A stretch of DNA of 64,000 bases from Arthrobacter sp. FW306-07-I (lineage in GTDB: Bacteria > Actinomycetota > Actinomycetes > Actinomycetales > Micrococcaceae), in the NCBI RefSeq assembly GCF_021800405.1, contig NZ_CP084550.1, forward strand, positions 2,170,001 to 2,234,000, in the 5' to 3' direction. A model generated the notes under the pieces. It worked only from the letters and a program-made list of their open reading frames with translations, had not been told where the DNA came from and made no database searches. The translations under genes were made by a program, and so were the position numbers. Shown piece by piece: positions 1-64,000 of this stretch; position 1 is the first letter of the stretch, and the number at the start of each line of letters is the position of its first letter.

Positions 1-239
1 TGCCCAACCTGGAGATCGAGACCGGCCTGATCGAGGGTGCCGGCCATGCCAGCGCCACCGGCCGGTTCGACGACGAGCACCTGTTCTACCTGATGGCCCG
101 CGGCATCCCCGAGGATGTTGCCCGCCGCCTGGTGGTTCGCGGCTTCCTCAACGAGGTCATCCAGCAGATCAAGGTCCCGGCCCTCGAAGAGCGCCTGACC
201 GAGGCTGTTGAGCGCGAACTCGCGGCAACCGAGAACTAG
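1..239 (+). CDS. sufD: Fe-S cluster assembly protein SufD, C-terminal part
   Basis: Open reading frame running in from the left edge; about 79 C-terminal residues are visible, ending with TAG at 237-239. The segment contains the SufB/SufD core C-terminal features: an E-T-G-L-I-E-G-A-G-H-A-S-A-T-G stretch (the conserved His/Ser/Gly run near the end of the beta-helix), then FYLMARGIP and a terminal helix with ARRLVVRGF. SufD partners SufB and SufC in the scaffold on which Fe-S clusters are assembled. Choice of SufD over SufB rests on the order SufD-Rieske-SufC known in actinobacterial suf operons; the N-terminal part lies outside the window. Confidence 0.85.
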   Translation, partial: PNLEIETGLIEGAGHASATGRFDDEHLFYLMARGIPEDVARRLVVRGFLNEVIQQIKVPALEERLTEAVERELAATEN

Positions 240-255
240 GAACGGGCAGGAACGG

Positions 256-612
256 ATGAGCGGCACACCCAAGGGCGAACTAGTCTGCAGCGCCAATGAC
301 ATCCAGGTCAAGCAGGCACTGCGGATCCTGATCGACGGCTACCCCGTTGCTGTGGTGCGGGACTCGATGGGCGAGATCCACGCCATCGGCGACACCTGCT
401 CGCACGCGGACATCTCCCTGTCCGAGGGCGACGTGGAAGGCTGCGCCATCGAGTGCTGGGGCCACGGCTCCCAGTTCGACCTGCGCAGCGGCCAGCCGCT
501 GCAGCTCCCCGCCTACGATCCTGTCCCGGTGTTCGCCGTCGAACTCGACGGAGACGACGTCTACGTGGACGTCACCAACGTTTTGAACGGCGCAGCAGTA
601 AACAACTACTGA
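256..612 (+). CDS. Rieske [2Fe-2S] protein of the suf operon
   Basis: A 118-residue small Rieske ferredoxin. Cluster ligands are visible as C48-x-H50 (DTCSHADIS) and C67-x2-H70 (ECWGHGSQFD), the two-Cys two-His pattern of non-haem Rieske proteins, followed by the DLRSG turn. The ATG at 256 is chosen because GGCAGGAACGG lies just upstream and because an earlier in-frame start would overlap the sufD end. It sits between sufD and sufC, a common actinobacterial arrangement; an electron-transfer role in cluster assembly is inferred from that position, not shown by sequence. Confidence 0.88.
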   Translation: MSGTPKGELVCSANDIQVKQALRILIDGYPVAVVRDSMGEIHAIGDTCSHADISLSEGDVEGCAIECWGHGSQFDLRSGQPLQLPAYDPVPVFAVELDGDDVYVDVTNVLNGAAVNNY

Positions 613-655
613 GCGCCCGCAGCACCAGACTTACGAGCGAAAAAGAAAGAAGAGC

Positions 656-1450
656 ATGTCAACTCTTGAGATCAAGGACCTGCACGTCAGCATTGAGACG
701 GAACAGGGCACCAAGGAGATCCTGAAGGGCGTCAGCCTGACCATCAGGACTGGCGAAACCCACGCCATCATGGGCCCCAACGGCTCCGGCAAGTCCACCC
801 TGGCCTCCACCATCGCGGGCCACCCCCGCTACACCGTGACCAGCGGCAGCATCACCCTGGACGGCGAAGACGTGCTGGCCATGAGCGTTGACGAGCGCGC
901 CCGCGCCGGTGTCTTCCTGGCCATGCAGTACCCGGTGGAGGTTCCCGGCGTCACCATGACCAACTTCCTCCGCACCGCCAAGACCGCCATCGATGGCGAA
1001 GCGCCCAAGCTGCGTACCTGGACCAAGGACGTGAAGGACGCCATGGAAAAGCTGCGCATCGACGCCGACTTCGCCCAGCGCAACGTCAACGAAGGCTTCT
1101 CCGGTGGCGAAAAGAAGCGCGTCGAGATCCTCCAGCTGGAACTCTTCAAGCCCAAGTTCGCCGTCCTGGACGAGACCGACTCCGGCCTGGACGTGGATGC
1201 GCTGAAGATCGTCTCCGAAGGCGTCAACCGCGCGCACGCCGAGGGCAACATGGGCACGCTGCTCATCACCCACTACACCCGCATCCTGCGCTACATCAAG
1301 CCTGAATTCGTGCACGTGTTCGTGGACGGACAGGTTGTCGAGGAAGGCGGCCCCGAACTGGCCGACCGCCTCGAAGAAGAAGGCTACGACCGCTACGCCA
1401 AGGGCGCCGGCGCAGCCACCATCGCGGCTGAGGCCGCAGTACAGGCCTAG
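656..1450 (+). CDS. sufC: Fe-S assembly ATPase SufC
   Basis: A 264-residue ABC-type ATPase without membrane segments. Walker A GPNGSGKST is at 40-48, the signature FSGGEKK at 148-154, Walker B with FAVLDETDSGLD at 168-179 and the switch His at 205 in LLITHYTR. The DETDSGLD form and the FSGGEKKR signature are typical of SufC and separate it from transport ATPases. It energises the SufBCD scaffold in the cytosol. A purine-rich AAAGAAAGAAGAG precedes the ATG. It lies 43 bases after the Rieske gene and 15 bases before the DUF59 gene, so the whole set is one operon. Confidence 0.96.
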   Translation: MSTLEIKDLHVSIETEQGTKEILKGVSLTIRTGETHAIMGPNGSGKSTLASTIAGHPRYTVTSGSITLDGEDVLAMSVDERARAGVFLAMQYPVEVPGVTMTNFLRTAKTAIDGEAPKLRTWTKDVKDAMEKLRIDADFAQRNVNEGFSGGEKKRVEILQLELFKPKFAVLDETDSGLDVDALKIVSEGVNRAHAEGNMGTLLITHYTRILRYIKPEFVHVFVDGQVVEEGGPELADRLEEEGYDRYAKGAGAATIAAEAAVQA

Positions 1451-1465
1451 TAAGGACTCATTGCC

Positions 1466-1798
1466 ATGACCGAAATCACGCCGGGCCGCACGGCCCTGGA
1501 GGACGTCGAAGAGGCGCTCAAGGACGTCATCGACCCTGAGCTTGGCGTCAACGTTGTGGACCTGGGCCTGCTGTACGGCCTGAAGTACTCCGACGACGAC
1601 GGTGCGCTCCTGATCGACATGACGCTCACCACCGCCGCCTGCCCGCTCACGGATGTGCTCGAGGAGCAGGTGGGCCAGGCACTGGACGGCGTCGTGGACG
1701 ACTGGCGCCTGAACTGGGTATGGATGCCGCCGTGGGGTCCGGAGCGGATCACTGACGACGGCAAGGACCAGATGCGGGCCCTTGGCTTCAACATCTAA
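1466..1798 (+). CDS. DUF59/MIP18-family metal-sulfur cluster protein (SufT-like)
   Basis: A 110-residue protein with the DUF59 hallmarks: DPELGVNVVDLGLLY at 23-37 and the reactive cysteine C59 in TTAACPLTDVL. Relatives (SufT, the MIP18/FAM96 family, PaaD) help mature or hand over Fe-S clusters. It begins 15 bases after sufC and is the last gene before a strong hairpin. No cysteine desulfurase (sufS) or SufU scaffold is found between sufC and this gene, where many suf operons carry them. PaaD is an alternative family member, but the location favours the Suf role. Confidence 0.88.
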   Translation: MTEITPGRTALEDVEEALKDVIDPELGVNVVDLGLLYGLKYSDDDGALLIDMTLTTAACPLTDVLEEQVGQALDGVVDDWRLNWVWMPPWGPERITDDGKDQMRALGFNI

Positions 1799-1804
1799 AT
1801 AAGT

Positions 1805-1853
1805 ACGACGACGGCGGGTCACCTTTCGCAGGAAAGGTGGCCCGCCGTCGTCG
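1805..1853 (+). terminator. Strong hairpin terminator after the suf operon
   Basis: A near-perfect inverted repeat with 23-base arms (ACGACGACGGCGGG then CACCTTTC, and its complement) around a short GCAG loop; one G-T type mismatch. It begins seven bases after the stop codon of the DUF59 gene and probably ends suf transcription. Confidence 0.85.
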
Positions 1854-1860
1854 TTGGCCT

Positions 1861-1920
1861 ATCGATTGCTGCGTATCTGTCGTTTTCAGCGATCTAAACG
1901 ACAAGTACGGAGCAATCGAT
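1861..1920. repeat. Palindromic intergenic repeat (REP-like), full copy
   Basis: The 60 bases form one large hairpin: 25-base arms beginning ATCGATTGCT and ending AGCAATCGAT, with inner TGTCGTTT/AAACGACA blocks and three mismatches. A related half copy sits at 42942-42985, also at the 3' end of a minus-strand gene. It may serve as terminator for the metallopeptidase gene, whose stop codon is 15 bases away. Confidence 0.75.
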
Positions 1921-1935
1921 GGGGTGAACCTGGGG

Positions 1936-2817
1936 TTAGAGGGTGGCGGCGGAAAACGTGTCGCACTGCTTGATGTCGCCGGACTGGTAGCCCCGGGAGA
2001 ACCAGCGCTGGCGTTCCTCGCTGGAGCCGTGGGTCCAGCCTTCGGGGGAGACACGGCCGGTGGCTGCCTTCTGGATCCGGTCATCGCCCACGGATGCGGC
2101 TGCCGACAAGGCATCATTTACATCCTGCGGGGTGAGGGGCTCCAGGTAGGGCTGGCCGGTGGCGGGGTCCTTGGTGGTGGAAGCGTACTTGGCCCAGAGT
2201 CCGGCGTAGCAATCGGCCTGCAGCTCGGTTCGGACGGACCCGGACTCCGGTCCCTGCGGATCCTGCTGCGCGCGTTTCAGGTCACCCAGCAGGTTCTGGA
2301 CGTGGTGGCCGAATTCGTGCGCCACCACATACTCCTGGGCGAGGGGGCCGCCGGAGGAACCGAACCGGTCCACGAGTTCCTGGAAGAATCCGGGATCGAA
2401 GTAGGCGGTGGTGTCCGTCGGGCAGTAGAAGGGACCCACGTCGGAAGTGGCGGGCCCGCAGCCGGTGTTGGTGCTGCCGTTGAAGATCACTGCCTCCGGC
2501 CGCGGGTACTGCACCTTGTACTGCTGGAGGTAGCCCGGCCAGAACGCGTTGAGGCTGTTCACCGTGCCGGTGATCCGGCAGTCAAGCCGCGCATCCGCGT
2601 CCGCTCCGGTTTTGCAGGCCGGAGCCGTGCCCTGGGACTGGCCGGCGGTGCCGCCGTCGGTCAGGCCGCCGAGCATGTTGGGGTTGATGCCCAGCAGGAG
2701 CGCAACCAGCAGGACCAGGCCGCCGCCGATTCCGCCGCCGACCTTCACACCGGTACCCATGCCCCTTCGGTCCTGGACCTGGCTGGGATCAAGCTGCGCA
2801 TTGTCATTGAAACTCAT
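1936..2817 (-). CDS. Neutral zinc metallopeptidase, YpfJ/KPN_02809 family
   Basis: A 293-residue protein with a short cytosolic N-terminus, one membrane segment at about 24-43 (GGIGGGLVLLVALLLGI) and an extracellular metallopeptidase domain. The zinc site is HEFGHH at 167-172, followed by a conserved ELQADCYAG stretch, both hallmarks of this putative neutral zinc peptidase family. Several cysteines outside the membrane may form disulfides. The ATG at 2817 (MSFNDNAQ) gives the family's usual length; the frame stays open upstream, but that extension overlaps the divergent ligase gene. Substrate unknown. Confidence 0.88.
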   Translation of the reverse strand: MSFNDNAQLDPSQVQDRRGMGTGVKVGGGIGGGLVLLVALLLGINPNMLGGLTDGGTAGQSQGTAPACKTGADADARLDCRITGTVNSLNAFWPGYLQQYKVQYPRPEAVIFNGSTNTGCGPATSDVGPFYCPTDTTAYFDPGFFQELVDRFGSSGGPLAQEYVVAHEFGHHVQNLLGDLKRAQQDPQGPESGSVRTELQADCYAGLWAKYASTTKDPATGQPYLEPLTPQDVNDALSAAASVGDDRIQKAATGRVSPEGWTHGSSEERQRWFSRGYQSGDIKQCDTFSAATL

Positions 2818-2875
2818 ATCGTCACAATACCCGCGGCCCCGCGGCTCAATCCCCGGCGGCCGGTAAAGTTGGTCC

Positions 2876-4282
2876 GTGCCGTTCCTGAACATGATCCAAC
2901 GCTGGGCTGAGCACCGCCCGCACGACACCGCCGTCGTGGTCGGCGGGCGGCGGCTTGAATGGGCAGCGCTGCGCGATGCTGTCGCCGGTTTGGTGGCGGA
3001 GACTAAGTCAGTGACCACGCTTTGCGAAGCCAATTCCGTGGAATTTGCAGTGAAGTTTGCTGCAGCTGTGGCCGGCAGGCGGCAGTGCGCCGTCCTGGAT
3101 CCGGAATGGCCGGCACCGCTCCAGGAGGACATTGTCCGGCACGTTGAGGCGCACAGCGTTGCGGCGCCGGTATCCCCGGACGACGGTCTTGCTGATGGTC
3201 CGCCGGAGTCCACGTTCTTGGTCGGCCTCACATCCGGGACAACCACCGTGCCCAAGGCCTTTACCCGCTCCCGGCAGTCCTGGCAGCAGTCTTTCGATGC
3301 CTCGATTGAGTTCTTCGGCCTTCGCCAGGATGACGTCACCCTTGCCCCGGGGCCGCTGGCGGCCAGCCTCAATCTCTACGCGCTGGCCGAGTGCCTCTAC
3401 GCCGGTTCCGAGTTCCAGACGCTGGAGACGTTCGACGTCGGCGACGTCCACGGTGCCATCACGCACGACCGCGTCACCCGGCTTGTCCTGGTGCCCACCA
3501 TGCTGAGGATGCTCAGCGAGCGCGGCCTGACGGGATGCGTGGACGCTTCGGGGATCCGCAGCATCATTTGCGCCGGTTCGAAGCTGGACGCCCGCACGCT
3601 GGAGGCCGCCCGGCGCTGGGCCCCGAATGCCACCATCTACGAGTACTACGGCGCCTCCGAGCTGAGCTTCGTATCCGGTCTCAAACTGGCACCCGGCCAG
3701 GCTGCAGCCCCCGGCGGAACCGGAATCGGACGGCCCTTCCCCGGCGTCGAGGTCCGGGTCCTGGCGGACGACGGGACCCAGGTCCCGGACGGCGGATACG
3801 GCAACATCTGCGTCCGCAGCGGCATGGTGAGCAACGGCTACCTGTGGGGCGACGACGGCCAGGCCCTGCGGTCCTTCGGCAGCTGGTACACAGTGGGGGA
3901 CCAAGGCTATCTCGAGGACGGGGAACTGCACATCCTGGGCCGGCGCGCCGACATGATCCTCACCGCCGGGCGGAACGTGTACCCCCACGAGGTGGAACTG
4001 GCACTGGCCGCGGTTCCCGGTGTGGCCGCAGCCCTCGCCGCCGGGATGCCGGATGACCTGCGCGGCCAGCGGGTGGTGGCGGGCGTGGTTCCGTCCCACG
4101 GCGGGATCACCGCCACCCAGCTGCGGGCCGGGCTGGAGGACCTCCTGTCCCGGCACAAGCGTCCCCTTCAGTACTACCTCCTGCCCGAGCTGCCCACGAC
4201 GGACCGGGGCAAGGTCAGCCGGAGCCTGTTGCTGGAGCGGATCAACTCCCGGGACCCCAGGGCGCGGCCCCTTGCCGGCTGA
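2876..4282 (+). CDS. AMP-dependent acyl-CoA ligase (YhfT-like)
   Basis: A 468-residue ANL-superfamily adenylating enzyme. The phosphate-binding loop is LTSGTTTVPK at 118-127, the A5 motif YEYYGASELSF follows near 250, then YTVGDQGYLEDGE and GRRADMI in the hinge, and a C-terminal catalytic lysine K446 in TTDRGKVSR. It is shorter than long-chain acyl-CoA synthetases. GTG 2876 is taken as start; ATG 2891 is an alternative. Its 3' end overlaps a thiolase gene, and both face a bioYMN operon. Bacillus subtilis has the same trio as yhfT-yhfS-yhfU, where yhfU is a BioY, so activation of a pimelate-like biotin precursor is a reasonable inference; the true substrate is not visible. Confidence 0.8.
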   Translation: MPFLNMIQRWAEHRPHDTAVVVGGRRLEWAALRDAVAGLVAETKSVTTLCEANSVEFAVKFAAAVAGRRQCAVLDPEWPAPLQEDIVRHVEAHSVAAPVSPDDGLADGPPESTFLVGLTSGTTTVPKAFTRSRQSWQQSFDASIEFFGLRQDDVTLAPGPLAASLNLYALAECLYAGSEFQTLETFDVGDVHGAITHDRVTRLVLVPTMLRMLSERGLTGCVDASGIRSIICAGSKLDARTLEAARRWAPNATIYEYYGASELSFVSGLKLAPGQAAAPGGTGIGRPFPGVEVRVLADDGTQVPDGGYGNICVRSGMVSNGYLWGDDGQALRSFGSWYTVGDQGYLEDGELHILGRRADMILTAGRNVYPHEVELALAAVPGVAAALAAGMPDDLRGQRVVAGVVPSHGGITATQLRAGLEDLLSRHKRPLQYYLLPELPTTDRGKVSRSLLLERINSRDPRARPLAG

Positions 4283-5450
4283 CCTGCTGCCGCCGGAGCG
4301 CCAGCCGGTCATCATCGCAGCCCGCCGGACGCCGGTGTGCCCCGTCAACGGTGCGCTGCGGAGCCTGCGCGCCCACGAACTGCTGGCGCCGGTGCTCCGG
4401 GCGCTGGTTGCCGAGCTCGCCGTGGACCCCGCCACCGTCTCCGATGTCGTCATCGGCAACGCAGTAGGCGGCGGCGGCAACGTGGCCCGGCTGGCCCTGC
4501 TCGAGGCCGGACTCCCGGTCAGTGTCCCCGGGATCACCGTCGACCGGCAGTGCGGTTCCGGGCTGGACGCCATTGTTCTCGCCGGCCGGCTGGTTGCAGC
4601 AGGCGGCAACCCGCTTTACCTGGCCGGGGGAGTGGAGAGCTCCAGCACCGCACCCCTTCGGGCCCACAGGACGGACGACGGCGGCGCGGACTTTTACCTC
4701 CGCGCCCAGTTTGTGCCGGAAAGCTTTGGCGATCCGGACATGGGCGTCGCGGCGGAAACGGTGGCGCAGGAATACGGCGTCGGCAGGGAGCGGCAGGACG
4801 CCTTCGCGCTGGCAAGCCACCGTAAAGCCCTTGCGGCAATCCAGGACGGCCGCTTTGCCGGCGAAATCGTCCCGCTGGCCACAGACACGGGCACGGTCTC
4901 ATGTGACGGCGGGCCACGCCGCGGCCTCACCCCGGCCGTCATGCGACGGTTCCCGCCCGCCTTCGTGCCCGGAGGAACTGTCACCGCCGGGAACTCCTGC
5001 TTCGACGCTGACGGCGCCTCCGCCGTCGTTATGACGTCCCTGGAGCATGCCCGCCAACTGGGGGCACGCGACGCGCTGTTGGTGCGCGGAACCGCAACCG
5101 CCGGCGTCGAGCCCCGGGTGCTGGGGATCGGTGCTGCGCAGGCGGCCGGTGGGCTGCTCGCGGAGGCCGGTGTGACCGCAGAACACGTGGACCTGGTGGA
5201 GTTCAATGAGGCCTTCGCGTCCCAGACCCTCGCGTGCCTGGACCAGCTGGGAATCGACGCCGACCGGGCCAACCTCGATGGCGGGGCGCTGGCGCTGGGG
5301 CACGCCTATGGTGGCTCGGGGGCGGTGCTGGTGACCCGGCTGCTCGCCCAGGCGCGGAGGGCAGGAACACCGGGAGCCCTGGGACTGGCGATGATCAGCA
5401 TGGCGGGCGGAATGGGGACGGCCGCACTGCTGGAGTACCGGCGCCTCTAG
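4272..5450 (+). CDS. Thiolase-family acyltransferase (YhfS-like) with a replaced active-site cysteine
   Basis: A 392-residue thiolase counted from TTG 4272, the start that gives the usual family length and overlaps the ligase by 11 bases; no ATG or GTG fits better. The nucleophile C94 (DRQCGSGLD), NEAF at 312-315 and H344 (ALGHAYGG) are present. The C-terminal CxGGG motif, whose cysteine acts as acid/base in degradative and biosynthetic thiolases, reads ISMAGGMG, with Ser376 in place of that Cys. The protein may therefore do altered chemistry, or a decarboxylating or priming role. It ends seven bases before the convergent bioN stop. Confidence 0.82.
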   Translation: MPADLLPPERQPVIIAARRTPVCPVNGALRSLRAHELLAPVLRALVAELAVDPATVSDVVIGNAVGGGGNVARLALLEAGLPVSVPGITVDRQCGSGLDAIVLAGRLVAAGGNPLYLAGGVESSSTAPLRAHRTDDGGADFYLRAQFVPESFGDPDMGVAAETVAQEYGVGRERQDAFALASHRKALAAIQDGRFAGEIVPLATDTGTVSCDGGPRRGLTPAVMRRFPPAFVPGGTVTAGNSCFDADGASAVVMTSLEHARQLGARDALLVRGTATAGVEPRVLGIGAAQAAGGLLAEAGVTAEHVDLVEFNEAFASQTLACLDQLGIDADRANLDGGALALGHAYGGSGAVLVTRLLAQARRAGTPGALGLAMISMAGGMGTAALLEYRRL

Positions 5451-5457
5451 GCCGGCT

Positions 5458-6081
5458 TTAGTCCTCGGCTTCGCCCAGGCCTCGGGCGGCGAGTGCTTCA
5501 CCCGTTTGGCGTGCGTATGCCACCGAGGTGATGAAGACGGGCAGGACCAGGGCCCGCGGATTGCGCTCCAGGCCGCGGGCCTTGGCGGAGTCACGGACGT
5601 CGGCGAAGGTGCCGGCGATGAACGGGATGCTGCGGAGCATGATGCCAATGGTCAGGGCAAAGCGCTCCGGATCCGCGCCGAACCTGGTGAAGGGACGGGC
5701 AGCCCGGACCACGCCGTCGAGGAGCCGCTGAATGGGCGTGGTGGCGGTGAGCAGGGACGCGGCCACCACGCAGAGCAGGATGTTCAACACGATCCGCCCC
5801 GCCGTGGGTCCGCCGAGTTGCCACCACTGGAAGAGACCAATCACCAACAGCACGGGGGCAAGCGGCCGGATTGCTCGCCAGAGCCTTTTCACTCCGGCTC
5901 CGGACGCCAAAAAGAGAACGCACAGCGCAGCCAATACGGCTGCGGAGATGCGCCAGTCCACAATGATGAAGGACACAAGGCCGCAGGCTACGACCAGGAG
6001 GAACTTCAGTGCCAGCGGTGCCCGGTGCAGAAGCGAATCGCCGGGCACATAGTTGGCAAGGAGGAAGCCGTGGCCCCTCAC
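5458..6081 (-). CDS. bioN: Biotin ECF transporter T component BioN (CbiQ family)
   Basis: A 207-residue integral membrane protein with about five hydrophobic segments and the coupling-helix region RSIPFIAGTFADVRDSAKARG that contacts the ATPase in CbiQ/EcfT proteins. The start is GTG 6081, overlapping the bioM stop (GTGA), which fixes the reading and implies translational coupling. With BioM and BioY it forms the energy-coupling-factor biotin importer in the plasma membrane. Adjacent bioM and bioY make the biotin assignment firm compared with cobalt or nickel relatives. Confidence 0.9.
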   Translation of the reverse strand: MRGHGFLLANYVPGDSLLHRAPLALKFLLVVACGLVSFIIVDWRISAAVLAALCVLFLASGAGVKRLWRAIRPLAPVLLVIGLFQWWQLGGPTAGRIVLNILLCVVAASLLTATTPIQRLLDGVVRAARPFTRFGADPERFALTIGIMLRSIPFIAGTFADVRDSAKARGLERNPRALVLPVFITSVAYARQTGEALAARGLGEAED

Positions 6082-6806
6082 GGAACATCCCGCCCTGCAT
6101 TGAGTCCCGCCACGCACCACGAACGGTAGGCGGCCACGGCGTCGGCTGGGGCGCCGTCGAATGCCACCCGACCGTCCTCGATGACCAGGACCCGGTCCAT
6201 GTCCAAGGCCAGTTCGAGGTCGTGGGTGGACAGGATAATCTGCTGGTCCAGACCTGCCAGCGTCCTGCGGAGCAGCTCGCGGTTGCGCAGGTCCAGGAGG
6301 GTGGAGGGCTCATCCAGGACCAGCACTTTAGGGTCGACGGCCAGCACGGCGGCGAGCGCCATGAGCTGCCGTTCGCCGCCGGACAGTTCGTAGATGCTCT
6401 GGTCCGCCAGGTGCAGCAGGCCCAGTCTTTGCAGTGCGGCTTCGGCCTGGCTGCCCCGCTCGGCCGCGTTCCGGACGGATCGGCGCAGGGACAGTTCCAC
6501 GTCCTCGCGGCCTGTGGGCATCACCAGCTGGGACAGCGGATCGGTGAAGACGAACCCCACGTTGCGCCGGACTTTCCGGACGGCACGGACTGTGTCGTCG
6601 CCGTCGACCGTTACCGCCCCTGTGGTGGGCTGGATGAGGCCGTTGACCAGGCGCAGCAGGGTGGATTTCCCGGAACCGTTGGCACCGATGATTCCGATCC
6701 GTGCTTCCTCCAGGCGGAGGTCCAGCGGGTGAAGGAGCACCTTGGGGTGTGGGGAGTCCTCCCTTTCGACGGCGACGGATGCCTGGGCGAAGGTCACGGC
6801 GGGCAT
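6078..6806 (-). CDS. bioM: Biotin ECF transporter ATPase BioM
   Basis: A 242-residue ABC ATPase. Walker A GANGSGKST is at 41-49; a Q-loop region reads FTDPLSQLVMPT, typical of ECF-type A components; the signature is ELSGGERQLMA, Walker B VLVLDEPSTLLD, and the switch His is in ILSTHDLE. It powers biotin import with BioN and BioY. It lies six bases downstream of bioY and overlaps bioN by four bases, so the three genes are one operon transcribed leftwards. Confidence 0.93.
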   Translation of the reverse strand: MPAVTFAQASVAVEREDSPHPKVLLHPLDLRLEEARIGIIGANGSGKSTLLRLVNGLIQPTTGAVTVDGDDTVRAVRKVRRNVGFVFTDPLSQLVMPTGREDVELSLRRSVRNAAERGSQAEAALQRLGLLHLADQSIYELSGGERQLMALAAVLAVDPKVLVLDEPSTLLDLRNRELLRRTLAGLDQQIILSTHDLELALDMDRVLVIEDGRVAFDGAPADAVAAYRSWCVAGLNAGRDVP

Positions 6807-6812
6807 GGCGGC

Positions 6813-7451
6813 CTAGGCGCTCTCAGCGGGCAGGGCACGGCGACGGACGCGGCGCACCAGGACATCCGGGAAGGCCCGGTGAAGGGCGACCGCGATGGCG
6901 GCTGCCAGGACATTCTTGATGATGTCTCCCGGGTAGAAAACGAGGTCGCTCATGAAGGCCTGTTCCAGGGTTGCCTTGGAGTTCATCGCGATGCCGATGA
7001 CGCCCAACGTGTGCACGAAGACGATGCTCGTGGCCGTGGCGGAGAGGAAGAACCACAGGGCGCGGGCCTTGGTGGTGCGCCGGATCACCAGGGTGGCCAG
7101 CCATCCCACGACGAAGGCGGCGACGGGGAAGGCGATGATGTACCCGGCCGAGGGCCCGGCGAGGATGGCCAGGCCGCTGCGGCCCTGGCTGAAGATGGGC
7201 AGGCCAGCCAGGCCAAGGAGCGTGTAAAGGCCGACGGCGGCGAACGCCCGGGCGGGGCCAAGCACCAGTCCGGTGAGCATCACCGCCAGGGTCTGGAAGG
7301 TGATGGGGACACCGAAGCCGTTCAGGGCGAGCCCGGGCACCAGGGCGGCGGCGGCGACCAGGGCGGCGAAGACGGCGATCAGCCCGAGGTCTGTGCCGTT
7401 CCAGCGGCGGCGGGCTTGGCCTGTGTTCTTGGTGGTGGCGACGGTGCTCAT
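6813..7451 (-). CDS. bioY: Biotin-specific S component BioY
   Basis: A 212-residue membrane protein with about six hydrophobic segments. BioY features visible are the GFGVPITFQTLAVMLTGLVLGP stretch early in the protein (the P-x-T-x-Q-T substrate-site region), GLPIFSQGRSGLAILAGPSAGYI in the middle and YPGDIIKN near the end. It binds biotin with high affinity and docks on BioMN. The ATG at 7451 has GACAGGAACCCC just upstream; an in-frame TTG at 7475 is a less likely start. First gene of the bioYMN operon. Confidence 0.95.
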   Translation of the reverse strand: MSTVATTKNTGQARRRWNGTDLGLIAVFAALVAAAALVPGLALNGFGVPITFQTLAVMLTGLVLGPARAFAAVGLYTLLGLAGLPIFSQGRSGLAILAGPSAGYIIAFPVAAFVVGWLATLVIRRTTKARALWFFLSATATSIVFVHTLGVIGIAMNSKATLEQAFMSDLVFYPGDIIKNVLAAAIAVALHRAFPDVLVRRVRRRALPAESA

Positions 7452-7467
7452 GGGGTTCCTGTCGGGG

Positions 7468-7492
7468 TTGTACAAGCGGAATCTAATGTACA
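7468..7492 (-). promoter_or_regulatory. Paired TGTACA boxes upstream of bioY (candidate operator)
   Basis: Two TGTACA hexamers, each a palindrome, start 18 bases apart (7469-7474 and 7487-7492), directly upstream of the bioY ATG; the proximal one extends to TTGTACAA. The spacing is close to two helical turns. The position fits an operator or promoter-overlapping site for a biotin regulator (BirA or BioQ type), but the sequence does not clearly match a published consensus that I can recall, so the assignment is tentative. Confidence 0.35.
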
Positions 7493-7626
7493 GCCGACGC
7501 TACCGCCGCGGAGCAGGGTTCATTTTGTAGGGGTTCCACTAACCGGGAGGGTTGCTGCTTTTGGGGTGGGCACAACTTCCATGCGAAGTGGCTGGAATGC
7601 CTTACACCTCTCGCAGCGGCCAACCA

Positions 7627-7954
7627 TCACTTGGGCGGCGTTGGCAATGCTCTTTGGACGGCCCGGTAAATCGTCGAGCGGGCAACGCCGAATAGCTCGG
7701 CAATCTCAGCGGTTGTGTGCGCCCCGCCTTGGTAGAGACTAACGACGTGTGCTTCCTGGGCTTTTGAAAGCTTCGGAGGTTTCCCTCGCAGCCGGCCCTT
7801 GGCTTTTGCCACTGCCATTCCTTCACGAGTCCTGGCGCGGATCAGGTCGGATTCGAACTCGGCAATCATGCCCAGGATATTGAACATCAGCTTCCCCACC
7901 GGATCATTGGGGTTATAGACGCTCCCACCAAGGTCGAGGGCAACCCCCTTACGG
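7627..7954 (-). pseudogene. Serine recombinase (resolvase/invertase), C-terminal fragment
   Basis: The downstream half of a resolvase gene split by the ISL3-type element. It encodes VALDLGGSVYNPNDPVGKL, the long E-helix region with MFNILGMIAEFESDLIRART, and a C-terminal helix-turn-helix (TTAEIAELFGVARSTIYRAV) that would bind the crossover site. Removing the insertion element and one 8-base duplication joins it in frame to the fragment at 9399-9657, giving an intact 192-residue protein of normal family length. It lacks its own start codon and catalytic domain. Confidence 0.9.
7947..7954. repeat. Target-site duplication, left copy
   Basis: CCTTACGG, repeated exactly at 9399-9406, abuts the left end of the ISL3-type element and marks the insertion point inside the recombinase gene. 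Confidence 0.9.
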
Positions 7955-7977
7955 GGCTCTTCACGGTTGATGGGGAA
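7955..7977 (+). repeat. ISL3 element left terminal inverted repeat
   Basis: GGCTCTTCACGGTTGATGGG and the next three bases; matches the complement of 9376-9398 with three differences. Confidence 0.85.
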
Positions 7978-8066
7978 TTGAGTTCGTGTCGTTGAAGACA
8001 AGAGGGCCCGTGGCCCTGCTGGGATGAGTGTGTCTAAGCATTCAACCTGGAACAGGACCACGAGCC

Positions 8067-9356
8067 GTGAACGAGCCTACCGGGGTCGCAGCCGATGCTG
8101 CCACCATCCTCTTCAACCTGCCCGACTACCGCGTCATTTCCACCACCATCACCGCCGGCCGGCGGCAGGTCATCGTCGAGACTGATGAACTGCCTGGCTG
8201 CCCGAGCTGCGGTGTCATCGCCTCCCGCCGGAAGGAGCGCCGCTTCCAACGGCTGAGGGATATTCCTGTCGCCGGCCCGGTGGAGGTCCTCTGGTCCAAG
8301 TACCGCTGGTACTGCGAGGAACCGGCCTGCGACCGGCTCTCGTTCTTCGAATCCACCCCGCAGGTCCCGCGCCGAGCCCGCTCCACGAGCCGGCTCAGGG
8401 ACCAGCTCGTGGACGCCGTCATCACCTCCGGCAGGGCCGTATCGGAGACAGCCCTCTGCTTCGCCGTGTCCTGGTGGATGGTCCGCGCCGCCGTCACCGA
8501 GGCGTACCTGCTGAAACTGCCCGACGTGGATCAGCTCAGCCCACGGATGCTCGGCATTGATGAGCACCGATTCCGGTCCGTGCGCTACTTCCAGGACCCG
8601 GGAACGAAGACCTGGACACGCCTCGAGCCATGGATGACCACCATCGTGGACCTGGACACCGGGCAGGTCCTGGGCGTGGTCGACGGGCGTGACCACAAGG
8701 GCGTCGGGGACTGGCTCTTCGCCCGACCGTTGGAATGGCGTTTGGCCGTGCAGGTCGTAGCGATCGACCCCTCCGCCGCGTTCCGGAAGGCGTTGCGGAT
8801 GTGGCTGCCCCGCACCGCTGTCGCAGTCGACCACTTCCACCTGATCTCCCTGGCCAACCAGGCAATGACCGAGACCCGACAGAACCTCTCCCAGCAGGTC
8901 AAGGGCCGCCGCGGCAGAGCAATCGACAAGGCCTGGGCCCACCGAATGCTCCTGCTGCGCGGCGGCGACAACCTCAGCTGCAGGGCAGCCCTCCGGCTCG
9001 AGGAAGTCTTCGCCGCCGATGATCCGACCGGCACCCTCCAGGCAGTCTGGAAGGTCAAAGAACAACTCCGACACCTGCTGCGCACCGGCTCCCTGGAAGA
9101 CGCCGCGGGAGCGAAAACAAAGCTTGAAGAGCTCGTGAACGCAGCAGCCAGGCCGGAGACCAACAGGCTCTACCGCACCGTCTGCCGGTGGTGGAAAGAG
9201 ATCGAGGTGCTCATCATTACCGGCGCGACGACCGGCAAGGGCGAGGCCAACAACACAGCCATAAAAAACATCAAGCGCACCGCGCGTGGCTATCGCAATC
9301 CCGCCAACTACAAATCGGTTATTCTCTTGAGAAGTGCCGTCCGGACGGCGGCATGA
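8067..9356 (+). CDS. ISL3-family transposase
   Basis: A 429-residue transposase counted from GTG 8067. The N-terminus carries the family's zinc-binding region (CPSCG, then CEEPACD). The catalytic acidic residues are visible as LGIDEHRF, VVAIDPSAAF and the distal glutamate in TGKGEANNTAIKNIKR, the DDE arrangement of the ISL3 family, followed by TARGYRNPANY. It appears full length and free of frameshifts, so the element may still be active. Starts upstream of 8067 in the same frame exist but have no better support. Confidence 0.92.
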   Translation: MNEPTGVAADAATILFNLPDYRVISTTITAGRRQVIVETDELPGCPSCGVIASRRKERRFQRLRDIPVAGPVEVLWSKYRWYCEEPACDRLSFFESTPQVPRRARSTSRLRDQLVDAVITSGRAVSETALCFAVSWWMVRAAVTEAYLLKLPDVDQLSPRMLGIDEHRFRSVRYFQDPGTKTWTRLEPWMTTIVDLDTGQVLGVVDGRDHKGVGDWLFARPLEWRLAVQVVAIDPSAAFRKALRMWLPRTAVAVDHFHLISLANQAMTETRQNLSQQVKGRRGRAIDKAWAHRMLLLRGGDNLSCRAALRLEEVFAADDPTGTLQAVWKVKEQLRHLLRTGSLEDAAGAKTKLEELVNAAARPETNRLYRTVCRWWKEIEVLIITGATTGKGEANNTAIKNIKRTARGYRNPANYKSVILLRSAVRTAA

Positions 9357-9375
9357 CTCTCATTCCAGGGACCCG

Positions 9376-9398
9376 TTCCCCACGAACCGCGAAGAGCC
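9376..9398 (-). repeat. ISL3 element right terminal inverted repeat
   Basis: Read on the minus strand it begins GGCTCTTCGCGGTTCGTGGG, the partner of 7955-7977. Confidence 0.85.
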
Positions 9399-9406
9399 CC
9401 TTACGG
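9399..9406. repeat. Target-site duplication, right copy
   Basis: CCTTACGG, the second copy of the 8-base duplication made when the ISL3-type element inserted. Confidence 0.9.
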
Positions 9407-9657
9407 GTGAGCTCGTCCGCGATGTCCCGGGCGTCGGACAGCGAGCGGGCGAGGCGATCAAGTTTGGTGACCACAAGGGTATCTCCCCTGCGGCAGGCGG
9501 CCAGGGCCTTGCCGAGGCCGGGCCGGTCGCGTTGGGTTCCGGTGAATCCCTGATCGACATAGATAACTTCAGGATCCACCCCAGCCGCTGCAAGAGCGTC
9601 GCGCTGTGCGGTCAGATCCTGGGCGTTGGTGGAGACTCGGGCGTACCCGATAAGCAT
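9399..9657 (-). pseudogene. Serine recombinase (resolvase/invertase), N-terminal fragment
   Basis: Encodes the catalytic domain start MLIGYARVSTNAQD with the nucleophilic Ser9, then DQGFTGTQRDRPGL and the arginine-rich LDRLARS motif of small serine recombinases. The gene stops being a recombinase at the ISL3-type insertion; beyond 9399 the frame reads into the element and ends at about 9319. The upstream ACGCTACAATTGACGGC is typical for this resolvase type. The enzyme would have carried out site-specific DNA inversion or resolution; split as it is, it should be inactive unless the element excises precisely. Confidence 0.92.
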
Positions 9658-10135
9658 GCCGTCAATTGTAGCGTTTAGGACTCCATTACCGGGCAGTACG
9701 AGGGGCGGGGTTTACGGGAATCCCGGAACCTCGGCGCGCTGCGAATTTTGGACGCCCCTAAAAGAGTCCGGACTGCGGCGCGTGGCGGACCGGCTAACGG
9801 GACGGTTTGTGCGGGCGGGTGTGCGATCAGGCCGTCCTAGTGGTCCTGAATTACGTTGACTTACTCAGTGCAGGCCGTTCGCGAAGCTGCGTTCTTTGCC
9901 GGTGTGCAGGAGCAGGTGAGTTTCGGGCTGACAATCATGAAGCCCGAGTTTTTTCGCAGGATTTGCTCAAGATCGTTGATCGGAGACCGTGGGCGGCTTA
10001 GCGTCATGCCATCACTCGTTGGGGGATCGGGCTTTCGCGATATCGGATCGCCTTAGATCTAAATTCGTAGAAAGTTCGATGGGGAATGACTACTGCACAG
10101 CGCGGGCGCAAGCCTGCCTTTTTTCAACCATTTTC
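9658..10135. other. Gene-free stretch upstream of the split recombinase
   Basis: No convincing gene. It should contain the promoter and any crossover (res-like) site of the recombinase, but no clear pair of subsites was identified. It includes GACCGGCTAACGGG at 9788-9801, one member of a short sequence family that recurs between genes across the accessory region, and a TTTACGGGAATCCCGG partial palindrome near 9710. Confidence 0.5.
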
Positions 10136-10681
10136 ATGAGAACTCAACTACCGAAGTCTCAGGGGATTCTTCCTGGACTCATTGGATATTTGATCCTCGA
10201 GGTCATGGCCATATTGTTTGCAATATGGACCTATAACTCGGTCGGTCTCAGCTTAATGCCCATATTGGGTTCGGTCATTGCCGTGCTGACGTTGATCGGG
10301 CTCATGACGCGGATAAGAACAGTGCTGGAGGTTCGAAAGGCAGATATGGCCATTCAGAAGACACTCACCAGCACCGAGGGCTATATCCCCCTGCATGGAA
10401 TGCTTCCTACCTCAGCACTGATGCAGTGCCTTGAGTACATGAAAGCGTCGCCAAACTACAAGGATGCCCACATGAACGGGCCAGCGATTACCGCAATACG
10501 GAAGGCTGACATGTTCACCAAAAGCGCGCATTGCACTATTACTTCCGATGAAAGCAGGAACGTCATTCACATAATTTTCCAATTGGTCGATGGAGGAGCC
10601 ATATGGGCCGACAGTGGCAAACACGAGCGTGAAATCCTCATGTTCCAGTCGTCGCTAAGGAATGGTGAAACGCGAACGTAA
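10136..10681 (+). CDS. Hypothetical protein with two N-terminal membrane segments
   Basis: A 181-residue protein of unknown function counted from ATG 10136 (MRTQLPKSQG); ATG 10079 is an in-frame alternative. Two adjacent hydrophobic segments (IGYLILEVMAILFAIWTY and SLMPILGSVIAVLTLIGL) are followed by a soluble domain ending GGAIWADSGKHEREILMFQ. Codon use is clearly lower in GC than the flanking chromosome, a sign of acquired DNA. No family was recognised. Confidence 0.6.
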   Translation: MRTQLPKSQGILPGLIGYLILEVMAILFAIWTYNSVGLSLMPILGSVIAVLTLIGLMTRIRTVLEVRKADMAIQKTLTSTEGYIPLHGMLPTSALMQCLEYMKASPNYKDAHMNGPAITAIRKADMFTKSAHCTITSDESRNVIHIIFQLVDGGAIWADSGKHEREILMFQSSLRNGETRT

Positions 10682-11055
10682 GCGGAGGGGGACCGCCCGA
10701 CGATCCGCAGTTCGCCGTCCAGGACAAGGCCCGGCGTTGCTGACAAGACGCCTGATGAGGCGTCGGTGGTCGTCTGCTTTCACGTGCATTTCAGCGTAGC
10801 CAGCCGAGCCCCAAAAGGATGCTTACCGCGAAGGCAGGGTTGACGAAGTCCAGTGAAGCGGAATTGACAATTTCATGGCGGGGTCCAACGACCGGTGGGC
10901 CACGGCACCATGAACGCATGGATGCAAGTCCAGAGCCCACCCATGAAGCCGCTAGCCTTCTAACAGCGGCCGTTCGGATCGCTTCACTGAACGATTTCGA
11001 TGAGTGTGTAGTACGGACGACACCGGGAATGAGCATCGAGACACCTCAGATCAGG
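10682..11055. other. Gene-free stretch
   Basis: Short open frames here have no ribosome site or recognisable protein features. Nothing else was identified beyond a CGTAAGCGGAGG sequence spanning the stop codon of the preceding gene. Confidence 0.4.
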
Positions 11056-11250
11056 TCACCCGTCCGTGCGAGTCCGTCGCCGCTTCCTGATCCTCGCATT
11101 GTTGACGATTGACAGAAGTAAAACGACAGCGAGGAAATATGGCAGGAGCATCTGGGGAAATCGATCAAAGGTGGCAAAAAAACTTGCAATCATCACCCCT
11201 GTGACGAGAACGAGGGTGAATGTGGGCGTTTCCGTGTTCCAGATTTTCAC
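11056..11250 (-). CDS. Small membrane protein, unknown
   Basis: A 64-residue protein with two hydrophobic segments (TFTLVLVTGVMIASFFATF and LLPYFLAVVLLLSIV) and a strongly basic tail (RIRKRRRTRT), consistent with a two-span inner-membrane protein with a cytosolic C-terminus. The GTG at 11250 is supported by a perfect AGGAGG eight bases upstream. No family recognised. Confidence 0.7.
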   Translation of the reverse strand: MKIWNTETPTFTLVLVTGVMIASFFATFDRFPQMLLPYFLAVVLLLSIVNNARIRKRRRTRTDG

Positions 11251-11384
11251 TGATTCAGCCTCCTAAGATTTGAACGCCCAATCCCTATTTGCCACCACGG
11301 CGGATCTTGATACCGCATCCCAACTCCTGACGTGAAGAAAGTCATCTGAGTGTAAGTTCCCAAACGCAAGATACTGCCCGGTTA

Positions 11385-11400
11385 GACCGGCTTACGGGGA
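11385..11400. repeat. Recurrent intergenic motif, copy
   Basis: GACCGGCTTACGGGGA. Near-identical sequences occur at 9788, 16932 and, inverted, at 20088; see the finding on cassette-like ends. Function unknown. Confidence 0.45.
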
Positions 11401-11465
11401 CACAATGAGCGGGGCGAGGGAAGAGAAATTTTCCGATGTGTTTAGTCAGGTGGCAGGGACGGGGG

Positions 11466-12011
11466 CTAGCCATCATTCAGGCTGCTCTGGAAGAGCAGGT
11501 TCAGACTTGATGGAGAGGCAGCCAGCTCTATGTTCCCCTTATCGGTGCTCAGCTCGATGAGCCTTCCTCTTGGAAATACGGTCCATGGTGCTTTCAACGG
11601 CTCGCTTACGGCTCGGGGTTCTGAGTAGATCTCTACTGGACCAAACACAGGACCGGTCATCCCTGTGCGTGCTTGGAATAGGATTCGGCCTGGTTCTGCT
11701 TTGGCATATCCCATGGCCCATCTCCGTTTAAGGGAGGAGGCCCTCTCTCGGTGGGCACATTCGAATATCCCTTGTTCCGCATCTAGCGCTACGCGCTTCC
11801 TGGTTGCTGGGGCTATGAGCAGCGCGAGTACTGTCTGCAGGGCAAGACTGGCCAGGACGGCGATAGCAGCTGCCGCCCAGTCTCCAATCGCATCCTTCAA
11901 AGAAAAAAACACGCCCAAAAAGAGTGGGATGAAGAGAAACATCCCAATACTGGAATCGTTGGCTTTTTCAAGCCACCCTCGAGGTGCAGGATTCAGGTCT
12001 TGTTGTTGCAT
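11466..12011 (-). CDS. Membrane-anchored hypothetical protein
   Basis: A 181-residue protein with two membrane segments (GMFLFIPLFLGVFFSL and AAIAVLASLALQTVLALLIA) and then a soluble beta-rich domain with basic RKRVALDAEQG and FPRGRLIELST. The pattern of two spans followed by a compact domain resembles bacterial PH-like or DUF proteins, but no family can be named. A strong GGAGGAGG lies ahead of the ATG at 12011. Confidence 0.7.
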   Translation of the reverse strand: MQQQDLNPAPRGWLEKANDSSIGMFLFIPLFLGVFFSLKDAIGDWAAAAIAVLASLALQTVLALLIAPATRKRVALDAEQGIFECAHRERASSLKRRWAMGYAKAEPGRILFQARTGMTGPVFGPVEIYSEPRAVSEPLKAPWTVFPRGRLIELSTDKGNIELAASPSSLNLLFQSSLNDG

Positions 12012-12412
12012 TGAGTCCCAAGCCTCCTCCAGAACGCGGTGCTAGAGGCAATTCCCTTAGTCATGGCTCAATCTCGCAGAGCTATTCATTCCTGACAAGT
12101 GGGTTCACCGCTGCTTCACTTACAAAGCCCCCTCCCACGGTTGCGGCCAACGCGGAATGAACCATTGAAGTTATCGGTAGATTGACGGGTGATGTGGCGC
12201 TTGAGACTTGGGATGATTACTGGTTTTGTACGTCCCTGGCCTGATCGTTTGGCAGCAGGGTTGGGCTCACGAGCCTTTCTTCGCCCATGGAAAGGCCCTC
12301 TGAATGTTCGGGTTGCGGTCCAGAGAATGTCCCTTGACAGCGATCCAGTAGGAGCGTCCCATGTGAGTACGGGAAGCACCGATCTCCTTACCGGTTCAAG
12401 GAGCTAGAGCGA
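12012..12412. other. Gene-free stretch
   Basis: Contains the promoter regions of two divergent small genes. Open frames in both directions have odd composition and no ribosome site, so none is called. Confidence 0.4.
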
Positions 12413-12667
12413 ATGTCACGCGAACTGGCTATATGGTTCCTCAGAGTTATTCCGATACTCGGCGTCGTTGCGGCGGGAGTTGTCTACTATTTATTGGCCA
12501 AGCGCCGCGGACCAGTGTCTTATCCGCCTGGTAGAGGACTGCGGTTATTCGACAAGGACGGCAATGAGATCAAGAGCCTCCCGCTCAGGATCGTCACCGC
12601 CGTCATGCTTGCTGGTGGGGTGATAGCCGTCCTGGCTATGGTCATCCTTCCTTTCACAATCCCGTAA
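12413..12667 (+). CDS. Small two-span membrane protein, unknown
   Basis: An 84-residue protein with hydrophobic segments at each end (AIWFLRVIPILGVVAAGVVYYLL and VTAVMLAGGVIAVLAMVILP) flanking a soluble loop with GRGLRLFDKDGNEI. AAGGAG lies nine bases before the ATG, supporting real translation. No family recognised. The stop codon is embedded in TAAGCGCACGGCGGCACGG, related to sequences at the ends of other genes in this region. Confidence 0.7.
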   Translation: MSRELAIWFLRVIPILGVVAAGVVYYLLAKRRGPVSYPPGRGLRLFDKDGNEIKSLPLRIVTAVMLAGGVIAVLAMVILPFTIP

Positions 12668-12750
12668 GCGCACGGCGGCACGGGGTCAACTGAGACTCAG
12701 CCTCACGGCTCCTGAGCTCCGACGCGCAATATGCCCGCAAGCGGTTCCTT

Positions 12751-13963
12751 GGGTTCTTGCGGTGATTGCAACACTTAGCGGATGGGTGTTGTCATGGCGA
12801 GGTATTCAATTTACGTAAGACCGGATCTTCTGCAGCTGTTTTGGGCCGGGATGCAGGCCGGTGATTTCATCACTGACGCCGTTGTGCCGATCAATTCGAG
12901 CAGGCGGACCGGGCGCCGGGTCCTGGCCGAGGCCGGGGGTGTCAGGCCTCGCCGCGGCCGGGATCTGAAGGGCAGGTGCCTGACCTTCGCCCAGCGTGAA
13001 GAGATTGCAGTGCTGCGCGCCCAGGGACACTCGCTGCGCCGGATCGGGGTCCTGATCGACCGGTCTGCCTCGACGGTGTCCAGGGAGCTTCGGCGCAATT
13101 CGGTGGCCGGGTTGCCCTACCGGGCGACGTCGGCGCACGCTCTGGCGTATGAGCGGGCTTCGCGGCCGAAACCGGCGAAACTGCACACGAACACGGTGCT
13201 GCGTGCGAAGGTGGGAGAGGACCTGGAAAAGAAGTACTCGCCGGAGCAGATCGCAGGACGCCTGCAGGTTGAGTTTCCCGATGAGCCGGAGATGCGGGTG
13301 TCACCTGAGACCATTTACCAGTCACTCTATGTTCAGTCCCGCGGAGCACTGAAACGTGATCTGGCCGCGTGTTTGCGCACCGGACGTGCACTTAGGCAAC
13401 CCTGCAGGAAGGCCGGCCAGCGGAAGAACCGGATCCCCGGGATGATCAATATCTCCGAACGTCCCCCCGAGGTTCAGGACCGTGCGGTGCCAGGGCATTG
13501 GGAGGGCGACCTCATCATCGGTAAAGGCAACCAGTCCGCGATCGGGACTCTCGTGGAGAGAACCACTAACTACACGATGCTCGTTCATCTGCCGGATGGA
13601 TACAAAGCAGAACAAATGCGTGAGGCCCTGGCAGCCAAGATCAAGACGCTCCCTGAGGCGCTGAGGCATTCCCTCACCTGGGACCAGGGCATCGAAATGC
13701 AGGACTGGAAGAGCGTGAAAATAGACGCCGGCATCGACATCTACTTCTGCGACCCGCACTCACCTTGGCAGCGCGGCATCAACGAAAACACGAATGGCCT
13801 GCTGCGCCAGTACTTCCCCAAAGGCACCGACCTGAGCATCCACAGCGCCGAAGACCTCGACTGGGTCGCGCAGGAACTCAACGACCGGCCACGCAAAAGA
13901 CTAGAGTTCAGAAAACCGATCGAACTGATCGAAGGACTCCTGTTGCAATGACCGCCTGAATCC
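12751..13963 (+). mobile_element. Complete IS30-family insertion sequence
   Basis: A 1,213-base element whose ends are imperfect inverted repeats: 12751-12773 reads GG-GTTC-TTGCGGTGATTGCAACA and the complement of 13941-13963 reads GGATTCAGGCGGTCATTGCAACA, 19 of 23 matching. The transposase stop codon lies inside the right repeat. No clear short target duplication is visible. Confidence 0.8.
12782..13951 (+). CDS. IS30-family transposase
   Basis: A 389-residue transposase. The N-terminal part holds the IS30 helix-turn-helix (LTFAQREEIAVLRAQGHSLR then STVSRELRRN), the middle CSPEQI-like region KKYSPEQIAGRL, and the catalytic core shows GHWEGDLIIG, TWDQGIEM and the distal glutamate in PWQRGINENTNGLLRQYFPK, the complete DDE set. 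It ends in LIEGLLLQ. No frameshift is seen, so the enzyme is probably functional. ATG 12794 is an alternative start. Confidence 0.93.
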   Translation: MGVVMARYSIYVRPDLLQLFWAGMQAGDFITDAVVPINSSRRTGRRVLAEAGGVRPRRGRDLKGRCLTFAQREEIAVLRAQGHSLRRIGVLIDRSASTVSRELRRNSVAGLPYRATSAHALAYERASRPKPAKLHTNTVLRAKVGEDLEKKYSPEQIAGRLQVEFPDEPEMRVSPETIYQSLYVQSRGALKRDLAACLRTGRALRQPCRKAGQRKNRIPGMINISERPPEVQDRAVPGHWEGDLIIGKGNQSAIGTLVERTTNYTMLVHLPDGYKAEQMREALAAKIKTLPEALRHSLTWDQGIEMQDWKSVKIDAGIDIYFCDPHSPWQRGINENTNGLLRQYFPKGTDLSIHSAEDLDWVAQELNDRPRKRLEFRKPIELIEGLLLQ

Positions 13964-14104
13964 GCCGTTCCCCAAACGGACACCCGGCATCTACCGGTGA
14001 TAGAACAACGCCAATACCGCTGCCATCCACAAGATAGCGGAAGCCTTCGGGTTGGGACCTCGGGAATCATTGACAGTTCGAGTGGTTCGAGGTCACCATG
14101 TCGC

Positions 14105-14722
14105 ATGAAGAGAGAAGGCTGGGAGACGCGCTTCCGATCCATGTGCGCAGTCGTAATGGGGCTCATGGCACTCTTCAGTGTGGTCAGGCTAATGGCTTTG
14201 CCGAAGTCCGGCGGTGATGCAGCTACTTGGACCGTCATCGGATTGGTGATGGCGTCGTCAGTTTTTGCGATGGCAGCGGTGCTGCTTAGGGGACAAGACT
14301 TCGGCGTGAAGTGGGTGCGACACACTGCACGCTGGCGGTACTTCTTTGTTGGTATCTGTGCCCTCTTTGGGATTGCGGCCGCAATCTTTGAGCCGCAACT
14401 ATCGTTCGCGTATTACCCGGCATTCGCTGCCATGTTCGTCATGCAGATCTTCAGGGAAGAACGGCCGGACTCGGACCGGAAGGGAATTGAGAGTAGTCAT
14501 CGGCAGCGTCTGGCTTTTTGGTCCGGGGTGCTGTTCGCAGGGTCCGTCGGCGGAATGGTTTGGACGGTGCTAGCTATTTTGGCGGACGAGGGCGCACCCA
14601 TTCTCATGGCGATGCTCGTATCGGTCCTCTTGTGGTCCGGCGGTATTCTTACTGCAGCGAGATTCTATGGGTTCCGCAGCGGGAAGCGTGATATGGAACA
14701 GGGTGATGTGCTCAACCTCTAG
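14105..14722 (+). CDS. Polytopic membrane protein, unknown
   Basis: A 205-residue protein with about six hydrophobic segments in three pairs (MCAVVMGLMALFSVVRLMAL, WTVIGLVMASSVFAMAAVLL; YFFVGICALFGIAAAIF, SFAYYPAFAAMFVMQIF; FWSGVLFAGSVGGMVWTVLAIL, ILMAMLVSVLLWSGGILTAA). The ATG at 14105 (MKREGWETRF) is preferred over 13997 because the upstream extension is not protein-like. It lies just downstream of the IS30 element. No family recognised. Confidence 0.65.
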   Translation: MKREGWETRFRSMCAVVMGLMALFSVVRLMALPKSGGDAATWTVIGLVMASSVFAMAAVLLRGQDFGVKWVRHTARWRYFFVGICALFGIAAAIFEPQLSFAYYPAFAAMFVMQIFREERPDSDRKGIESSHRQRLAFWSGVLFAGSVGGMVWTVLAILADEGAPILMAMLVSVLLWSGGILTAARFYGFRSGKRDMEQGDVLNL

Positions 14723-15152
14723 CTGCTGCCCATACATCGCACGTGTGTATTGAACTCCGCATAATTGGGCCGGGCTCCCCGTCGAGTGACTGTCGTGAGC
14801 CCAGGATCATCGATTTGTAGGTTCCAAGCCAGCGAAAGCGAAAGAATCTCCCATTCCGGGTTGCCTTCCCTAGGAGCTGCCCATTCTTCGCCGCTTTGGG
14901 TCCGAAGTCTAGGGGAGCCAGTTTTCGGCCCGGTAGGGGTTCCTCAAACGGGGCCGACGACTGCCATTTCAAGCTGCGATTTAACCGCCAAACGAGGTTA
15001 ACAATCACAGCCATGGCCGAACTGTTGTCTTCTTGAAGACTTACAGAGGTGTCATTGAAGTAAGTGGCCCGGTCATTGGCTTGAAGGCCGCGGGCGCCTA
15101 CCCTACGGAGGCTGTGTATGACGTACGCCGAGAAACAGCATTGAGGCGTCCG
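14723..15152. other. Gene-free stretch
   Basis: No convincing coding region or RNA on either strand; open frames here lack ribosome sites and normal protein composition. Confidence 0.4.
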
Positions 15153-15443
15153 CTATAGTTGCCGTCCACGGCGGTCCCACTCGGCCCTGCGAGCTTCCTC
15201 CTCATCCCAGAAGTGCTTGTCGTGGCGGCGAACGTAGAGCAGATAGGCAAGACCCGCCACGGCTGCGAGCATAGTGGCGAGCGACAGATAGTTGCCCGCG
15301 TCCCAGCCTCTCCCCTCAGTACCTCTGAGAACCAGAAAGATCACCTGTGTCATGGCCAGGAAAGCCCAGCAGACAAACAGGCCGCGGAAGCCTCCACGCG
15401 TCATCCTTGGCGCCAAGCGCTTTGGTCTTTCCGGGCCATCCAT
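15153..15443 (-). CDS. Small two-span membrane protein, unknown
   Basis: Up to 96 residues from ATG 15443 (MDGPERPKRL); the start is uncertain because no clear ribosome site is present. Two membrane segments (LFVCWAFLAMTQVIFLVL and YLSLATMLAAVAGLAYLLYV) are followed by a charged tail DKHFWDEEEARRAEWDRRG. Topology suggests both ends in the cytosol. Confidence 0.5.
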   Translation of the reverse strand: MDGPERPKRLAPRMTRGGFRGLFVCWAFLAMTQVIFLVLRGTEGRGWDAGNYLSLATMLAAVAGLAYLLYVRRHDKHFWDEEEARRAEWDRRGRQL

Positions 15444-15634
15444 GAACTGACCGTACAAGCCCCAGCTCGTTTTCGTAACAGGTACATCGGCGATGGCCTG
15501 GGAATTTCGTCCAAACCCGTTTGAGGGACGGCCAATAGTGAGCATGTCCCAGGTAGCCTCGACGCTCAACGCCGCAGGCGCCCGGTGAGGGATCCCGTAG
15601 CGGCCCTGGCAAACCCTCTCACTAAGCTCGATAC

Positions 15635-16090
15635 ATGCAGATTCGAGAGGCGACCTTGGGTGACCTGGGAAATGTGGGCGCGATCTGCGATGCCAGCGAC
15701 CGTGCACGCTGGACTTCGGAAATGATTACCCCGCTAACCGAGCGGATCGTGCTGGTCGCGACAATCCAAGATGAAGTTGTCGGCGTCGCCAAGACTCACT
15801 TCCATGGCGAACCGGATGGCAAAGCCCCTGCCGGCCATTACTTAGGGGGTGTCGTCGTCCCTCCGAATTCCCGCCGGCGAGGGATCGGGTCTGCACTCAC
15901 CCGCGCACGCATGGAGTGGACATGGACCCGGTCCTCGACCGTTTACTACTTCGCGAACGAACACAACGTGGCGTCCATTCGAATGCACCAGGCACTGGGT
16001 TTCCAGTCCGTTGGTCAGTTCACAGCGATTCGCGGTGTGAGAGCCGATGATGGGCGATCGGAATTAGTGCTCTTTCAAGCATGCCGATAG
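15635..16090 (+). CDS. GNAT-family N-acetyltransferase
   Basis: A 151-residue GCN5-type acetyltransferase. The acetyl-CoA loop is in VVPPNSRRRGIGSALTRARME (R-x-x-G-I-G), preceded by the beta-strand GHYLGGVVV and followed by YYFANEHNVASIRMHQALGFQ, the motif B/A ending of the fold. Substrate unknown. The last 27 bases overlap the convergent HAD gene. Weak ribosome site; transcription may begin near the start codon. Confidence 0.85.
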   Translation: MQIREATLGDLGNVGAICDASDRARWTSEMITPLTERIVLVATIQDEVVGVAKTHFHGEPDGKAPAGHYLGGVVVPPNSRRRGIGSALTRARMEWTWTRSSTVYYFANEHNVASIRMHQALGFQSVGQFTAIRGVRADDGRSELVLFQACR

Positions 16091-16834
16091 ACGATCGGTC
16101 ACGGGCGGGCGGCCGGGCAGCGCAAGCAACGCGGATTGATCAGACCGCATGGTTCCTGCGAGTAGCGACGGTAGTTCCGCGAGGCTTTGAATTGTTCCCT
16201 TGCGCTTGAAGCCGTCGCGATCAAGATGGAGGGCTTGGAGCCCAGCGTTCCTGGCCCCCTCAACGTCTACGCGGTAGTTGTCCCCGACGTACAGTGTCCC
16301 GGAAGGCAGTACATTCAAGCTTTGACAGGGCAAGGTGAAGGCCTCTGGTTCCGGTTTGGCATGGTTCATCAGTTCAGAGCTAAAGATCCCGTCCAGAAGT
16401 CCTTCGAGTCCTGTCCGGCTGATCTTCGCGGTCTGTTGCTTGTGATTCCCGTTGGTTACGACACCAACAGGCAAACCTATGGCGCGGATGCTCCTAAGGG
16501 TGGAAACTGCGTCTGGAAATGCCGTCCAGGCTTCCTCATAACTCTGGACGTACTTGGCGAAGAGTTCGTCCAGTTCCCAGTTCGTTGGGGGGACATCAGA
16601 ACCAGCCAAGGGGAGAAATTCTCGGAGTCGCTCACGGCGCTGTTCCTCGAAGGACAGCTCCTTCGCAAGGTAACGGTCGTAGTTAGCCTGCTCGATCCGA
16701 AACCACGCACTTGTTAGCTCTTGCGAACACCCCACCCCAACGTGTTCTAGGAAAAGGCGCACCCCAGTTCTGACTGATGCAGGATGGTCGAACAGAGTGT
16801 TGTCCAGGTCAAAGAGGACCGCTCGAATTTCCAC
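16064..16834 (-). CDS. HAD-superfamily hydrolase
   Basis: A 256-residue haloacid-dehalogenase-type phosphatase. Motif I is FDLDNTLFD at 8-16 with the nucleophilic Asp10, motif II VVTNGN, motif III KPEPEAF and motif IV YVGDNYRVDVEGARNAG. A helical cap lies between motifs I and II, as in YjjG/pyrimidine nucleotidase-like members. Its GTG start (16834) gives MEIRAVLFDLD. Likely a small-molecule phosphatase; substrate not visible. The 3' end overlaps the GNAT gene by 27 bases, possible only for convergent genes. Confidence 0.88.
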   Translation of the reverse strand: MEIRAVLFDLDNTLFDHPASVRTGVRLFLEHVGVGCSQELTSAWFRIEQANYDRYLAKELSFEEQRRERLREFLPLAGSDVPPTNWELDELFAKYVQSYEEAWTAFPDAVSTLRSIRAIGLPVGVVTNGNHKQQTAKISRTGLEGLLDGIFSSELMNHAKPEPEAFTLPCQSLNVLPSGTLYVGDNYRVDVEGARNAGLQALHLDRDGFKRKGTIQSLAELPSLLAGTMRSDQSALLALPGRPPVTDRLSACLKEH

Positions 16835-16888
16835 CCGCCCAGCGTACGGCGTTCATAGATGCCTTAGGACCGCCCATGTGACTAAACC

Positions 16889-16947
16889 GCACGATAAAGG
16901 ATCGGCTTAATGGAAAGCCCGCTCCGTGCAGCGACCGGCTTTACGGG
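16889..16947. repeat. Recurrent intergenic motifs, paired copy
   Basis: GCACGATAAAGGATCG at 16889-16904 and GACCGGCTTTACGGGC at 16932-16947. The first belongs to a family found at 17873, 20121, 22841 and 23291, the second to one found at 9788, 11385 and 20088. Confidence 0.45.
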
Positions 16948-17023
16948 CTGGGTGGAGTGAACGAGGACACCGCTCCGATCCAGATATTAGCCTCTCGAAA
17001 TCGGAGAGATTGGAAATCGGATG

Positions 17024-17374
17024 TTAGCCGGGCTCATTGTTCCTCAGGATTTGCAGGACCTCGCTCGGAGGCTCAGGGATCCGGCGGTCCTTGGAAACGC
17101 CCACCCAAACAACCCCGTGTTGATCAGGACGGCTGGTGGCACGACCAATTGGCTCCGCCATATTTATGGCCACATCACGGGCGAAGCCCTCAATGGTGCC
17201 ATCCGCCGCCGTTGAATTAAATACGAGCCGACGTCCCAGCACCACCGCGGGGTCGATAGTCCGGCAGTACACAACGCAGACTGTAGCCGGCCCGTCCTCC
17301 CAGTAGCCGAGAATGTTCACCTCATCCGCCCAGGAGCGGTCAATTTCCCTAATGATATGTTCAGCTAAATCCAT
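17024..17374 (-). CDS. Hypothetical protein
   Basis: A 116-residue soluble protein of unknown family, from ATG 17374 (MDLAEHIIREID) with GGATGGATCT upstream; GTG 17389 is an alternative. The sequence has ordinary globular composition, with FNSTAADGTIEGFARDVAINMAEPIG in the centre and no membrane segments. Chosen over the opposite-strand frame because its residue composition is more protein-like. No function can be proposed. Confidence 0.55.
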   Translation of the reverse strand: MDLAEHIIREIDRSWADEVNILGYWEDGPATVCVVYCRTIDPAVVLGRRLVFNSTAADGTIEGFARDVAINMAEPIGRATSRPDQHGVVWVGVSKDRRIPEPPSEVLQILRNNEPG

Positions 17375-17487
17375 AGATCCATCCAACACCGGACGCGCCG
17401 TGAGGAAAACGTGACTAGCCCTAGTATTGTGGCGCTCTCTCTCACGGCATACTCTTTGAGCCTGATCGTGAATTGGGGTGCGGTCGA

Positions 17488-17859
17488 ATGGCCGGAAAAA
17501 TCAGACTCTCGCTATTGGCCGTTACGCTATTGGCCGTCCTGGTTGCGTGCGCAGTTCCTGCCACTCCCATTACCGAAGCCTCCTCGGAGCCGCCGGCCCC
17601 CACCGCCGCTTCCGGCATCCCAACCATGCTTTACACCCATTGCGGAATTAAGGAATTGCGCGTCGACGACACATTCTTCCTCGCCGAAACACCACTGGAC
17701 GACGGCCAAGGCAATCCCCCTCCGGGTTGGGGAAACCCTTATCAGGCTGGCACTGTGACCGTGTCCGGCTCAAAAGCTGTATTTCGAGATGACAATGGCC
17801 ACGTCATCACTTTCCTTGCTCGTCCGGGTGCCACAGGTTTTCTCAATATCTGTTCCTAG
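17488..17859 (+). CDS. Putative lipoprotein, unknown
   Basis: A 123-residue secreted protein. The signal peptide MAGKIRLSLLAVTLLAVLVAC ends in the lipobox LVAC, predicting lipid attachment at the cysteine, followed by a proline/alanine-rich linker and a short globular domain with two cysteines (THCGIKEL and the C-terminal NICS) that could pair. Immediately after the stop is AAGCCGATGGGCTGCACGG, one of the recurrent 3'-end sequences of this region. Outer-face anchored; role unknown. Confidence 0.65.
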   Translation: MAGKIRLSLLAVTLLAVLVACAVPATPITEASSEPPAPTAASGIPTMLYTHCGIKELRVDDTFFLAETPLDDGQGNPPPGWGNPYQAGTVTVSGSKAVFRDDNGHVITFLARPGATGFLNICS

Positions 17860-17888
17860 AAGCCGATGGGCTGCACGGTAATGGATCC
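17857..17888. repeat. Recurrent 3'-end composite motif, copy
   Basis: Stop codon TAG, then AAGCCGATGGGCT (17860-17872), then GCACGGTAATGGATCC (17873-17888). Resembles 22824-22856 and, in its first part, 24439-24457. Confidence 0.5.
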
Positions 17889-18038
17889 TCCATCGACACA
17901 AGAGCGCACTGGCAGCATCGTAAAGGTTTGCGCAAGGTCGTTGCGTGTCCTCGCAGAGACGTTTAGCGTCGGAACACCATTCCTTAGGCCGGCTTTTGGT
18001 GACTGGCATTCGGAGTGAATCCCCGTACATAAAGGGGA

Positions 18039-18284
18039 ATGACAGTGGTGAGAGAAGCGCCGGGCCAGGGCAACAGACCTCTTATCCCGCCTGGGACGCC
18101 GAGGTGGCTTATTCCCGCCCTCGCCGCGATATTTGCGGTAGCGGCACTCGTTCTATTCGTGGTTGCCGCGACGTCGCATGGCGCTGTTCTCCCCAAGACA
18201 CTGTTACTCATAGGAGGACTAGCGTCTCTGCTGCTTGCCTTTCAGGTGGTGAGGGTGTGGCGGCAGAGTGGCAAGCCCAAGTGA
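18039..18284 (+). CDS. Small membrane protein, unknown
   Basis: Up to 81 residues with a proline-rich N-terminus and two membrane segments (WLIPALAAIFAVAALVLFVVAA and LPKTLLLIGGLASLLLAFQVV), ending in a basic tail. AAGGGG lies right before ATG 18039 and is better spaced for GTG 18045, so the true start may be two codons later. No family recognised. Confidence 0.6.
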   Translation: MTVVREAPGQGNRPLIPPGTPRWLIPALAAIFAVAALVLFVVAATSHGAVLPKTLLLIGGLASLLLAFQVVRVWRQSGKPK

Positions 18285-18388
18285 TAGGGCTGCCTCCGTT
18301 GTGTATACCTCCCTGGAGGAAAATGCAGTCCGTCTACGGCGTCGGTAAGGCTTCACGCGCGGTCCTGGATCTTCCTCGGGCTACGGCG

Positions 18389-18580
18389 CTACTCCCGGTA
18401 CTTATCGACGAGAAACTTATCGATTACACCTTGAATGCCAACAAGCGCGAGGATCAGAGCGAGCATCACGAATAGCTCAATCCCTGTGTGGCCCATTGCC
18501 AGGAGCAAAAGGAGTACGGACACCGCTGTAAAGACCATGAACCCAAACATGGTGCGCGTTGATTCTGACCGCCGTCGCAT
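18389..18580 (-). CDS. Small two-span membrane protein, unknown
   Basis: A 63-residue protein from ATG 18580 (MRRRSESTRT), with GGGAAGGG upstream. Two membrane segments (MFGFMVFTAVSVLLLLLAM and GIELFVMLALILALVGIQGV) and a charged end. Convergent with the preceding small gene. Function unknown. Confidence 0.6.
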   Translation of the reverse strand: MRRRSESTRTMFGFMVFTAVSVLLLLLAMGHTGIELFVMLALILALVGIQGVIDKFLVDKYRE

Positions 18581-18735
18581 CCGGGACGCCCTTCCCTGGA
18601 CATTCGCTTCACAAATTTTATCCCCGCGTCCAGCGAGGCGTCCAAGAAAGCAACGGTGACTGCCCGTATGCCGGTCGATCAACGCACCCTTCTGACCCTA
18701 TTTGAGAACGGATTCTCTGAGCGTACTGTGTGCTC

Positions 18736-19149
18736 ATGACGGGCGGTGCAGCGGGAGAAGCCAAGAAATACGAGTGGCAGTCCTGGCCGCCGGACTCGCT
18801 TGAAGGAATGCCGCCAAAACGTAGGCGGCTTGTTGCTTGGGGTCTTCTGTGGTTCCTCATTCTGGGCGCAGTTGTCGGGGGCCTACTTAGCGCAATCGGG
18901 CTCTCCGAACCGTGGCGTTCGTTGCTGGTCGCCGGAGTTCTAGCTGCAGTCTTCGTGCCCCTGATTCGTGCAGCCGTAGCGGAAGACCGACAACTTCGGG
19001 ATGAAGGGATAGATCTTCCTTCCCTCCCCGTCAGCCGAAAGTCGCTTGCTATCAACACAGCGTTAGCCTTCGCGCTTTGGATCCTGTACGCCGTATGGCT
19101 TTTATCGTCGAGGGAGCCGACGTTCCCGTTGCATACACCGTTTGGGTGA
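18736..19149 (+). CDS. Three-span membrane protein, unknown
   Basis: A 137-residue protein from ATG 18736 (MTGGAAGEAK) with hydrophobic segments LVAWGLLWFLILGAVVGGLL, SLLVAGVLAAVFVPLI and SLAINTALAFALWILYAVWLL, and a conserved-looking W-P-P-D-S-L-E-G-M-P-P start. No clear ribosome site, so it may be translated from a leaderless message. No family recognised. Confidence 0.6.
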   Translation: MTGGAAGEAKKYEWQSWPPDSLEGMPPKRRRLVAWGLLWFLILGAVVGGLLSAIGLSEPWRSLLVAGVLAAVFVPLIRAAVAEDRQLRDEGIDLPSLPVSRKSLAINTALAFALWILYAVWLLSSREPTFPLHTPFG

Positions 19150-19367
19150 CATATGAATTCATGCGTTTGAGAAGTCGCAAACGTGCAGAAGCCCACAGAC
19201 CAGATGGGCATTAGAGACTTCAACCTTGCCAACCCCGAAGAGCCCCGGGGTTCCACCATGTGTGTCGCGACGACCATTTGAGGCATCCCTTACCGGGCCT
19301 CGCACTTCAGGAGGATTACGGGTTTCGAGCCTCGCTACAACGGGACCAGGTCTAGTTAGGATTAGGG

Positions 19368-20030
19368 GTGACCACCCTAGCCACCTTGTGGCCACCCTTC
19401 GGATTAGTCCTCTCCACTCCACGGTTGGTTCTCCGACCGCTTCAAGATGGGGACTTGCCGGCGGCCGTGGAAGCCGCGGAGGCTGGCATACATCCCCAAG
19501 GGCAGATGCCTTTTTCGCATCCATGGACCGAGGCACGCCCTGAAGATCTTCCCGCAAACACTGCACGGCGAATTTGGCGTGCACGTGCTGAATCGACACC
19601 CGAGAAGTGGTCACTCCACTTCGGAGTCTGGAGAGGCAGCGATTTTGTCGGCTGTCAGGACTTGAGTGCCGAAGGGTTTGGCACTCTCAAGACAGTGTCA
19701 ACGGGCTCCTGGCTCCGCCAGGATGTTCATGGCAATGGCCTTGGCAAGGAAATGCGAACAGCCGTAATCATCTATGCCTTCGATTGGTTGAAGGCGGACA
19801 CCGCTGTTTCCGAGGCAGCAGTCTGGAACGCTTCTTCTCTAGGTGTTTCAAAATCTTTGGGTTATGAGCCCAACGGAATTTTCAGGGAATCATGGAAACC
19901 TGGGGAAGTAACAGAGGTTCAGTACCTGCGCCTCAGGTCGGACAGATTTATACGGCCCACCTGGAACCTAGACGTCAGAGGACACATACGTTCCGCAGAG
20001 TATCTCGGGATTCCTCTTAACGACGGATAG
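19368..20030 (+). CDS. GNAT-family N-acetyltransferase (RimJ/RimL type)
   Basis: A 220-residue acetyltransferase. The N-terminal LVLSTPRLVLRPLQDGDLP is typical for the RimJ/RimL-like subgroup; acetyl-CoA binding is marked by TGSWLRQDVHGNGLGKEMRTA and the fold closes with AAVWNASSLGVSKSLGYEPNGIF. GTG 19368 follows GGATTAGGG. These enzymes acetylate protein N-termini, antibiotics or small amines; the substrate is not predictable here. Confidence 0.85.
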   Translation: MTTLATLWPPFGLVLSTPRLVLRPLQDGDLPAAVEAAEAGIHPQGQMPFSHPWTEARPEDLPANTARRIWRARAESTPEKWSLHFGVWRGSDFVGCQDLSAEGFGTLKTVSTGSWLRQDVHGNGLGKEMRTAVIIYAFDWLKADTAVSEAAVWNASSLGVSKSLGYEPNGIFRESWKPGEVTEVQYLRLRSDRFIRPTWNLDVRGHIRSAEYLGIPLNDG

Positions 20031-20434
20031 GTTCGATGCCACTGTGATTCTGAGAAACCCACCCGCACTCACAAGGTGAATCGAGCGCCCGTAAGCCGGT
20101 GGTCGGCCGTGCACTTCAGAGCACGGTTATGGATCCTTCACCCCGCACCTGTCCGGTAGGCCGTCGGCGTACCGGCAACTCACGCGAATCCCTTGGGGCC
20201 CGATCGTCCCTGTCAGTCGCGAACGAACGGCGTATGCGGCGGTCTCCGTCCGAGACGCGCTCACGGGTTCGGTGCAGGTGTCTCGCCCCAAGGGCAGGTT
20301 ACATCCTTCCATTCTGCCCTGCTGTAGTCGAGTAATCCCTTGCTACGCTGGCAGGACGAGCCGTCGAATGCCTACATTGATTTGGTGGCAGTTTGGCTTG
20401 GCCAATGGGCTGTTTGAAGGGCAGCGGTGACGAC
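20031..20434. other. Gene-free stretch with recurrent motifs
   Basis: No gene. It carries CCCGTAAGCCGGTGGTC (20088-20104), a GTGC...GCAC small stem and GCACGGTTATGGATCC (20121-20136), all members of the intergenic motif families of this region. Confidence 0.5.
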
Positions 20435-20800
20435 GTGCGTTTCAAAATGAAGAGAATTCCGGCAATGATTTCTGGCTGGATCACAGGATCACTGGCGGGC
20501 GCTGGCATTATGGCCCTATTTGGCGGCTCGGGCGATAAGGACTTTTGGCCGGGTGTTTTCTCTCTATCGTTCTTCTTACTAACGATGCTCGTCTCTCAGT
20601 GGATTCGCGACGAAAAACCCAAACGCCGACGCGGGCTTTGGATAATGGCACTGGCACTCCTTGTTCCCGCGCTGATCCTCTGGTTAACATTCGGACCCGT
20701 GCCGGCGCTAGGAACACTAGTTGGGTCCCTTACGGTTGAGCTCATCATCACATGGCCTTACCTCACAGGTAAGGAAACAGTGCCAACAGGTGGCGGTTAG
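20435..20800 (+). CDS. Four-span membrane protein, unknown
   Basis: A 121-residue protein from GTG 20435 (MRFKMKRIPAMISG); ATG 20447 is possible. Hydrophobic segments: ISGWITGSLAGAGIMALF, PGVFSLSFFLLTMLVSQW, WIMALALLVPALILWLTF and LGTLVGSLTVELIITWPYL, with a basic loop EKPKRRRG between two and three. No family recognised. Confidence 0.6.
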   Translation: MRFKMKRIPAMISGWITGSLAGAGIMALFGGSGDKDFWPGVFSLSFFLLTMLVSQWIRDEKPKRRRGLWIMALALLVPALILWLTFGPVPALGTLVGSLTVELIITWPYLTGKETVPTGGG

Positions 20801-21027
20801 GAAAACAAGGCTGGACTCGACGTCAACGTCGTCTCGTTTCGCCAGCCATCTCTAGATCTGCGTCCCGCCCGCACATATGTGGAGCAGGGGACGCTGCTGC
20901 GCCCGCATGGGGATCGGCATACGCCGCGATTTTTGCGGGCCGAGGCGCGAGACAAAAGGGGGATGCGGTCAAAAGTCCTGGCACCCATACTGAAGCCAAG
21001 GTTCGAGGCAAATGAATTGGGGACGCC

Positions 21028-21426
21028 GTGAAAAATTACTCGATGGACGATGAATTCAACGTGGAAGGCGACGCGCACGCGGTGTCTGCGCAGATTCTGA
21101 CATCACTAGCTCAAGCGAAGCTGCACACCAGTCGAACCGAGGCTGGAATACAGGCCCGGGCCGGATCGGATTTTCTATTTCGTCTCCTAGGGACACCTTT
21201 GGGATCCAGCCATTTACCAGTCGGCGTTGACGTTCGGTTGATCTCCGCCAGGGACTACACCCGGGTGTCTGCCACCGCTTACGATCGCTTGGGCTGGTTC
21301 TTCAACAAGAAGCTCGTGTGGGGAGAGCATGTGATGGACCGAAAACTGACGGACCTTCTGAACGCAGTCCGAGCAGCAGCCAACAAATCACCACTCCCCG
21401 AACGAAAAGCTACGTTCAGTCCCTAA
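21028..21426 (+). CDS. Hypothetical soluble protein
   Basis: A 132-residue protein from GTG 21028, preceded by GGGGACGCC. It has no membrane segment; the central DVRLISARDYTRVSATAYDRLGW and AGSDFLFRLLGTP look like an alpha/beta fold. Composition is normal and the frame is well formed, but no family can be named. Confidence 0.6.
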   Translation: MKNYSMDDEFNVEGDAHAVSAQILTSLAQAKLHTSRTEAGIQARAGSDFLFRLLGTPLGSSHLPVGVDVRLISARDYTRVSATAYDRLGWFFNKKLVWGEHVMDRKLTDLLNAVRAAANKSPLPERKATFSP

Positions 21427-21551
21427 TCTCAGGCGGTCCGTTTTGGACAACCTGCCCTCTTAGCCCCGGATGAGGATCGTCCAACGGGTGGCGTTTTGTG
21501 CCAACTAACCTAGTTCAGAACCAGGCAGTTGCCTGGTCGGCCTCATGCTTG

Positions 21552-22052
21552 TCAGACTTCAGCGCAAGCCCCGCTAGGTACTGTGGGGTGTCCGAACAGG
21601 ACGAAAGTGGTGCCGTCATTCTCGAGAACCGAGATGTAGCTCGGGCCGAAAAGAGAGACTACTGATTCGCAGATGGTGATCGCGCTCTTGGCCTCCTCGC
21701 TACCATCGGCGCCGCGCGGGTCCACAAGGCTGGTTTCGATGCGAATTTTGCCCGGTTCGGTTTCGGTTACAGATTTGATTTTTCCCAACCATGGTGCGTT
21801 CTTTTTTGCTGTCTTGAAGTCGGCAGTCTTGTCCCGGCCGCCATTATTCACGCTGGCAATGGGGCCAGGTGGTGCAGCAGCTTGACTGGCTACCGTCTGG
21901 GCCGGCGTAGCCGCATTTGATGCCTTCTGCGGATCAGACGCTGAGCAGCCACAGAGCAGCGTGACAACAGCAGCTCCAACCAAACCGGACACCGGGAAAG
22001 AGATCCCGTTGGCATCTGACCGCCGTGCATTCCTCGATTTGTTCCGTTGCAT
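21552..22052 (-). CDS. Putative lipoprotein, unknown
   Basis: A 166-residue exported protein from ATG 22052 (MQRNKSRNAR), with GGGGGAC upstream. A basic N-terminus and FPVSGLVGAAVVTLLCGCS form a lipoprotein signal with lipobox LLCGC, followed by an alanine/proline linker and a globular domain (KKNAPWLGKIKSVTETEPGK, AKSAITICESVVSLFG). Surface-anchored, function unknown. Confidence 0.65.
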   Translation of the reverse strand: MQRNKSRNARRSDANGISFPVSGLVGAAVVTLLCGCSASDPQKASNAATPAQTVASQAAAPPGPIASVNNGGRDKTADFKTAKKNAPWLGKIKSVTETEPGKIRIETSLVDPRGADGSEEAKSAITICESVVSLFGPSYISVLENDGTTFVLFGHPTVPSGACAEV

Positions 22053-22295
22053 GTTCTTGTCCCCCAATATTTGCAACCGCACTAAGTGATGCTCGAGCCT
22101 TCAGCATCGCACCCGGAAATGCCTCCGTGAAGGGTTTTTAGAAGGGTAAGCGACTCCTACCCCCAACACAGTGAAGACCGCTCTGCTGGTACCCAGTGAT
22201 GGATGGGCGCCCGATCTGGGGCAGGCATGGAGTCCTCCACCAAATTGCATTCTCGTTTTCCGCGCCTCGCGCTCAAATCAACGTATGGTGTGGGC

Positions 22296-22826
22296 ATGGA
22301 AGAGGAGGACGCTGCCGGCGGTGGGACTCCAGAGCAAGTACTGGCTCTGATCACCTTGGTGGAGTCGTCCGGCTGGCCCACTGCTGCACTTGAGCAAGAT
22401 AGCTACTTTCAGAAGCTTGGACTACGACAACTTCCCGGAGCTCCGCAGGAGGGAGCACCACCGGCAGTCGTCGGAGGGGTCGTCGCTGATTCCGCATCGA
22501 CAACTCCAATAGGCTCCTGGATGACACATGAAGGCGAACTGGTTGGGATCAGCCTCTTTTTTCAGGATGAGCAGGACAGATCAGACGCGCGAACTTCTGA
22601 TTTGTTCGGCTCTATACACTCCCTGATTCGCCGAAAATATGGAGAACCGTTGGACGACGCGGTTCAACCATCGGGCAACGCGTCGGCCCTTTGGAAGGTC
22701 CGCGGAACAGCTATCGAGCTCTACAGACACGTCAAGCCGTCCTTTGCTATCCAGGTCGGGCTCAACAACATAGAGCGCGCTTCAGCTCGCAACGACGGGA
22801 AGCTACCGGGAACCTGGAACCACTAA
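22296..22826 (+). CDS. Hypothetical protein (possible immunity-type)
   Basis: A 176-residue soluble acidic protein from ATG 22296 (MEEEDAAGGG); ATG 22227 is an in-frame alternative. It has PEQVLALITLVESSGWPTAALEQD near the start and YRHVKPSFAIQVGLNN near the end. The length, acidity and location among unrelated small genes recall contact-toxin immunity proteins, but no homologous family was recognised and this is only a suggestion. The stop codon opens the motif TAAGCACGATAGGCGG. Confidence 0.55.
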   Translation: MEEEDAAGGGTPEQVLALITLVESSGWPTAALEQDSYFQKLGLRQLPGAPQEGAPPAVVGGVVADSASTTPIGSWMTHEGELVGISLFFQDEQDRSDARTSDLFGSIHSLIRRKYGEPLDDAVQPSGNASALWKVRGTAIELYRHVKPSFAIQVGLNNIERASARNDGKLPGTWNH

Positions 22827-22857
22827 GCACGATAGGCGGCGTGCGGTGAAGGATCCG
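22824..22857. repeat. Recurrent 3'-end composite motif, copy
   Basis: Stop codon TAA, then GCACGATAGGCGGC and GTGCGGTGAAGGATCCG, matching the layout at 17857-17888. Confidence 0.5.
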
Positions 22858-23012
22858 GAAATGACTGCTCTGACCTTCCAGAAATCGGGGGCGATGATGA
22901 CGTGGCACCGAGAGATCGCCATAGCCACTAGGCCGAAAAAGTGATCAGCGCAGGGCCATTGGTTTGCGCGGACAAGTAGGATGTGAGGACCCAGCGCAGG
23001 GAGGATACTGCA

Positions 23013-23261
23013 ATGCTTCAGGCCCTACGGCGCTACTTTCGAACCGCCATGCGCTTCCCGAAGCGGTCCCTGTCTTATCTGCGATCCATGAGGACCAGCG
23101 GCCTTGTACTGGGGATCGCGTGGCTCGTTCTAGCGATGATATGGGTAAACCCGTTGAGGACGACCTTGTTGGTCACCGTTAGTCTCGGCTTTCTTCTGCA
23201 AGCGGTTTTAGTCAACAAGGAGATACGTCGCCGCGAAAACACAGTCGACGAACCTCTCTAA
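23013..23261 (+). CDS. Small two-span membrane protein, unknown
   Basis: An 82-residue protein from ATG 23013 (MLQALRRYFR), backed by AGGGAGG about eight bases upstream. A very basic N-terminus is followed by two membrane segments (SGLVLGIAWLVLAMIWV and LRTTLLVTVSLGFLLQAVLV). GCGGTGAAGGATCGG follows the stop at 23293-23307. Function unknown. Confidence 0.65.
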   Translation: MLQALRRYFRTAMRFPKRSLSYLRSMRTSGLVLGIAWLVLAMIWVNPLRTTLLVTVSLGFLLQAVLVNKEIRRRENTVDEPL

Positions 23262-23353
23262 TGACAAATCTGCTTTCCAATCCTGGCTGGTAGCGGTGAA
23301 GGATCGGTCACTGAATGCGGCACCGTTGCAATAGGCAACTTCGGCCGCCGGCC

Positions 23354-23710
23354 TCATGAGACTGAGAACACCTCAAGCGCCTTCGGCCAAAGGACCACAT
23401 AACGTTCTTCACCTACCGGCCTATATGCCGCGCGTACGCTGGCCCATCGCCAGTCAGTCCCCAGTGTCGTCCTCGCGTGCTGAAAGGCTTCTAGCGGTCG
23501 ATCCGTTTCAATGAAGATATTCATTTCGCCAGCGCCAAAGTCGTGCCCGTCTACGACGCCGTATGCATCAAGGAGACCAGACTGAAGCAAGTCCTCCATT
23601 GAGATAAGCGCATCAAAGTCGACATCAGATGTTGCTGGCCACTGCAAAACCAAGATGTATTTCCGGGCTGCATGTTCCCTGGACATCGCACGACCCCGAG
23701 CATTAGCCAT
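23354..23710 (-). CDS. Hypothetical protein
   Basis: A 118-residue protein from ATG 23710 (MANARGRAMS). YILVLQWPATSDVDFDALISM, GLLDAYGVVDGHDFGAGEMN and IFIETDRPLEAFQHART suggest a small ferredoxin-like alpha/beta domain, as seen in many uncharacterised cassette proteins. No family name can be given. Confidence 0.55.
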   Translation of the reverse strand: MANARGRAMSREHAARKYILVLQWPATSDVDFDALISMEDLLQSGLLDAYGVVDGHDFGAGEMNIFIETDRPLEAFQHARTTLGTDWRWASVRAAYRPVGEERYVVLWPKALEVFSVS

Positions 23711-23793
23711 GAGTGGAGTCTTTCACTTCTTGTGAGCCGCAGGGAGACAGCTCGCCTGACTTGAAGTCGTCCTATTAGGGATCCTTACCTGGA

Positions 23794-24441
23794 ATGATGA
23801 GAAGCATGGCTGCTTCCCGTCCCGATCCCCAGGCTCGCCTTGAAGGCGCCGTCGTCGTTCTTCGCGAGCTGATCGAGAATGACCTCCCGGCCCTATTCAC
23901 AGCCATCGGAAAACCCGAGATATTCGCTGGTGGCTGGGGAGGAGGTATGGGGGCATATCGCGAGAACTTCGGGCAGTGGTCGGAGTTTTTGAGGCAATGG
24001 CTGCCCTGGCAACAAGGCAACGTGTACGCCGTGTGTCTGCTTTCATTGGATGACCGGGTGATTGGCACCACCACGCTCGGCGATTTCGACTTGAAAAATG
24101 AGTCTGCGCATATCGGCTGGACGGCGTATTCCCCGGACGTCTGGGGAAGCGGGGTGAACGCTGACGCCAAGCGGCTCCTGCTGGGCACGGCCTTCACCCA
24201 TGGATTTGAGCGGATCAGATTGCAGGCCGACGTACTAAACGTTCGGTCGCGGGCGGCGATAGAGCGGATCGGCGCCCAAAAAGAAGGCGTGCTCAGACAT
24301 GTCCAACGGCGTGCGGATGGCAGTTGGCGAGACACGGCCGTTTACTCTGTTCTACGCGAGGAATGGCCCCATGTACGCAGTTTCCTCGATGAGCGTTTAG
24401 CAGCCCGGCCGGCGTGCTCCAGCTATAACCCGTCTCCGTAA
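23794..24441 (+). CDS. GNAT-family N-acetyltransferase (RimJ/RimL type)
   Basis: A 215-residue acetyltransferase. VVVLRELIENDLPALFTA opens the fold; VIGTTTLGDFDLKNESAHIGW is the central sheet; acetyl-CoA binding spans YSPDVWGSGVNADAKRLLL; the end shows LQADVLNVRSRAAIERIGA, typical of the family. The stop codon is part of TAAGCCGATCGGCTTGCGG (24439-24457), a short palindrome related to sequences after other genes here. Substrate unknown. Confidence 0.85.
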   Translation: MMRSMAASRPDPQARLEGAVVVLRELIENDLPALFTAIGKPEIFAGGWGGGMGAYRENFGQWSEFLRQWLPWQQGNVYAVCLLSLDDRVIGTTTLGDFDLKNESAHIGWTAYSPDVWGSGVNADAKRLLLGTAFTHGFERIRLQADVLNVRSRAAIERIGAQKEGVLRHVQRRADGSWRDTAVYSVLREEWPHVRSFLDERLAARPACSSYNPSP

Positions 24442-24457
24442 GCCGATCGGCTTGCGG
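24436..24457. repeat. Palindromic 3'-end motif, copy
   Basis: CCGTAAGCCGA and TCGGCTTGCGG are complementary with one mismatch and directly abut. The TAA is the stop codon of the preceding acetyltransferase gene. Could act as a terminator or as a recombination-associated site. Confidence 0.5.
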
Positions 24458-24850
24458 CGCCTGACACTTGCTGTCCAAGTGTTGCAATCTCTCGGTTCCC
24501 GGCGCAGACCATCGACACCGCTGGAGTGCCTTCCATGACATGGGGGATGCAATAGGCACTCGTGCCCGCCGTCCATGGACGTTCGCGGCGTGTGCGTCGT
24601 GGTTGTCTCAATGGGCCTGCTGCTCTACGGCTTGACCCAGGTGCCGCCGGACCTGCTGCTGCCCGGGCTACAGCTATGTATGTATAGCGCTGAGACAGGC
24701 CAATAGAAGGCGGCCAAGAGTTTGACCGCCACGACCCGGCCCGGCGGGCGACGGCAGGTGCCCCCGCTGCAGCCGGCATGCATAGAGGCCGACGGTGAGA
24801 CCGGCTACCGCAGCGCCCGCATGCCGAGAGGCCGACGACGAGAAGCGCCC
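24442..24850. other. Gene-free stretch at the right end of the accessory region
   Basis: Apart from the palindrome beginning at 24436, nothing recognisable. Beyond it the base composition returns to the high GC of the core chromosome. Confidence 0.4.
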
Positions 24851-27259
24851 TTAGATGCTAGCCGCCTGACGGCCGGCGGAGACCCTCGTGAGGAAGTCCT
24901 CGACTACGGCCGCGAACTCGTCAGGCCGTTCGATCTGCGGCATGTGCCCGGTCTTGGCGAAGACGTGCGACTCGGCGCGGGGCAGCGCCGCGGCGGCCGC
25001 TTCAAGGTGGCTGAACGGCAGGATGTGGTCGTGGTCGCCCCACACCACCAGCGCCGGAACGTCTGACCTGGCGAGCGCGCCGATCAGAGCGGTGCGCCAC
25101 TCAGCCCGGACACCGGAAATCGTTCCCAGGTCGCGGGCGACGTCGACCAGCGTCCGGCGGTGCGCCTCCCGCTGCGACAGGGCGAGCGCGTGGCCGATGC
25201 GGTCGTCCGTGACCAGCGTCTTGTCGTAGAAGAGCGACTGTACCGTCCGGCGTGATGCTTTCTCGTCGGGCCGCAGGAGCAGGGCCGCGAGCGGGCGGAC
25301 CGCAAGGAGGCGAAGGACCAGTGCCACTTCCTGGCCGAATCCGGCGCTGTTGGCCAGCACGAGCGCGGAGACGCGGTCCGGATGGTCGGCGGCCAGCTTC
25401 ATGGCGACGGCACCGCCGAGCGAGTTGCCCATCACGGGCAGCGGCCCGGAAACCCCGACGGCGTCCAGGAAGGCCGGCAGGATCCCGGCCAGCTTCGCGA
25501 GCGTCGTAGTGCCGGGGAGCCGTTCGGAGTACGCGAAGCCGGGAAGGTCGACGCTGTAGACCGTGTGGCGGTCCGAGAGCCGATCGTGCTGTTCGTTCCA
25601 GTCCTCGAGGCTCTGGCCGATGCCGTGCAGCAGCAGCACCGGATCCCCGCTGCCGGTGTTCCGGTAGCGCAGGCGTGTCCCCGCGACGGTGACATGGCGC
25701 GTCCCCGGCAATGCGAGGGGATCCCGGGCCGGGGCGGCGGGTTGCCGGACAGTTTCCCGCGCCGGCTGCCCCCGCCGGCCGAACCGGACGTGGTCGGTCA
25801 GCCGGCCGGCCCGGAGCAGGGCGAAATCGCGGAAGTAGTTCTGGTGCAGCCGCCACGGCGAGCCTGCGCCCTGCCGGGGCAACTGGTCGGCGCCGCGGAA
25901 AATGTAGCCGGCCTTCAGGTCGATCAGCGAGGACAGCGAGCCGTTGGCGACGTCGGCGGGTGCCGCGGGTACCACCCACTGAAGGTTCCGGCGGTCCAGA
26001 TGCTTGATCAGCCTGCAGATGTACCCGGCGACCAGGTCCGCCTTCAGGGTCCAGGACGCGTTGGTGTAGCCGATGGTGAGGGCGAAATTCGGGACCCCCT
26101 CCAGCATCATGCCCTTGTAGGTTAGAGTCCTGCCAACGTCCACAGGCTCGCCGTCGACGGAGAGCTTCATGCCGCCGATCACCAGCAGGTTCAGTCCCGT
26201 GGCCGTGACAATGACGTCGGCGGGCAGCGATGTGCCGGAGGCCAGGTCAATCCCGTCCGGGGTGATCCGGGAAATCGTGTCGGTCACGATCTCGGCAGTG
26301 CCGGCACTGATGGCCCGGTACAGGTCCCCGTTGGGGATCGCGCAGACCCGCTGGTCCCACGGCTGGTACGACGGGGCCAGGTGCGTGTCCACCGGGAAGC
26401 CCGCCGGCAGTTTGGCTACTGCCGACTTGCGCAGGATCGCCTTCATCGTCTCGGGCCGCCGTCGGCTGAGCTGGTAGGTGAACATGGAGAAAAGAATGTT
26501 CTTGGAACGTACGACGTCGTACGCCAGTTGCGCGGGCAGCTTGCCTCGGAGGCGGTCGGCCAGGTGGTCCCGCGCGGGCACGGGGGCGATGTAGGTGGGG
26601 GAGCGCTGCAGCATCGTTACCTTGGCGGCCGACTTTGCCATGGACGGCACCAGCGTCACGGCCGTGGCGCCGCTGCCGATGACCACCACCTGCTTTCCCT
26701 CATAGTCGAGGTCGGCCGGCCAGTGCTGCGGGTGGACGATCGTTCCGGCAAAGGTGTCGGCCCCGTCGATGGCCGGGGTGAAGCCCTCGTCATAGCGGTA
26801 GTAGCCGGAACAGACGGACAGGAACGAGCAGGTGAAGGTGAGTGGCTCGGGGGAGGAGGCGGTGTCGCCGGACCGGAACTCGCCCCCGGACGTGTGGACC
26901 GCCGTCACGGTCCACAGTGCGGTTTCGCTTGACCATGAGGCGGAAATGACCCTGGTGTTCAGCCGGATCCGCGGCGCCAGGCCCTCGTCGGCGACCGTTG
27001 CCTCGATGTACTCGCGGATGGACTCGCCGTCCGCGATCGCCTTGGCGCCGGCCCAGGGCCGGAAGGAGTAGCCGAGCGTGTACATGTCGCTGTCGGACCG
27101 GATCCCGGGGTACCGGAACAGGTCCCAGGTACCCCCGACGGCGTTCCTCGACTCCACTACGGTGAAGGTTTTTCCGGGTACCTCGCGCTTCAGCCGGCTG
27201 GCGAAACCCACACCGCTCAGCCCGGCGCCGACAATCAACACATCTACGTGCTCGCTCAT
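24851..27259 (-). CDS. Baeyer-Villiger monooxygenase fused to an alpha/beta hydrolase
   Basis: An 802-residue two-domain protein. Residues 1-515 are a class B flavin monooxygenase: FAD-binding GAGLSGVG at 11-18, the Baeyer-Villiger fingerprint FAGTIVHPQHWP at 170-181 and the NADPH-binding GSGATA at 195-200, as in EthA-like enzymes. After a proline/alanine linker (about 495-520), residues 520-800 are an alpha/beta hydrolase: oxyanion LLHGIG at 543-548, nucleophile Ser613 in GNSLGG, acid Asp744 in GDHDHILP and His772 in TGHMPQ. The first domain would turn a ketone into an ester, the second would hydrolyse it. Divergent TetR gene at 27329. Substrate unknown. Confidence 0.9.
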   Translation of the reverse strand: MSEHVDVLIVGAGLSGVGFASRLKREVPGKTFTVVESRNAVGGTWDLFRYPGIRSDSDMYTLGYSFRPWAGAKAIADGESIREYIEATVADEGLAPRIRLNTRVISASWSSETALWTVTAVHTSGGEFRSGDTASSPEPLTFTCSFLSVCSGYYRYDEGFTPAIDGADTFAGTIVHPQHWPADLDYEGKQVVVIGSGATAVTLVPSMAKSAAKVTMLQRSPTYIAPVPARDHLADRLRGKLPAQLAYDVVRSKNILFSMFTYQLSRRRPETMKAILRKSAVAKLPAGFPVDTHLAPSYQPWDQRVCAIPNGDLYRAISAGTAEIVTDTISRITPDGIDLASGTSLPADVIVTATGLNLLVIGGMKLSVDGEPVDVGRTLTYKGMMLEGVPNFALTIGYTNASWTLKADLVAGYICRLIKHLDRRNLQWVVPAAPADVANGSLSSLIDLKAGYIFRGADQLPRQGAGSPWRLHQNYFRDFALLRAGRLTDHVRFGRRGQPARETVRQPAAPARDPLALPGTRHVTVAGTRLRYRNTGSGDPVLLLHGIGQSLEDWNEQHDRLSDRHTVYSVDLPGFAYSERLPGTTTLAKLAGILPAFLDAVGVSGPLPVMGNSLGGAVAMKLAADHPDRVSALVLANSAGFGQEVALVLRLLAVRPLAALLLRPDEKASRRTVQSLFYDKTLVTDDRIGHALALSQREAHRRTLVDVARDLGTISGVRAEWRTALIGALARSDVPALVVWGDHDHILPFSHLEAAAAALPRAESHVFAKTGHMPQIERPDEFAAVVEDFLTRVSAGRQAASI

Positions 27260-27280
27260 GCCGCCAAGCTATCGACTTAA

Positions 27281-27306
27281 TGTTGAGATAGTCAACACCG
27301 TGTTGA
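27281..27306. promoter_or_regulatory. Candidate TetR operator between the monooxygenase and its regulator
   Basis: TGTTGA-N5-TCAACA (27281-27297) is a perfect inverted repeat, and a third TGTTGA follows at 27301-27306. It lies in the 69-base gap between the two divergent start codons, where a TetR repressor would block both promoters. Confidence 0.65.
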
Positions 27307-27328
27307 GAACCGGGGCTAGGATGGGCGC

Positions 27329-27961
27329 ATGGCTCAAAGAGGAAGACGCAGCGCGAGGGTTTCGGGCGATGAGCGCCAGGACGCAATCCTGGTCACCGCC
27401 GAGGCCCTCCTGGCAAACCGTGCCTTTGACGAGGTCTCCATCGAGGATCTGGCCCGGGGTGCCGGCATTTCGCGCCCCACTTTTTACTTCTACTTCCCCT
27501 CGAAAGATGCCGTGCTGCTGGCCCTGCTGGACCGGGTTATCAACGAGGTCGAGCACCGGGTGGGGCACCTGCCGCGCGATTTCGAGAGCGACCCCGCGGG
27601 TGCGTGGACCCGTTCCATCGGAATGTTCGTTGAGGTGTTTGTCTCTCACCGCGGTGTGTCGACCGCCGCCATCGGGGCGCGCACCCGAAACGACGAGGTG
27701 CGCGGGCTGTGGTCCAGGTCGATGCAGTCCTGGGTCGACTTCTCAAGCGACGTTATCCGTGCCGAGCAGGCCCGCGGGGCCGCGCCGGCGGGCACCGACG
27801 CGCACGACCTCGCGGTGAGCCTGAACCTGATGAACGAACGGGTCATTACTGCTGCCCTCAACCGGGAGAGTCCTGCCATCGCGGAGACCGCCGCCCTGGA
27901 CATCCTGTCAACCATCTGGATCCGCAGTATCTACGGGTCCGACAACCCCGGCGGCCGCTAA
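27329..27961 (+). CDS. TetR-family regulator (EthR-like)
   Basis: A 210-residue repressor. The N-terminal helix-turn-helix spans about 19-65, with AFDEVSIEDLARGAGISRP and FYFYFPSKDAVL, a classic TetR DNA-binding end; the rest is the helical ligand domain. Divergence from a monooxygenase with an EthA-type fingerprint, and the inverted repeat between them, suggest control of the ketone pathway by its substrate or a product. It is followed 24 bases later by the dehydrogenase gene, likely co-transcribed. Confidence 0.9.
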   Translation: MAQRGRRSARVSGDERQDAILVTAEALLANRAFDEVSIEDLARGAGISRPTFYFYFPSKDAVLLALLDRVINEVEHRVGHLPRDFESDPAGAWTRSIGMFVEVFVSHRGVSTAAIGARTRNDEVRGLWSRSMQSWVDFSSDVIRAEQARGAAPAGTDAHDLAVSLNLMNERVITAALNRESPAIAETAALDILSTIWIRSIYGSDNPGGR

Positions 27962-27985
27962 GGCCGGCGCCGAAAGGAAACCATA

Positions 27986-28840
27986 ATGCCCTCCATCAAG
28001 ACGCTCACCGTGCTCGGCACAGGGGTGCTCGGCTCCCAGATCGCCTTCCAGGCCGCATTCCACGGTTTCGCAGTCACCGCCTACGACGTCGATGAGGACG
28101 CACTTGCCAAGGCGCGGGACCGTTTCGCCCGCCTCGCCGGCATCTACCGGGCACAGATTGCCGGCGCCTCCGAGGGCAAGACCGAAGCAGCCCTGGCAAA
28201 CCTCCGCCTCACCGCAGACCTGGGGGACGCCGTCGTCGACGCGGACCTTGTGATCGAAGCCGTTCCCGAACTGCTGGAACTCAAACGCGACGTCTACCGC
28301 AAGCTCGCGGAACTGGCGCCGGCCAAGGCCATCTTCGCGACCAACTCATCCACCCTGCTGCCCAGTGACCTGAAAGACTTCACCGGACGCCCGGACCGCT
28401 TCCTCGCGCTCCATTACGCCAACAACATCTGGGCGCAGAACATCGCCGAGGTCATGGGCACCGCGGAGACGGACCCGGCGGTGTACGCGGCTGTCGTCGA
28501 CTTTGCCCGGAACAGCGGACTGGAACCGATCGAGATCAAGAAGGAGAAGGCCGGCTACGTCCTGAACTCGCTGCTGGTTCCGCTGCTGAACGCGGCCGCC
28601 GGACTGCTGCTTCAGGGCGTCGCCGACCCGTGCACCATTGACAAGACCTGGCGCATCGCCACGGGGGCCCCGAGCGGACCGTTCCAGATCTACGACGTCG
28701 TCGGCCTGACCACGGCGTACAACATCGCCTCGGCCTCGCCGGATGCCGGTTCCCAGGCGTTCGCCCAGTACCTGAAGGAGCACTACATCGACCAGGGCAA
28801 GCTGGGGGTCGCCTCGGGGGAGGGCTTCTACAAGTACTGA
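27986..28840 (+). CDS. 3-hydroxyacyl-CoA dehydrogenase family protein
   Basis: A 284-residue NAD-dependent dehydrogenase. VLGTGVLGSQIA (9-20) is the Rossmann GxGxxG; DLVIEAVPELLELK, FATNSSTLLPSDL and RFLALHYANNIW hold the active-site Ser and His of the 3-hydroxyacyl/3-hydroxybutyryl-CoA dehydrogenase fold; GYVLNSLLVPLLNAA starts the C-terminal helical domain. The usual HFFNP is HYANN here, so the substrate may differ from straight 3-hydroxyacyl-CoA. AAAGGAAACC precedes the ATG. Probably in the same operon as the TetR gene. Confidence 0.85.
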   Translation: MPSIKTLTVLGTGVLGSQIAFQAAFHGFAVTAYDVDEDALAKARDRFARLAGIYRAQIAGASEGKTEAALANLRLTADLGDAVVDADLVIEAVPELLELKRDVYRKLAELAPAKAIFATNSSTLLPSDLKDFTGRPDRFLALHYANNIWAQNIAEVMGTAETDPAVYAAVVDFARNSGLEPIEIKKEKAGYVLNSLLVPLLNAAAGLLLQGVADPCTIDKTWRIATGAPSGPFQIYDVVGLTTAYNIASASPDAGSQAFAQYLKEHYIDQGKLGVASGEGFYKY

Positions 28841-29424
28841 GTCGAGGACCTTTAGTGCTGCTGCAGTTCTTCCCGTTCCAGGTCTTGGACCGACCGCGAG
28901 GGCGGGCAGAACTCATTGCCCTCCGGCTGCAGGCAGCAAGTGGTTGTCCGGCAAAGAATGGGCTTATGCCTTGAGGCTGTTTTCGGTGGAGACCTCGCGA
29001 GCCTCGGTAAAGTAACCGTCAGACTGAAGACCGAGGGAACAGTGGGCTTTGCGTACATCCCCCAAGGAAGTTTTTCTCGTTGAACAAAGAATAGTCGGCA
29101 AGCAAGCCGCGGCCCTGCGAGCGTCCAATTCACGAGCCCACGGCCTGCTCATATGCCGGTCGGGTACGGACTGGACTCCGCGCAGCTTCCGTGCGCGACG
29201 TCGTATTCTGTTCGCATGTCCGTGCTCGTGGAAGTCACGCTGCTGTAGTTCAAGGCGTTCTCGAAGCCGTAGGTGATCTTTTCCTGCACCGTAACGCAGG
29301 CGATCATCAGGACGAAGAATGATCTGAATCAGCTAATGGTTCTTACGGAGACGCATTATTTCGGCCGGTTTGTCAGGTACTCGGTCCACTGACCAGGACT
29401 TCGTGAGTTGGTAGCCTGTGGCAC
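28841..29424. other. Gene-free stretch of 584 bases
   Basis: No convincing gene, tRNA or repeat on either strand. Short frames present lack ribosome sites and look like noise. Possibly remnant or regulatory DNA. Confidence 0.45.
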
Positions 29425-29871
29425 ATGCCCATCAAACTTGAGAACGTCGGAATCGCGGTTCGTGACCTGGAAGAGGCCATCGCGTTCTTCACTGACCTCG
29501 GGCTTACGGTCCTGGTCCGTGACACCGTCAGCGGGGAGTGGGCCGACACCGCCGTGGGCCTTGACGGCAACCACGCAAAAATCGCAGTGCTCCAGACCCC
29601 GGACGGCAGAGGCCAGCTTGAGCTCTTCGAGTACATCCATCCTGCCGCCATCGACACACACCCCACACTGCCGAACGAAATCGGAATGCACCGCGTTGCC
29701 TTCTCGGTCGACGACATTGACGCCGCGCTGGAGATCGCCGCGAAGCATGGATGCCACCCGCTGCGGGGCGTCGCAACCTACGGAGACATTTACAAGCTGA
29801 CTTACGTCCGTGGTCCCAGCGGCATCATTGTGATGTTCGCCCAGGAACTCAAGAAGTCCACCGGAAACTGA
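29425..29871 (+). CDS. VOC-family (glyoxalase/bleomycin resistance fold) protein
   Basis: A 148-residue vicinal-oxygen-chelate protein with two beta-alpha-beta-beta-beta halves: NVGIAVRDLEEAIAFFTDLG then LELFEYIHP, and MHRVAFSVDDIDAALEI then YVRGPSGIIVMFAQEL. Candidate metal ligands include His in GMHRVAF and Glu in LELFEY. The family covers lyases, dioxygenases and binding proteins; which one applies is not evident. Single gene with its own promoter. Confidence 0.85.
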   Translation: MPIKLENVGIAVRDLEEAIAFFTDLGLTVLVRDTVSGEWADTAVGLDGNHAKIAVLQTPDGRGQLELFEYIHPAAIDTHPTLPNEIGMHRVAFSVDDIDAALEIAAKHGCHPLRGVATYGDIYKLTYVRGPSGIIVMFAQELKKSTGN

Positions 29872-29993
29872 GCACCTCGCCCCCGTGCGGGTGAGAGGGC
29901 CTACGCCCTGCTGCCATATACTCCGAAGATGCCCATCACGCACGCACCCACCCACGCAAAACCGTCCGGTCCCCAGCCAGGCGGAGGCCACCT

Positions 29994-30998
29994 GTGAGCG
30001 GCGGGCTCGTCGCCCTGCTGGACGACGTCGCCGCCCTGGCCCGCATCGCGGCAGCCTCGGTAGACGATGTGGCAGCCGGTGCCGCCAAGGCTGGTACCAA
30101 GGCCGCCGGCGTCGTAATTGACGACGCCGCCGTCACCCCGCAGTACGTGTCCGGGGCGGACCCGTCGCGCGAGCTGCCCATGATCAAGAAGATCTTCTGG
30201 GGCTCCATCCGGAACAAACTCCTGATCATTCTCCCGGCGCTCCTGCTGATCAGCGCCTTCATCCCTTGGATCATCCCGTTCATCCTGATGCTGGGCGGCA
30301 CGTACCTCTGCTATGAGGGCGCGGAGAAGGTCTGGCACAAGCTGCGCGGCGGCCACCATGAGGCCGAGGAAGCGCCGGCTGTGGAACGCGGGCATGACGC
30401 GGAGGCCACTGTCGTCAAGGGCGCTATCACCACCGACTTCATCCTGTCCTGCGAAATCATGGTCATCTCCATGAACGAGGTGGCGACGGAATCCATTTGG
30501 GTCCGGGCTTTCATTCTGGTCCTGGTGGCGATTGCCATCACAGTGCTTGTGTACGGCGCCGTCGGGCTGATCGTGAAGATGGACGATATTGGAGTCCATC
30601 TTGCCGCCAAGGATTCTGCGCGCGCCAAGCGCTTTGGCCACCTCCTGGTAAGGGGCATGCCGGCCGTACTGGCTGCGATTACCTTCGTGGGAACGATCGC
30701 GATGCTCTGGGTAGGCGGCCACATTATGGTGCAGGGGGCACACGACCTTGGCTGGCACGCGCCCTATGACTTGATCCACGCACTCGAGCACCCGGTGGCG
30801 GGCGTTGCCGTTGTTGGCGGCTTCCTGGCCTGGCTCGTGGACACCCTGTGCTCAGCGGTGATCGGGCTCGCCTGGGGCCTGGTGGTCATGGCTGTCATTG
30901 GCCCGCTGCTGAAAGTGCTGCCCTTCGGCAAGGCGAAGGATCACGGGCACGGCGCGGCAGGAGAAACGCCCGACGGCGGTGGTCCCGCGGGCCATTAG
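29994..30998 (+). CDS. DUF808/YedI-family membrane protein
   Basis: A 334-residue inner-membrane protein. The N-terminal SGGLVALLDDVAALARIAAA and AAGVVIDDAAVTPQYVSG are diagnostic of DUF808, followed by several spans (NKLLIILPALLLISAFIP, ILMLGGTYLCYEGAEKV, AFILVLVAIAITVLVYGAVG, and two more to the end). GTG 29994 is preceded by GGAGGCCACCT. The E. coli relative YedI is uncharacterised; transport has been guessed for the family but not shown. Confidence 0.88.
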   Translation: MSGGLVALLDDVAALARIAAASVDDVAAGAAKAGTKAAGVVIDDAAVTPQYVSGADPSRELPMIKKIFWGSIRNKLLIILPALLLISAFIPWIIPFILMLGGTYLCYEGAEKVWHKLRGGHHEAEEAPAVERGHDAEATVVKGAITTDFILSCEIMVISMNEVATESIWVRAFILVLVAIAITVLVYGAVGLIVKMDDIGVHLAAKDSARAKRFGHLLVRGMPAVLAAITFVGTIAMLWVGGHIMVQGAHDLGWHAPYDLIHALEHPVAGVAVVGGFLAWLVDTLCSAVIGLAWGLVVMAVIGPLLKVLPFGKAKDHGHGAAGETPDGGGPAGH

Positions 30999-31046
30999 TC
31001 TTCCGTTCCATCGCGGGCCGGGCCAGCGGGCCGGGAAGCGCGGTGC

Positions 31047-32111
31047 TTAGAACGCGTACCGGATCCGGCAGTACGGTGCGATCCTGCCAATCAGCGCAGT
31101 CAGTTGCTGGACGTAGCCTGCCTTGGCGCGCGCCCGGTACCGGACATTGCTGAAACCATTCGAGGAGACTTTGGCCTCCTGGAGGTCAGGGCGCCACAGG
31201 ACGTTTTCGGCCTGCGGGTGCCAGCCCAGGTTGACCTCGTGCAGTTGCTCATTGTGGGTCAGGAAAATGACCTCGGCGGCCAGCTGCGCCTTGGCTGCAG
31301 GGGTCAGGGCGGCGTCCAACTGGCGCAGCAGCTCCTCCCAGTCGGCCAGCCACGTGTCGGTAATGATCACGGGGGAGAAGTTCACATGTACCTCGTACCC
31401 GGCGTCGACGAAATCGTTAATGGCGGCCAGCCGCTCGGCCACCGGGGACGTCCGCACATCGACTGACTTCGCCAGGTCCGCCGGCATCAGCGAGAAGCGG
31501 ACCCTGGTGTGGCCCCCGTGGTTCCAGCCGAGCATGTGCCGGTTGACGAACTTTGTGGCGAAGGACAGCTTGGCATTGGGCAGTTCCCGGAACAGCGTGA
31601 CAAGGTCCTCCACGTTGTCGCTGATCAGCGCGTCCACCGAGCAGTCGCTGTTTTCGCCAATGTCATAGACCCAGAGCTCGGGGTCGCACTGGTTAGGCTC
31701 CAGCTTGAGTCCCTGGCGCGTGGCGTGCCGTTCCAGCGTCCCGGCGATCTGGTCGATATTGGCGAAAACGGTGACCGGGTTGCTGTAGCCCTTGTGCCGC
31801 GGAACGTAGCAGTAGGCGCACGCCATGGCACATCCGTTGGCCGTGGAGGGGGCAATGAAGTCCGCTGACCTGCCGTTCGGCTTCACGGTCAGGGACTTCT
31901 TGACCCCGAGGACCAGCGCCTCGGTTTTGATCCGGGACCACCGCGGCACGTTGGTTTCGTCGCCGTGGAGGTCGGGAATGTTCCAATGGCTCTCCACGGG
32001 AACGACGTCGGCTCCCGGCCACCGTGCCACGATCTCCCGCCCGCGCGGCAGCTCCAAGGCTGCAGGCTGCGCGTAAATGCGGCGGATTTGCAGCAGCCGG
32101 TCGAATTCCAT
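31047..32111 (-). CDS. Spore photoproduct lyase family radical SAM protein
   Basis: A 354-residue radical SAM protein with the iron-sulfur motif C94-x3-C98-x2-C101 (GCAMACAYCYV), the spacing used by spore photoproduct lyase. A cysteine at 142 in LEPNQCDPELWVYDIG aligns by position and context with the hydrogen-donor Cys141 of Bacillus subtilis SplB. VNFSPVIITDTW and HNEQLHEVNLGWHPQ further mark the family. The real substrate in a non-sporulating actinobacterium is not known; repair of UV-damaged thymine pairs is the family precedent. Confidence 0.82.
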   Translation of the reverse strand: MEFDRLLQIRRIYAQPAALELPRGREIVARWPGADVVPVESHWNIPDLHGDETNVPRWSRIKTEALVLGVKKSLTVKPNGRSADFIAPSTANGCAMACAYCYVPRHKGYSNPVTVFANIDQIAGTLERHATRQGLKLEPNQCDPELWVYDIGENSDCSVDALISDNVEDLVTLFRELPNAKLSFATKFVNRHMLGWNHGGHTRVRFSLMPADLAKSVDVRTSPVAERLAAINDFVDAGYEVHVNFSPVIITDTWLADWEELLRQLDAALTPAAKAQLAAEVIFLTHNEQLHEVNLGWHPQAENVLWRPDLQEAKVSSNGFSNVRYRARAKAGYVQQLTALIGRIAPYCRIRYAF

Positions 32112-32310
32112 GTCCTCATTGTCCTTGACGGACCGGGCCCGAAACGGCAGTTAAGCCGACGGCATCCTTCCCCTGTATGCAGTATGGATGGACCGCCGCC
32201 TGCCGGACGGTAGACTGGGATGTGCCGTTCTCCGGCCACTCTGCCCCAGCGTCCCCTGGCACTCCGTGCGCGGACCGTGGCGTTCCCTGTTGTGAAAGGC
32301 CTTACCTGCT

Positions 32311-33909
32311 GTGATTACTGTCCAGGATCTTGAACTGCGCGCCGGTGCCCGGCTCCTGATGGACCAGGTGAGCTTCCGCATCGACAAGGGAGACAAGATC
32401 GGCCTTGTCGGCCGGAACGGTGCCGGCAAGACTACGCTGACCCGCGTCCTCGCAGGCGAAGGCCTTCCCGCCGCCGGTAAGGTCACCCGCAGCGGGGAGA
32501 TCGGCTACCTGCCCCAGGATCCCCGTACCCCGGACATGGAGCAGTTGGCACGGGACCGCATCCTGTCCGCCCGTGGCCTGGACGTCGTCGTCGGTAAGCT
32601 TCGGAAGGCCCACGACGAAATGGCCAGCGAGGACGCCGAAGTGCAGCGGAAGGCCATGGGCCGGTATGACCGGCTGGAATCCGAGTTCCTCGCAGCCGGC
32701 GGTTACGCAGCGGAAGCCGAAGCTGCGTCGATCTGTTCCAACCTTGCGCTCCCGGACCGGCTGCTGAACCAGCCGCTCAAGACGCTCTCGGGCGGCCAGC
32801 GGCGCCGTGTCGAACTGGCCCGCATCCTCTACTCGGACGCCGAGACGATGCTCCTGGACGAACCCACCAACCACCTTGACGCCGATTCCATCGCCTGGCT
32901 GCGTGACTTCCTCAAGAACCACCAGGGCGGCCTGATCGTCATCAGCCACGACACGGACCTGCTGGAAGCCACCGTCAACAAGGTGTTCCTGCTGGACGCC
33001 AACCGTGCCCAGATCGACTTTTACAACATGGACTGGAAGCGCTACCTCCTTCAGCGGGAGACCGACGAGCGCGCCCGGAAGCGGGAACGCGCCAACGCTG
33101 AGAAGAAGGCGCAGGTCCTCATGGACCAGGCCAACAAGATGCGGGCCAAGGCCACCAAGGCCGTTGCCGCGCAGAACATGGCCAAGCGCGCCGAGCGCCT
33201 GCTCAGCGGGCTGGAAGCGGTCCGCGAGCAGGACCGGGTGGCAGCGCTGCGGTTCCCGGACCCCGCACCCTGTGGCAAGACCCCGCTCACCGCGGACGGG
33301 CTCAGCAAGTCCTACGGCTCGCTGGAGATCTTCACCGACGTCGACCTGGCCATCGACCGCGGTTCCAAAGTGGTCATCCTGGGCCTCAATGGTGCCGGAA
33401 AGACCACTCTGCTGCGGATGCTCGCCGGCGTGGACATTCCCGACACCGGCGAAGTCATCCCCGGCCACGGCTTGAAGGTTGGCTACTACGCCCAGGAACA
33501 CGAAACCCTGGACCACAACCGGACTGTGCTGGAGAACATGCGCTCCGCCGCGCCCGATATGAAGGACGCCGAGGTGCGCGGCATCCTTGGCTCGTTCCTG
33601 TTCTCCGGTGACGACGTGGACAAGCCTGCGGGTGTGCTCTCCGGCGGCGAGAAGACCCGCCTGGCTCTCGCCACCATCGTTGCCTCCAGCGCCAACGTGC
33701 TGCTCCTCGACGAGCCCACCAACAACCTCGACCCCGCCAGCCGCGCCGAAATCCTGGGCGCCCTGCGCAATTACACCGGCGCCGTTGTCCTGGTCAGCCA
33801 CGACGAAGGTGCGGTCGAAGCCCTGAACCCGGAACGCGTAGTCATGCTTCCGGACGGCGTCGAGGACCTCTGGAACGAGGACTACCTGGACCTCATCACT
33901 CTGGCTTAG
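32311..33909 (+). CDS. ABC-F family ATPase (translation factor type)
   Basis: A 532-residue soluble protein with two ABC domains and no membrane part. Domain 1: Walker A GRNGAGKTT near 34-42, signature LSGGQRRRVELA, Walker B MLLDEPTNHLD. A charged linker (RARKRERANAEKKAQVL) separates it from domain 2: Walker A GLNGAGKTT, signature LSGGEKTRLALA, Walker B LLLDEPTNNLD. ABC-F proteins act on the ribosome, either as regulators such as EttA and Uup or as antibiotic protectors; no distinctive long antibiotic-resistance domain is visible, so a housekeeping role is more likely. GTG start at 32311. Confidence 0.92.
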   Translation: MITVQDLELRAGARLLMDQVSFRIDKGDKIGLVGRNGAGKTTLTRVLAGEGLPAAGKVTRSGEIGYLPQDPRTPDMEQLARDRILSARGLDVVVGKLRKAHDEMASEDAEVQRKAMGRYDRLESEFLAAGGYAAEAEAASICSNLALPDRLLNQPLKTLSGGQRRRVELARILYSDAETMLLDEPTNHLDADSIAWLRDFLKNHQGGLIVISHDTDLLEATVNKVFLLDANRAQIDFYNMDWKRYLLQRETDERARKRERANAEKKAQVLMDQANKMRAKATKAVAAQNMAKRAERLLSGLEAVREQDRVAALRFPDPAPCGKTPLTADGLSKSYGSLEIFTDVDLAIDRGSKVVILGLNGAGKTTLLRMLAGVDIPDTGEVIPGHGLKVGYYAQEHETLDHNRTVLENMRSAAPDMKDAEVRGILGSFLFSGDDVDKPAGVLSGGEKTRLALATIVASSANVLLLDEPTNNLDPASRAEILGALRNYTGAVVLVSHDEGAVEALNPERVVMLPDGVEDLWNEDYLDLITLA

Positions 33910-34379
33910 CGCACCTGCAGCTCCAGCGCCGCGGTAAGGCTCCGGAGCTGTTGGTAGGTGATGCTGAACATGGAGTTGTGGTCTCCCGCTCCGGCCCACA
34001 GCAGCTCGTGGCGCCGCAGGGACTCGTCCAGCAGGGTGCGGATCCCTTTGGGGTGGCCCACCGGGGCTACGCCACCTACCTCCTGGCCCGTATGTTCCAG
34101 CACGAAGGCGGGGGAGGCGCGGCGGATCTTCCCTGCGCCCAGCTGCGTTGATACCAGCGCTGTGTCCACGCGCGCGGCGCCGCTGGCCAGGATCAGCAGC
34201 GGCTCCCCGCCGAGTTCGAAGACAAGGCTGTTGGTGATGGCTGCAAGGTCACATTCGAGGGCCTCAGCTGCTGCGGCTGCCGTGGGTACTCCCGACGGAA
34301 AGGTGCGCACGGTGTCGGCGAGCCCCGCCGCCACCAGAGCGGAGCGCACCAAGGAGACCGGGCCGCCGTCGTACTCCAT
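33906..34379 (-). CDS. YbaK/EbsC-type aminoacyl-tRNA deacylase
   Basis: A 157-residue single-domain protein of the YbaK/ProX editing family: EALECDLAAITNSLVFELGG, LILASGAARVDT and the VGGVAPVGHPKGIRTLLDESL active-site region with the conserved GVxPxGH. Such proteins clear mischarged tRNAs, notably Cys- or Ala-tRNAPro. Its 3' end overlaps the convergent ABC-F gene by four bases, and it starts three bases after SURF1 ends, so it belongs to the DUF3099-SURF1 operon. Confidence 0.88.
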   Translation of the reverse strand: MEYDGGPVSLVRSALVAAGLADTVRTFPSGVPTAAAAAEALECDLAAITNSLVFELGGEPLLILASGAARVDTALVSTQLGAGKIRRASPAFVLEHTGQEVGGVAPVGHPKGIRTLLDESLRRHELLWAGAGDHNSMFSITYQQLRSLTAALELQVR

Positions 34380-34382
34380 GCC

Positions 34383-35255
34383 TCAGTAGCCCTGCGCGTC
34401 CAGGAGAGCGTCTTCTTCTTCCTCGGCGGTCGCCTTCTTGCGCTTTCGGGGTGCAGCCGGCCGACGGCGGGGGGCCACCGCAGCATGCATGGCCCCATCG
34501 TCAATCAGCTCCTCGTCCTCGGCGTCGATCGCCGCGTTCCGTGCCTGCTGCCGCGCCGCGTAGCCGAACCCGACGAACATGAGAACGCCGAAAGCGAACC
34601 ACTGCAGGGAGTAGGACAGGTGCGTCCCCTCATCCGTCGACGGCTTGGGGAAGGCAACGGGCATCGCGGCTGCCGGCGGTGTTTCCGAGGCGAGCTGGCC
34701 GTACGCGCCCGTCATCAGCGGGTAGCCCAGCTGCGCGGCGTACGTGGGGAGATCGATGGACGCCAGTTGCCCTTCGGGGGCCCCGCGCTGAAGCTCCGGC
34801 TCACCATGCTTCAAGCGCACGACGGCGGTCACCTCACCCTGGGGAGGGGCAGGCACCGAATCGGGGCTGCCCGGATTCTTGTTGCCGATGGGCAACCAGC
34901 CCCGGTCGATGACGACTGTCTCACCGGTGGTGAGGCGGAAGGGGACCACTACCTCGTAGCCGGGCTGACCGTTGAGAGGCCGGTTGCGCACGATCCGTTC
35001 CCCGGCGGCGTCATAGGTTCCCTTGAGCTCGACCTGGGTCCACTCCTTGGCCGGGTCCAGGTGGTTGAACTGGTCCCGTGCCTGCTCGAAAGGGATGGGA
35101 GTTGCCGAGTAATTGCTGACCACCCGGTTGATTTCGGCCAGGGTCTCCGCACGGCGGTCCATCTGCCAGCGGCCCAGGAAAACACATGCGGTGGCAAAGA
35201 TGGCGGCCAGCAGGAGATAGCCCAGCCACTTGCTGGAAAAAAGGAAACGGTACAT
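34383..35255 (-). CDS. SURF1-family cytochrome oxidase assembly protein
   Basis: A 290-residue membrane protein with two spans flanking a large external domain: WLGYLLLAAIFATACVFLGRWQMDRR at the N-terminus (the GxWQ/R SURF1 start) and LQWFAFGVLMFVGFGYAARQ near residue 240. The core carries VELKGTYDAAGERIVRNRPLNGQPGYEV and VIDRGWLP, SURF1 signatures. It helps assemble the aa3-type oxidase. The tail is unusually long and rich in Arg/Lys/Ala and Glu (RRRPAAPRKRKKATAEEEE). Confidence 0.92.
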   Translation of the reverse strand: MYRFLFSSKWLGYLLLAAIFATACVFLGRWQMDRRAETLAEINRVVSNYSATPIPFEQARDQFNHLDPAKEWTQVELKGTYDAAGERIVRNRPLNGQPGYEVVVPFRLTTGETVVIDRGWLPIGNKNPGSPDSVPAPPQGEVTAVVRLKHGEPELQRGAPEGQLASIDLPTYAAQLGYPLMTGAYGQLASETPPAAAMPVAFPKPSTDEGTHLSYSLQWFAFGVLMFVGFGYAARQQARNAAIDAEDEELIDDGAMHAAVAPRRRPAAPRKRKKATAEEEEDALLDAQGY

Positions 35256-35513
35256 TCAGATGTCCTGCTCCAGCGATCCGCCGTCGCCGGCGAGGGGGAG
35301 GGTTTCCTTCCAGAGCCCGCGCGTCTGCAGGTAGTCCTCCAGCCATGCCCGGTGGTCGGCGCAGGCCAGCCAGGTCTTTCGCCGCTCGGGTGTGTGGATT
35401 TTGGGGTTGTTCCAGAGAAGCTGCCAGGACGCCTGCGCCCTGCACGCCTTCCGCGAGCACAGGGCGGTCTCAGAAACGACGTCGGATCCTGCTGCAAAAT
35501 CGAAAATGCTCAT
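35256..35513 (-). CDS. Small conserved actinobacterial protein with a C-x4-C / C-x2-H site
   Basis: An 85-residue protein. Four candidate zinc ligands are visible: C19 and C24 in LCSRKACRA and C51 and H54 in LACADHRAW, a treble-clef-like spacing, with the W-rich ASWQLLWNNPKIH between them. It overlaps the DUF3099 gene (ATGA) and abuts the SURF1 ATG, so it is translated as part of that operon. Homologues are sometimes labelled acetone carboxylase, which this small protein cannot be on its own. A role with membrane respiration assembly is inferred only from position. Confidence 0.75.
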   Translation of the reverse strand: MSIFDFAAGSDVVSETALCSRKACRAQASWQLLWNNPKIHTPERRKTWLACADHRAWLEDYLQTRGLWKETLPLAGDGGSLEQDI

Positions 35514-35941
35514 TTGGCCTGCCCCTGCTCTCCGCGCTCCTGGTCATCGTCCTTCACCAGCTCGCCCTGGAGCACGGCGCTTTCCGGTTTTTCGTCGGTG
35601 GCCGGGGGAGGCGGGCTTTCAAGCTCGGCCAACGGGGCCGAGTCCAGCAGCAAGTCGCTGGGCGTCTCCGCCTTGTCGCTGCCGTTGGCGATGACCACCG
35701 CAATCCACGGCAGGAAAACTGCTCCCGCCACCGCAATGATCTTGAACCACCCGTCCACCACGAAAATCAGGATCAGGCAGACCATGCGGATCCCCATGGC
35801 CAGGGCGTACTTGATCATCCGCTGGCGCATATCTTCCGAATGTGCGGCCGCGGCGTCCGTAATGCTGTGGACCTCGGCGTCGCCGGAGAACCGGCCCGGT
35901 TCTTCGGGCGCGGAACGTCCCGCATGGTTTTCAAGGGTCAC
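35510..35941 (-). CDS. DUF3099-domain membrane protein
   Basis: A 143-residue protein with SITDAAAAHSEDMRQRMIKYALAM, the DUF3099 start, then two membrane segments (RMVCLILIFVVDGWFKIIAVAGAVFLPWIAVVIA) and an acidic, proline-rich tail. First gene of the leftward set DUF3099, small zinc-type protein, SURF1, YbaK. No function is known for DUF3099. Confidence 0.88.
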   Translation of the reverse strand: MTLENHAGRSAPEEPGRFSGDAEVHSITDAAAAHSEDMRQRMIKYALAMGIRMVCLILIFVVDGWFKIIAVAGAVFLPWIAVVIANGSDKAETPSDLLLDSAPLAELESPPPPATDEKPESAVLQGELVKDDDQERGEQGQAK

Positions 35942-36025
35942 GGTGGATGATCACGCTCCAAAGGCTTCCCTTAATTCTCGCACCATCGGCAGTGCTGCCC
36001 AAACCCGCCGCAGGCCTGCCGCTAA

Positions 36026-36820
<795 letters not shown>

Positions 36821-36983
36821 CCCTGCCGGTCTCAGCCGCTGACCCTGCCGCCCCCTGACGCTGCGGGAAACTAGCCGCCGGGTCCTTCTTTGTCGAAGTC
36901 GGACAAGGGATATCGGCTTCGGCCGCTGGCATGATGGACTGCAGGCCACAACGATTTAGATGTTTCGAACAAAGGAAGCTCGT

Positions 36984-37745
36984 ATGGGACTGCTGAACAA
37001 CAAAACGGCGATCGTCACAGGATCATCGCGCGGCATTGGCGCTGACGTAGCCAAGATCCTCGCCTCGGAGGGTGCCGCCGTCGTGGTCAACTACCGCCAG
37101 AAGGCGCCCCGCGCCAACAAGGTAGTGCAAGGGATCGAGGCCGCCGGCGGCCGTGCCGTCGCCGTGGGTGCCGACCTCACTACCCAGGAAGGCGTGCAGG
37201 CCCTCGCCAGCGCCGCCATGGAAAACTTTGGATCGCTGGACATCCTGGTCCTGAACGCCTCCGGCGGCATGGAAACCGGCATGGGCGAGGACTACGCGCT
37301 CAAGCTGAACCGCGACGCGCAGATCAACATGCTCAACGCCGCAGTGCCCCTGATGAAGGAAGGCTCCAGGGTGGTCTTCGTGACCAGCCACCAGGCCCAC
37401 TTCATCAACACGGTCCCCACGATGCCGGCCTACGAGCCGGTGGCCCGCAGCAAGCGCGCCGGCGAGGACGCCCTGCGTGAACTCATCCCCAACCTCGCGG
37501 AGAAGGGCATCTCCCTGGTGGTGGTGTCCGGCGACATGATCGAAGGCACCGTCACCGCCACGCTCCTGGACCGTTCCACGCCAGGCGCCATCGAGGCCCG
37601 CCGCGCGGAGGCCGGCAAGCTGTACTCCGTCGAAGAGTTTGCGCAGGTTGTGGCAGGGATGGCAACGGCCGACGTCGAGTCCGGCCACACCGAATACGCC
37701 GGCGGAGCGGATTACTTCGGCAAGAGCGCCGAGGCTTCCAGCTAA
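36984..37745 (+). CDS. SDR-family oxidoreductase with Y-x6-K active site
   Basis: A 253-residue Rossmann enzyme from ATG 36984 (MGLLNNKTAIV), with AAAGGAAGC upstream. The cofactor loop TGSSRGIGAD at 12-21 is of classical SDR type, but the catalytic pair is Tyr150 and Lys157 (PAYEPVARSKRAG): six residues between, as in FabI/InhA enoyl reductases, not the usual three. Ser135 is in VTSHQAHF. It lies 163 bases after fabG, as InhA follows MabA in mycobacteria, but overall it does not look like InhA, so enoyl reduction is only one possibility. Confidence 0.82.
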   Translation: MGLLNNKTAIVTGSSRGIGADVAKILASEGAAVVVNYRQKAPRANKVVQGIEAAGGRAVAVGADLTTQEGVQALASAAMENFGSLDILVLNASGGMETGMGEDYALKLNRDAQINMLNAAVPLMKEGSRVVFVTSHQAHFINTVPTMPAYEPVARSKRAGEDALRELIPNLAEKGISLVVVSGDMIEGTVTATLLDRSTPGAIEARRAEAGKLYSVEEFAQVVAGMATADVESGHTEYAGGADYFGKSAEASS

Positions 37746-37758
37746 ACTCTGGCCCCTT

Positions 37759-37819
37759 CGCGAGATGGCAGTTCGCGGCAATGCTCATGTCGAGCACTGC
37801 CGCGAACTGCCATTTCGCG
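37759..37819. terminator. Long palindrome between convergent genes
   Basis: 27-base arms (CGCGAGATGGCAGTTCGCGG then CAATGCT, and its complement at 37793-37819) with two mismatches and a 7-base loop. Lying between the convergent SDR and serB genes, it can end transcription from both sides. The sequence has the look of a dispersed intergenic repeat. Confidence 0.75.
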
Positions 37820-37834
37820 GTTAAAGCGGGGGAG

Positions 37835-38728
37835 TCAGACGCCGGCGACGTGGCGGACCGCGTCCAGGTACGGCATGTTCAGTGCTGCGTCGGCCACGGC
37901 GCGGACGGCAGGCTTGGCGTTGAAAGCCACCCCGATCCCGGCGGCGCCCAGCATGTCCAGGTCGTTGGCGCCATCACCCACGGCGATGGTGTGTTCAAGC
38001 GCGATACCCTCGGCGGCAGCCCACTCCCGCAGGTACTTTTCCTTCGCAGCCCTATCCACCACGGCGCCCAGCACCCTGCCGGTCAGCGCGCCGTCGACAA
38101 TCTCCAGTTCGTTGGCCTGCCAGTAGTCCAGGCCCAGGTCGGCGGCGATCGGCTCCAGGATCTGGTTGAATCCGCCGGACACCACCGCCACGGTGTGGCC
38201 TGCGGCCTTGAACGCGGCCACCAACTGCTCGGCGCCTTCGCTGAGCTTCACTTCCTGGCGGACGGAATGGACGACGTCGGCCGGCAGCCCCGCGAGTACG
38301 GCCACTCTGGCGTGCAGGCTTTGGGCGAAGTCCAGCTCACCACGCATCGCAGCCTCCGTTACGGCTGCGACCTCCTCCCGCTTCCCCGCGTAGGCGGCCA
38401 GGAGTTCGATGACCTCCTGTTGGATCAGGGTGGAGTCCACATCCATGATCAGCAGCTTGCGGGCCGCAGTGCGAAGGGCGGCGGGCACGATGGCAGTGTC
38501 AAAGCCGTCCGTTGCGGATTCCGCCACGCCGCGGCGCAGTGCGGCGAGCCCCGCAGCGGTGGCGTCGGGAAGGGCCAGTTCAAGGATGTGGACCCGATAA
38601 CGGTTGTCTCCTGACTCCGTTTCGGCCAGCACCTCGGCGCCGTGCGAATCAAGGACGGAACGCAGCTGCTCCAGCCCGGCAGGGGTCACATTCAGGCCAT
38701 AGCTGACCGCAGTCACGTTCGAAGTCAT
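37835..38728 (-). CDS. serB: Phosphoserine phosphatase SerB
   Basis: A 297-residue HAD phosphatase. Residues 1-85 resemble an ACT-like regulatory part; DVDST at 96-100 gives the nucleophilic Asp in LLIMDVDSTLIQQEV; VVSGGFNQI is motif II; DKAAK-like RAAKEKYLREW supplies the lysine and VGDGANDLDMLGAAG motif IV. It performs the last step of serine biosynthesis. The length with an N-terminal extension matches actinobacterial SerB proteins. Confidence 0.95.
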   Translation of the reverse strand: MTSNVTAVSYGLNVTPAGLEQLRSVLDSHGAEVLAETESGDNRYRVHILELALPDATAAGLAALRRGVAESATDGFDTAIVPAALRTAARKLLIMDVDSTLIQQEVIELLAAYAGKREEVAAVTEAAMRGELDFAQSLHARVAVLAGLPADVVHSVRQEVKLSEGAEQLVAAFKAAGHTVAVVSGGFNQILEPIAADLGLDYWQANELEIVDGALTGRVLGAVVDRAAKEKYLREWAAAEGIALEHTIAVGDGANDLDMLGAAGIGVAFNAKPAVRAVADAALNMPYLDAVRHVAGV

Positions 38729-38853
38729 GCCAGCAATCTTAGCCAGCGGTCAACGGGTGCCTTGAATTCATTGCGGGCAGCCGATGCAGGGCCGTTAGGC
38801 AGCCTTCACACCGGTTATCAGTCATCTTCTTTTTTGTCCTAGTGTCTACTCCT

Positions 38854-39639
38854 ATGAGTGATGTTCTGGAACTGGACTCCGTCAGCGTTGTCCGAGGCAA
38901 AAAGACCCTGCTGGACAAGGTTGACTGGCAGGTTAACGAGGGCGAGCGGTGGGTCATTCTCGGCCCCAACGGCGCCGGCAAGACCACCCTTCTCCAGATC
39001 GCGGCGGCCCGGCTCCACCCCAGCAGCGGAACGGCCGGCATCCTCGACGAAATCCTGGGCCGCGTTGACGTGTTCGAGCTCCGGCCCCGCATCGGTCTCT
39101 CCTCCGCAGCCCTTGCCACCCAGATCCCCGAACACGAGAACGTCTTGAACGTTGTGGTTACCGCTGCCTATGGCGTCACCGGCCGCTGGCGCGAAGGCTA
39201 CGAGCGCGACGACGAACGGCGCGCCTTCCGGCTGCTGAACGACTGGGGCATGGGGCCGCTGCTCAACAGGACGTTCGCCACCCTGTCAGAGGGCGAGCGC
39301 AAGCGCGTCCAGATTGCCCGGGCCCTGATGACGGACCCCGAACTGCTCCTGCTGGATGAGCCGGGCGCCGGACTGGACCTGGGCGGCCGCGAAGAGCTGG
39401 TGCACAAGCTCGCCGAGCTTGCCCGCGATGAAGCGGCTCCTGCCATGGTCCTGGTCACGCACCACCTGGAGGAAGTCCCGCCGGGGTTCACCCACGCCAT
39501 GCTGCTGCGTGACGGCGGAGTTGTAGCTGCCGGTCCCATTACCGAGGTCCTGACCGAAGAACACCTCAGCACCACCTTCGGGCTGCCGCTTGCGGTGACC
39601 GAGAACGCGGGACGTTACACCGCCACAGCACGCCGCTAG
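38854..39639 (+). CDS. ABC transporter ATP-binding protein
   Basis: A 261-residue single ABC domain from ATG 38854 (GTG 38842 adds four residues). Walker A GPNGAGKTT, signature LSEGERKRVQIARAL, Walker B LLLDEPGAGLD and switch His in VLVTHHLEEV. The LSEGERKR signature and the missing permease neighbour recall YlmA/ModF-like stand-alone ATPases. Substrate and membrane partner are not visible. Confidence 0.9.
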   Translation: MSDVLELDSVSVVRGKKTLLDKVDWQVNEGERWVILGPNGAGKTTLLQIAAARLHPSSGTAGILDEILGRVDVFELRPRIGLSSAALATQIPEHENVLNVVVTAAYGVTGRWREGYERDDERRAFRLLNDWGMGPLLNRTFATLSEGERKRVQIARALMTDPELLLLDEPGAGLDLGGREELVHKLAELARDEAAPAMVLVTHHLEEVPPGFTHAMLLRDGGVVAAGPITEVLTEEHLSTTFGLPLAVTENAGRYTATARR

Positions 39640-39659
39640 AAGAGGCCTGCGCAACTACC

Positions 39660-40445
39660 TTGGAATTCTTCAGCAGCATCATTGTGTTCATCGCCGGGCT
39701 GTGGGCCGGCACCATCAACGCCGTGGTGGGCTCCGGGACCCTGGTCACCTTCCCAGTGCTCATCGCCTTGGGCGTTGCCCCGGTAACCGCCTCCATGAGC
39801 AACGCGATGGGCCTGGTCTTCGGCACGGGCGCCGGGGCCTTCGGGTACCGCCGTGAGCTGGCGGGCCGTGCGCGGCAGGTCATGCGCCTGCTGCCGGCGT
39901 CGGTGCTTGGCGGCATCACCGGCGCCTATCTCCTGCTTCACCTGCCCGAAAAGGTCTTCCACTATGTGGCCCCGGTCCTGCTGGTCCTGGCCATGTTGAT
40001 GGTCGTGTTCCAGCCGCGGCTGCAGGACTGGGTGCGCAAGCGCGAGGCCGATCCGGCGCAGGCCGCCAAAGACAAACGCCACGGGATCCTCCTGCTGGTC
40101 CTGGTCTACCTGGCCGGAGTCTACGGCGGCTACTTCGTGGCAGCGCAGGGGATCCTGCTGGTGGGCATCCTTGGCGTGTTCCTCACCGGCACCATCCAGA
40201 ACGCAAATGCCATGAAGAACTTCCTGGTCCTCGGCGTGAATATGGTCGCCGCCATCTCCTACCTGCTGTTCGCCTTCGACCGTGTCAACTGGCTGGTGGT
40301 GCTGCTGATCGCTGTGAGTTCCACCATCGGCGGCCTCATGGGCGCGAAGGTGGGCCGCAAGCTGTCGCCCCGCGTCCTGCGTGCCGTGATCTTCAGCCTG
40401 GGCCTCGTGGCCCTCGCCGTCATGATCGCCAACCTGCTGCAATAA
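39660..40445 (+). CDS. TauE/SafE-family sulfite/sulfonate exporter
   Basis: A 261-residue polytopic membrane protein from TTG 39660, with about eight hydrophobic segments. TauE/SafE markers are GTINAVVGSGTLVTFPVLIALG near the start, ASMSNAMGLVFG, and the repeat-half YGGYFVAAQGILLVGILGVF. Such proteins move sulfite or organosulfur anions across the membrane; the exact substrate is unknown. Follows the ABC ATPase by 20 bases but is not its usual partner. Confidence 0.88.
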   Translation: MEFFSSIIVFIAGLWAGTINAVVGSGTLVTFPVLIALGVAPVTASMSNAMGLVFGTGAGAFGYRRELAGRARQVMRLLPASVLGGITGAYLLLHLPEKVFHYVAPVLLVLAMLMVVFQPRLQDWVRKREADPAQAAKDKRHGILLLVLVYLAGVYGGYFVAAQGILLVGILGVFLTGTIQNANAMKNFLVLGVNMVAAISYLLFAFDRVNWLVVLLIAVSSTIGGLMGAKVGRKLSPRVLRAVIFSLGLVALAVMIANLLQ

Positions 40446-40452
40446 TCACCCG

Positions 40453-41262
40453 GTGACTTTCCACTACCTCGAATCCGCCGACGACCCCCGGGTCAGCGAC
40501 TACACCACGCTCACCGACGTGCACCTGCGCAAGCTCCGCGAACCGGCCGAGGGCATGTACATCGCCGAGTCGTCGCGGGTGCTGCGCCGGGCGCTGGCCG
40601 CCGGGCACCAGCCACGGTCGTTCTTCCTCGCCGAGAAGTGGGTGGCGGACCTCGACGACGTCTTCAAGGCGTACCCGGACGTACCGGTTTTTATCGGCTC
40701 GGCAGCCCTGCTGGAGGAAATCACCGGCTTCCACCTGCACCGCGGGGCCATGGCGGCGATGCAGCGCCCTGCCCCGGTGCCGCTGCCGGGGCTCCTGGCC
40801 GGGGCCCGCCGCGTGGCCGTGCTGGAGGACATCGTGGACCACACCAATGTGGGGGCCATCTTCCGCTCCGCAGCGGCGCTCGATATCGACGCCGTCCTGG
40901 TTTCCCCGCGGTGCGGTGATCCGCTGTACCGCCGCAGTGTCAGGGTGAGCATGGGCACCGTGTTCCAGGTTCCCTGGGCGCGCCTGCACAACTGGCCCGG
41001 CGACCTCCAGGTGCTGAAGAACCACGGCTTCACCGTCGCGGCACTGGAACTGACGCCCGACGCGGAGGACGTCGACGCCGTCGCCTCCCGGAACCTGGAC
41101 AAGCTCGCCCTGGTGCTCGGCACCGAGGGTGCCGGCATGAGCCCGGAGACCCTCGCCGCCGTCGACCTCGCCGTAAAGATCCCCATGCGCAACGGCGTGG
41201 ATTCCCTCAACGTAGCCGCCGCTTCCGCCGTGGCCTTTTGGGAGCTTCGCGCGCGGGCCTAA
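40453..41262 (+). CDS. SpoU/TrmH-type RNA 2'-O-methyltransferase
   Basis: A 269-residue SPOUT methyltransferase from GTG 40453. The knot motifs are DHTNVGAIFRSAAALDID (motif 1), LALVLGTEGAGMSPETL (motif 2) and IPMRNGVDSLNVAAASAVAFWEL (motif 3). An N-terminal substrate domain (HLRKLREPAEGMYIAESSRVL) is typical of the rRNA or tRNA 2'-O-ribose enzymes such as RlmB or TsnR. The target nucleotide cannot be told from sequence alone. Confidence 0.9.
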   Translation: MTFHYLESADDPRVSDYTTLTDVHLRKLREPAEGMYIAESSRVLRRALAAGHQPRSFFLAEKWVADLDDVFKAYPDVPVFIGSAALLEEITGFHLHRGAMAAMQRPAPVPLPGLLAGARRVAVLEDIVDHTNVGAIFRSAAALDIDAVLVSPRCGDPLYRRSVRVSMGTVFQVPWARLHNWPGDLQVLKNHGFTVAALELTPDAEDVDAVASRNLDKLALVLGTEGAGMSPETLAAVDLAVKIPMRNGVDSLNVAAASAVAFWELRARA

Positions 41263-41417
41263 CGTATGGCGCATTGGTTCGTCAGCCCCACGGGCATCGG
41301 CTATGATGGATAGCTGGTTGTCCTGCTTTTTCAGCTACGGCTGATGCAACAGAACCCAGCCATCCCATTCATACCTGGCAGCTGGCAAAATCCAGCTGCG
41401 CGAACAAAGGTCCCATT

Positions 41418-41675
41418 GTGAAGTCTGATACCCACCCGAAGTACGAAGCTGTTGTCTTCAACGACCTGGCCTCCGGCACCAAGTTCCTGACCCGCTCCAC
41501 TGTGTCTTCCTCCAAGACCATTGAGTGGGAAGACGGGAACACCTACCCGGTCATCGACGTCGAAATCTCTTCCGAGTCCCACCCGTTCTACACGGGCAAG
41601 CAGCGCATCATGGACTCTGCAGGCCGCGTCGAGCGCTTCAACGCTCGCTTCAAGGGCTTCGGCGGCAAGAAGTAA
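41418..41675 (+). CDS. rpmE2: 50S ribosomal protein L31 type B
   Basis: An 85-residue L31 of the zinc-free type B: the cysteines of type A L31 are absent, while [18 protein letters not shown] and [24 protein letters not shown] are diagnostic. GTG start with AACAAAGG upstream. Type B L31 often replaces the zinc form under zinc limitation; no zinc-repressor operator was recognised in the 150-base leader, though TATGAT at 41302 may be its -10 element. Confidence 0.95.
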
Positions 41676-41700
41676 TTCCTTCGCCCTGGCTTGTATCAGG

Positions 41701-41727
41701 AAGCCCGCACCGGAAACGGTGCGGGCT
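41701..41727 (+). terminator. Hairpin terminator after rpmE2
   Basis: AAGCCCGCACCG and CGGTGCGGGCTT pair perfectly around a GAAA... short loop; it starts 25 bases after the stop codon. Confidence 0.85.
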
Positions 41728-41771
41728 TCTGCGTTAACCGCACACCTGTCTTCTGGGGCAGGATTGGAAGC

Positions 41772-42869
41772 ATGACCCAGTCACCTTTCCCCGCCCCTGA
41801 AGCCGCCAGCAACCAGCGCCTGCACGGTGAATATAAGGTGCCCGGCGGCAAGCTGGTGGTGGTGGACCTGACCGTGGTGGACGGCGCCCTTGCGGACGTC
41901 TCCGTCAGCGGCGACTTCTTCCTGGAACCGGACGAGGCACTGGCAGACATCAACCGCGCGCTGACCGGGCTCCCCGAGACCACTCCCGCTAAAGACCTCG
42001 CCGCGGCCGTCAGCGCAGCGCTGCCAACTGGAGCGGTCCTGTTCGGCTTCTCTGCCGATGCGGTGGCCGTCACCGTCCGCCGGGCGCTGGCCAAGGCCAC
42101 CTCGTGGGGAGACCACGACTGGAACATCATCGCGCCCACCGTGCTTCCCACCGAAATCAACGTCGCCCTGGACGAGGTGCTCACGGAAGCCGTTGGCGCG
42201 GGGGAGCGTACCCCCACCCTGCGGTTCTGGGACTGGCAGGAGCCGTCGGTGGTCATCGGCAGCTTCCAGTCCGTGCAGAACGAGGTGGACCCCGAGGGCG
42301 TTGCCAAACACGGCATCAACGTGGTCCGGCGGATCAGCGGTGGCGGCGCCATGTTCATGGAGGCCGGCAACTGCATCACCTACTCGCTCTACCTGCCCCA
42401 GACCCTCGTGGACGGGCTGAGCTTCGCGGACTCCTACCCCTTCCTGGACGCCTGGGTCATGGCCGCACTGAAGAAGCTTGGCATCAACGCGTTCTACATC
42501 CCGTTGAATGACATCGCCACGGACCAGGGCAAGATCGGCGGCGCCGCACAGAAACGGCTGGCAAACGGCGGCATGCTGCACCACGTCACCATGAGCTACG
42601 ACATCGACGCCGACAAGATGGTGGAGGTCCTCCGGATCGGCAAGGAGAAACTCTCCGACAAAGGCACCCGCAGCGCCAAGAAGCGCGTGGACCCGCTGCG
42701 CCGCCAGACCGGCCTGGCCCGGATGGCGATCATCGAGGCGATGATCGAGGTGTTCAGCGAGCGCTACGGGGCAACGCCGTCACAGCTGGCGGGACACGAA
42801 CTGGCCGCCGCCGAGGAACGGGTGGCCACCAAGTTCGGGACCGAGGAGTGGCTCCACCGCGTCCCGTAG
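41772..42869 (+). CDS. Lipoate-protein ligase A family protein, accessory domain first
   Basis: A 365-residue protein of the biotin/lipoate ligase family from ATG 41772. The catalytic domain (about 115-365) has RRISGGGAMF at 186-195, the lipoate-binding glycine motif, and the catalytic lysine K254 in DQGKIGGAAQ. Residues 15-105 (YKVPGGKLVVVDLTVVDGAL, DISxALTGLP-like) resemble the LplA accessory domain, which in E. coli LplA lies at the C-terminus; here it precedes the catalytic part. Likely attaches salvaged lipoate to dehydrogenase E2 or H proteins; related octanoyl-transfer activity is not excluded. Confidence 0.85.
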   Translation: MTQSPFPAPEAASNQRLHGEYKVPGGKLVVVDLTVVDGALADVSVSGDFFLEPDEALADINRALTGLPETTPAKDLAAAVSAALPTGAVLFGFSADAVAVTVRRALAKATSWGDHDWNIIAPTVLPTEINVALDEVLTEAVGAGERTPTLRFWDWQEPSVVIGSFQSVQNEVDPEGVAKHGINVVRRISGGGAMFMEAGNCITYSLYLPQTLVDGLSFADSYPFLDAWVMAALKKLGINAFYIPLNDIATDQGKIGGAAQKRLANGGMLHHVTMSYDIDADKMVEVLRIGKEKLSDKGTRSAKKRVDPLRRQTGLARMAIIEAMIEVFSERYGATPSQLAGHELAAAEERVATKFGTEEWLHRVP

Positions 42870-42941
42870 CCTCACCGGTTGCTCCCCACCGGCTCCCATC
42901 CTTCGCAAGCTCAGGCCGGGGCCCTCGCCGGCGTGGGCCCG

Positions 42942-42985
42942 TTGTCGTTTTGGCGCCTGCATAACGACGCTTAGGGAGCAATCGA
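42942..42985. repeat. REP-like intergenic repeat, partial copy
   Basis: TGTCGTTTT (42943-42951) and AACGAC...GGAGCAATCGAT (42963-42985). The right unit matches 20 of 25 bases of the arm at 1896-1920. Here the repeat runs into the pepN gene and supplies its last codons and stop. Confidence 0.65.
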
Positions 42986-45631
42986 TGAGTGGTGGGGAAC
43001 GACGGCGGCCTGTGCGGTGAGTGCGCGCAGCAGGTGGCTGCGCTGCTCGATGATGATCCGGCGCAGGGCATGCGGCGCCTCCGGGGTGGCAGCCAGCCAC
43101 TCATCGGTCCGCCGTACCACCGGATGCTCCTCGGGTTGGGTGCCCGCCGCCAGATCCTGCGCCGCGGGGTAGAGACCGCGAACAATCCGGCTGGCAATCT
43201 CAATGCTGCGTTCATCCCATACGGTCCGAAGGCAATCGAAGTACGGCTCCACATAGGGTTCCAGCAGCGCCGGCGGAGCCGTGGTGAAGCCACTGATGGT
43301 TGCCGTCAGGAGCTGGTTGGAGAGCTCGGTCCCTTCGACGGATGCGTGCCAGGCCGCGGCCTTCACGGCAGGGTCCGGCCGGGATGCCATCGCGGTCGCG
43401 TGCCCTGCCCGGCCCGAAGCGGTGGTGTCCCGGGCCAGTTCGGCATCCAGTTCTGCTGCGCCGGCCTGTCCGTTGGCAGCGAGCGCATGCCACAGGTGCC
43501 AGCGGAGCTCGGCATCCACAGCCAGGCCCTCCACGGGCGCACTGCCGTCCAGCAGGCCCCGGAGGCGGGGGAGCAGGCTCCCGTCATGCCGGCTCAGGGT
43601 GGCCAGGGTGCGGGCCCAGGCGAGCTGCTGGTCCGAGCCGGGCGTGGCACGGTCCAGTTCGGCAGCGGCCGCGGCCAGGAAGGCGGAGCGCACGCTGGCC
43701 CGGCCGTCAGCGGGGGTGTAGCGTTCGACGGCGGTTGTCGCGTTGTCGAGGACGTTCAGCAGGACGCCGATGCCCGTTTCGGCAGGGGCGAAGGCAGCTA
43801 CGGCATCCACGTACAGCGATGCGGGGCTTTCGCCGTCCCGGGCGGAGTTCCACAGCGACGTCCAGCAAAGGGCGCGGGCCATGGGATCGGCAATCCGGTC
43901 CAGCGAGGAACGAACCGCTGCCTCGGAGGCAGGATCCAGCCGCACCTTGGCGTAGGTCAGGTCGTCGTCATTGACCAGGAGGAGCGCAGGCCGCGGTTGG
44001 CCCGCGAGCTGGGGGAGTTCCGTGCGGGCGCCGGCCACGTCGGTTTCGATGCTGCCGGTCCGCACCAGGGCGCCCTCGGCGTCGAAGTCGTAGGAACCCA
44101 CCCGGAGGCGGTGCGGCCGCAGCTCCTCGTGTCCCGTGACCGGGTCCGTCGCTTCCTGGACGATTGCCACCCTGCCCGGCACGCCGTCGTCGTCCGCTGC
44201 TGCGCCTTCCGGCGCACCCTCCGCGGCGAAGTCCAAAGACAGCGTGGAAATGCCTGAGGTCTGCAGCCACTGCCGGGCCCAGCCGGACAGCTCACGGCCT
44301 GAGGCAGCATCCAGGGCCGCCAGCAGGTCGGCCAGCGAGGTGTTCCCGTAGGCGTGCTTCCGGAAGTACTCGCGCGAGCCGGCGATGAAGGCGTCAAAAC
44401 CTACATAGGCCACCAGCTGCTTGAGGACGGAGGCGCCCTTGGCGTAGGTGATGCCGTCGAAGTTCTGCTTGGCCGCCTCGAGGTCCGGGATGTCCGCCAC
44501 GATGGGGTGGGTGGTGGGCAGCTGGTCCTGGACGTAGGCCCAGGCCTTGCGCTTGTTGGCGAAGTTGACCCACGCGGTGTCCCAGTCCGTGGCCCGGTCG
44601 ACGCCGAGCGTTCCCATGTAGTCGGCGAACGATTCCTTGAGCCACAGATCGTCCCACCACTGCATGGTCACCAGGTCCCCGAACCACATGTGGGCCATCT
44701 CGTGCAGCAGGGTGTTGGCCCGCCCCTGGTACTGGGCGTCGGTGGCCCGGGACGTGAAGACGTAGCTCTCGGTGAAGGTGACCAGGCCAGGGTTCTCCAT
44801 GGCACCGAGGTTGTACTCGGGAACGAAGGCCTGGTCGTATTTGCCCCAGGGGTACGGGTAGTCGAAGAGCCGGTTGAAGAAGTCCAGCCCCTTCCTGGTG
44901 AGCTCGAAGAGGTGGTCCGTGTCGAAGGATTCGGCCATGGAGGCGCGGCAGTAAAGGGCCAGCGGGACATCGAGGCGGGTGCCGTCGTCGAGCGTTGCCT
45001 GCCAGCTTTCCTCTGCCTTGAAGTAGGGGCCGGCCAGGACGGTGGTGATGTAGGTGGACATCGGCAAGGTGGTGGCGAAGTCCCAGCAGGCGGTGGCCGG
45101 GTCGCTGGTGAGCAGGGTGCGCTTCACCTCCGCACCGTTGGAGGCTACGTGCCAGTCTGCTGGGGCCATGACATGGAACGTGTAGGCAGCCTTCAGGTCC
45201 GGCTGTTCAAAGTTGGCGAACACCCGCCGCGCGTCGGCCGGCTCATACTGGGTGTACAGGTAGCACTGGCCGTCGGCGGGGTCCACGAACCGGTGCATGC
45301 CCTCGCCGGAGCGGCTGTACAGCGCGGTTCCGGTGACCGAGACCTGGTTTTCGGCCCGCAGGTTGTCCAGCCGGATCCGTGCGCCGTCCACCACGTCCTC
45401 CACCGGCAGTCCCTTGCCGTTGAGGAGCACACTGTGAACGCTGCTGCCGATGAAGTCCAGGAATGTGCTGGAGCCGGGCTCGGCCGTGAAGGTGATGACG
45501 CTGCGGCTGGTGTAACCGGCGACTGCCGGATCAGCTGCCTGCCGCACATCCAGGGAGATGTCGTAGCTGGTGGTGCTGATCAGGGCTGAACGTTCGGCGG
45601 CTTCGCGGCGCTGCAGATTCTCATTCGACAC
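42971..45631 (-). CDS. pepN: Aminopeptidase N (M1 family)
   Basis: An 886-residue cytosolic metallopeptidase. GAMEN at 276-280 (exopeptidase motif), zinc site HEMAH at 310-314 with the third ligand Glu333 in LKESFADYMG, then the conserved YAKGASVLKQL and the long C-terminal helical ERAP-like domain. It removes N-terminal residues from peptides. The length is that of actinobacterial PepN. Its last few residues (SSIAP) are encoded inside an intergenic repeat, so the C-terminus may have been changed by that repeat. Confidence 0.95.
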   Translation of the reverse strand: MSNENLQRREAAERSALISTTSYDISLDVRQAADPAVAGYTSRSVITFTAEPGSSTFLDFIGSSVHSVLLNGKGLPVEDVVDGARIRLDNLRAENQVSVTGTALYSRSGEGMHRFVDPADGQCYLYTQYEPADARRVFANFEQPDLKAAYTFHVMAPADWHVASNGAEVKRTLLTSDPATACWDFATTLPMSTYITTVLAGPYFKAEESWQATLDDGTRLDVPLALYCRASMAESFDTDHLFELTRKGLDFFNRLFDYPYPWGKYDQAFVPEYNLGAMENPGLVTFTESYVFTSRATDAQYQGRANTLLHEMAHMWFGDLVTMQWWDDLWLKESFADYMGTLGVDRATDWDTAWVNFANKRKAWAYVQDQLPTTHPIVADIPDLEAAKQNFDGITYAKGASVLKQLVAYVGFDAFIAGSREYFRKHAYGNTSLADLLAALDAASGRELSGWARQWLQTSGISTLSLDFAAEGAPEGAAADDDGVPGRVAIVQEATDPVTGHEELRPHRLRVGSYDFDAEGALVRTGSIETDVAGARTELPQLAGQPRPALLLVNDDDLTYAKVRLDPASEAAVRSSLDRIADPMARALCWTSLWNSARDGESPASLYVDAVAAFAPAETGIGVLLNVLDNATTAVERYTPADGRASVRSAFLAAAAAELDRATPGSDQQLAWARTLATLSRHDGSLLPRLRGLLDGSAPVEGLAVDAELRWHLWHALAANGQAGAAELDAELARDTTASGRAGHATAMASRPDPAVKAAAWHASVEGTELSNQLLTATISGFTTAPPALLEPYVEPYFDCLRTVWDERSIEIASRIVRGLYPAAQDLAAGTQPEEHPVVRRTDEWLAATPEAPHALRRIIIEQRSHLLRALTAQAAVVPHHSSIAP

Positions 45632-45689
45632 CCGGCTATCTAACCACGGCCCTGTTGGGTTGGCTCAGGTGGCCGGGCCAAGGGCTCGC

Positions 45690-46748
45690 TCAGCCTGCGA
45701 TAAGGAACGCGGCCCCAAGGCCCAGCGCGGCAATCAGGAACCAGGAGGCCAGTGCTGCCAGGAGCGCCTGGCCACCCGTGTGGAGGAGGCTGCGGATCCG
45801 CACCGCCGAGCCCAGCCCGAACAGCGCCCCGCCCAGCAGGAGGTCCTGCAGGGTGGCTCCGGCCTCAAGCCACGCTGCGGGAAGCCAGCCCGTGGAGCGG
45901 AGCGCCACCATGGCGACGAAACCCACTACGAACAGCGGCACCACCGGCGGCATCTTCGCCGTGCTGCCGTCTGCGGCGCCGATTGACCGCGCGCCCCTTC
46001 GATGGTGCGCGCCCGCCATGGCGGCAACAGGCGCCAGCAGCAGCACCCGGGTGAGTTTGACGACGACGGCGATCGCCAGGGCAGCGGTCCCAGCGGTTTG
46101 GGCGGTGGCCACCACCTGGCCCACATCATGCACGGAAGCACCGGTCCAGGCGCCGAACACGGCCGCCGTCAGGCCCATGGGATGGGCGACGAGGGGAAGG
46201 ACACCGATGGCGAGCGTTCCGCAGAGGGTCACCAGGGCCACGGGCAGGACGGTATCGGCGTGCCGGATCCGGCGGACGGCCGCCATGGCCCCAATCGCAG
46301 AGGCCCCACAGATGGAGAAGCCGGTGGCCACCAGGAGCGAGGTAACCGGCGGCAGGCGGAAGAGGCGCGAGATGGCGTACGTCCCGCCGAAGCTGGCGGC
46401 CACCACCGCCACGATCAGAAGCAGCGCCAGCCACCCCAGGCCCAGGACGTCCATGACGCTGACCTTCAAGCCCAGGAGGACGATTCCGGCGCGCATCAGG
46501 TGCTTGCCCGCGAAGTCCAGCCCGGGCCGTGCGCGCCCTTCGGTCCATCCGGCGGCGCCGGGAAGGTTGGCGGCGAGCACCCCCAGCACCACGGCCAGGG
46601 TCATCGCGGGGAGCGCAGGCAGCAGGCCGTGCACCAGGAAGGCGGCAGCGACGGCGGCTGCCGCGGTCAGCAGGCCCGGGACAAGCCGTGCGAGGAGGGG
46701 CCGGAAACGGCCACGGCCCGGCTCGGGAAGGCTTCTGCTGACTGGCAC
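45690..46748 (-). CDS. YeiH-family putative sulfate exporter
   Basis: A 352-residue membrane protein with about ten spans. Family stretches are LMRAGIVLLGLKVSVMDVLGLG, ATGFSICGASAIGAMAAV with the conserved CGxSA, and GASVHDVGQVVATAQ. YeiH/YhfA-type UPF0324 proteins are predicted anion exporters but unproven. It starts next to the ATP-grasp gene in the opposite direction, so its promoter is shared with that intergenic region. Confidence 0.88.
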   Translation of the reverse strand: MPVSRSLPEPGRGRFRPLLARLVPGLLTAAAAVAAAFLVHGLLPALPAMTLAVVLGVLAANLPGAAGWTEGRARPGLDFAGKHLMRAGIVLLGLKVSVMDVLGLGWLALLLIVAVVAASFGGTYAISRLFRLPPVTSLLVATGFSICGASAIGAMAAVRRIRHADTVLPVALVTLCGTLAIGVLPLVAHPMGLTAAVFGAWTGASVHDVGQVVATAQTAGTAALAIAVVVKLTRVLLLAPVAAMAGAHHRRGARSIGAADGSTAKMPPVVPLFVVGFVAMVALRSTGWLPAAWLEAGATLQDLLLGGALFGLGSAVRIRSLLHTGGQALLAALASWFLIAALGLGAAFLIAG

Positions 46749-46826
46749 TCACCTACTGTGCCCGAAGAGGCCAGTAAAGTACGAACCGGGCTACCGGCGC
46801 CAACACGCCACAATGGGTGGCTGTAA

Positions 46827-48419
46827 ATGAATTCGAAACAAAAAGATGGTTGGCTATTGGACATGTCAGACCTATTCCAGGATTACTCCGAGGCCGCAGG
46901 CCGCACCGGAGCCTACGACGAGATGTTCGCCCCGGGACAGCAGGCCAGGGACTCGTACGGGCAGGTGGCGGAGGCTCTCCGGAAGCTCTCCCTGGCGGAC
47001 GTCAGCGCACGCGCCGACTCCATGGCCCGCACCTTCCTGGACCGCGGTGTCACGTTCGACTACGCGGGTGAGGAACGGCCCTTTCCCCTCGATATCGTCC
47101 CGCGGGTCATCCCGGCTGCCGAGTGGGATGTCCTGGAACGGGGCGTCGCCCAGCGGGTACGCGCCCTGGAAGCCTTCCTGAACGACGTCTACGACAAGAT
47201 GACCGTGGTGTCCGATGGCGTGATCCCGCGTCAGCTGGTGACCACCAGCGCACACTTCCACCGGCAGGTCCACGGTTTCGAGCCCGCGGGCGGCGTCCGG
47301 GTGCATATCTCCGGCATCGACGTCGTCCGCGACGCCGCGGGTACCTTCCGGGTCCTTGAAGACAACGTCCGGGTGCCCTCCGGCGTCAGCTACGTGCTGG
47401 AGAACCGGCGCGCCATGGCCAAGGGCCTGCCCGAAGCCTTCGGGCAGCAGCTGATCCGCCCGGTGGAGGAATACCCCCGCCGGCTGCTCTCGGCCCTGCG
47501 CAAAACCGCGCCGGCCGGCGTTGACGATCCCACCGTCGTCGTCCTCACCCCCGGCGTCTTCAACAGCGCCTACTTTGAGCACACCCTCCTGGCCGGCCTC
47601 ATGGGCGTGGAACTTGTGGAGGGCCGCGACCTGATCTGCCGCGGAAACCGCGTGTACATGCGGACTACGGCCGGCGAGCAGCGGGTGGACGTGATCTACA
47701 AGCGGATCGACGACGACTTCCTGGACCCGTTGCAGTTCCGCTCCGACTCCATGCTCGGCTGCCCCGGCCTGGTCAACGCCGCCCGCGCCGGCGGCGTCAC
47801 CATCGCCAACGCGGTGGGCAATGGCGTTGCCGACGACAAACTGGTTTACAGTTACGTGCCTGACCTGATCCGCTACTACCTCAGCGAGGAGCCCATCATC
47901 GCCAACGTGGACACCTACCGCCTCGAGGAGAAGGAAGCCCGGGAGTACACCCTGGACAACCTCGCGGAACTGGTGGTCAAGCCCGTGGACGGTTCCGGCG
48001 GAAAGGGCCTGGTCATCGGCCCCGACGCGTCCCGGGACGAACTGGACGCACTCCGCCAGCGGATCATTGCCGACCCCCGCGGCTGGATTGCCCAGCCGGT
48101 GTTGCAGCTTTCCACGGTTCCCACCCTGGGCGGCGACAAGTTCGGCCCCCGGCACGTGGACCTTCGCCCCTTCGCGGTGAACGACGGCGACAACGTCTGG
48201 GTGCTCCCCGGCGGCCTGACCCGCGTGGCTTTGAAGGAGGGCTCCCTGATCGTCAATTCCAGCCAGGGCGGCGGGTCAAAGGACACGTGGGTCCTGGCCG
48301 ACTCACCCCAGATGCCAGTGGAAACCGTTCCCCGGCAGTCCGTCACGGTCCGCGAACGGGTCTCCGTCTGGCCGGTCGAGAGCAACTGGCGCGACCGCCA
48401 GTCGGAGCAGCAGCAGTGA
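46827..48419 (+). CDS. Circularly permuted ATP-grasp type 2 protein
   Basis: A 530-residue protein of the circularly permuted ATP-grasp family: DVYDKMTVVSDGVIPRQLVT, LRVLEDN-type FRVLEDNVRVPSGVSYVLENR, VYKRIDDDFLDPL-type region and LVVKPVDGSGGKGLVIGPDA, which holds the nucleotide-binding lysine and glycine loop. Such enzymes are predicted to form peptide-like amide bonds. It heads a three-gene set with an alpha-E protein and a transglutaminase. ATG 46827 is taken as start; ATG 46863 (MSDLFQDYSE) is an alternative. Confidence 0.85.
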   Translation: MNSKQKDGWLLDMSDLFQDYSEAAGRTGAYDEMFAPGQQARDSYGQVAEALRKLSLADVSARADSMARTFLDRGVTFDYAGEERPFPLDIVPRVIPAAEWDVLERGVAQRVRALEAFLNDVYDKMTVVSDGVIPRQLVTTSAHFHRQVHGFEPAGGVRVHISGIDVVRDAAGTFRVLEDNVRVPSGVSYVLENRRAMAKGLPEAFGQQLIRPVEEYPRRLLSALRKTAPAGVDDPTVVVLTPGVFNSAYFEHTLLAGLMGVELVEGRDLICRGNRVYMRTTAGEQRVDVIYKRIDDDFLDPLQFRSDSMLGCPGLVNAARAGGVTIANAVGNGVADDKLVYSYVPDLIRYYLSEEPIIANVDTYRLEEKEAREYTLDNLAELVVKPVDGSGGKGLVIGPDASRDELDALRQRIIADPRGWIAQPVLQLSTVPTLGGDKFGPRHVDLRPFAVNDGDNVWVLPGGLTRVALKEGSLIVNSSQGGGSKDTWVLADSPQMPVETVPRQSVTVRERVSVWPVESNWRDRQSEQQQ

Positions 48420-48497
48420 GCCGGGCACCTGGACACCTGGCCGCCGTCGGGCATTTCTTTTCCAACTTAGTTCCGGGCGCGCAGGAGGTAGCCGCGA

Positions 48498-49424
48498 ATG
48501 CTTAGCCGTATTGCCGAGTCCCTGTTTTGGATCGGCCGTTACGTGGAGCGGGCGGACGGAACCGCCCGCATCCTCGACGTCCACCTGGAACGCCTGAACC
48601 ACCTCCCCATGGAGGAACGCAAGAGCGTGGCGCAGGAACTCCTGGCCGTCATGGGCGCCAGGCCGCAGAGCGAGGACTTCGGCCTGCCGGAACTGCTCCA
48701 CGCCCTGGCCTATGACAAGACCAGTGCCACCTCCATCGCGGGGTCCCTGGGTGCTGCCCGCGAAAACGCGCGCCGGGCCCGGGAGACCGTGTCCTCTGCA
48801 CTGTGGGAGAGCCTGAACACCACCTACTACGGGCTGAGCCAGCACCGCAAGGACGTGGTGGGCACCTACCGGTTCTGCAACTGGACCCTGGAGCGTACCG
48901 CCATGGTCAGCGGCCTTGCCGACACCACGGTGAGCCATGACGAAAGCTGGCTCTTCCTGGTCCTGGGCCGTTCCCTGGAACGCGCGGACATGACGGCACG
49001 CATGCTCTCCACCCGCGACGTGCTCTCCGCGGGCATGTCCTGGGTCAACATGCTCCGCTGCGCCGGCGCCTACGAATCCTTCCTCCGTACGCGCCGCGCG
49101 GCCTTCGGCGACCAGCATGCCGCCGAATTCCTTCTCCTGGACCGGCTCTTTCCGCGGTCCATCGTCTATGCGCTGCGGGACGCCGACGAGTGCCTGGCCA
49201 AGCTGGACCCGTCCGCGCAGCGCGTGGGCTTCATCAACGACGCCCGCCGCATCGTGGGGCAGGCCCGGACCTTCCTGGAATTCCACCGCACGGACGATCT
49301 CATGTCCGAGCTGCCCGAACACATGGAACGGGTGCAGAAGGCAGTGTCCCAGGCCTCGGACGCCATTTCCCGTAAGTACTTCAATCAGGCGGATGAACTT
49401 GCCTGGGTGGGAGAAGTGTCATGA
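48498..49424 (+). CDS. Alpha-E domain protein
   Basis: A 308-residue all-helical protein of the alpha-E family: MLSRIAESLFWIGRYVERADG at the N-terminus is the family start, with FLVLGRSLERADMTARML in the middle and LMSELPEHMERVQKAVS at the end. Strong GCAGGAGG ahead of the ATG. It always travels with the ATP-grasp and transglutaminase genes; a structural or catalytic partner role is likely, but no activity is known. Confidence 0.9.
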   Translation: MLSRIAESLFWIGRYVERADGTARILDVHLERLNHLPMEERKSVAQELLAVMGARPQSEDFGLPELLHALAYDKTSATSIAGSLGAARENARRARETVSSALWESLNTTYYGLSQHRKDVVGTYRFCNWTLERTAMVSGLADTTVSHDESWLFLVLGRSLERADMTARMLSTRDVLSAGMSWVNMLRCAGAYESFLRTRRAAFGDQHAAEFLLLDRLFPRSIVYALRDADECLAKLDPSAQRVGFINDARRIVGQARTFLEFHRTDDLMSELPEHMERVQKAVSQASDAISRKYFNQADELAWVGEVS

Positions 49425-50272
49425 CCCGGTTGAGCATCGTCCACAGGACGGCCTACAAGTACAACAAGCGGGTGACCCTGTCCTACAACGAGGCCCGGAT
49501 GACCCCGCTGACCGATTCGCAGCAGGTGGTCCTGGAATCCGTGGTGAAGGTGGCTCCGTCGCAGGCGGCGGTGAGCACGTACCGGGACTACTGGGGGACC
49601 AGGGTCACGGCCTTCGACATGCAGATGCCCCACGAGAGCCTCGAGGTGGTTTCCAACATCACCGTCGAGGTGCACCGGGCGGAGAAGATCCCGGCGGAAG
49701 CCGACATCGTGGGCTGGGAGGACCTGAAGTCCCCGGAAACCCTTGATGCCTTCAGTGACTGGCTGCCGCAGTCACGCTTGAGCGGCCCGGGCGACGAAGT
49801 GCTGGGCATCATCCCGGATGTCGTGGCCGGGAAGAACCCGCATGAGGCGGCCATGGCCGTCTTCGCCTGGATGCGCGGGGAGATGACCTACATGTCCGGT
49901 TCCACCGCCGTCACCACCAACGCCGAAGAGGCCTGGGGGCAGCGCAAGGGCGTGTGCCAGGACCTGGCTCACCTGGCCATCGGCGCCCTGCGCAGCTGCG
50001 GCATTCCCGCGCGCTACGTCTCCGGCTACCTGCACCCGCGCTCCAGCGCCGGCATCGGGGAGACCGTTGCCGGGCAGTCGCACGCCTGGCTTGAATGGTG
50101 GGACGGGGACTGGCGCAGCTGGGACCCCACCAACCACAAGCCCGCCGGCGACTTCCACGTCACCGTGGCCAGGGGCCGCGATTACCGGGACGTGCCCCCG
50201 CTGAAGGGCATTCTGTCCGGGGGCGGCGGGTCCGCCCTCAAAGTAAGCGTGGAAATCACCCAACTGGCCTGA
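49421..50272 (+). CDS. Transglutaminase-family cysteine peptidase
   Basis: A 283-residue protein overlapping the alpha-E gene by four bases (ATGA). The N-terminal beta-domain leads to a transglutaminase core with catalytic Cys in RKGVCQDLAHLAIGALR, His in GQSHAWLEWWDGDWRSWDPTN and the Asp in WDPTNH, a complete triad. Together with the ATP-grasp and alpha-E genes it belongs to a conserved set predicted to make and cut or cross-link peptide-like products. Confidence 0.9.
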   Translation: MTRLSIVHRTAYKYNKRVTLSYNEARMTPLTDSQQVVLESVVKVAPSQAAVSTYRDYWGTRVTAFDMQMPHESLEVVSNITVEVHRAEKIPAEADIVGWEDLKSPETLDAFSDWLPQSRLSGPGDEVLGIIPDVVAGKNPHEAAMAVFAWMRGEMTYMSGSTAVTTNAEEAWGQRKGVCQDLAHLAIGALRSCGIPARYVSGYLHPRSSAGIGETVAGQSHAWLEWWDGDWRSWDPTNHKPAGDFHVTVARGRDYRDVPPLKGILSGGGGSALKVSVEITQLA

Positions 50273-50273
50273 C

Positions 50274-50314
50274 ACGGCGGGTTCCCCGGCCTTCCTGGCC
50301 GGGGAACCCGCCGT
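50274..50314. terminator. Perfect hairpin terminator
   Basis: 18-base perfect arms (ACGGCGGGTTCCCCGGCC and complement) with a TTCCT-type loop, followed on the plus strand by a T-rich run. Lies between the convergent transglutaminase and PPOX-fold genes. Confidence 0.9.
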
Positions 50315-50342
50315 CGTAATTTGTTGTTGACCGGCTTTGGGC

Positions 50343-50813
50343 CTATTCCTGCGACGCCTTGGCAGAGCCGTTGATCTGCGTCCACCAGGTCATCGGATCC
50401 GTGACCTTGAAGCGGCGCCCCGTCACCGAATCCGGCGTGATGCGGACAAAGGCGTCTTTCCGCCCCGCTTGCCACGGGAAAAGGTACAGGCGGGACGTCT
50501 CCAGCACTTCTTCGGTGCTTTTAACCAGGGCGGCGGTGCCCTTGACCACTACGCTCCAGGCCAATCCCGTGTCCGGGTCCACCCCGTCCGCCTCGACGGC
50601 AACGGCGGCCTCGCCTCCGGTGGCTGCGGACAGTTTGGTTCCCTGGGCGGTCCGGAAAACCAGCGTGCCGCCGTCCACGGTGTAGTTCACCGGGAAGATA
50701 TCCGGACGGCCGTCCGCCAGCACTGCCAGCCTGCCCACGGACACCGTCCGCAGCATGGCCCAGCATTCGTGGTGTTCGAGGTTCTGCACTTGGCTGGATG
50801 ACTCGTTGCTCAT
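50343..50813 (-). CDS. Pyridoxamine-phosphate-oxidase-fold flavoprotein
   Basis: A 156-residue split-barrel protein: CWAMLRTVSVGRLAVLADGRPDIFPVNYTVD and LVFRTAQGTKLSA hold the flavin-phosphate site typical of the actinobacterial PPOX/nitroimidazole-resistance (NimA-like) group, and AWSVVVKGTAALV the second strand layer. Such proteins bind FMN or F420 and reduce small compounds; the substrate is unknown. Convergent with the transglutaminase operon. Confidence 0.85.
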   Translation of the reverse strand: MSNESSSQVQNLEHHECWAMLRTVSVGRLAVLADGRPDIFPVNYTVDGGTLVFRTAQGTKLSAATGGEAAVAVEADGVDPDTGLAWSVVVKGTAALVKSTEEVLETSRLYLFPWQAGRKDAFVRITPDSVTGRRFKVTDPMTWWTQINGSAKASQE

Positions 50814-50832
50814 GCCGTGAGCATACCGCGCA

Positions 50833-52284
50833 TCACCAGGGGCTGGGCTTGTAATCCTTCAGGAAAACGCCGTACTGGTCCTCGCCCTTTTCGCCCATGA
50901 CGATGGGATCGTAGACCCGGGCCGCGCCGTCCACCAGGTCCAGGGGAGCGTGGAAGCCTTCCTCCATCAGCCGGACCTTGGTGAAGTGCGGACGTTCGTC
51001 GGTGATCCAGCCCGTGTCCACGGCCGTCATCAGGATTCCATCCGTGTCCAGCATTTCCTGCGCACTGGTGCGCGTCATCATGTTCAGGGCGGCCTTGGCC
51101 ATGTTCGTGTGGGGGTGCCCGGGCCCCTTATATGCGCGGGAGAACTGGCCCTCCATGGCGGAGACGTTCACGATGTACTTCCGCCGGGCAGTGGAGCGCC
51201 TCATGGCGTCGCGGAGGCGGCTGACCAACAGGAACGGCGCGGTGACGTTGCAGAGCTGCACCTCGAGCATTTCGAGCGGATCCACCTCGTCCACTACTTG
51301 GGTCCAGCTGTTGATGGTGGCCAGGTCGGGAACCAGCCCGCCGGCGTCGATGGCCGTGCCCGAGGCGATCCGTTCCAGCGAGGCGGACCCGGTGGACAGC
51401 GCGAGGGAGGTGACGGCATCGCCGGCCAGGACGGGATGTTCCGTGACGCTGCCGGCGATCGCCAGCGGGTGCTTGTCATGGGCGTGGCCGAAGGTCAGCA
51501 GCTCCGGGCCGCCGTTGGCGTGCTCCAGTGCCGCGGGGAGGGGTTCGTCCTCGGCATCGACCAGGGGCTTGTAGGCATTGCCGGAACGGCGCACCGTCTG
51601 GGCGGCGTTGTTGATGATGATGTCCAGCGAGCCGGCTTCATTGAGCGAGTCGGTGAGGGCCATGACCTGGGCAGGATCGCGCAGGTCAATGCCCACGATC
51701 CGGAGCCGGTGCAGCCACTCGCCGCTGTCCTCCATGGCGGCGAAGCGCCGGGCCGCGTCCTTGGGGAACCGGGTGGTGATGGTGGTGTGCGCTCCATCGC
51801 GCAGCAGGCGCAGGGCGATGTACATCCCGATCTTGGCGCGGCCGCCGGTGAGCAGGGCCCGGCGCCCGGTGAGGTCAGTCCGGGCGTCGCGCTTGCTGTG
51901 GCTGAAGGCGGCGCATTCGGGGCACAGCTGGTGGTAGAACGCGTCCACCTGGGTGTAGTGCTGCTTGCAGATGTAGCAGGGGCGGGACCTGATGAGGTGG
52001 CCTGCAACCTTGCCGGTGGTGGACGGTGCCAGCTTATTGCCACGGGTCTCGTCATCGATCCGGTCCGGCGCGGCCGTGGCGGTCTGGGCGATAACGGCGC
52101 GGTCAGCCTCGGCGATCGAATCGCGCTTGGTGACCCTGCGGTGGCGCTTGACCGCCTTGAACATCTTTCCCGTCGCACGGCGGACTGCAAGGTAGTCCGG
52201 GTGCTCCTCGTCGTACGCGTGGATGGTGTTCAGGACCTTGAGGCAGGCCTGGATGTCCTCAGGGGTCAGATCGGGGGAGCTCAT
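50833..52284 (-). CDS. Zinc-ribbon SDR protein lacking the catalytic tyrosine
   Basis: A 483-residue protein. Residues 1-130 hold a helical start and a zinc ribbon with C103-x2-C106 (RPCYICKQ) and C121-x2-C124 (LCPECAAF). The SDR domain begins at LTGRRALLTGGRAKIGMYIA with INNAAQT following. In the active site Ser375 (NVSAMEG) and Lys397 are kept, but the tyrosine four residues before the lysine is Thr393 (PHTNMAKAAL); Tyr385 lies further upstream. Catalysis by the standard SDR route is doubtful. It may be a binding or scaffold protein, or use another tyrosine. Family members exist in fungi and plants too. Confidence 0.82.
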   Translation of the reverse strand: MSSPDLTPEDIQACLKVLNTIHAYDEEHPDYLAVRRATGKMFKAVKRHRRVTKRDSIAEADRAVIAQTATAAPDRIDDETRGNKLAPSTTGKVAGHLIRSRPCYICKQHYTQVDAFYHQLCPECAAFSHSKRDARTDLTGRRALLTGGRAKIGMYIALRLLRDGAHTTITTRFPKDAARRFAAMEDSGEWLHRLRIVGIDLRDPAQVMALTDSLNEAGSLDIIINNAAQTVRRSGNAYKPLVDAEDEPLPAALEHANGGPELLTFGHAHDKHPLAIAGSVTEHPVLAGDAVTSLALSTGSASLERIASGTAIDAGGLVPDLATINSWTQVVDEVDPLEMLEVQLCNVTAPFLLVSRLRDAMRRSTARRKYIVNVSAMEGQFSRAYKGPGHPHTNMAKAALNMMTRTSAQEMLDTDGILMTAVDTGWITDERPHFTKVRLMEEGFHAPLDLVDGAARVYDPIVMGEKGEDQYGVFLKDYKPSPW

Positions 52285-52308
52285 TGGGAAAATTTTACAG
52301 CGTACGCC

Positions 52309-52344
52309 GCAGGCCGGGGCACCATCGGTGGTGCCCCGGCCTGC
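52309..52344 (-). terminator. Hairpin terminator downstream of glgC
   Basis: GCAGGCCGGGGCACC pairs with its complement around an ATCGGT loop; it sits 37 bases after the glgC stop. Confidence 0.85.
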
Positions 52345-52380
52345 TGGCTTACTGCGGGTAAAGCGGCGGCGACTCGGGCG

Positions 52381-53790
52381 TCAGGAAACCCTGCCGGCCG
52401 GCGCGGCCTCCGCGGCTGCGGCAGCATGCGTGCCGGCAACCTTGTCCGCGGCCTCGCGCATGTCGGGGTACTGCTCCGCGGCGGCCCTGATCGCACTGGG
52501 CAGGACGCCGACATGCTTCGCCGCGAGCTTCCGTTCTTCCTCGCCCGGCTCCGGGACCTCCTGGCCCTTGGACAGGACGGTAATGCCGGATTCGGTGACC
52601 TTGAAGCCGCGGGCCCGGTCAAGGTCCGGGTCGAGTCCAATGGCGGCTCCCGCGGGGACCTTGACGTTCTTGTCCAGGATGGCGCGGTTGATGACGGCCC
52701 CTTCGCCCACCTGCACCTTGTCCATCAGCACCGAGTCGATGACGCGGCCGCTGGTGGCCACGTAGACGTCGTTGGACAGCACCGATCCTTCCACCACGCC
52801 GCCGGAAATCACCACGCCGTTGGCGACGATGGAGTCCAGCGCCGTGCCCACGGTGTTGTTCTTGCCGCGGACGAACTTGGCCGGCGGCGAAATGCTCTGG
52901 CGGGTGTAGATGGGCCACTCGGAGTTGTAGAGGTTGAAGACCGGCAGCGGGGAGATGAGGTCGATGTGGGCGTCATAGAAGGAGTCGATGGTGCCTACGT
53001 CGCGCCAGTAGGTGCGGTCGCGTTCGGTGGAGCCGGGGATGTCGTTGAGCGTGAAGTCGTAGACACCTGCCTCGCCGCGGTTGACGAAGTAGGGGATGAT
53101 GTCCCCGCCCATGTCGTGCTTGGTGTCAAGGCGCTCGGCGTCCACGTGCAGCGCGGCCACCAGGGCGTCGGCATCAAAAACGTAGTTGCCCATGGAGGCG
53201 AGGAACTGGGAGGGGTCCGCGGCAAGACCGGGGGTGCTGGCGGGCTTTTCCACGAACGCCGCGATCTTCTGGGGGTCGTTCTGGTCCGTTTCGATGACGC
53301 CAAACTGGTTGGCCATGTGCAGCGGCTGCCGTACTGCGGCCACGGTGGCCTTGGCACCGCTGTTGACGTGCTGGGCAACCATCTGGGCGAAGTCCATCCG
53401 GTACACGTGGTCCGCGCCGACCACCACCACGATGTCGGGGTTGGCGTCATGGATGAGGTTCAGGGACTGGTAGATGGCGTTGGCACTGCCCAGGAACCAG
53501 CTCTTGCCCACGCGCTGCTGCGCCGGGACAGAAGCGATGTAGTTGCCGAGCTGGGTGGACATCCGCCAGGTCTCTGAAATGTGCCGGTCCAAGCTGTGCG
53601 ACTTGTACTGGGTCAGCACCACGATCTGCAGGTAGCGGGAATTCACCAGGTTGGACAGCGCGAAGTCGATGAGGCGGTAGCTGCCGGCGAAGGGCACGGC
53701 GGGCTTGGCCCGGTCTGCCGTCAGTGGCATAAGCCTGTTTCCCTCGCCGCCTGCGAGGACAATGGCCAGGACTTTTTTGGTTAACGGCAT
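52381..53790 (-). CDS. glgC: Glucose-1-phosphate adenylyltransferase GlgC
   Basis: A 469-residue ADP-glucose pyrophosphorylase. The nucleotidyl loop is [25 protein letters not shown] at 12-36, [10 protein letters not shown] and [11 protein letters not shown] hold the substrate site, and the C-terminal part is a left-handed beta-helix with hexapeptide repeats ([14 protein letters not shown]). It makes ADP-glucose for glycogen and maltosyl synthesis. It is divergent from the glucosyltransferase gene across about 100 bases. A C-terminal [10 protein letters not shown] tail is longer than usual. Confidence 0.95.
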
Positions 53791-53892
53791 GATGGTCGCT
53801 CCTGTACGCCTTCGTAACTCCCCAAGACAGTCCGGTATGCCCGGACTCCTTCACACTAGAACAGTTATCCGTGAACGACTACCTTGGGTCTT

Positions 53893-55098
53893 GTGCGAAT
53901 AGACATTGTGACTAAAGAGTTCCCGCCGGAGATCTACGGTGGCGCCGGGGTGCATGTAGCCGAATTGAGCAGGGTGCTTAGTAAGCACGTTGACCTGCAG
54001 GTTCGTGCTTTTGGCGCTCCCCGTGACGCCGACTATCATGGCGCGACGGTAACGTCCTACCAGGTCCCGGAAGACCTCGGCGGGGCGAACGCGGCGGTCC
54101 AGACCCTGGGTGTGGACCTGCGCATTGTGCCGGACGTCCAAGGCGCGGACCTGGTCCATTCGCACACCTGGTACGCCAACATGGCAGGCCATCTGGCGTC
54201 TCTGCTACACGGAATCCCGCACGTCCTCAGCGCTCACAGCCTCGAGCCGCTGCGGCCCTGGAAGGCTGAGCAGCTCGGTGGCGGCTATGCCCTCTCCTCC
54301 TGGGTGGAGAAGACAGCGTATGAAGCTGCGGCCGCGATCATCGCGGTGTCCGAAGGCATGCGCCAGGACATCCTGCGCAGTTACCCCAACGTGGACCCGG
54401 CGAAGGTCCGGGTGGTGCATAACGGCATCGACGTGGAGCTGTGGCAGCGTGACGAAAACGACGACGCCGTCCGCGCCCTTGGCATCGACCCGGCCAAGCC
54501 GAGCGTCGTCTTTGTGGGAAGAAACACACGCCAGAAGGGCGTCCCCTACCTCCTGAGGGCGGCGGCGAAGCTACCGGCCGACGTCCAGCTGGTCCTGTGC
54601 CTCGGCGCGGCCGACACCCCGGAACTCGCAGCAGAGACCGCGGCCCTGATCGAGGACCTGCAGAAGCAGCGCACGGGCGTGGTACTGATCGAACGGATGC
54701 TGCCGCGCCACGAGCTCATCCAGGTGCTCAGCCACGCCACCGCGTTCGCCTGCCCCTCCATCTACGAGCCGCTGGGCATCGTCAACCTTGAAGCCATGGC
54801 CTGTGGGGCGGCGGTGGTGGCCAGTGCCACCGGCGGCATCCCCGAGGTCGTGGAGCATGGCCGCACCGGACTGCTGGTCGACCTGGAGCAGGTGACGGAC
54901 GGCACGGGCACGCCCCTGGATCCGGAGAAGTTCGTCAAGGAGTTTGCTGCGGCCCTCACAGAAGTGGTGTCCGATCCCGACCGCGCCCGCGCCATGGGAC
55001 GCGCCGGCCGGGAACGCGCCGAAAAGCACTTCTCCTGGGAGTCCATCACCGAGACCACCCTTGAGGTGTACCGCTCTGTACTGCCGGCCGCCGGCTGA
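53893..55098 (+). CDS. GT4 glucosyltransferase, GlgM/GlgA type
   Basis: A 401-residue GT-B enzyme from GTG 53893 (MRIDIVTKEFPPEIYGGAGVHV, the actinobacterial GlgM/GlgA start); TTG 53884 is possible. The E-x7-E nucleotide motif is visible in CPSIYEPLGIVNLEAMACG, with VFVGRNTRQKGVPYLL before it. The divergent pairing with glgC copies the Mycobacterium tuberculosis arrangement Rv1213/Rv1212c, where the Rv1212c product (GlgM) makes maltose-1-phosphate from ADP-glucose. Ordinary glycogen synthase is the alternative. Confidence 0.9.
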   Translation: MRIDIVTKEFPPEIYGGAGVHVAELSRVLSKHVDLQVRAFGAPRDADYHGATVTSYQVPEDLGGANAAVQTLGVDLRIVPDVQGADLVHSHTWYANMAGHLASLLHGIPHVLSAHSLEPLRPWKAEQLGGGYALSSWVEKTAYEAAAAIIAVSEGMRQDILRSYPNVDPAKVRVVHNGIDVELWQRDENDDAVRALGIDPAKPSVVFVGRNTRQKGVPYLLRAAAKLPADVQLVLCLGAADTPELAAETAALIEDLQKQRTGVVLIERMLPRHELIQVLSHATAFACPSIYEPLGIVNLEAMACGAAVVASATGGIPEVVEHGRTGLLVDLEQVTDGTGTPLDPEKFVKEFAAALTEVVSDPDRARAMGRAGRERAEKHFSWESITETTLEVYRSVLPAAG

Positions 55099-55115
55099 TC
55101 GTCCAAGTACAAATA

Positions 55116-55157
55116 ACGACGGCGCCGCTCCCCTTGATAGGGGAGCGGCGCCGTCGT
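55116..55157. terminator. Bidirectional hairpin terminator
   Basis: 18-base perfect arms (ACGACGGCGCCGCTCCCC and complement), TTGATA loop, with T-rich tails on both strands. Lies between the convergent glycosyltransferase and acyl-CoA dehydrogenase genes. Confidence 0.9.
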
Positions 55158-55201
55158 AATTTCCCGGCATCGCATGGAGTGCCTTGGGCGCTCCCGGCAG
55201 G

Positions 55202-57316
55202 TCAGCCCTTCCGGGCTCCGGCAGCGGTCCGGGCGATAAGCACCTTCTCATCCACCGGGGATTGGCCGCTGGCACGCTGGTTCCGGAAATGTGCCCGGGC
55301 TTGGTCCTGGCGCGTCTTTTCGGCACCGGTGGCAATGGCTGCACGGACGTGGTCCTCGCCGTATCCAAAGGCATCCACGAGGTCCAGCGCGTGCGGACGG
55401 ATCTTCTCCAGCAGCCGGTTGATGTAGCCGCCCACCGTGCGGGCCCGCTGCATGGAAAGGCGGCCGTTCATCAGGTACCAGGACAGGTTCTTTTCGATCA
55501 GCGACAGGCCGAATAGGTCACGCAGCCAGGTCAGCACTTTCCTGGTTCCCGGGTCCGACACCTGATGGAGGGCCTCCGTGAAGGCCTCCCACTGCAGCAG
55601 TTCGGCGTGTGCCTGGGCGGCGTCGATGAGTTCGTTCTGGTGCCGGTTGAACAGGGCGGCGCCCTTGTCCTGCGGCAGGCGCTTGCTGCCTTTAAGGGCA
55701 GCTCCTGCCTCAGCCACCATGGTCTGCACCCGGTCCGTGAGGAGCGCACGCTGGCTTTCCTCGTCCCGCAACGCGATCGCGGCCTTCTGGACCGATCCGG
55801 TGTCCGCCATGAACTGGGCCACCTGGCGCAGGCCGGTACGGTGGACTGCGACGCCGGCTGCCTGGTTCACCACGTAGCGGGCCAGGACGCCGAAGTCGAC
55901 GTTGCGGAATTCCTTGGCGTAATCAGCCAGCAGGCGCTTGGCCACCAGCTGAAGCAAAACGGTGTTGTCGCCCTCGAACGTGGCGTACACGTCCAGGTCC
56001 GCACGCAGCGAGGCGAAGCGGTTTTCGATCAGGAACCCGGCGCCGCCGCAGGCCTCCCGGCATTCCTGCAGGGTGTCCAGGGCGTGCCAGGTGCTCAGCG
56101 GCTTCAGCGCTGCAGCCAGGGTTTCCAGATCCTGGCGGTCCGCGTCGGTATCGTGGGCACCGGAGAAGACGTCGTCGAACTTCTCCAGCAGCTGTTCGTG
56201 GGCGAAGGCGGCCGCGTAGGTGGTGGCCAGCCGGGTGAACAACCGCCGCTGGTGGCGCTGGTAGTCAAGGAGGACTTCCTCCTCGGTGTGGGAGGAGGCA
56301 TTGAACTGGCGGCGCTCGGTGGCGTACTGGATGGCCGCCTTCAAAGCCACCTTGGAGGCGGCGACGGCGGCACCGTCCAGTGATACCCGACCCTGGACCA
56401 GGGTGCCCAGCATGGTGAAGAAGCGCCGGCCGGGGCTGGCGATGGGCGAGGTGTAGTTTCCGTCCACGTCAACGTTGCCATACCGGTTCAGGAGGTTGGT
56501 CCTGGGGATGCGGACGTTGGTGAAGTGCAGGCGGCCGTTGTCGATGCCGTTGAGGCCACCCTTGATGCCGTCGTCCTCGCCGCCAATGCCGGGCAGGAAC
56601 TCCTTGGTCCGGGGGTCCCGCAGGTCCACGTAGAAGGCGTGGACTCCATGGTTCACGCCGCGGGTGACCAGCTGGGCGAAGACCACGGCGCCCAGCCCGT
56701 CAGTGGCGGCGTTGCCGATGTAGTCCTTCCAGGCCGCCCGGAAGGGGGTATGGATGACGAATTCTTCGGTGTCGGGATCGTAGGTGGCGGTGGTGGCGAT
56801 GCTGGCCACATCTGAGCCGTGGCCGGTCTCGGTCATGGCGAAGCAGCCGGGGATCTCGAGGCTCATGATTCCCGGCAGCCACTTCGCGTGGTGTTCAGCC
56901 GTGCCCAAGTGCATCACCGCGGAACCGAAGAGTCCCCACTGGACGCCGGCCTTGATCTGGAGCGAGGGGTCGGCCACCACCAGTTCCTCAAAACCTGCGA
57001 TGTTTCCGCCGTGGTCGTCCGAGCCGCCCAGGTCAGATGGGAAGGCGCGGTGCACGGCCTCATTGTCCACGAGGTATTTGAGCTGGCCGAAGACGCGTTC
57101 ACGGTGGTCCGTGTGGGTCAGGCCCTCCACTTTGTGCAGTTCCGGCCTGGCTGCCAGGTCCCGCGCCTGGCGGCGGACATCGGCCCACTTTCCCAGGAGC
57201 TGCCTGCCCAATGCCTCGACGTCGACGGCGGGTTCGGAACTTTTGTCCGGAGTGGCGGCAGGCGTTGCCGCGGGGCGGAGGCCCTTGCCGGCTTGGCGTT
57301 CCACTACATCAGTCAT
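55202..57316 (-). CDS. Acyl-CoA dehydrogenase/oxidase family protein (FadE5-like locus)
   Basis: A 704-residue flavoenzyme, longer than the 380-residue classical acyl-CoA dehydrogenases and of acyl-CoA oxidase layout. FAMTETGHGSDV is the FAD/substrate strand motif, SLDGAAVAASKVALKAAIQYATERRQF the third-domain helix, and the catalytic base region lies in VYATFEGDNTVLLQLVAKR. A C-terminal helical extension follows. It would introduce the trans-2 double bond in an acyl-CoA. It starts one base after the TetR gene ends; the block matches M. tuberculosis fadE5-fadA2-fabG4-htdX in content. Confidence 0.88.
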   Translation of the reverse strand: MTDVVERQAGKGLRPAATPAATPDKSSEPAVDVEALGRQLLGKWADVRRQARDLAARPELHKVEGLTHTDHRERVFGQLKYLVDNEAVHRAFPSDLGGSDDHGGNIAGFEELVVADPSLQIKAGVQWGLFGSAVMHLGTAEHHAKWLPGIMSLEIPGCFAMTETGHGSDVASIATTATYDPDTEEFVIHTPFRAAWKDYIGNAATDGLGAVVFAQLVTRGVNHGVHAFYVDLRDPRTKEFLPGIGGEDDGIKGGLNGIDNGRLHFTNVRIPRTNLLNRYGNVDVDGNYTSPIASPGRRFFTMLGTLVQGRVSLDGAAVAASKVALKAAIQYATERRQFNASSHTEEEVLLDYQRHQRRLFTRLATTYAAAFAHEQLLEKFDDVFSGAHDTDADRQDLETLAAALKPLSTWHALDTLQECREACGGAGFLIENRFASLRADLDVYATFEGDNTVLLQLVAKRLLADYAKEFRNVDFGVLARYVVNQAAGVAVHRTGLRQVAQFMADTGSVQKAAIALRDEESQRALLTDRVQTMVAEAGAALKGSKRLPQDKGAALFNRHQNELIDAAQAHAELLQWEAFTEALHQVSDPGTRKVLTWLRDLFGLSLIEKNLSWYLMNGRLSMQRARTVGGYINRLLEKIRPHALDLVDAFGYGEDHVRAAIATGAEKTRQDQARAHFRNQRASGQSPVDEKVLIARTAAGARKG

Positions 57317-57317
57317 G

Positions 57318-58046
57318 TCACAGTCCTTCTTTGGCGGATAACTTGGTGGTTGGTGAAGCAGGGGTGAGCTCAGGGGCTATGCCAACGCACAGCCACGCCG
57401 TGATCTGGCGCGCCATGCTCTCTTGGGTTGGCTTGGCAGGGGACTCGGGGGTGCTGAGCCACTGTTCGCCGGCATTCCGCACCAGGCCGATGGCCGCCTT
57501 GGGCCAGTAGCCGATGACGGCTTCTCCGACGTCGCCCAGGTGCGAGCGCATCGGTTTGGCGATCATGTCCGCGATGGCGTCGAAGAAGTGTCCCAGCGGG
57601 CCGCCTGCGGCTGCAGGATGGGCAGGGCCGGGCTGGTCAGCCGGCGCATAGCTTGTGACAAACGCGTAGACGTTGGGGCTGGTGTCCGCCATTTGCAGGT
57701 AGGCCGATACCATCGCCAGCAGCCCTTCCCGGGGTGTGACGGCACTTTGCGCAGCTTCCTGGATGCGGTGCTGCATCTGGCTGAGGACCACTTCTCCCAC
57801 AGCCTGCTGCAGCCCGGCTTTGTCCCCAAAGTAGCGGTAGAAGACCGATTTGGAGGTCCCGGCGGCAGTTGCGATGTCCTCCATCGAGGCGTCGCTGCCC
57901 AGTGCATGCACTGCCCGGCGGGCCTGCTTGATCAGCTCTGTGCGGCGTTCCTCGCGGTGGCTTTGCCAGCGCGAGGAACGCCCGTCCGGGCTTGCGGGTT
58001 GTTGAAGCCCGATGGAAGGAGAGATGTTTGTGTCCTGAAAGTTCAC
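57318..58046 (-). CDS. TetR-family regulator of the fatty-acid block
   Basis: A 242-residue repressor from GTG 58046 (MNFQDTNISPSIG), which abuts the operator palindrome. The helix-turn-helix is in ASMEDIATAAGTSKSVFYRYFGDK (about 68-92), followed by a helical ligand domain with MQHRIQEAAQSAV. Upstream in-frame starts are rejected because they would run through the operator into the divergent gene. It shares a transcript with the acyl-CoA dehydrogenase gene and probably represses both directions until an acyl-CoA is bound. Confidence 0.88.
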   Translation of the reverse strand: MNFQDTNISPSIGLQQPASPDGRSSRWQSHREERRTELIKQARRAVHALGSDASMEDIATAAGTSKSVFYRYFGDKAGLQQAVGEVVLSQMQHRIQEAAQSAVTPREGLLAMVSAYLQMADTSPNVYAFVTSYAPADQPGPAHPAAAGGPLGHFFDAIADMIAKPMRSHLGDVGEAVIGYWPKAAIGLVRNAGEQWLSTPESPAKPTQESMARQITAWLCVGIAPELTPASPTTKLSAKEGL

Positions 58047-58077
58047 GATACCCAGCGTATCAGGTACGCTGGGTATC
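58047..58077. promoter_or_regulatory. Operator palindrome for the TetR regulator
   Basis: GATACCCAGCGTA and TACGCTGGGTATC are perfectly complementary 13-base arms around a 5-base centre. The site begins at the base after the TetR start codon and lies 30 bases before the thiolase start, so it covers both promoters. Any TetR transcript beginning here would be leaderless. Confidence 0.9.
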
Positions 58078-58107
58078 GGTAACCGCATGTGACCCGAGGA
58101 GCCTTCC

Positions 58108-59463
58108 ATGTCCATAGACGGACAGTCCACCCCCGCGCCTGATGGATCAGCCTCAGCCGCCGTCCCGCCAACCCGCAGGGCGGTGGTCGTCGGCGGAAAC
58201 AGGATTCCGTTCGCCCGCGCCGGCGGCGCCTATGCAAAGTCTTCCAACCAGGACATGCTGACCGCTGCCCTGGACGGCCTGATCGCACGCTTCGGACTTC
58301 AGGACGAGCGGATCGGCCAGGTGGCAGCGGGCGCGGTGCTCAAGCATTCCAAAGATTTCAACCTCACCAGGGAAGCCGTACTCGGCACGGCACTCTCGGC
58401 CGAAACTCCCGTCTACGACCTCCAGCAGGCATGTGCCACAGGCCTTGAAACGGTTGTGGGGCTGTCGAACAAGATCAAGCTGGGTCAAATCGACTCGGCC
58501 ATCGCCGGCGGCGTTGATTCGGCATCCGACGCACCGGTGGTTGTCAGCGAAGGTCTTCGCGAGGTAATCCTGGACCTGCACCGCGCCAAGACACTTCCCC
58601 AGCGGCTGCAGATCCTGAGCCGGCTGCGACCCAAGGACTTGGCGCCGCTGGCCCCCGGTACGGGAGAGCCGCGTACCGGCCTGACCATGGGCGAGCACCA
58701 GGCCCTCACCACCGCACAGTGGAAAATCTCCCGCGAAGCCCAGGACGAGCTGGCCTTGAACAGCCACCACAACCTGGCCGCCGCCTACGATTCAGGCTTC
58801 TTTGATGACCTGCTGACCCCGTACCGCGGGCTGACGCGCGACGCGAACCTCCGCGCCGATACCTCAAAGGAAAAGCTCGCTTCCCTGAAGCCGGTCTTTG
58901 GCCGCAACCTCGGTGCAGATGCCACCATGACCGCAGGCAACTCCACGCCGCTGACGGACGGGGCCTCCACGGTGTTGCTGGCTTCCGACGAATGGGCAGA
59001 CGCCCGGGACCTGCCCAAGCTGGCCGCCGTGGTTGACGCCGAGGCTGCTGCGGTGGATTTTGTGCACGGCAAGGACGGGTTGCTGATGGCGCCCGTGTTC
59101 GCTGTGCCACGGCTCCTGGCCCGGCAAAACCTGACGCTTGCTGACTTTGACTACTTCGAGATTCACGAAGCCTTTGCCGCCACTGTCCTCAGCACACTGG
59201 CTGCATGGGAGGACGAGGAGTTCGGCCGCACCCGCCTGGGCCTGGAAGGTGCGTTCGGCAGCATTGACCGATCGCGCCTCAACGTCAACGGGTCTTCGCT
59301 GGCGGCGGGCCACCCGTTCGCCGCAACCGGCGGCCGCATCGTCGCCACCCTGGCCAAGATGCTGCACGCCAAGGCGGCTTCCACCGGCCGTCCTGCCCGC
59401 GGCCTGGTGTCCGTTTGCGCAGCCGGCGGCCAGGGCGTCGTCGCGATCCTGGAATCTCTGTAG
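58108..59463 (+). CDS. Acetyl-CoA acetyltransferase (FadA2-like thiolase)
   Basis: A 451-residue thiolase. The nucleophilic Cys is in QQACATGLE, the second-site His motifs are EIHEAFA and AAGHPFAATGG, and the C-terminal acid/base Cys is in SVCAAGGQG, so the active site is complete. It ends with GVVAILESL. It cleaves or forms beta-ketoacyl-CoA. First gene of the operon with the two-domain FabG and MaoC genes, directly downstream of the operator palindrome. Confidence 0.9.
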   Translation: MSIDGQSTPAPDGSASAAVPPTRRAVVVGGNRIPFARAGGAYAKSSNQDMLTAALDGLIARFGLQDERIGQVAAGAVLKHSKDFNLTREAVLGTALSAETPVYDLQQACATGLETVVGLSNKIKLGQIDSAIAGGVDSASDAPVVVSEGLREVILDLHRAKTLPQRLQILSRLRPKDLAPLAPGTGEPRTGLTMGEHQALTTAQWKISREAQDELALNSHHNLAAAYDSGFFDDLLTPYRGLTRDANLRADTSKEKLASLKPVFGRNLGADATMTAGNSTPLTDGASTVLLASDEWADARDLPKLAAVVDAEAAAVDFVHGKDGLLMAPVFAVPRLLARQNLTLADFDYFEIHEAFAATVLSTLAAWEDEEFGRTRLGLEGAFGSIDRSRLNVNGSSLAAGHPFAATGGRIVATLAKMLHAKAASTGRPARGLVSVCAAGGQGVVAILESL

Positions 59464-59471
59464 GGGGCGGC

Positions 59472-60812
59472 ATGGCAGACAAATACACGCAACTGGTCAA
59501 CAGCGGCCTGGGCCGCAACCTGGCAAAGAAGCTCGGCCTTCCGCAGCCCGCTGTCCTGCGCCGCTACGAGCCGGGCCAGCCGCTGGTGACGGGACCCGTC
59601 GTCGTCGTGGGGGATACTGCAGGGGCAGACAAACTGGCCGCGGAACTGCTGTCCTGGGACCTTGACGTCAGGCGGCACGCTGTCCCGGCCGAAAAACTCG
59701 GCGCCATCATCCTGGTCCTCGACGAGGTGGAGCACCCGGCAGAGCTGGAAAAGCCCGTACTGGCCGCGGCCGGCTCGCTCCGGGACCTGCGGCCAGGTGG
59801 CCGGATCATCACGTTGTCGCGTCCCGCAGCGGAGGCGACCTCACCCGAAACCGCTGCGGCACGGCAGGGGGTGGATGGCTTCCTGCGTTCCCTTGCCAAG
59901 GAACTGCGGGCAGGGGCAACGGGTAACGGCGTACTCCTGGCAGACGGCACCACATCCATCAGTCCCAGCACCCTCGGTGCCATCAGGTTCTTCCTTTCCG
60001 CCCGGTCCGCGTTCGTGGACGGCCAGTTCCTGAAGGTTTCAACTGAGGACGGCGGGCTTCCCGCTGACCCCCAACGGCCGCTGGAAGGAAAAGTTGCCGT
60101 CGTCACCGGCGCCGCCCGCGGCATCGGAGCCCAGATTGCCCGGACCCTGCACCGCGATGGAGCCACACTGATCCTGGTGGACATCCCGGCGGCCGGGGAC
60201 CAGCTGGCGTCCGTAGCCAACGAGGTGCGGGGCACTGCCCTGCAGCTGGACATCACCGGCGAGGACGCGGGACAACGGATTATCGGCCATGCCGTCCAGC
60301 GGCACGGTCGGCTGGACATCGTGGTGCATAACGCGGGTATCACCCGGGATAAGCTGCTGGCCAACATGGACCAGGCACGGTGGAACAGTGTCATCAACAT
60401 CAACATTGCGGCCCAGCTCCGGATCAACGAGGCACTGCTGCAATCCGGGCATTTGGGGCCTGCGCCGCGTATCGTGTCAGTTGCCTCCACCAGCGGCATC
60501 GCCGGTAACAGGGGACAGACCAACTACGCCGCATCCAAGGGGGGAGTGATGGGAATGGTCCGGGCCAGCGCCCCGCTGTTCGCGTCCCTCGGCGGCACCA
60601 TCAACGCGGTGGCGCCCGGTTTCATCGAAACCGAGATGACGGCCCGGATCCCCCTTGCCGTGCGCGAGGTGGCACGGCGGCTCAATTCGCTCCAGCAGGG
60701 AGGCCTTCCCTCCGACGTTGCGGAAACCATCGCTTTCCTGGCCAGCGACGCCGCGGGCGGCATCAACGGGGAGGTGCTGCGGGTGTGCGGGCAGAACCTG
60801 GTGGGGGCATGA
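59472..60812 (+). CDS. High-molecular-weight FabG (FabG4-like) ketoacyl reductase
   Basis: A 446-residue two-domain SDR from ATG 59472 (MADKYTQLVNSGLG). The N-terminal domain is a degenerate Rossmann fold without a cofactor loop (residues to about 205); the C-terminal one has TGAARGIGAQ, NAGITRDKLLANM, VSVASTSGIAGN and NYAASKGG, a complete Ser-Tyr-Lys site. The length and two-domain layout match M. tuberculosis FabG4 (HMwFabG), an NADH-dependent reductase acting on CoA esters. Ends in an ATGA overlap with the MaoC gene. Confidence 0.9.
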   Translation: MADKYTQLVNSGLGRNLAKKLGLPQPAVLRRYEPGQPLVTGPVVVVGDTAGADKLAAELLSWDLDVRRHAVPAEKLGAIILVLDEVEHPAELEKPVLAAAGSLRDLRPGGRIITLSRPAAEATSPETAAARQGVDGFLRSLAKELRAGATGNGVLLADGTTSISPSTLGAIRFFLSARSAFVDGQFLKVSTEDGGLPADPQRPLEGKVAVVTGAARGIGAQIARTLHRDGATLILVDIPAAGDQLASVANEVRGTALQLDITGEDAGQRIIGHAVQRHGRLDIVVHNAGITRDKLLANMDQARWNSVININIAAQLRINEALLQSGHLGPAPRIVSVASTSGIAGNRGQTNYAASKGGVMGMVRASAPLFASLGGTINAVAPGFIETEMTARIPLAVREVARRLNSLQQGGLPSDVAETIAFLASDAAGGINGEVLRVCGQNLVGA

Positions 60813-61720
60813 CAGTCCAGCAACCAGTAATCCTGGCCGAAATGCCCTCCCTGTCCAAGCTCTACGTCAATGCGGCCGCGATGGCAGCACGCCGCAGGCT
60901 GCTGGGAAACCACGACACGTCAGTCCTTCCGGCTGAAAGCCATGAAGTCAGGGGCGTGGCTGTCAACGTTGAAAACCTCACCGCCTACCAGCACCTGATC
61001 GGTGAGACGGCCAGTGACGTCCTGCCGGCCGGTTTCATCCACGCCATCGCATTTCCCCTGGCCATGAGCGTCATGAACCGGGACGACTTTCCGCTGCCCC
61101 TGCTGGGCATGATCCATTTGCGCAACAGCGTGGAGCAGAGGTCGCCATTGGTCTTCACCGACCTTCTGGACATGACCGCCAGGGTGGAAAATCTGCGCGG
61201 ACACCGTGCAGGCACCCAGGTGGACGTTGTGGCGGAGGTCCGGACTGCCGGCTCTGGGGAGGTGCACTGGCGCGGGGTGTCCACCTACCTGGCCAAGGGC
61301 GTGTTCCTGCCCGGGATCGACAAACCCACTGCCATCCCGGCAAAGTCAGACTTCACCGCACCTGACCCAACAGCCCTGTGGCAGCTGGGAGTGGATGCCG
61401 GACGTGCCTATGCCGCCGTATCGGGGGACTTCAACCCCATACACCTGAGTGTGCTCTCGGCCAAAGCGCTGGGGCTGCGCCGTTCAATCGCGCACGGCAT
61501 GTACCTGGCCTCGCGGGCCCTTGCAGATGTGGGACCCGCCCGGGGCGATTCCTTCATCTGGGACGTGGACTTCGAAGCGCCGGTCTTCCTGCCGTCCCGG
61601 GTGGCTCTGGAGATCGAAACCGAACAAAGCGGTTCAGGGGCGTGGAAGCACTCCAACTTTGTTGCGTGGAGTCCGCGCTCCGGGCGGCGCCACTTCACCG
61701 GCACTGTTTCAGCGCTGTAG
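60809..61720 (+). CDS. MaoC-family (R)-hydratase (HtdX-like)
   Basis: A 303-residue double hot-dog protein. The C-terminal half carries the hydratase-2 motif: YAAVSGDFNPIHLSVLSAKA then IAHGMYLASRAL, with the catalytic Asp and His. The N-terminal half is a degenerate copy. The ATG at 60809 overlaps the fabG4 stop. It hydrates trans-2-enoyl-CoA. Order fadA2-fabG4-htdX repeats the mycobacterial block. Confidence 0.9.
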   Translation: MTVQQPVILAEMPSLSKLYVNAAAMAARRRLLGNHDTSVLPAESHEVRGVAVNVENLTAYQHLIGETASDVLPAGFIHAIAFPLAMSVMNRDDFPLPLLGMIHLRNSVEQRSPLVFTDLLDMTARVENLRGHRAGTQVDVVAEVRTAGSGEVHWRGVSTYLAKGVFLPGIDKPTAIPAKSDFTAPDPTALWQLGVDAGRAYAAVSGDFNPIHLSVLSAKALGLRRSIAHGMYLASRALADVGPARGDSFIWDVDFEAPVFLPSRVALEIETEQSGSGAWKHSNFVAWSPRSGRRHFTGTVSAL

Positions 61721-61742
61721 CTCCTGGCGCCGGATTCGGGGC

Positions 61743-62861
61743 TTAGTCCTTCGGCCGCACCGCCCGCAGGATCCGGTGAAGGCTGAGCAGGACCGACTCG
61801 GAGGCAGGGACCGTTCCCTGCGCCGCAGGCCTTCCGGCGGTGGCGGCCATACAGGCCTCCACCGCCGCTTTGGCGGTTGCATACGCGTCCTTCCGGGACC
61901 CGGTGTCGCCGCTGGAATCGACCGACAGCAGCTCTCCGGTTGCGGTGACGGCGTCTGCCAGCGGTTCGTTGTCCTGCAACGGGATGGCGTAGGGTACGTC
62001 GTCTTCCCAGATCACATCGGAAAGCACATCGGTCATGTCCTGGATGTGGAACGTAACGCGCTCCAGGTCCTGCAGGTCGCGGTAATCCTGGTCCATGTCG
62101 CGCGGGTGCAGTTTCCGGCGCGGATTCGCCCGGCGGCTTGCGTCGGCTTCCTTGACCAGGTGCCGCACCGACCTGGCCGCCTCGGCCAGTTCGTCCGACC
62201 TGCGCGACCAGTCCTCATGCTCAGGCGGCCATTTTTCCTTCAGGGCCGCGCCCATGTCGGTCAGTTGCCGTCCCAGTGCGAGCCGCAGGTCTGCAAGGCT
62301 GGAGGCGGCCGCGTTGAAGTGCAGCGGCGGGAAGATCAGAAAATTTACCGCGATGCCCACCGCCACGCCGGCAGCCATCTGCACCAGGTAACCGTAGGAA
62401 AAGTCATCGGCATTGCTGCCGCCCACCAGCAGCACCAGGAGTGCCGCCGTCGGAATCCAATCGCTGCCTGAGCCGATGCCCGGCAACCCGCCCAACAGCA
62501 CTCCCACCCCCATGAAAAGGGCGACTGTCAGGGGTGAGGGCTCGCTGATGCTCACCAGGACGAAAGCGAGGCCAATCCCCATCGCAAGCCCCGCCAAAGC
62601 CTGCGCCCCTTGCTTCACCGACCCGGCGACATTGTGGTACATCGCCACCAGTGCACCCAGCGGCGCGTAGTAGGCGTAGTGCGACGCCGCGCCCGGCATG
62701 TGGGGAGCGATGGCGAAAGCCAGCCCCGCGGCGAGAGCCGCTTTGGCAGCCAGCTGAAGCCGCTGTGCTGCGAAGGCGGCAGAGAGTCCCGCCACCGATT
62801 GCTTGAGTAGTTGGGTCCCCCGAGCCCACCGTGCATCCGGCCGTGCCTGAGTATTGCCCAT
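61743..62861 (-). CDS. FUSC/aromatic acid exporter family membrane protein
   Basis: A 372-residue protein from ATG 62861 (GTG 62870 possible). About six membrane spans fill the N-terminal half (LAAKAALAAGLAFAIAPHM, YAPLGALVAMYHNVAGSVKQG, TVALFMGVGVLLGGLPGIG and later ones), followed by a long cytosolic helical domain rich in charged residues (EDWSRRSDELAEAARSVRHLV). The pattern is that of FUSC/ArAE efflux proteins; the substrate is unknown. Confidence 0.82.
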   Translation of the reverse strand: MGNTQARPDARWARGTQLLKQSVAGLSAAFAAQRLQLAAKAALAAGLAFAIAPHMPGAASHYAYYAPLGALVAMYHNVAGSVKQGAQALAGLAMGIGLAFVLVSISEPSPLTVALFMGVGVLLGGLPGIGSGSDWIPTAALLVLLVGGSNADDFSYGYLVQMAAGVAVGIAVNFLIFPPLHFNAAASSLADLRLALGRQLTDMGAALKEKWPPEHEDWSRRSDELAEAARSVRHLVKEADASRRANPRRKLHPRDMDQDYRDLQDLERVTFHIQDMTDVLSDVIWEDDVPYAIPLQDNEPLADAVTATGELLSVDSSGDTGSRKDAYATAKAAVEACMAATAGRPAAQGTVPASESVLLSLHRILRAVRPKD

Positions 62862-62888
62862 CCGGACCACAGTAGGCCCGGGGCACCC

Positions 62889-63998
62889 TCAGGACAAGCC
62901 GGCCGCTGACCGCCGCACCTCTGCGGCGAGGCGGTGGGCCCGGCCCGGCGTGCGCCCTTCTTCCTGCCGCCGGGGAATGTAACCGAAGCTCATGCCGTAG
63001 GAGGGGTCGGCAAATCCAAGGGCCGCATTGGCCCCCTCATGCCCGAAGGCACGGTAACTTCCGAAGTTCCGCGAGGGGTGCGGTTTCATGAAGACGACGG
63101 CGAAAGCATTGTCCAGTCCGGAGGACCGGTCCAGCCCCCACACCTGCTCCCGTGTCATTGCCGCGACAGTCCCACCTGTGAGGAACGGCTCATCGCCGTC
63201 GACGCCGGTGGTCGCCGCCGCGTACAGCCGGGCGAGGCCGTCTGCTGATCCCACACCGCCCGCCGCGGACATACCGGCGGCCCGCACGGACCGGATGTTC
63301 GGCAGCTCCATGATGGTGCTGAGGGGTGCATTGCTGTTGAGGCCTTCGAGGCTGAGGGGGTCCACCCACGGCTGGTTCGCAACATCTTCGTAGAGGACAT
63401 CCCGGTACCGCGGTTCCAGGTCCTCCGGAAGGCCGAGGAAGAACTCCACCTCCTGCGGTTTGCGGATCCTCCGGTCATAAAGGTCCTGCAGTGCCTCACC
63501 CGTGGTGCGGCGGCACAGTTCCTCCATCAGGATGCCAATGGTGAGTGCGTGGTAGCCGAACTGCCGGCCGGGTTCCCATGCGGGGGCGGCAGCGGCCAGC
63601 CGGGCGGCGGCGCGGGCTGTTGTGAACTCGTCCAGCCCGAAGCCGCCCTCAACGCCCAAAAGACCGGCCTGGTGCGACAGCGCCTCCCGCACCAGCAGCC
63701 GGTCTTTTCCATGCACTGCGAACTCGGGCCAGTAGTGGGCCACTGTCTTGTCCAGCTCAAGGACGCCGTCCTGCACGAGCAGAGCGATGACCATTGCGGC
63801 AACGCCTTTCGAGCAGGAATATGCGCCGGTCAGGGTTTCGGCGTCCATGTCCGGCCCACCCGCCAAGTGCACCACCGGCACCCCGTGCTGGTAGGCAGCG
63901 ACTTGCGCGCTGTAACGGGGGTCCTCTGCGAGAAGGGACTTGAACAGGCCCAGCACGTTTTCGTACCCCGGCGCCACAAAACCAAGAGAAGTCTGCAT
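62889..63998 (-). CDS. Serine hydrolase, class C beta-lactamase/EstB fold
   Basis: A 369-residue hydrolase. The S-x-x-K nucleophile is in AYSCSKGVAAM, the Tyr of Y-x-N-type motif in FGYHALTIGIL and the third motif H-x-G in FGHEGANAALG. This is the pattern of esterases and peptidases related to class C beta-lactamases (EstB/LACTB). No signal peptide is seen, so it is probably cytosolic, which argues against a true beta-lactamase. ATG at 63998 near the right edge. Confidence 0.88.
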   Translation of the reverse strand: MQTSLGFVAPGYENVLGLFKSLLAEDPRYSAQVAAYQHGVPVVHLAGGPDMDAETLTGAYSCSKGVAAMVIALLVQDGVLELDKTVAHYWPEFAVHGKDRLLVREALSHQAGLLGVEGGFGLDEFTTARAAARLAAAAPAWEPGRQFGYHALTIGILMEELCRRTTGEALQDLYDRRIRKPQEVEFFLGLPEDLEPRYRDVLYEDVANQPWVDPLSLEGLNSNAPLSTIMELPNIRSVRAAGMSAAGGVGSADGLARLYAAATTGVDGDEPFLTGGTVAAMTREQVWGLDRSSGLDNAFAVVFMKPHPSRNFGSYRAFGHEGANAALGFADPSYGMSFGYIPRRQEEGRTPGRAHRLAAEVRRSAAGLS

Positions 63999-64000
63999 GC

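What the first reader, a model, noticed from the sequence alone, without database searches (positions are those of the whole stretch)
24851..27259. Baeyer-Villiger monooxygenase and ester hydrolase fused in one polypeptide
One 802-residue frame holds an intact Baeyer-Villiger fingerprint (170-181) and NADPH loop, followed by an alpha/beta hydrolase with a complete Ser613/Asp744/His772 triad. The first domain makes an ester from a ketone, the second would split it, so the fusion channels a chemically consecutive pair. Separate adjacent genes are known (for example the acetone pathway genes acmA/acmB in Gordonia); a single chain seems uncommon. The neighbouring TetR and 3-hydroxyacyl-CoA dehydrogenase genes suggest a dedicated ketone route.
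Basis: partly seen in the sequence, partly recalled or inferred. Interest (0 to 1): 0.75.

Follow-up and report, generated by a model that had tools for sequence, protein, structure and literature searches.

The report
EthA-type ketone oxidase fused to hydrolase
One gene in a bacterium that is likely an Arthrobacter relative encodes a single chain with two enzyme domains, one predicted to turn a ketone into an ester and the other predicted to split that ester, next to an EthR-like regulator gene and a dehydrogenase-family gene; this arrangement would make the unknown natural role of EthA, the enzyme that activates a tuberculosis drug, testable outside the tuberculosis germ.

Summary
Confirmed: 24851-27259, minus strand, is one intact 802-aa frame with an EthA-type Baeyer-Villiger monooxygenase (BVMO) and an alpha/beta-hydrolase (ABH). 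It is not an assembly error: 119 of the 120 listed homologues are fusions of 750-849 aa, catalytic residues are conserved in 119-121 of 121 sequences, and both halves are under purifying selection. It is not unique: fused versus split needs four changes on the BVMO tree, one clade with a different hydrolase, and one origin for the window-type fusions is rejected (AU p = 7e-5). In some unfused relatives BVMO and hydrolase are overlapping neighbour genes. The divergent TetR gene is EthR-like; the 69-bp gap carries a palindrome seen, within two mismatches, in 54 of 54 such gaps, five from probable mycobacterial EthR/EthA loci. The "3-hydroxyacyl-CoA dehydrogenase" is closest to diketoreductase; related loci carry an SDR instead, both in 0 of 121. 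Best reading: secondary alcohol -> ketone -> ester -> acid + alcohol, the last two steps on one tether, under EthR. Activity, substrate, repression and channelling are untested; AlphaFold fixes no interdomain geometry. No listing of my paper searches (open-licence library) shows a report of this natural fusion. New variant of a known kind.

The parts
24851..27259 (-). Fused gene: EthA-type Baeyer-Villiger monooxygenase + alpha/beta-hydrolase, 802 aa
25778..27259 (-). BVMO domain, residues 1-494
   Evidence: 49-54% identical to the BVMO beside EthR in five unnamed, probably mycobacterial genomes
26717..26752 (-). BVMO fingerprint FAGTIVHPQHWP, residues 170-181
26348..26350 (-). R304 in WDQR, invariant in 121 of 121; equivalence to the active-site Arg of known BVMOs is inferred
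25703..25777 (-). Interdomain linker, residues 495-519, variable in length, low confidence in the model
24875..25702 (-). Alpha/beta-hydrolase domain, residues 520-795
25421..25423 (-). Nucleophile S613 (GNSLGG)
25028..25030 (-). Triad acid D744
24944..24946 (-). Triad H772
27270..27306 (-). Predicted EthR operator: palindrome TCAACA-CGG-TGTTGA plus a degenerate second copy, in the 69-bp divergent intergenic region
   Evidence: found only here in the window; 0 in 100 shuffles; only exact site of the palindrome in the 4.56-Mb genome; conserved; protein binding untested
27329..27961 (+). EthR-like TetR-family gene, divergent
27986..28840 (+). Diketoreductase-like member of the 3-hydroxyacyl-CoA dehydrogenase family; 24 bp after the TetR gene

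Best explanation
The 802-residue protein is one intact chain in which an EthA-type Baeyer-Villiger monooxygenase domain is followed by an alpha/beta-hydrolase domain, and it likely oxidises a ketone to an ester (or lactone) and likely hydrolyses that ester itself. The neighbouring diketoreductase-like enzyme likely supplies the ketone from a secondary alcohol, so the three-gene cassette would run: secondary alcohol -> ketone -> ester -> carboxylic acid + alcohol. The divergent EthR-like protein likely represses both transcription units through the conserved palindromes in the 69-bp gap. SHOWN: one frame, intact motifs, EthR kinship, a conserved palindrome, co-location, repeated change between fused and split, purifying selection on both halves. 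INFERRED: both enzymatic activities, direction of the dehydrogenase, repression, substrate. The fusion most likely arose by loss of the stop codon between overlapping neighbour genes, and its benefit is likely fixed stoichiometry and closeness of the two domains; a rigid channel is not supported.
Against: No activity, substrate or expression data. The hydrolase fold also fits C-C hydrolases, which top the list (34.0), epoxide hydrolases and haloalkane dehalogenases. The model does not fix the domain arrangement (pTM 0.64). 53 of 121 loci show neither SDR nor the diketoreductase-like gene at my thresholds, five of them in the window's clade (L019, L033, L034, L037, L038). The eight second-type fusions had no recognised SDR, diketoreductase-like or EthR neighbour. 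For the dehydrogenase, the second-best PDB match is named 3-hydroxybutyryl-CoA dehydrogenase (6kq9, 288 bits), and NCBIfam calls it 3-hydroxyacyl-CoA dehydrogenase (PRK08293, 405 bits over the 312 cut-off), which would fit an acyl-CoA substrate. EthR_C proteins are not tied to BVMOs: of 30 loci examined, 7 (the window's included) had a BVMO match within the 3.3 kb held.
Confidence: 0.68

Rival explanations
1. The hydrolase domain is a C-C hydrolase acting before or beside the BVMO: the diketoreductase-like enzyme makes a beta-diketone, the hydrolase cleaves it, and the BVMO oxidises a resulting ketone.
For: The closest folds are C-C hydrolases: DxnB2 34.0, CarC 33.7, CumD 32.5, BphD 32.4; the best hydrolase matches by sequence in the PDB are HsaD/BphD; diketoreductase acts on diketo esters (PMC4114983, passages).
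Against: A lipase (32.7), an esterase (32.5) and an epoxide hydrolase (32.4) come close behind, so the fold does not decide. In L046, L052 and L057 a separate hydrolase gene stands after the dehydrogenase, of the esterase-type family Abhydrolase_3 in the two scanned. Of the loci with a recognised dehydrogenase, 38 have an SDR and 30 the diketoreductase-like gene.
Confidence: 0.13
2. The cassette is a xenobiotic or stress defence: the BVMO makes S- or N-oxides or detoxifies reactive ketones, as EthA does with thioamide prodrugs, and the hydrolase handles unrelated esters.
For: EthA activates ethionamide and other thiocarbamides, suggesting broad specificity (PMC5403819, passages); EthR-like regulator and palindrome.
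Against: Does not explain why BVMO and hydrolase are fused in several separate lineages, nor the alternation of dehydrogenases.
Confidence: 0.12
3. Assembly or sequencing error joining two genes.
For: In some relatives the two are neighbouring genes in different frames (L059, L063, L074, L185, L186, L189).
Against: The same fusion among homologues at 63-97% identity from many records, in 31 of 80 GTDB loci in the window's clade, with selection on both halves.
Confidence: 0.01
4. The fusion is only a neutral read-through of overlapping genes and gives no functional gain.
For: Overlapping stop-start pairs in split relatives make fusion mutationally easy; the linker varies in length.
Against: One fused clade uses a hydrolase of another lineage (27-30% identity where it matched at all), and the window-type fusion has been kept across Micrococcaceae and Microbacteriaceae.
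Confidence: 0.2

Closest known systems
EthA/EthR of mycobacteria (prodrug-activating BVMO and its TetR-family repressor)
   Different: In those five loci the BVMO has no adjacent hydrolase, SDR or diketoreductase-like gene at my thresholds (L195 has a 27% ABH match about 5 kb off); here it is fused to a hydrolase and has a dehydrogenase-family partner.
Dehydrogenase-BVMO-hydrolase degradation clusters (chnABC, cpnABC, acmAB, mekAB; all recalled) and the subterminal alkane route of Thalassolituus (PMC6304351, passages)
   Same: Same three enzyme types in the same proposed chemical order.
   Different: Separate proteins there; here BVMO and hydrolase are one chain, with an EthR-like regulator.
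Split cassettes of Micromonospora and other actinomycetes (BVMO-SDR-ABH)
   Same: BVMO about 60% and ABH about 50% identical; an EthR-like divergent regulator in part of them.
   Different: Three genes, SDR in place of the diketoreductase-like gene.
Diketoreductase (PDB 4dyd)
   Same: 417 bits over the whole 284-aa neighbour protein.
   Different: Native role of that enzyme is not known to me, and activity here is untested.
Engineered BVMO fusions, such as alcohol dehydrogenase-cyclohexanone monooxygenase (PMC5624969, abstract start in the listing)
   Same: Tethering of consecutive enzymes with a BVMO.
   Different: Man-made, and with the upstream enzyme; the present one is natural and with the downstream enzyme.

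Membership tests
Type I Baeyer-Villiger monooxygenase | Two nucleotide-binding glycine motifs flanking the fingerprint FxGxxxHxxxW[P/D] | tested here: met
   GAGLSG 11-16, FAGTIVHPQHWP 170-181, GSGATA 195-200; the fixed positions are kept in 119-121 of 121
[quoted passage not shown]
   Foldseek: the 50 rows listed are BVMOs by title or (OTEMO, polycyclic ketone monooxygenase and the like) by recall; best E 8e-29
Type I Baeyer-Villiger monooxygenase | Active-site arginine (R337 of phenylacetone monooxygenase, recalled) | tested here: inconclusive
   R304 in WDQR invariant in 121 of 121; not superposed on a known active site; of five EthA-like loci four match WD[QE]R and L157 does not
Type I Baeyer-Villiger monooxygenase | NADPH/O2-dependent conversion of ketone to ester | not testable with these tools
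   needs purified protein
EthA/EthR locus | Divergent TetR-family regulator with EthR C-terminal domain | tested here: met
   PF21313 1.2e-40, EthR 1.8e-60, 69-bp gap
EthA/EthR locus | Shared operator sequence in the intergenic region | tested here: met
   TCRACANNNTGTYGA within 2 mismatches in 54 of 54 gaps, exact in 45 (the pattern was read off part of these gaps); protein-DNA binding untested
EthA/EthR locus | Activation of thioamide prodrugs by the BVMO | not testable with these tools
   none
Alpha/beta-hydrolase, ester-cleaving | Nucleophile elbow and Ser-Asp-His triad on the alpha/beta-hydrolase fold | tested here: met
Alpha/beta-hydrolase, ester-cleaving | Hydrolysis of esters rather than C-C bonds or epoxides | tested here: inconclusive
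   fold matches include all three kinds, C-C hydrolases first
Dehydrogenase-BVMO-hydrolase pathway cluster | All three enzyme types encoded together | tested here: met
   24851-28840; same kinds of set in part of the split relatives
Dehydrogenase-BVMO-hydrolase pathway cluster | Growth or turnover on a secondary alcohol/ketone | not testable with these tools
   none
Diketoreductase | Full-length sequence kinship, closer than to acyl-CoA dehydrogenases of the same superfamily | tested here: met
   417 bits to 4dyd; next 288 bits to 6kq9 (named 3-hydroxybutyryl-CoA dehydrogenase), then 141 bits to 3hdh
Diketoreductase | Reduction of diketo esters or ketones | not testable with these tools
   none

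The most novel reading that the evidence does not exclude
This cassette shows what EthA and EthR are for: EthR senses the ester that an EthA-type BVMO makes from a ketone, and the fused hydrolase is both the next pathway step and the off-switch that destroys the inducer. It fits that the ligand found in EthR crystals, hexadecyl octanoate, is an ester that stops DNA binding (PMC5403819, passage). Mycobacterial EthA would then be the orphaned middle of an actinobacterial secondary-alcohol route, and the ketone-to-ester-to-acid step has been welded into one polypeptide about four times, once with another hydrolase.
Probability: 0.3. Interest if true: 0.85.

Novelty: new variant of a known kind. 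Interest (0 to 1): 0.6.

Why it matters
The physiological role of EthA is stated to be unknown (PMC5403819, passage) and that of mycobacterial BVMOs is left open in PMC9044951 (passages). In the five EthA-like loci examined the BVMO stands alone, so its surroundings give no hint of a pathway. Here a related regulator and the same palindrome sit with a cassette that suggests the steps before and after the BVMO, in Micrococcaceae rather than a listed pathogen, so substrate, product and inducer can be looked for directly. The repeated fusions are also natural templates for BVMO cascades that remove their own product.

Tried and rejected
Sequencing error or pseudogene: rejected. One origin of the window-type fusion: rejected (p-AU 6.9e-5; 0% of 200 bootstrap ABH trees). 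The trees cannot tell gain from loss, and L169 is the same 81,028-bp contig as L040, so that fusion rests on one strain. Rigid channel from the model: not supported. Acyl-CoA role for the neighbour dehydrogenase: not excluded, ranked below ketone/alcohol redox. Anti-phage defence: no PADLOC match. Sigma-70 promoter scan of 27200-27400: none found. EthR regulon: the exact palindrome occurs once in the genome, but the reversed control pattern gave 3 sites per strand, so its mere frequency proves nothing; the evidence is the two-copy pattern and conservation (plain letter shuffles as control). Class-wide survey: among the matches listed for 394 genomes only the window's own spans both domains; that list was cut. 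Literature on a natural BVMO-hydrolase fusion: no title or abstract start in the listings reports one; the library holds open-licence papers only. Of the papers in my ten listings I looked at passages of five: PMC9044951, PMC5403819, PMC4114983, PMC6304351 and PMC9141793, and at none in full.

Rows dropped or limits: L170 (truncated at an internal stop) was left out of the BVMO tree. SDR was counted at 50% identity or more within 2.5 kb on the same strand, the diketoreductase-like gene at 45% or more anywhere in the locus, EthR at 40% or more, so more distant partners are missed. L040 is counted without EthR only because its start codon was extended upstream (a TetR match is there).

Full report

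HOW COMMON. The protein search scored 7997 relatives (a capped set); of the 120 listed, 119 are 750-849 aa long, many named as Arthrobacter, Pseudarthrobacter, Subtercola, Cryobacterium or Frondihabitans. Of 80 GTDB loci, 32 hold BVMO and ABH in one frame (L009-L040); the rest hold separate genes or no such ABH. In the window's own family, 9 of 245 genomes hold an uninterrupted fusion like this one (54-100% identity), one more has an internal stop, and 11 genomes (one shared with the 9) hold a second, more distant type at 41-45% identity. The second type is BVMO + Abhydrolase_1 in one frame (L161 and L164 scanned), with its own GxSxG and GMGH motifs in 8 of 8 examined.

SEVERAL ORIGINS. A tree of 120 BVMO domains needs 4 changes between fused and split; window-type fusions fall in three places, the second type in one (100*). 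Holding the 36 window-type rows as one clade is rejected, p-AU 6.9e-5. A tree of 64 hydrolase domains gives the same three places and puts the second type on a very long branch of its own (100/100*), so that hydrolase is of another lineage. The trees alone cannot tell gain from loss, but the different hydrolase and the state of split relatives favour gain. In L059, L074, L185, L186 and L189 the BVMO stop codon overlaps the likely hydrolase start (for example ATGA in L074). L063, also split with overlapping frames, is the nearest outside row to the window's clade on the BVMO tree (98*), and L040, fused, is sister to the split L074, with L186 next; the ABH tree leaves L063 unresolved. Loss of one stop codon or a small indel would fuse such a pair. 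The L040 case rests on one strain (L169 is the same contig).

THE CASSETTE. The divergent TetR gene 27329-27961 matches EthR at 207 bits, 1.8e-60, carries Pfam EthR_C, and shares the stretch GISRPTFYFYFPSK letter for letter with EthR of the PDB. EthR_C alone is no mark of this locus: 58 of 296 genomes of the phylum have a match, and of the 30 loci taken, 7 (the window's included) have a BVMO match within 3.3 kb. The next gene, 24 bp on, is 417 bits to diketoreductase 4dyd, 288 bits to 6kq9 (named 3-hydroxybutyryl-CoA dehydrogenase) and 141 bits to 3hdh; NCBIfam names it 3-hydroxyacyl-CoA dehydrogenase. Over 121 loci an SDR lies near the BVMO in 38, the diketoreductase-like gene in 30, both in none, neither in 53; 9.4 with both would be expected if they were independent, though related loci are not independent draws, and on the tree the two states need 4 changes. 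Two fused Rathayibacter loci carry the SDR instead (L030, L039). L046, L052 and L057 have BVMO + diketoreductase-like gene and then a separate hydrolase gene 16-34 bp on, Abhydrolase_3 in the two scanned. L171 has an overlapping zinc alcohol dehydrogenase. Both partners thus look interchangeable within one function each: alcohol/ketone redox and ester cleavage. That is the basis for the proposed order alcohol -> ketone -> ester -> acid + alcohol, which is the published model of subterminal alkane oxidation in Thalassolituus (PMC6304351, passages). Five window-clade fusions lack a recognised dehydrogenase in the flank, and the second-type fusions lack EthR and both dehydrogenases as defined here.

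REGULATION. The 69-bp gap holds TCAACACGGTGTTGA and a weaker second copy; the combined pattern matches only there in the window and in none of 100 shuffles, and the exact palindrome occurs nowhere else in the genome (where the reversed control gave 3 sites per strand, so frequency alone is no evidence). I read the motif from the fused-family gaps and then scored all 54 gaps with a divergent EthR, those included: 54 of 54 within two mismatches, 45 exact, against 0.06% of letter-shuffled gaps as good on average. No sigma-70 consensus promoter was found in the gap.

WHAT IT MEANS. I commit to a two-step ester-forming and ester-splitting enzyme in a secondary-alcohol/ketone route under EthR-type control (0.68). 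The sharper idea is that the ester is EthR's signal: the ligand found in EthR crystals is hexadecyl octanoate, in whose presence EthR cannot bind its target DNA (PMC5403819, passage), and the hydrolase would clear it. That is not tested here (0.3). The role of EthA in mycobacteria is stated as unknown in the same paper, and PMC9044951 leaves the physiological role of mycobacterial BVMOs open (passages).

NOVELTY. The domains, the pathway logic and EthR control are known kinds. In the listings (open-licence papers only, titles and abstract starts) I saw no report of the natural fusion, its repeated origin, the shared EthR palindrome across actinobacteria, or the exchange of dehydrogenases. Databases do show the architecture automatically: some source names join both halves ('CzcD-associated flavoprotein CzcO/pimeloyl-ACP methyl ester carboxylesterase', cut in the listing), others say 'alpha/beta fold hydrolase', one 'FAD-containing monooxygenase EthA'.

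Noticed in passing
window 10001-24000: GC is 0.54-0.59 against 0.62-0.71 elsewhere in the window, and third-position GC of called frames at 15-24.4 kb is 0.59-0.68 against 0.77-0.90 from 24.8 to 40 kb: a low-GC tract, possibly acquired DNA, that ends just before the 3' end of the fusion gene. No tRNA gene in the window.
   Followed up: partly
L161-L166, L193, L194: A second BVMO-hydrolase fusion type in the same bacterial family, with a hydrolase of a different lineage and intact motifs.
   Followed up: partly
L020 (Arthrobacter liuii) and L170 (G479): Fusion relatives whose frame is disturbed: L020 is 763 aa with the hydrolase match in two pieces, L170 has an internal stop in the BVMO half. 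Sequencing error and decay were not told apart.
   Followed up: no
   Followed up: no
L044, L054, L172 (Micromonosporaceae-like): A convergent frame after the SDR resembles cryptochrome/photolyase-related proteins by eye; no search was run.
   Followed up: no
window 29425-29871 and 29994-30998: A VOC/glyoxalase-type gene and a DUF808 protein follow the cassette; by eye not next to the cassette in L009, L022 and L024.
   Followed up: no
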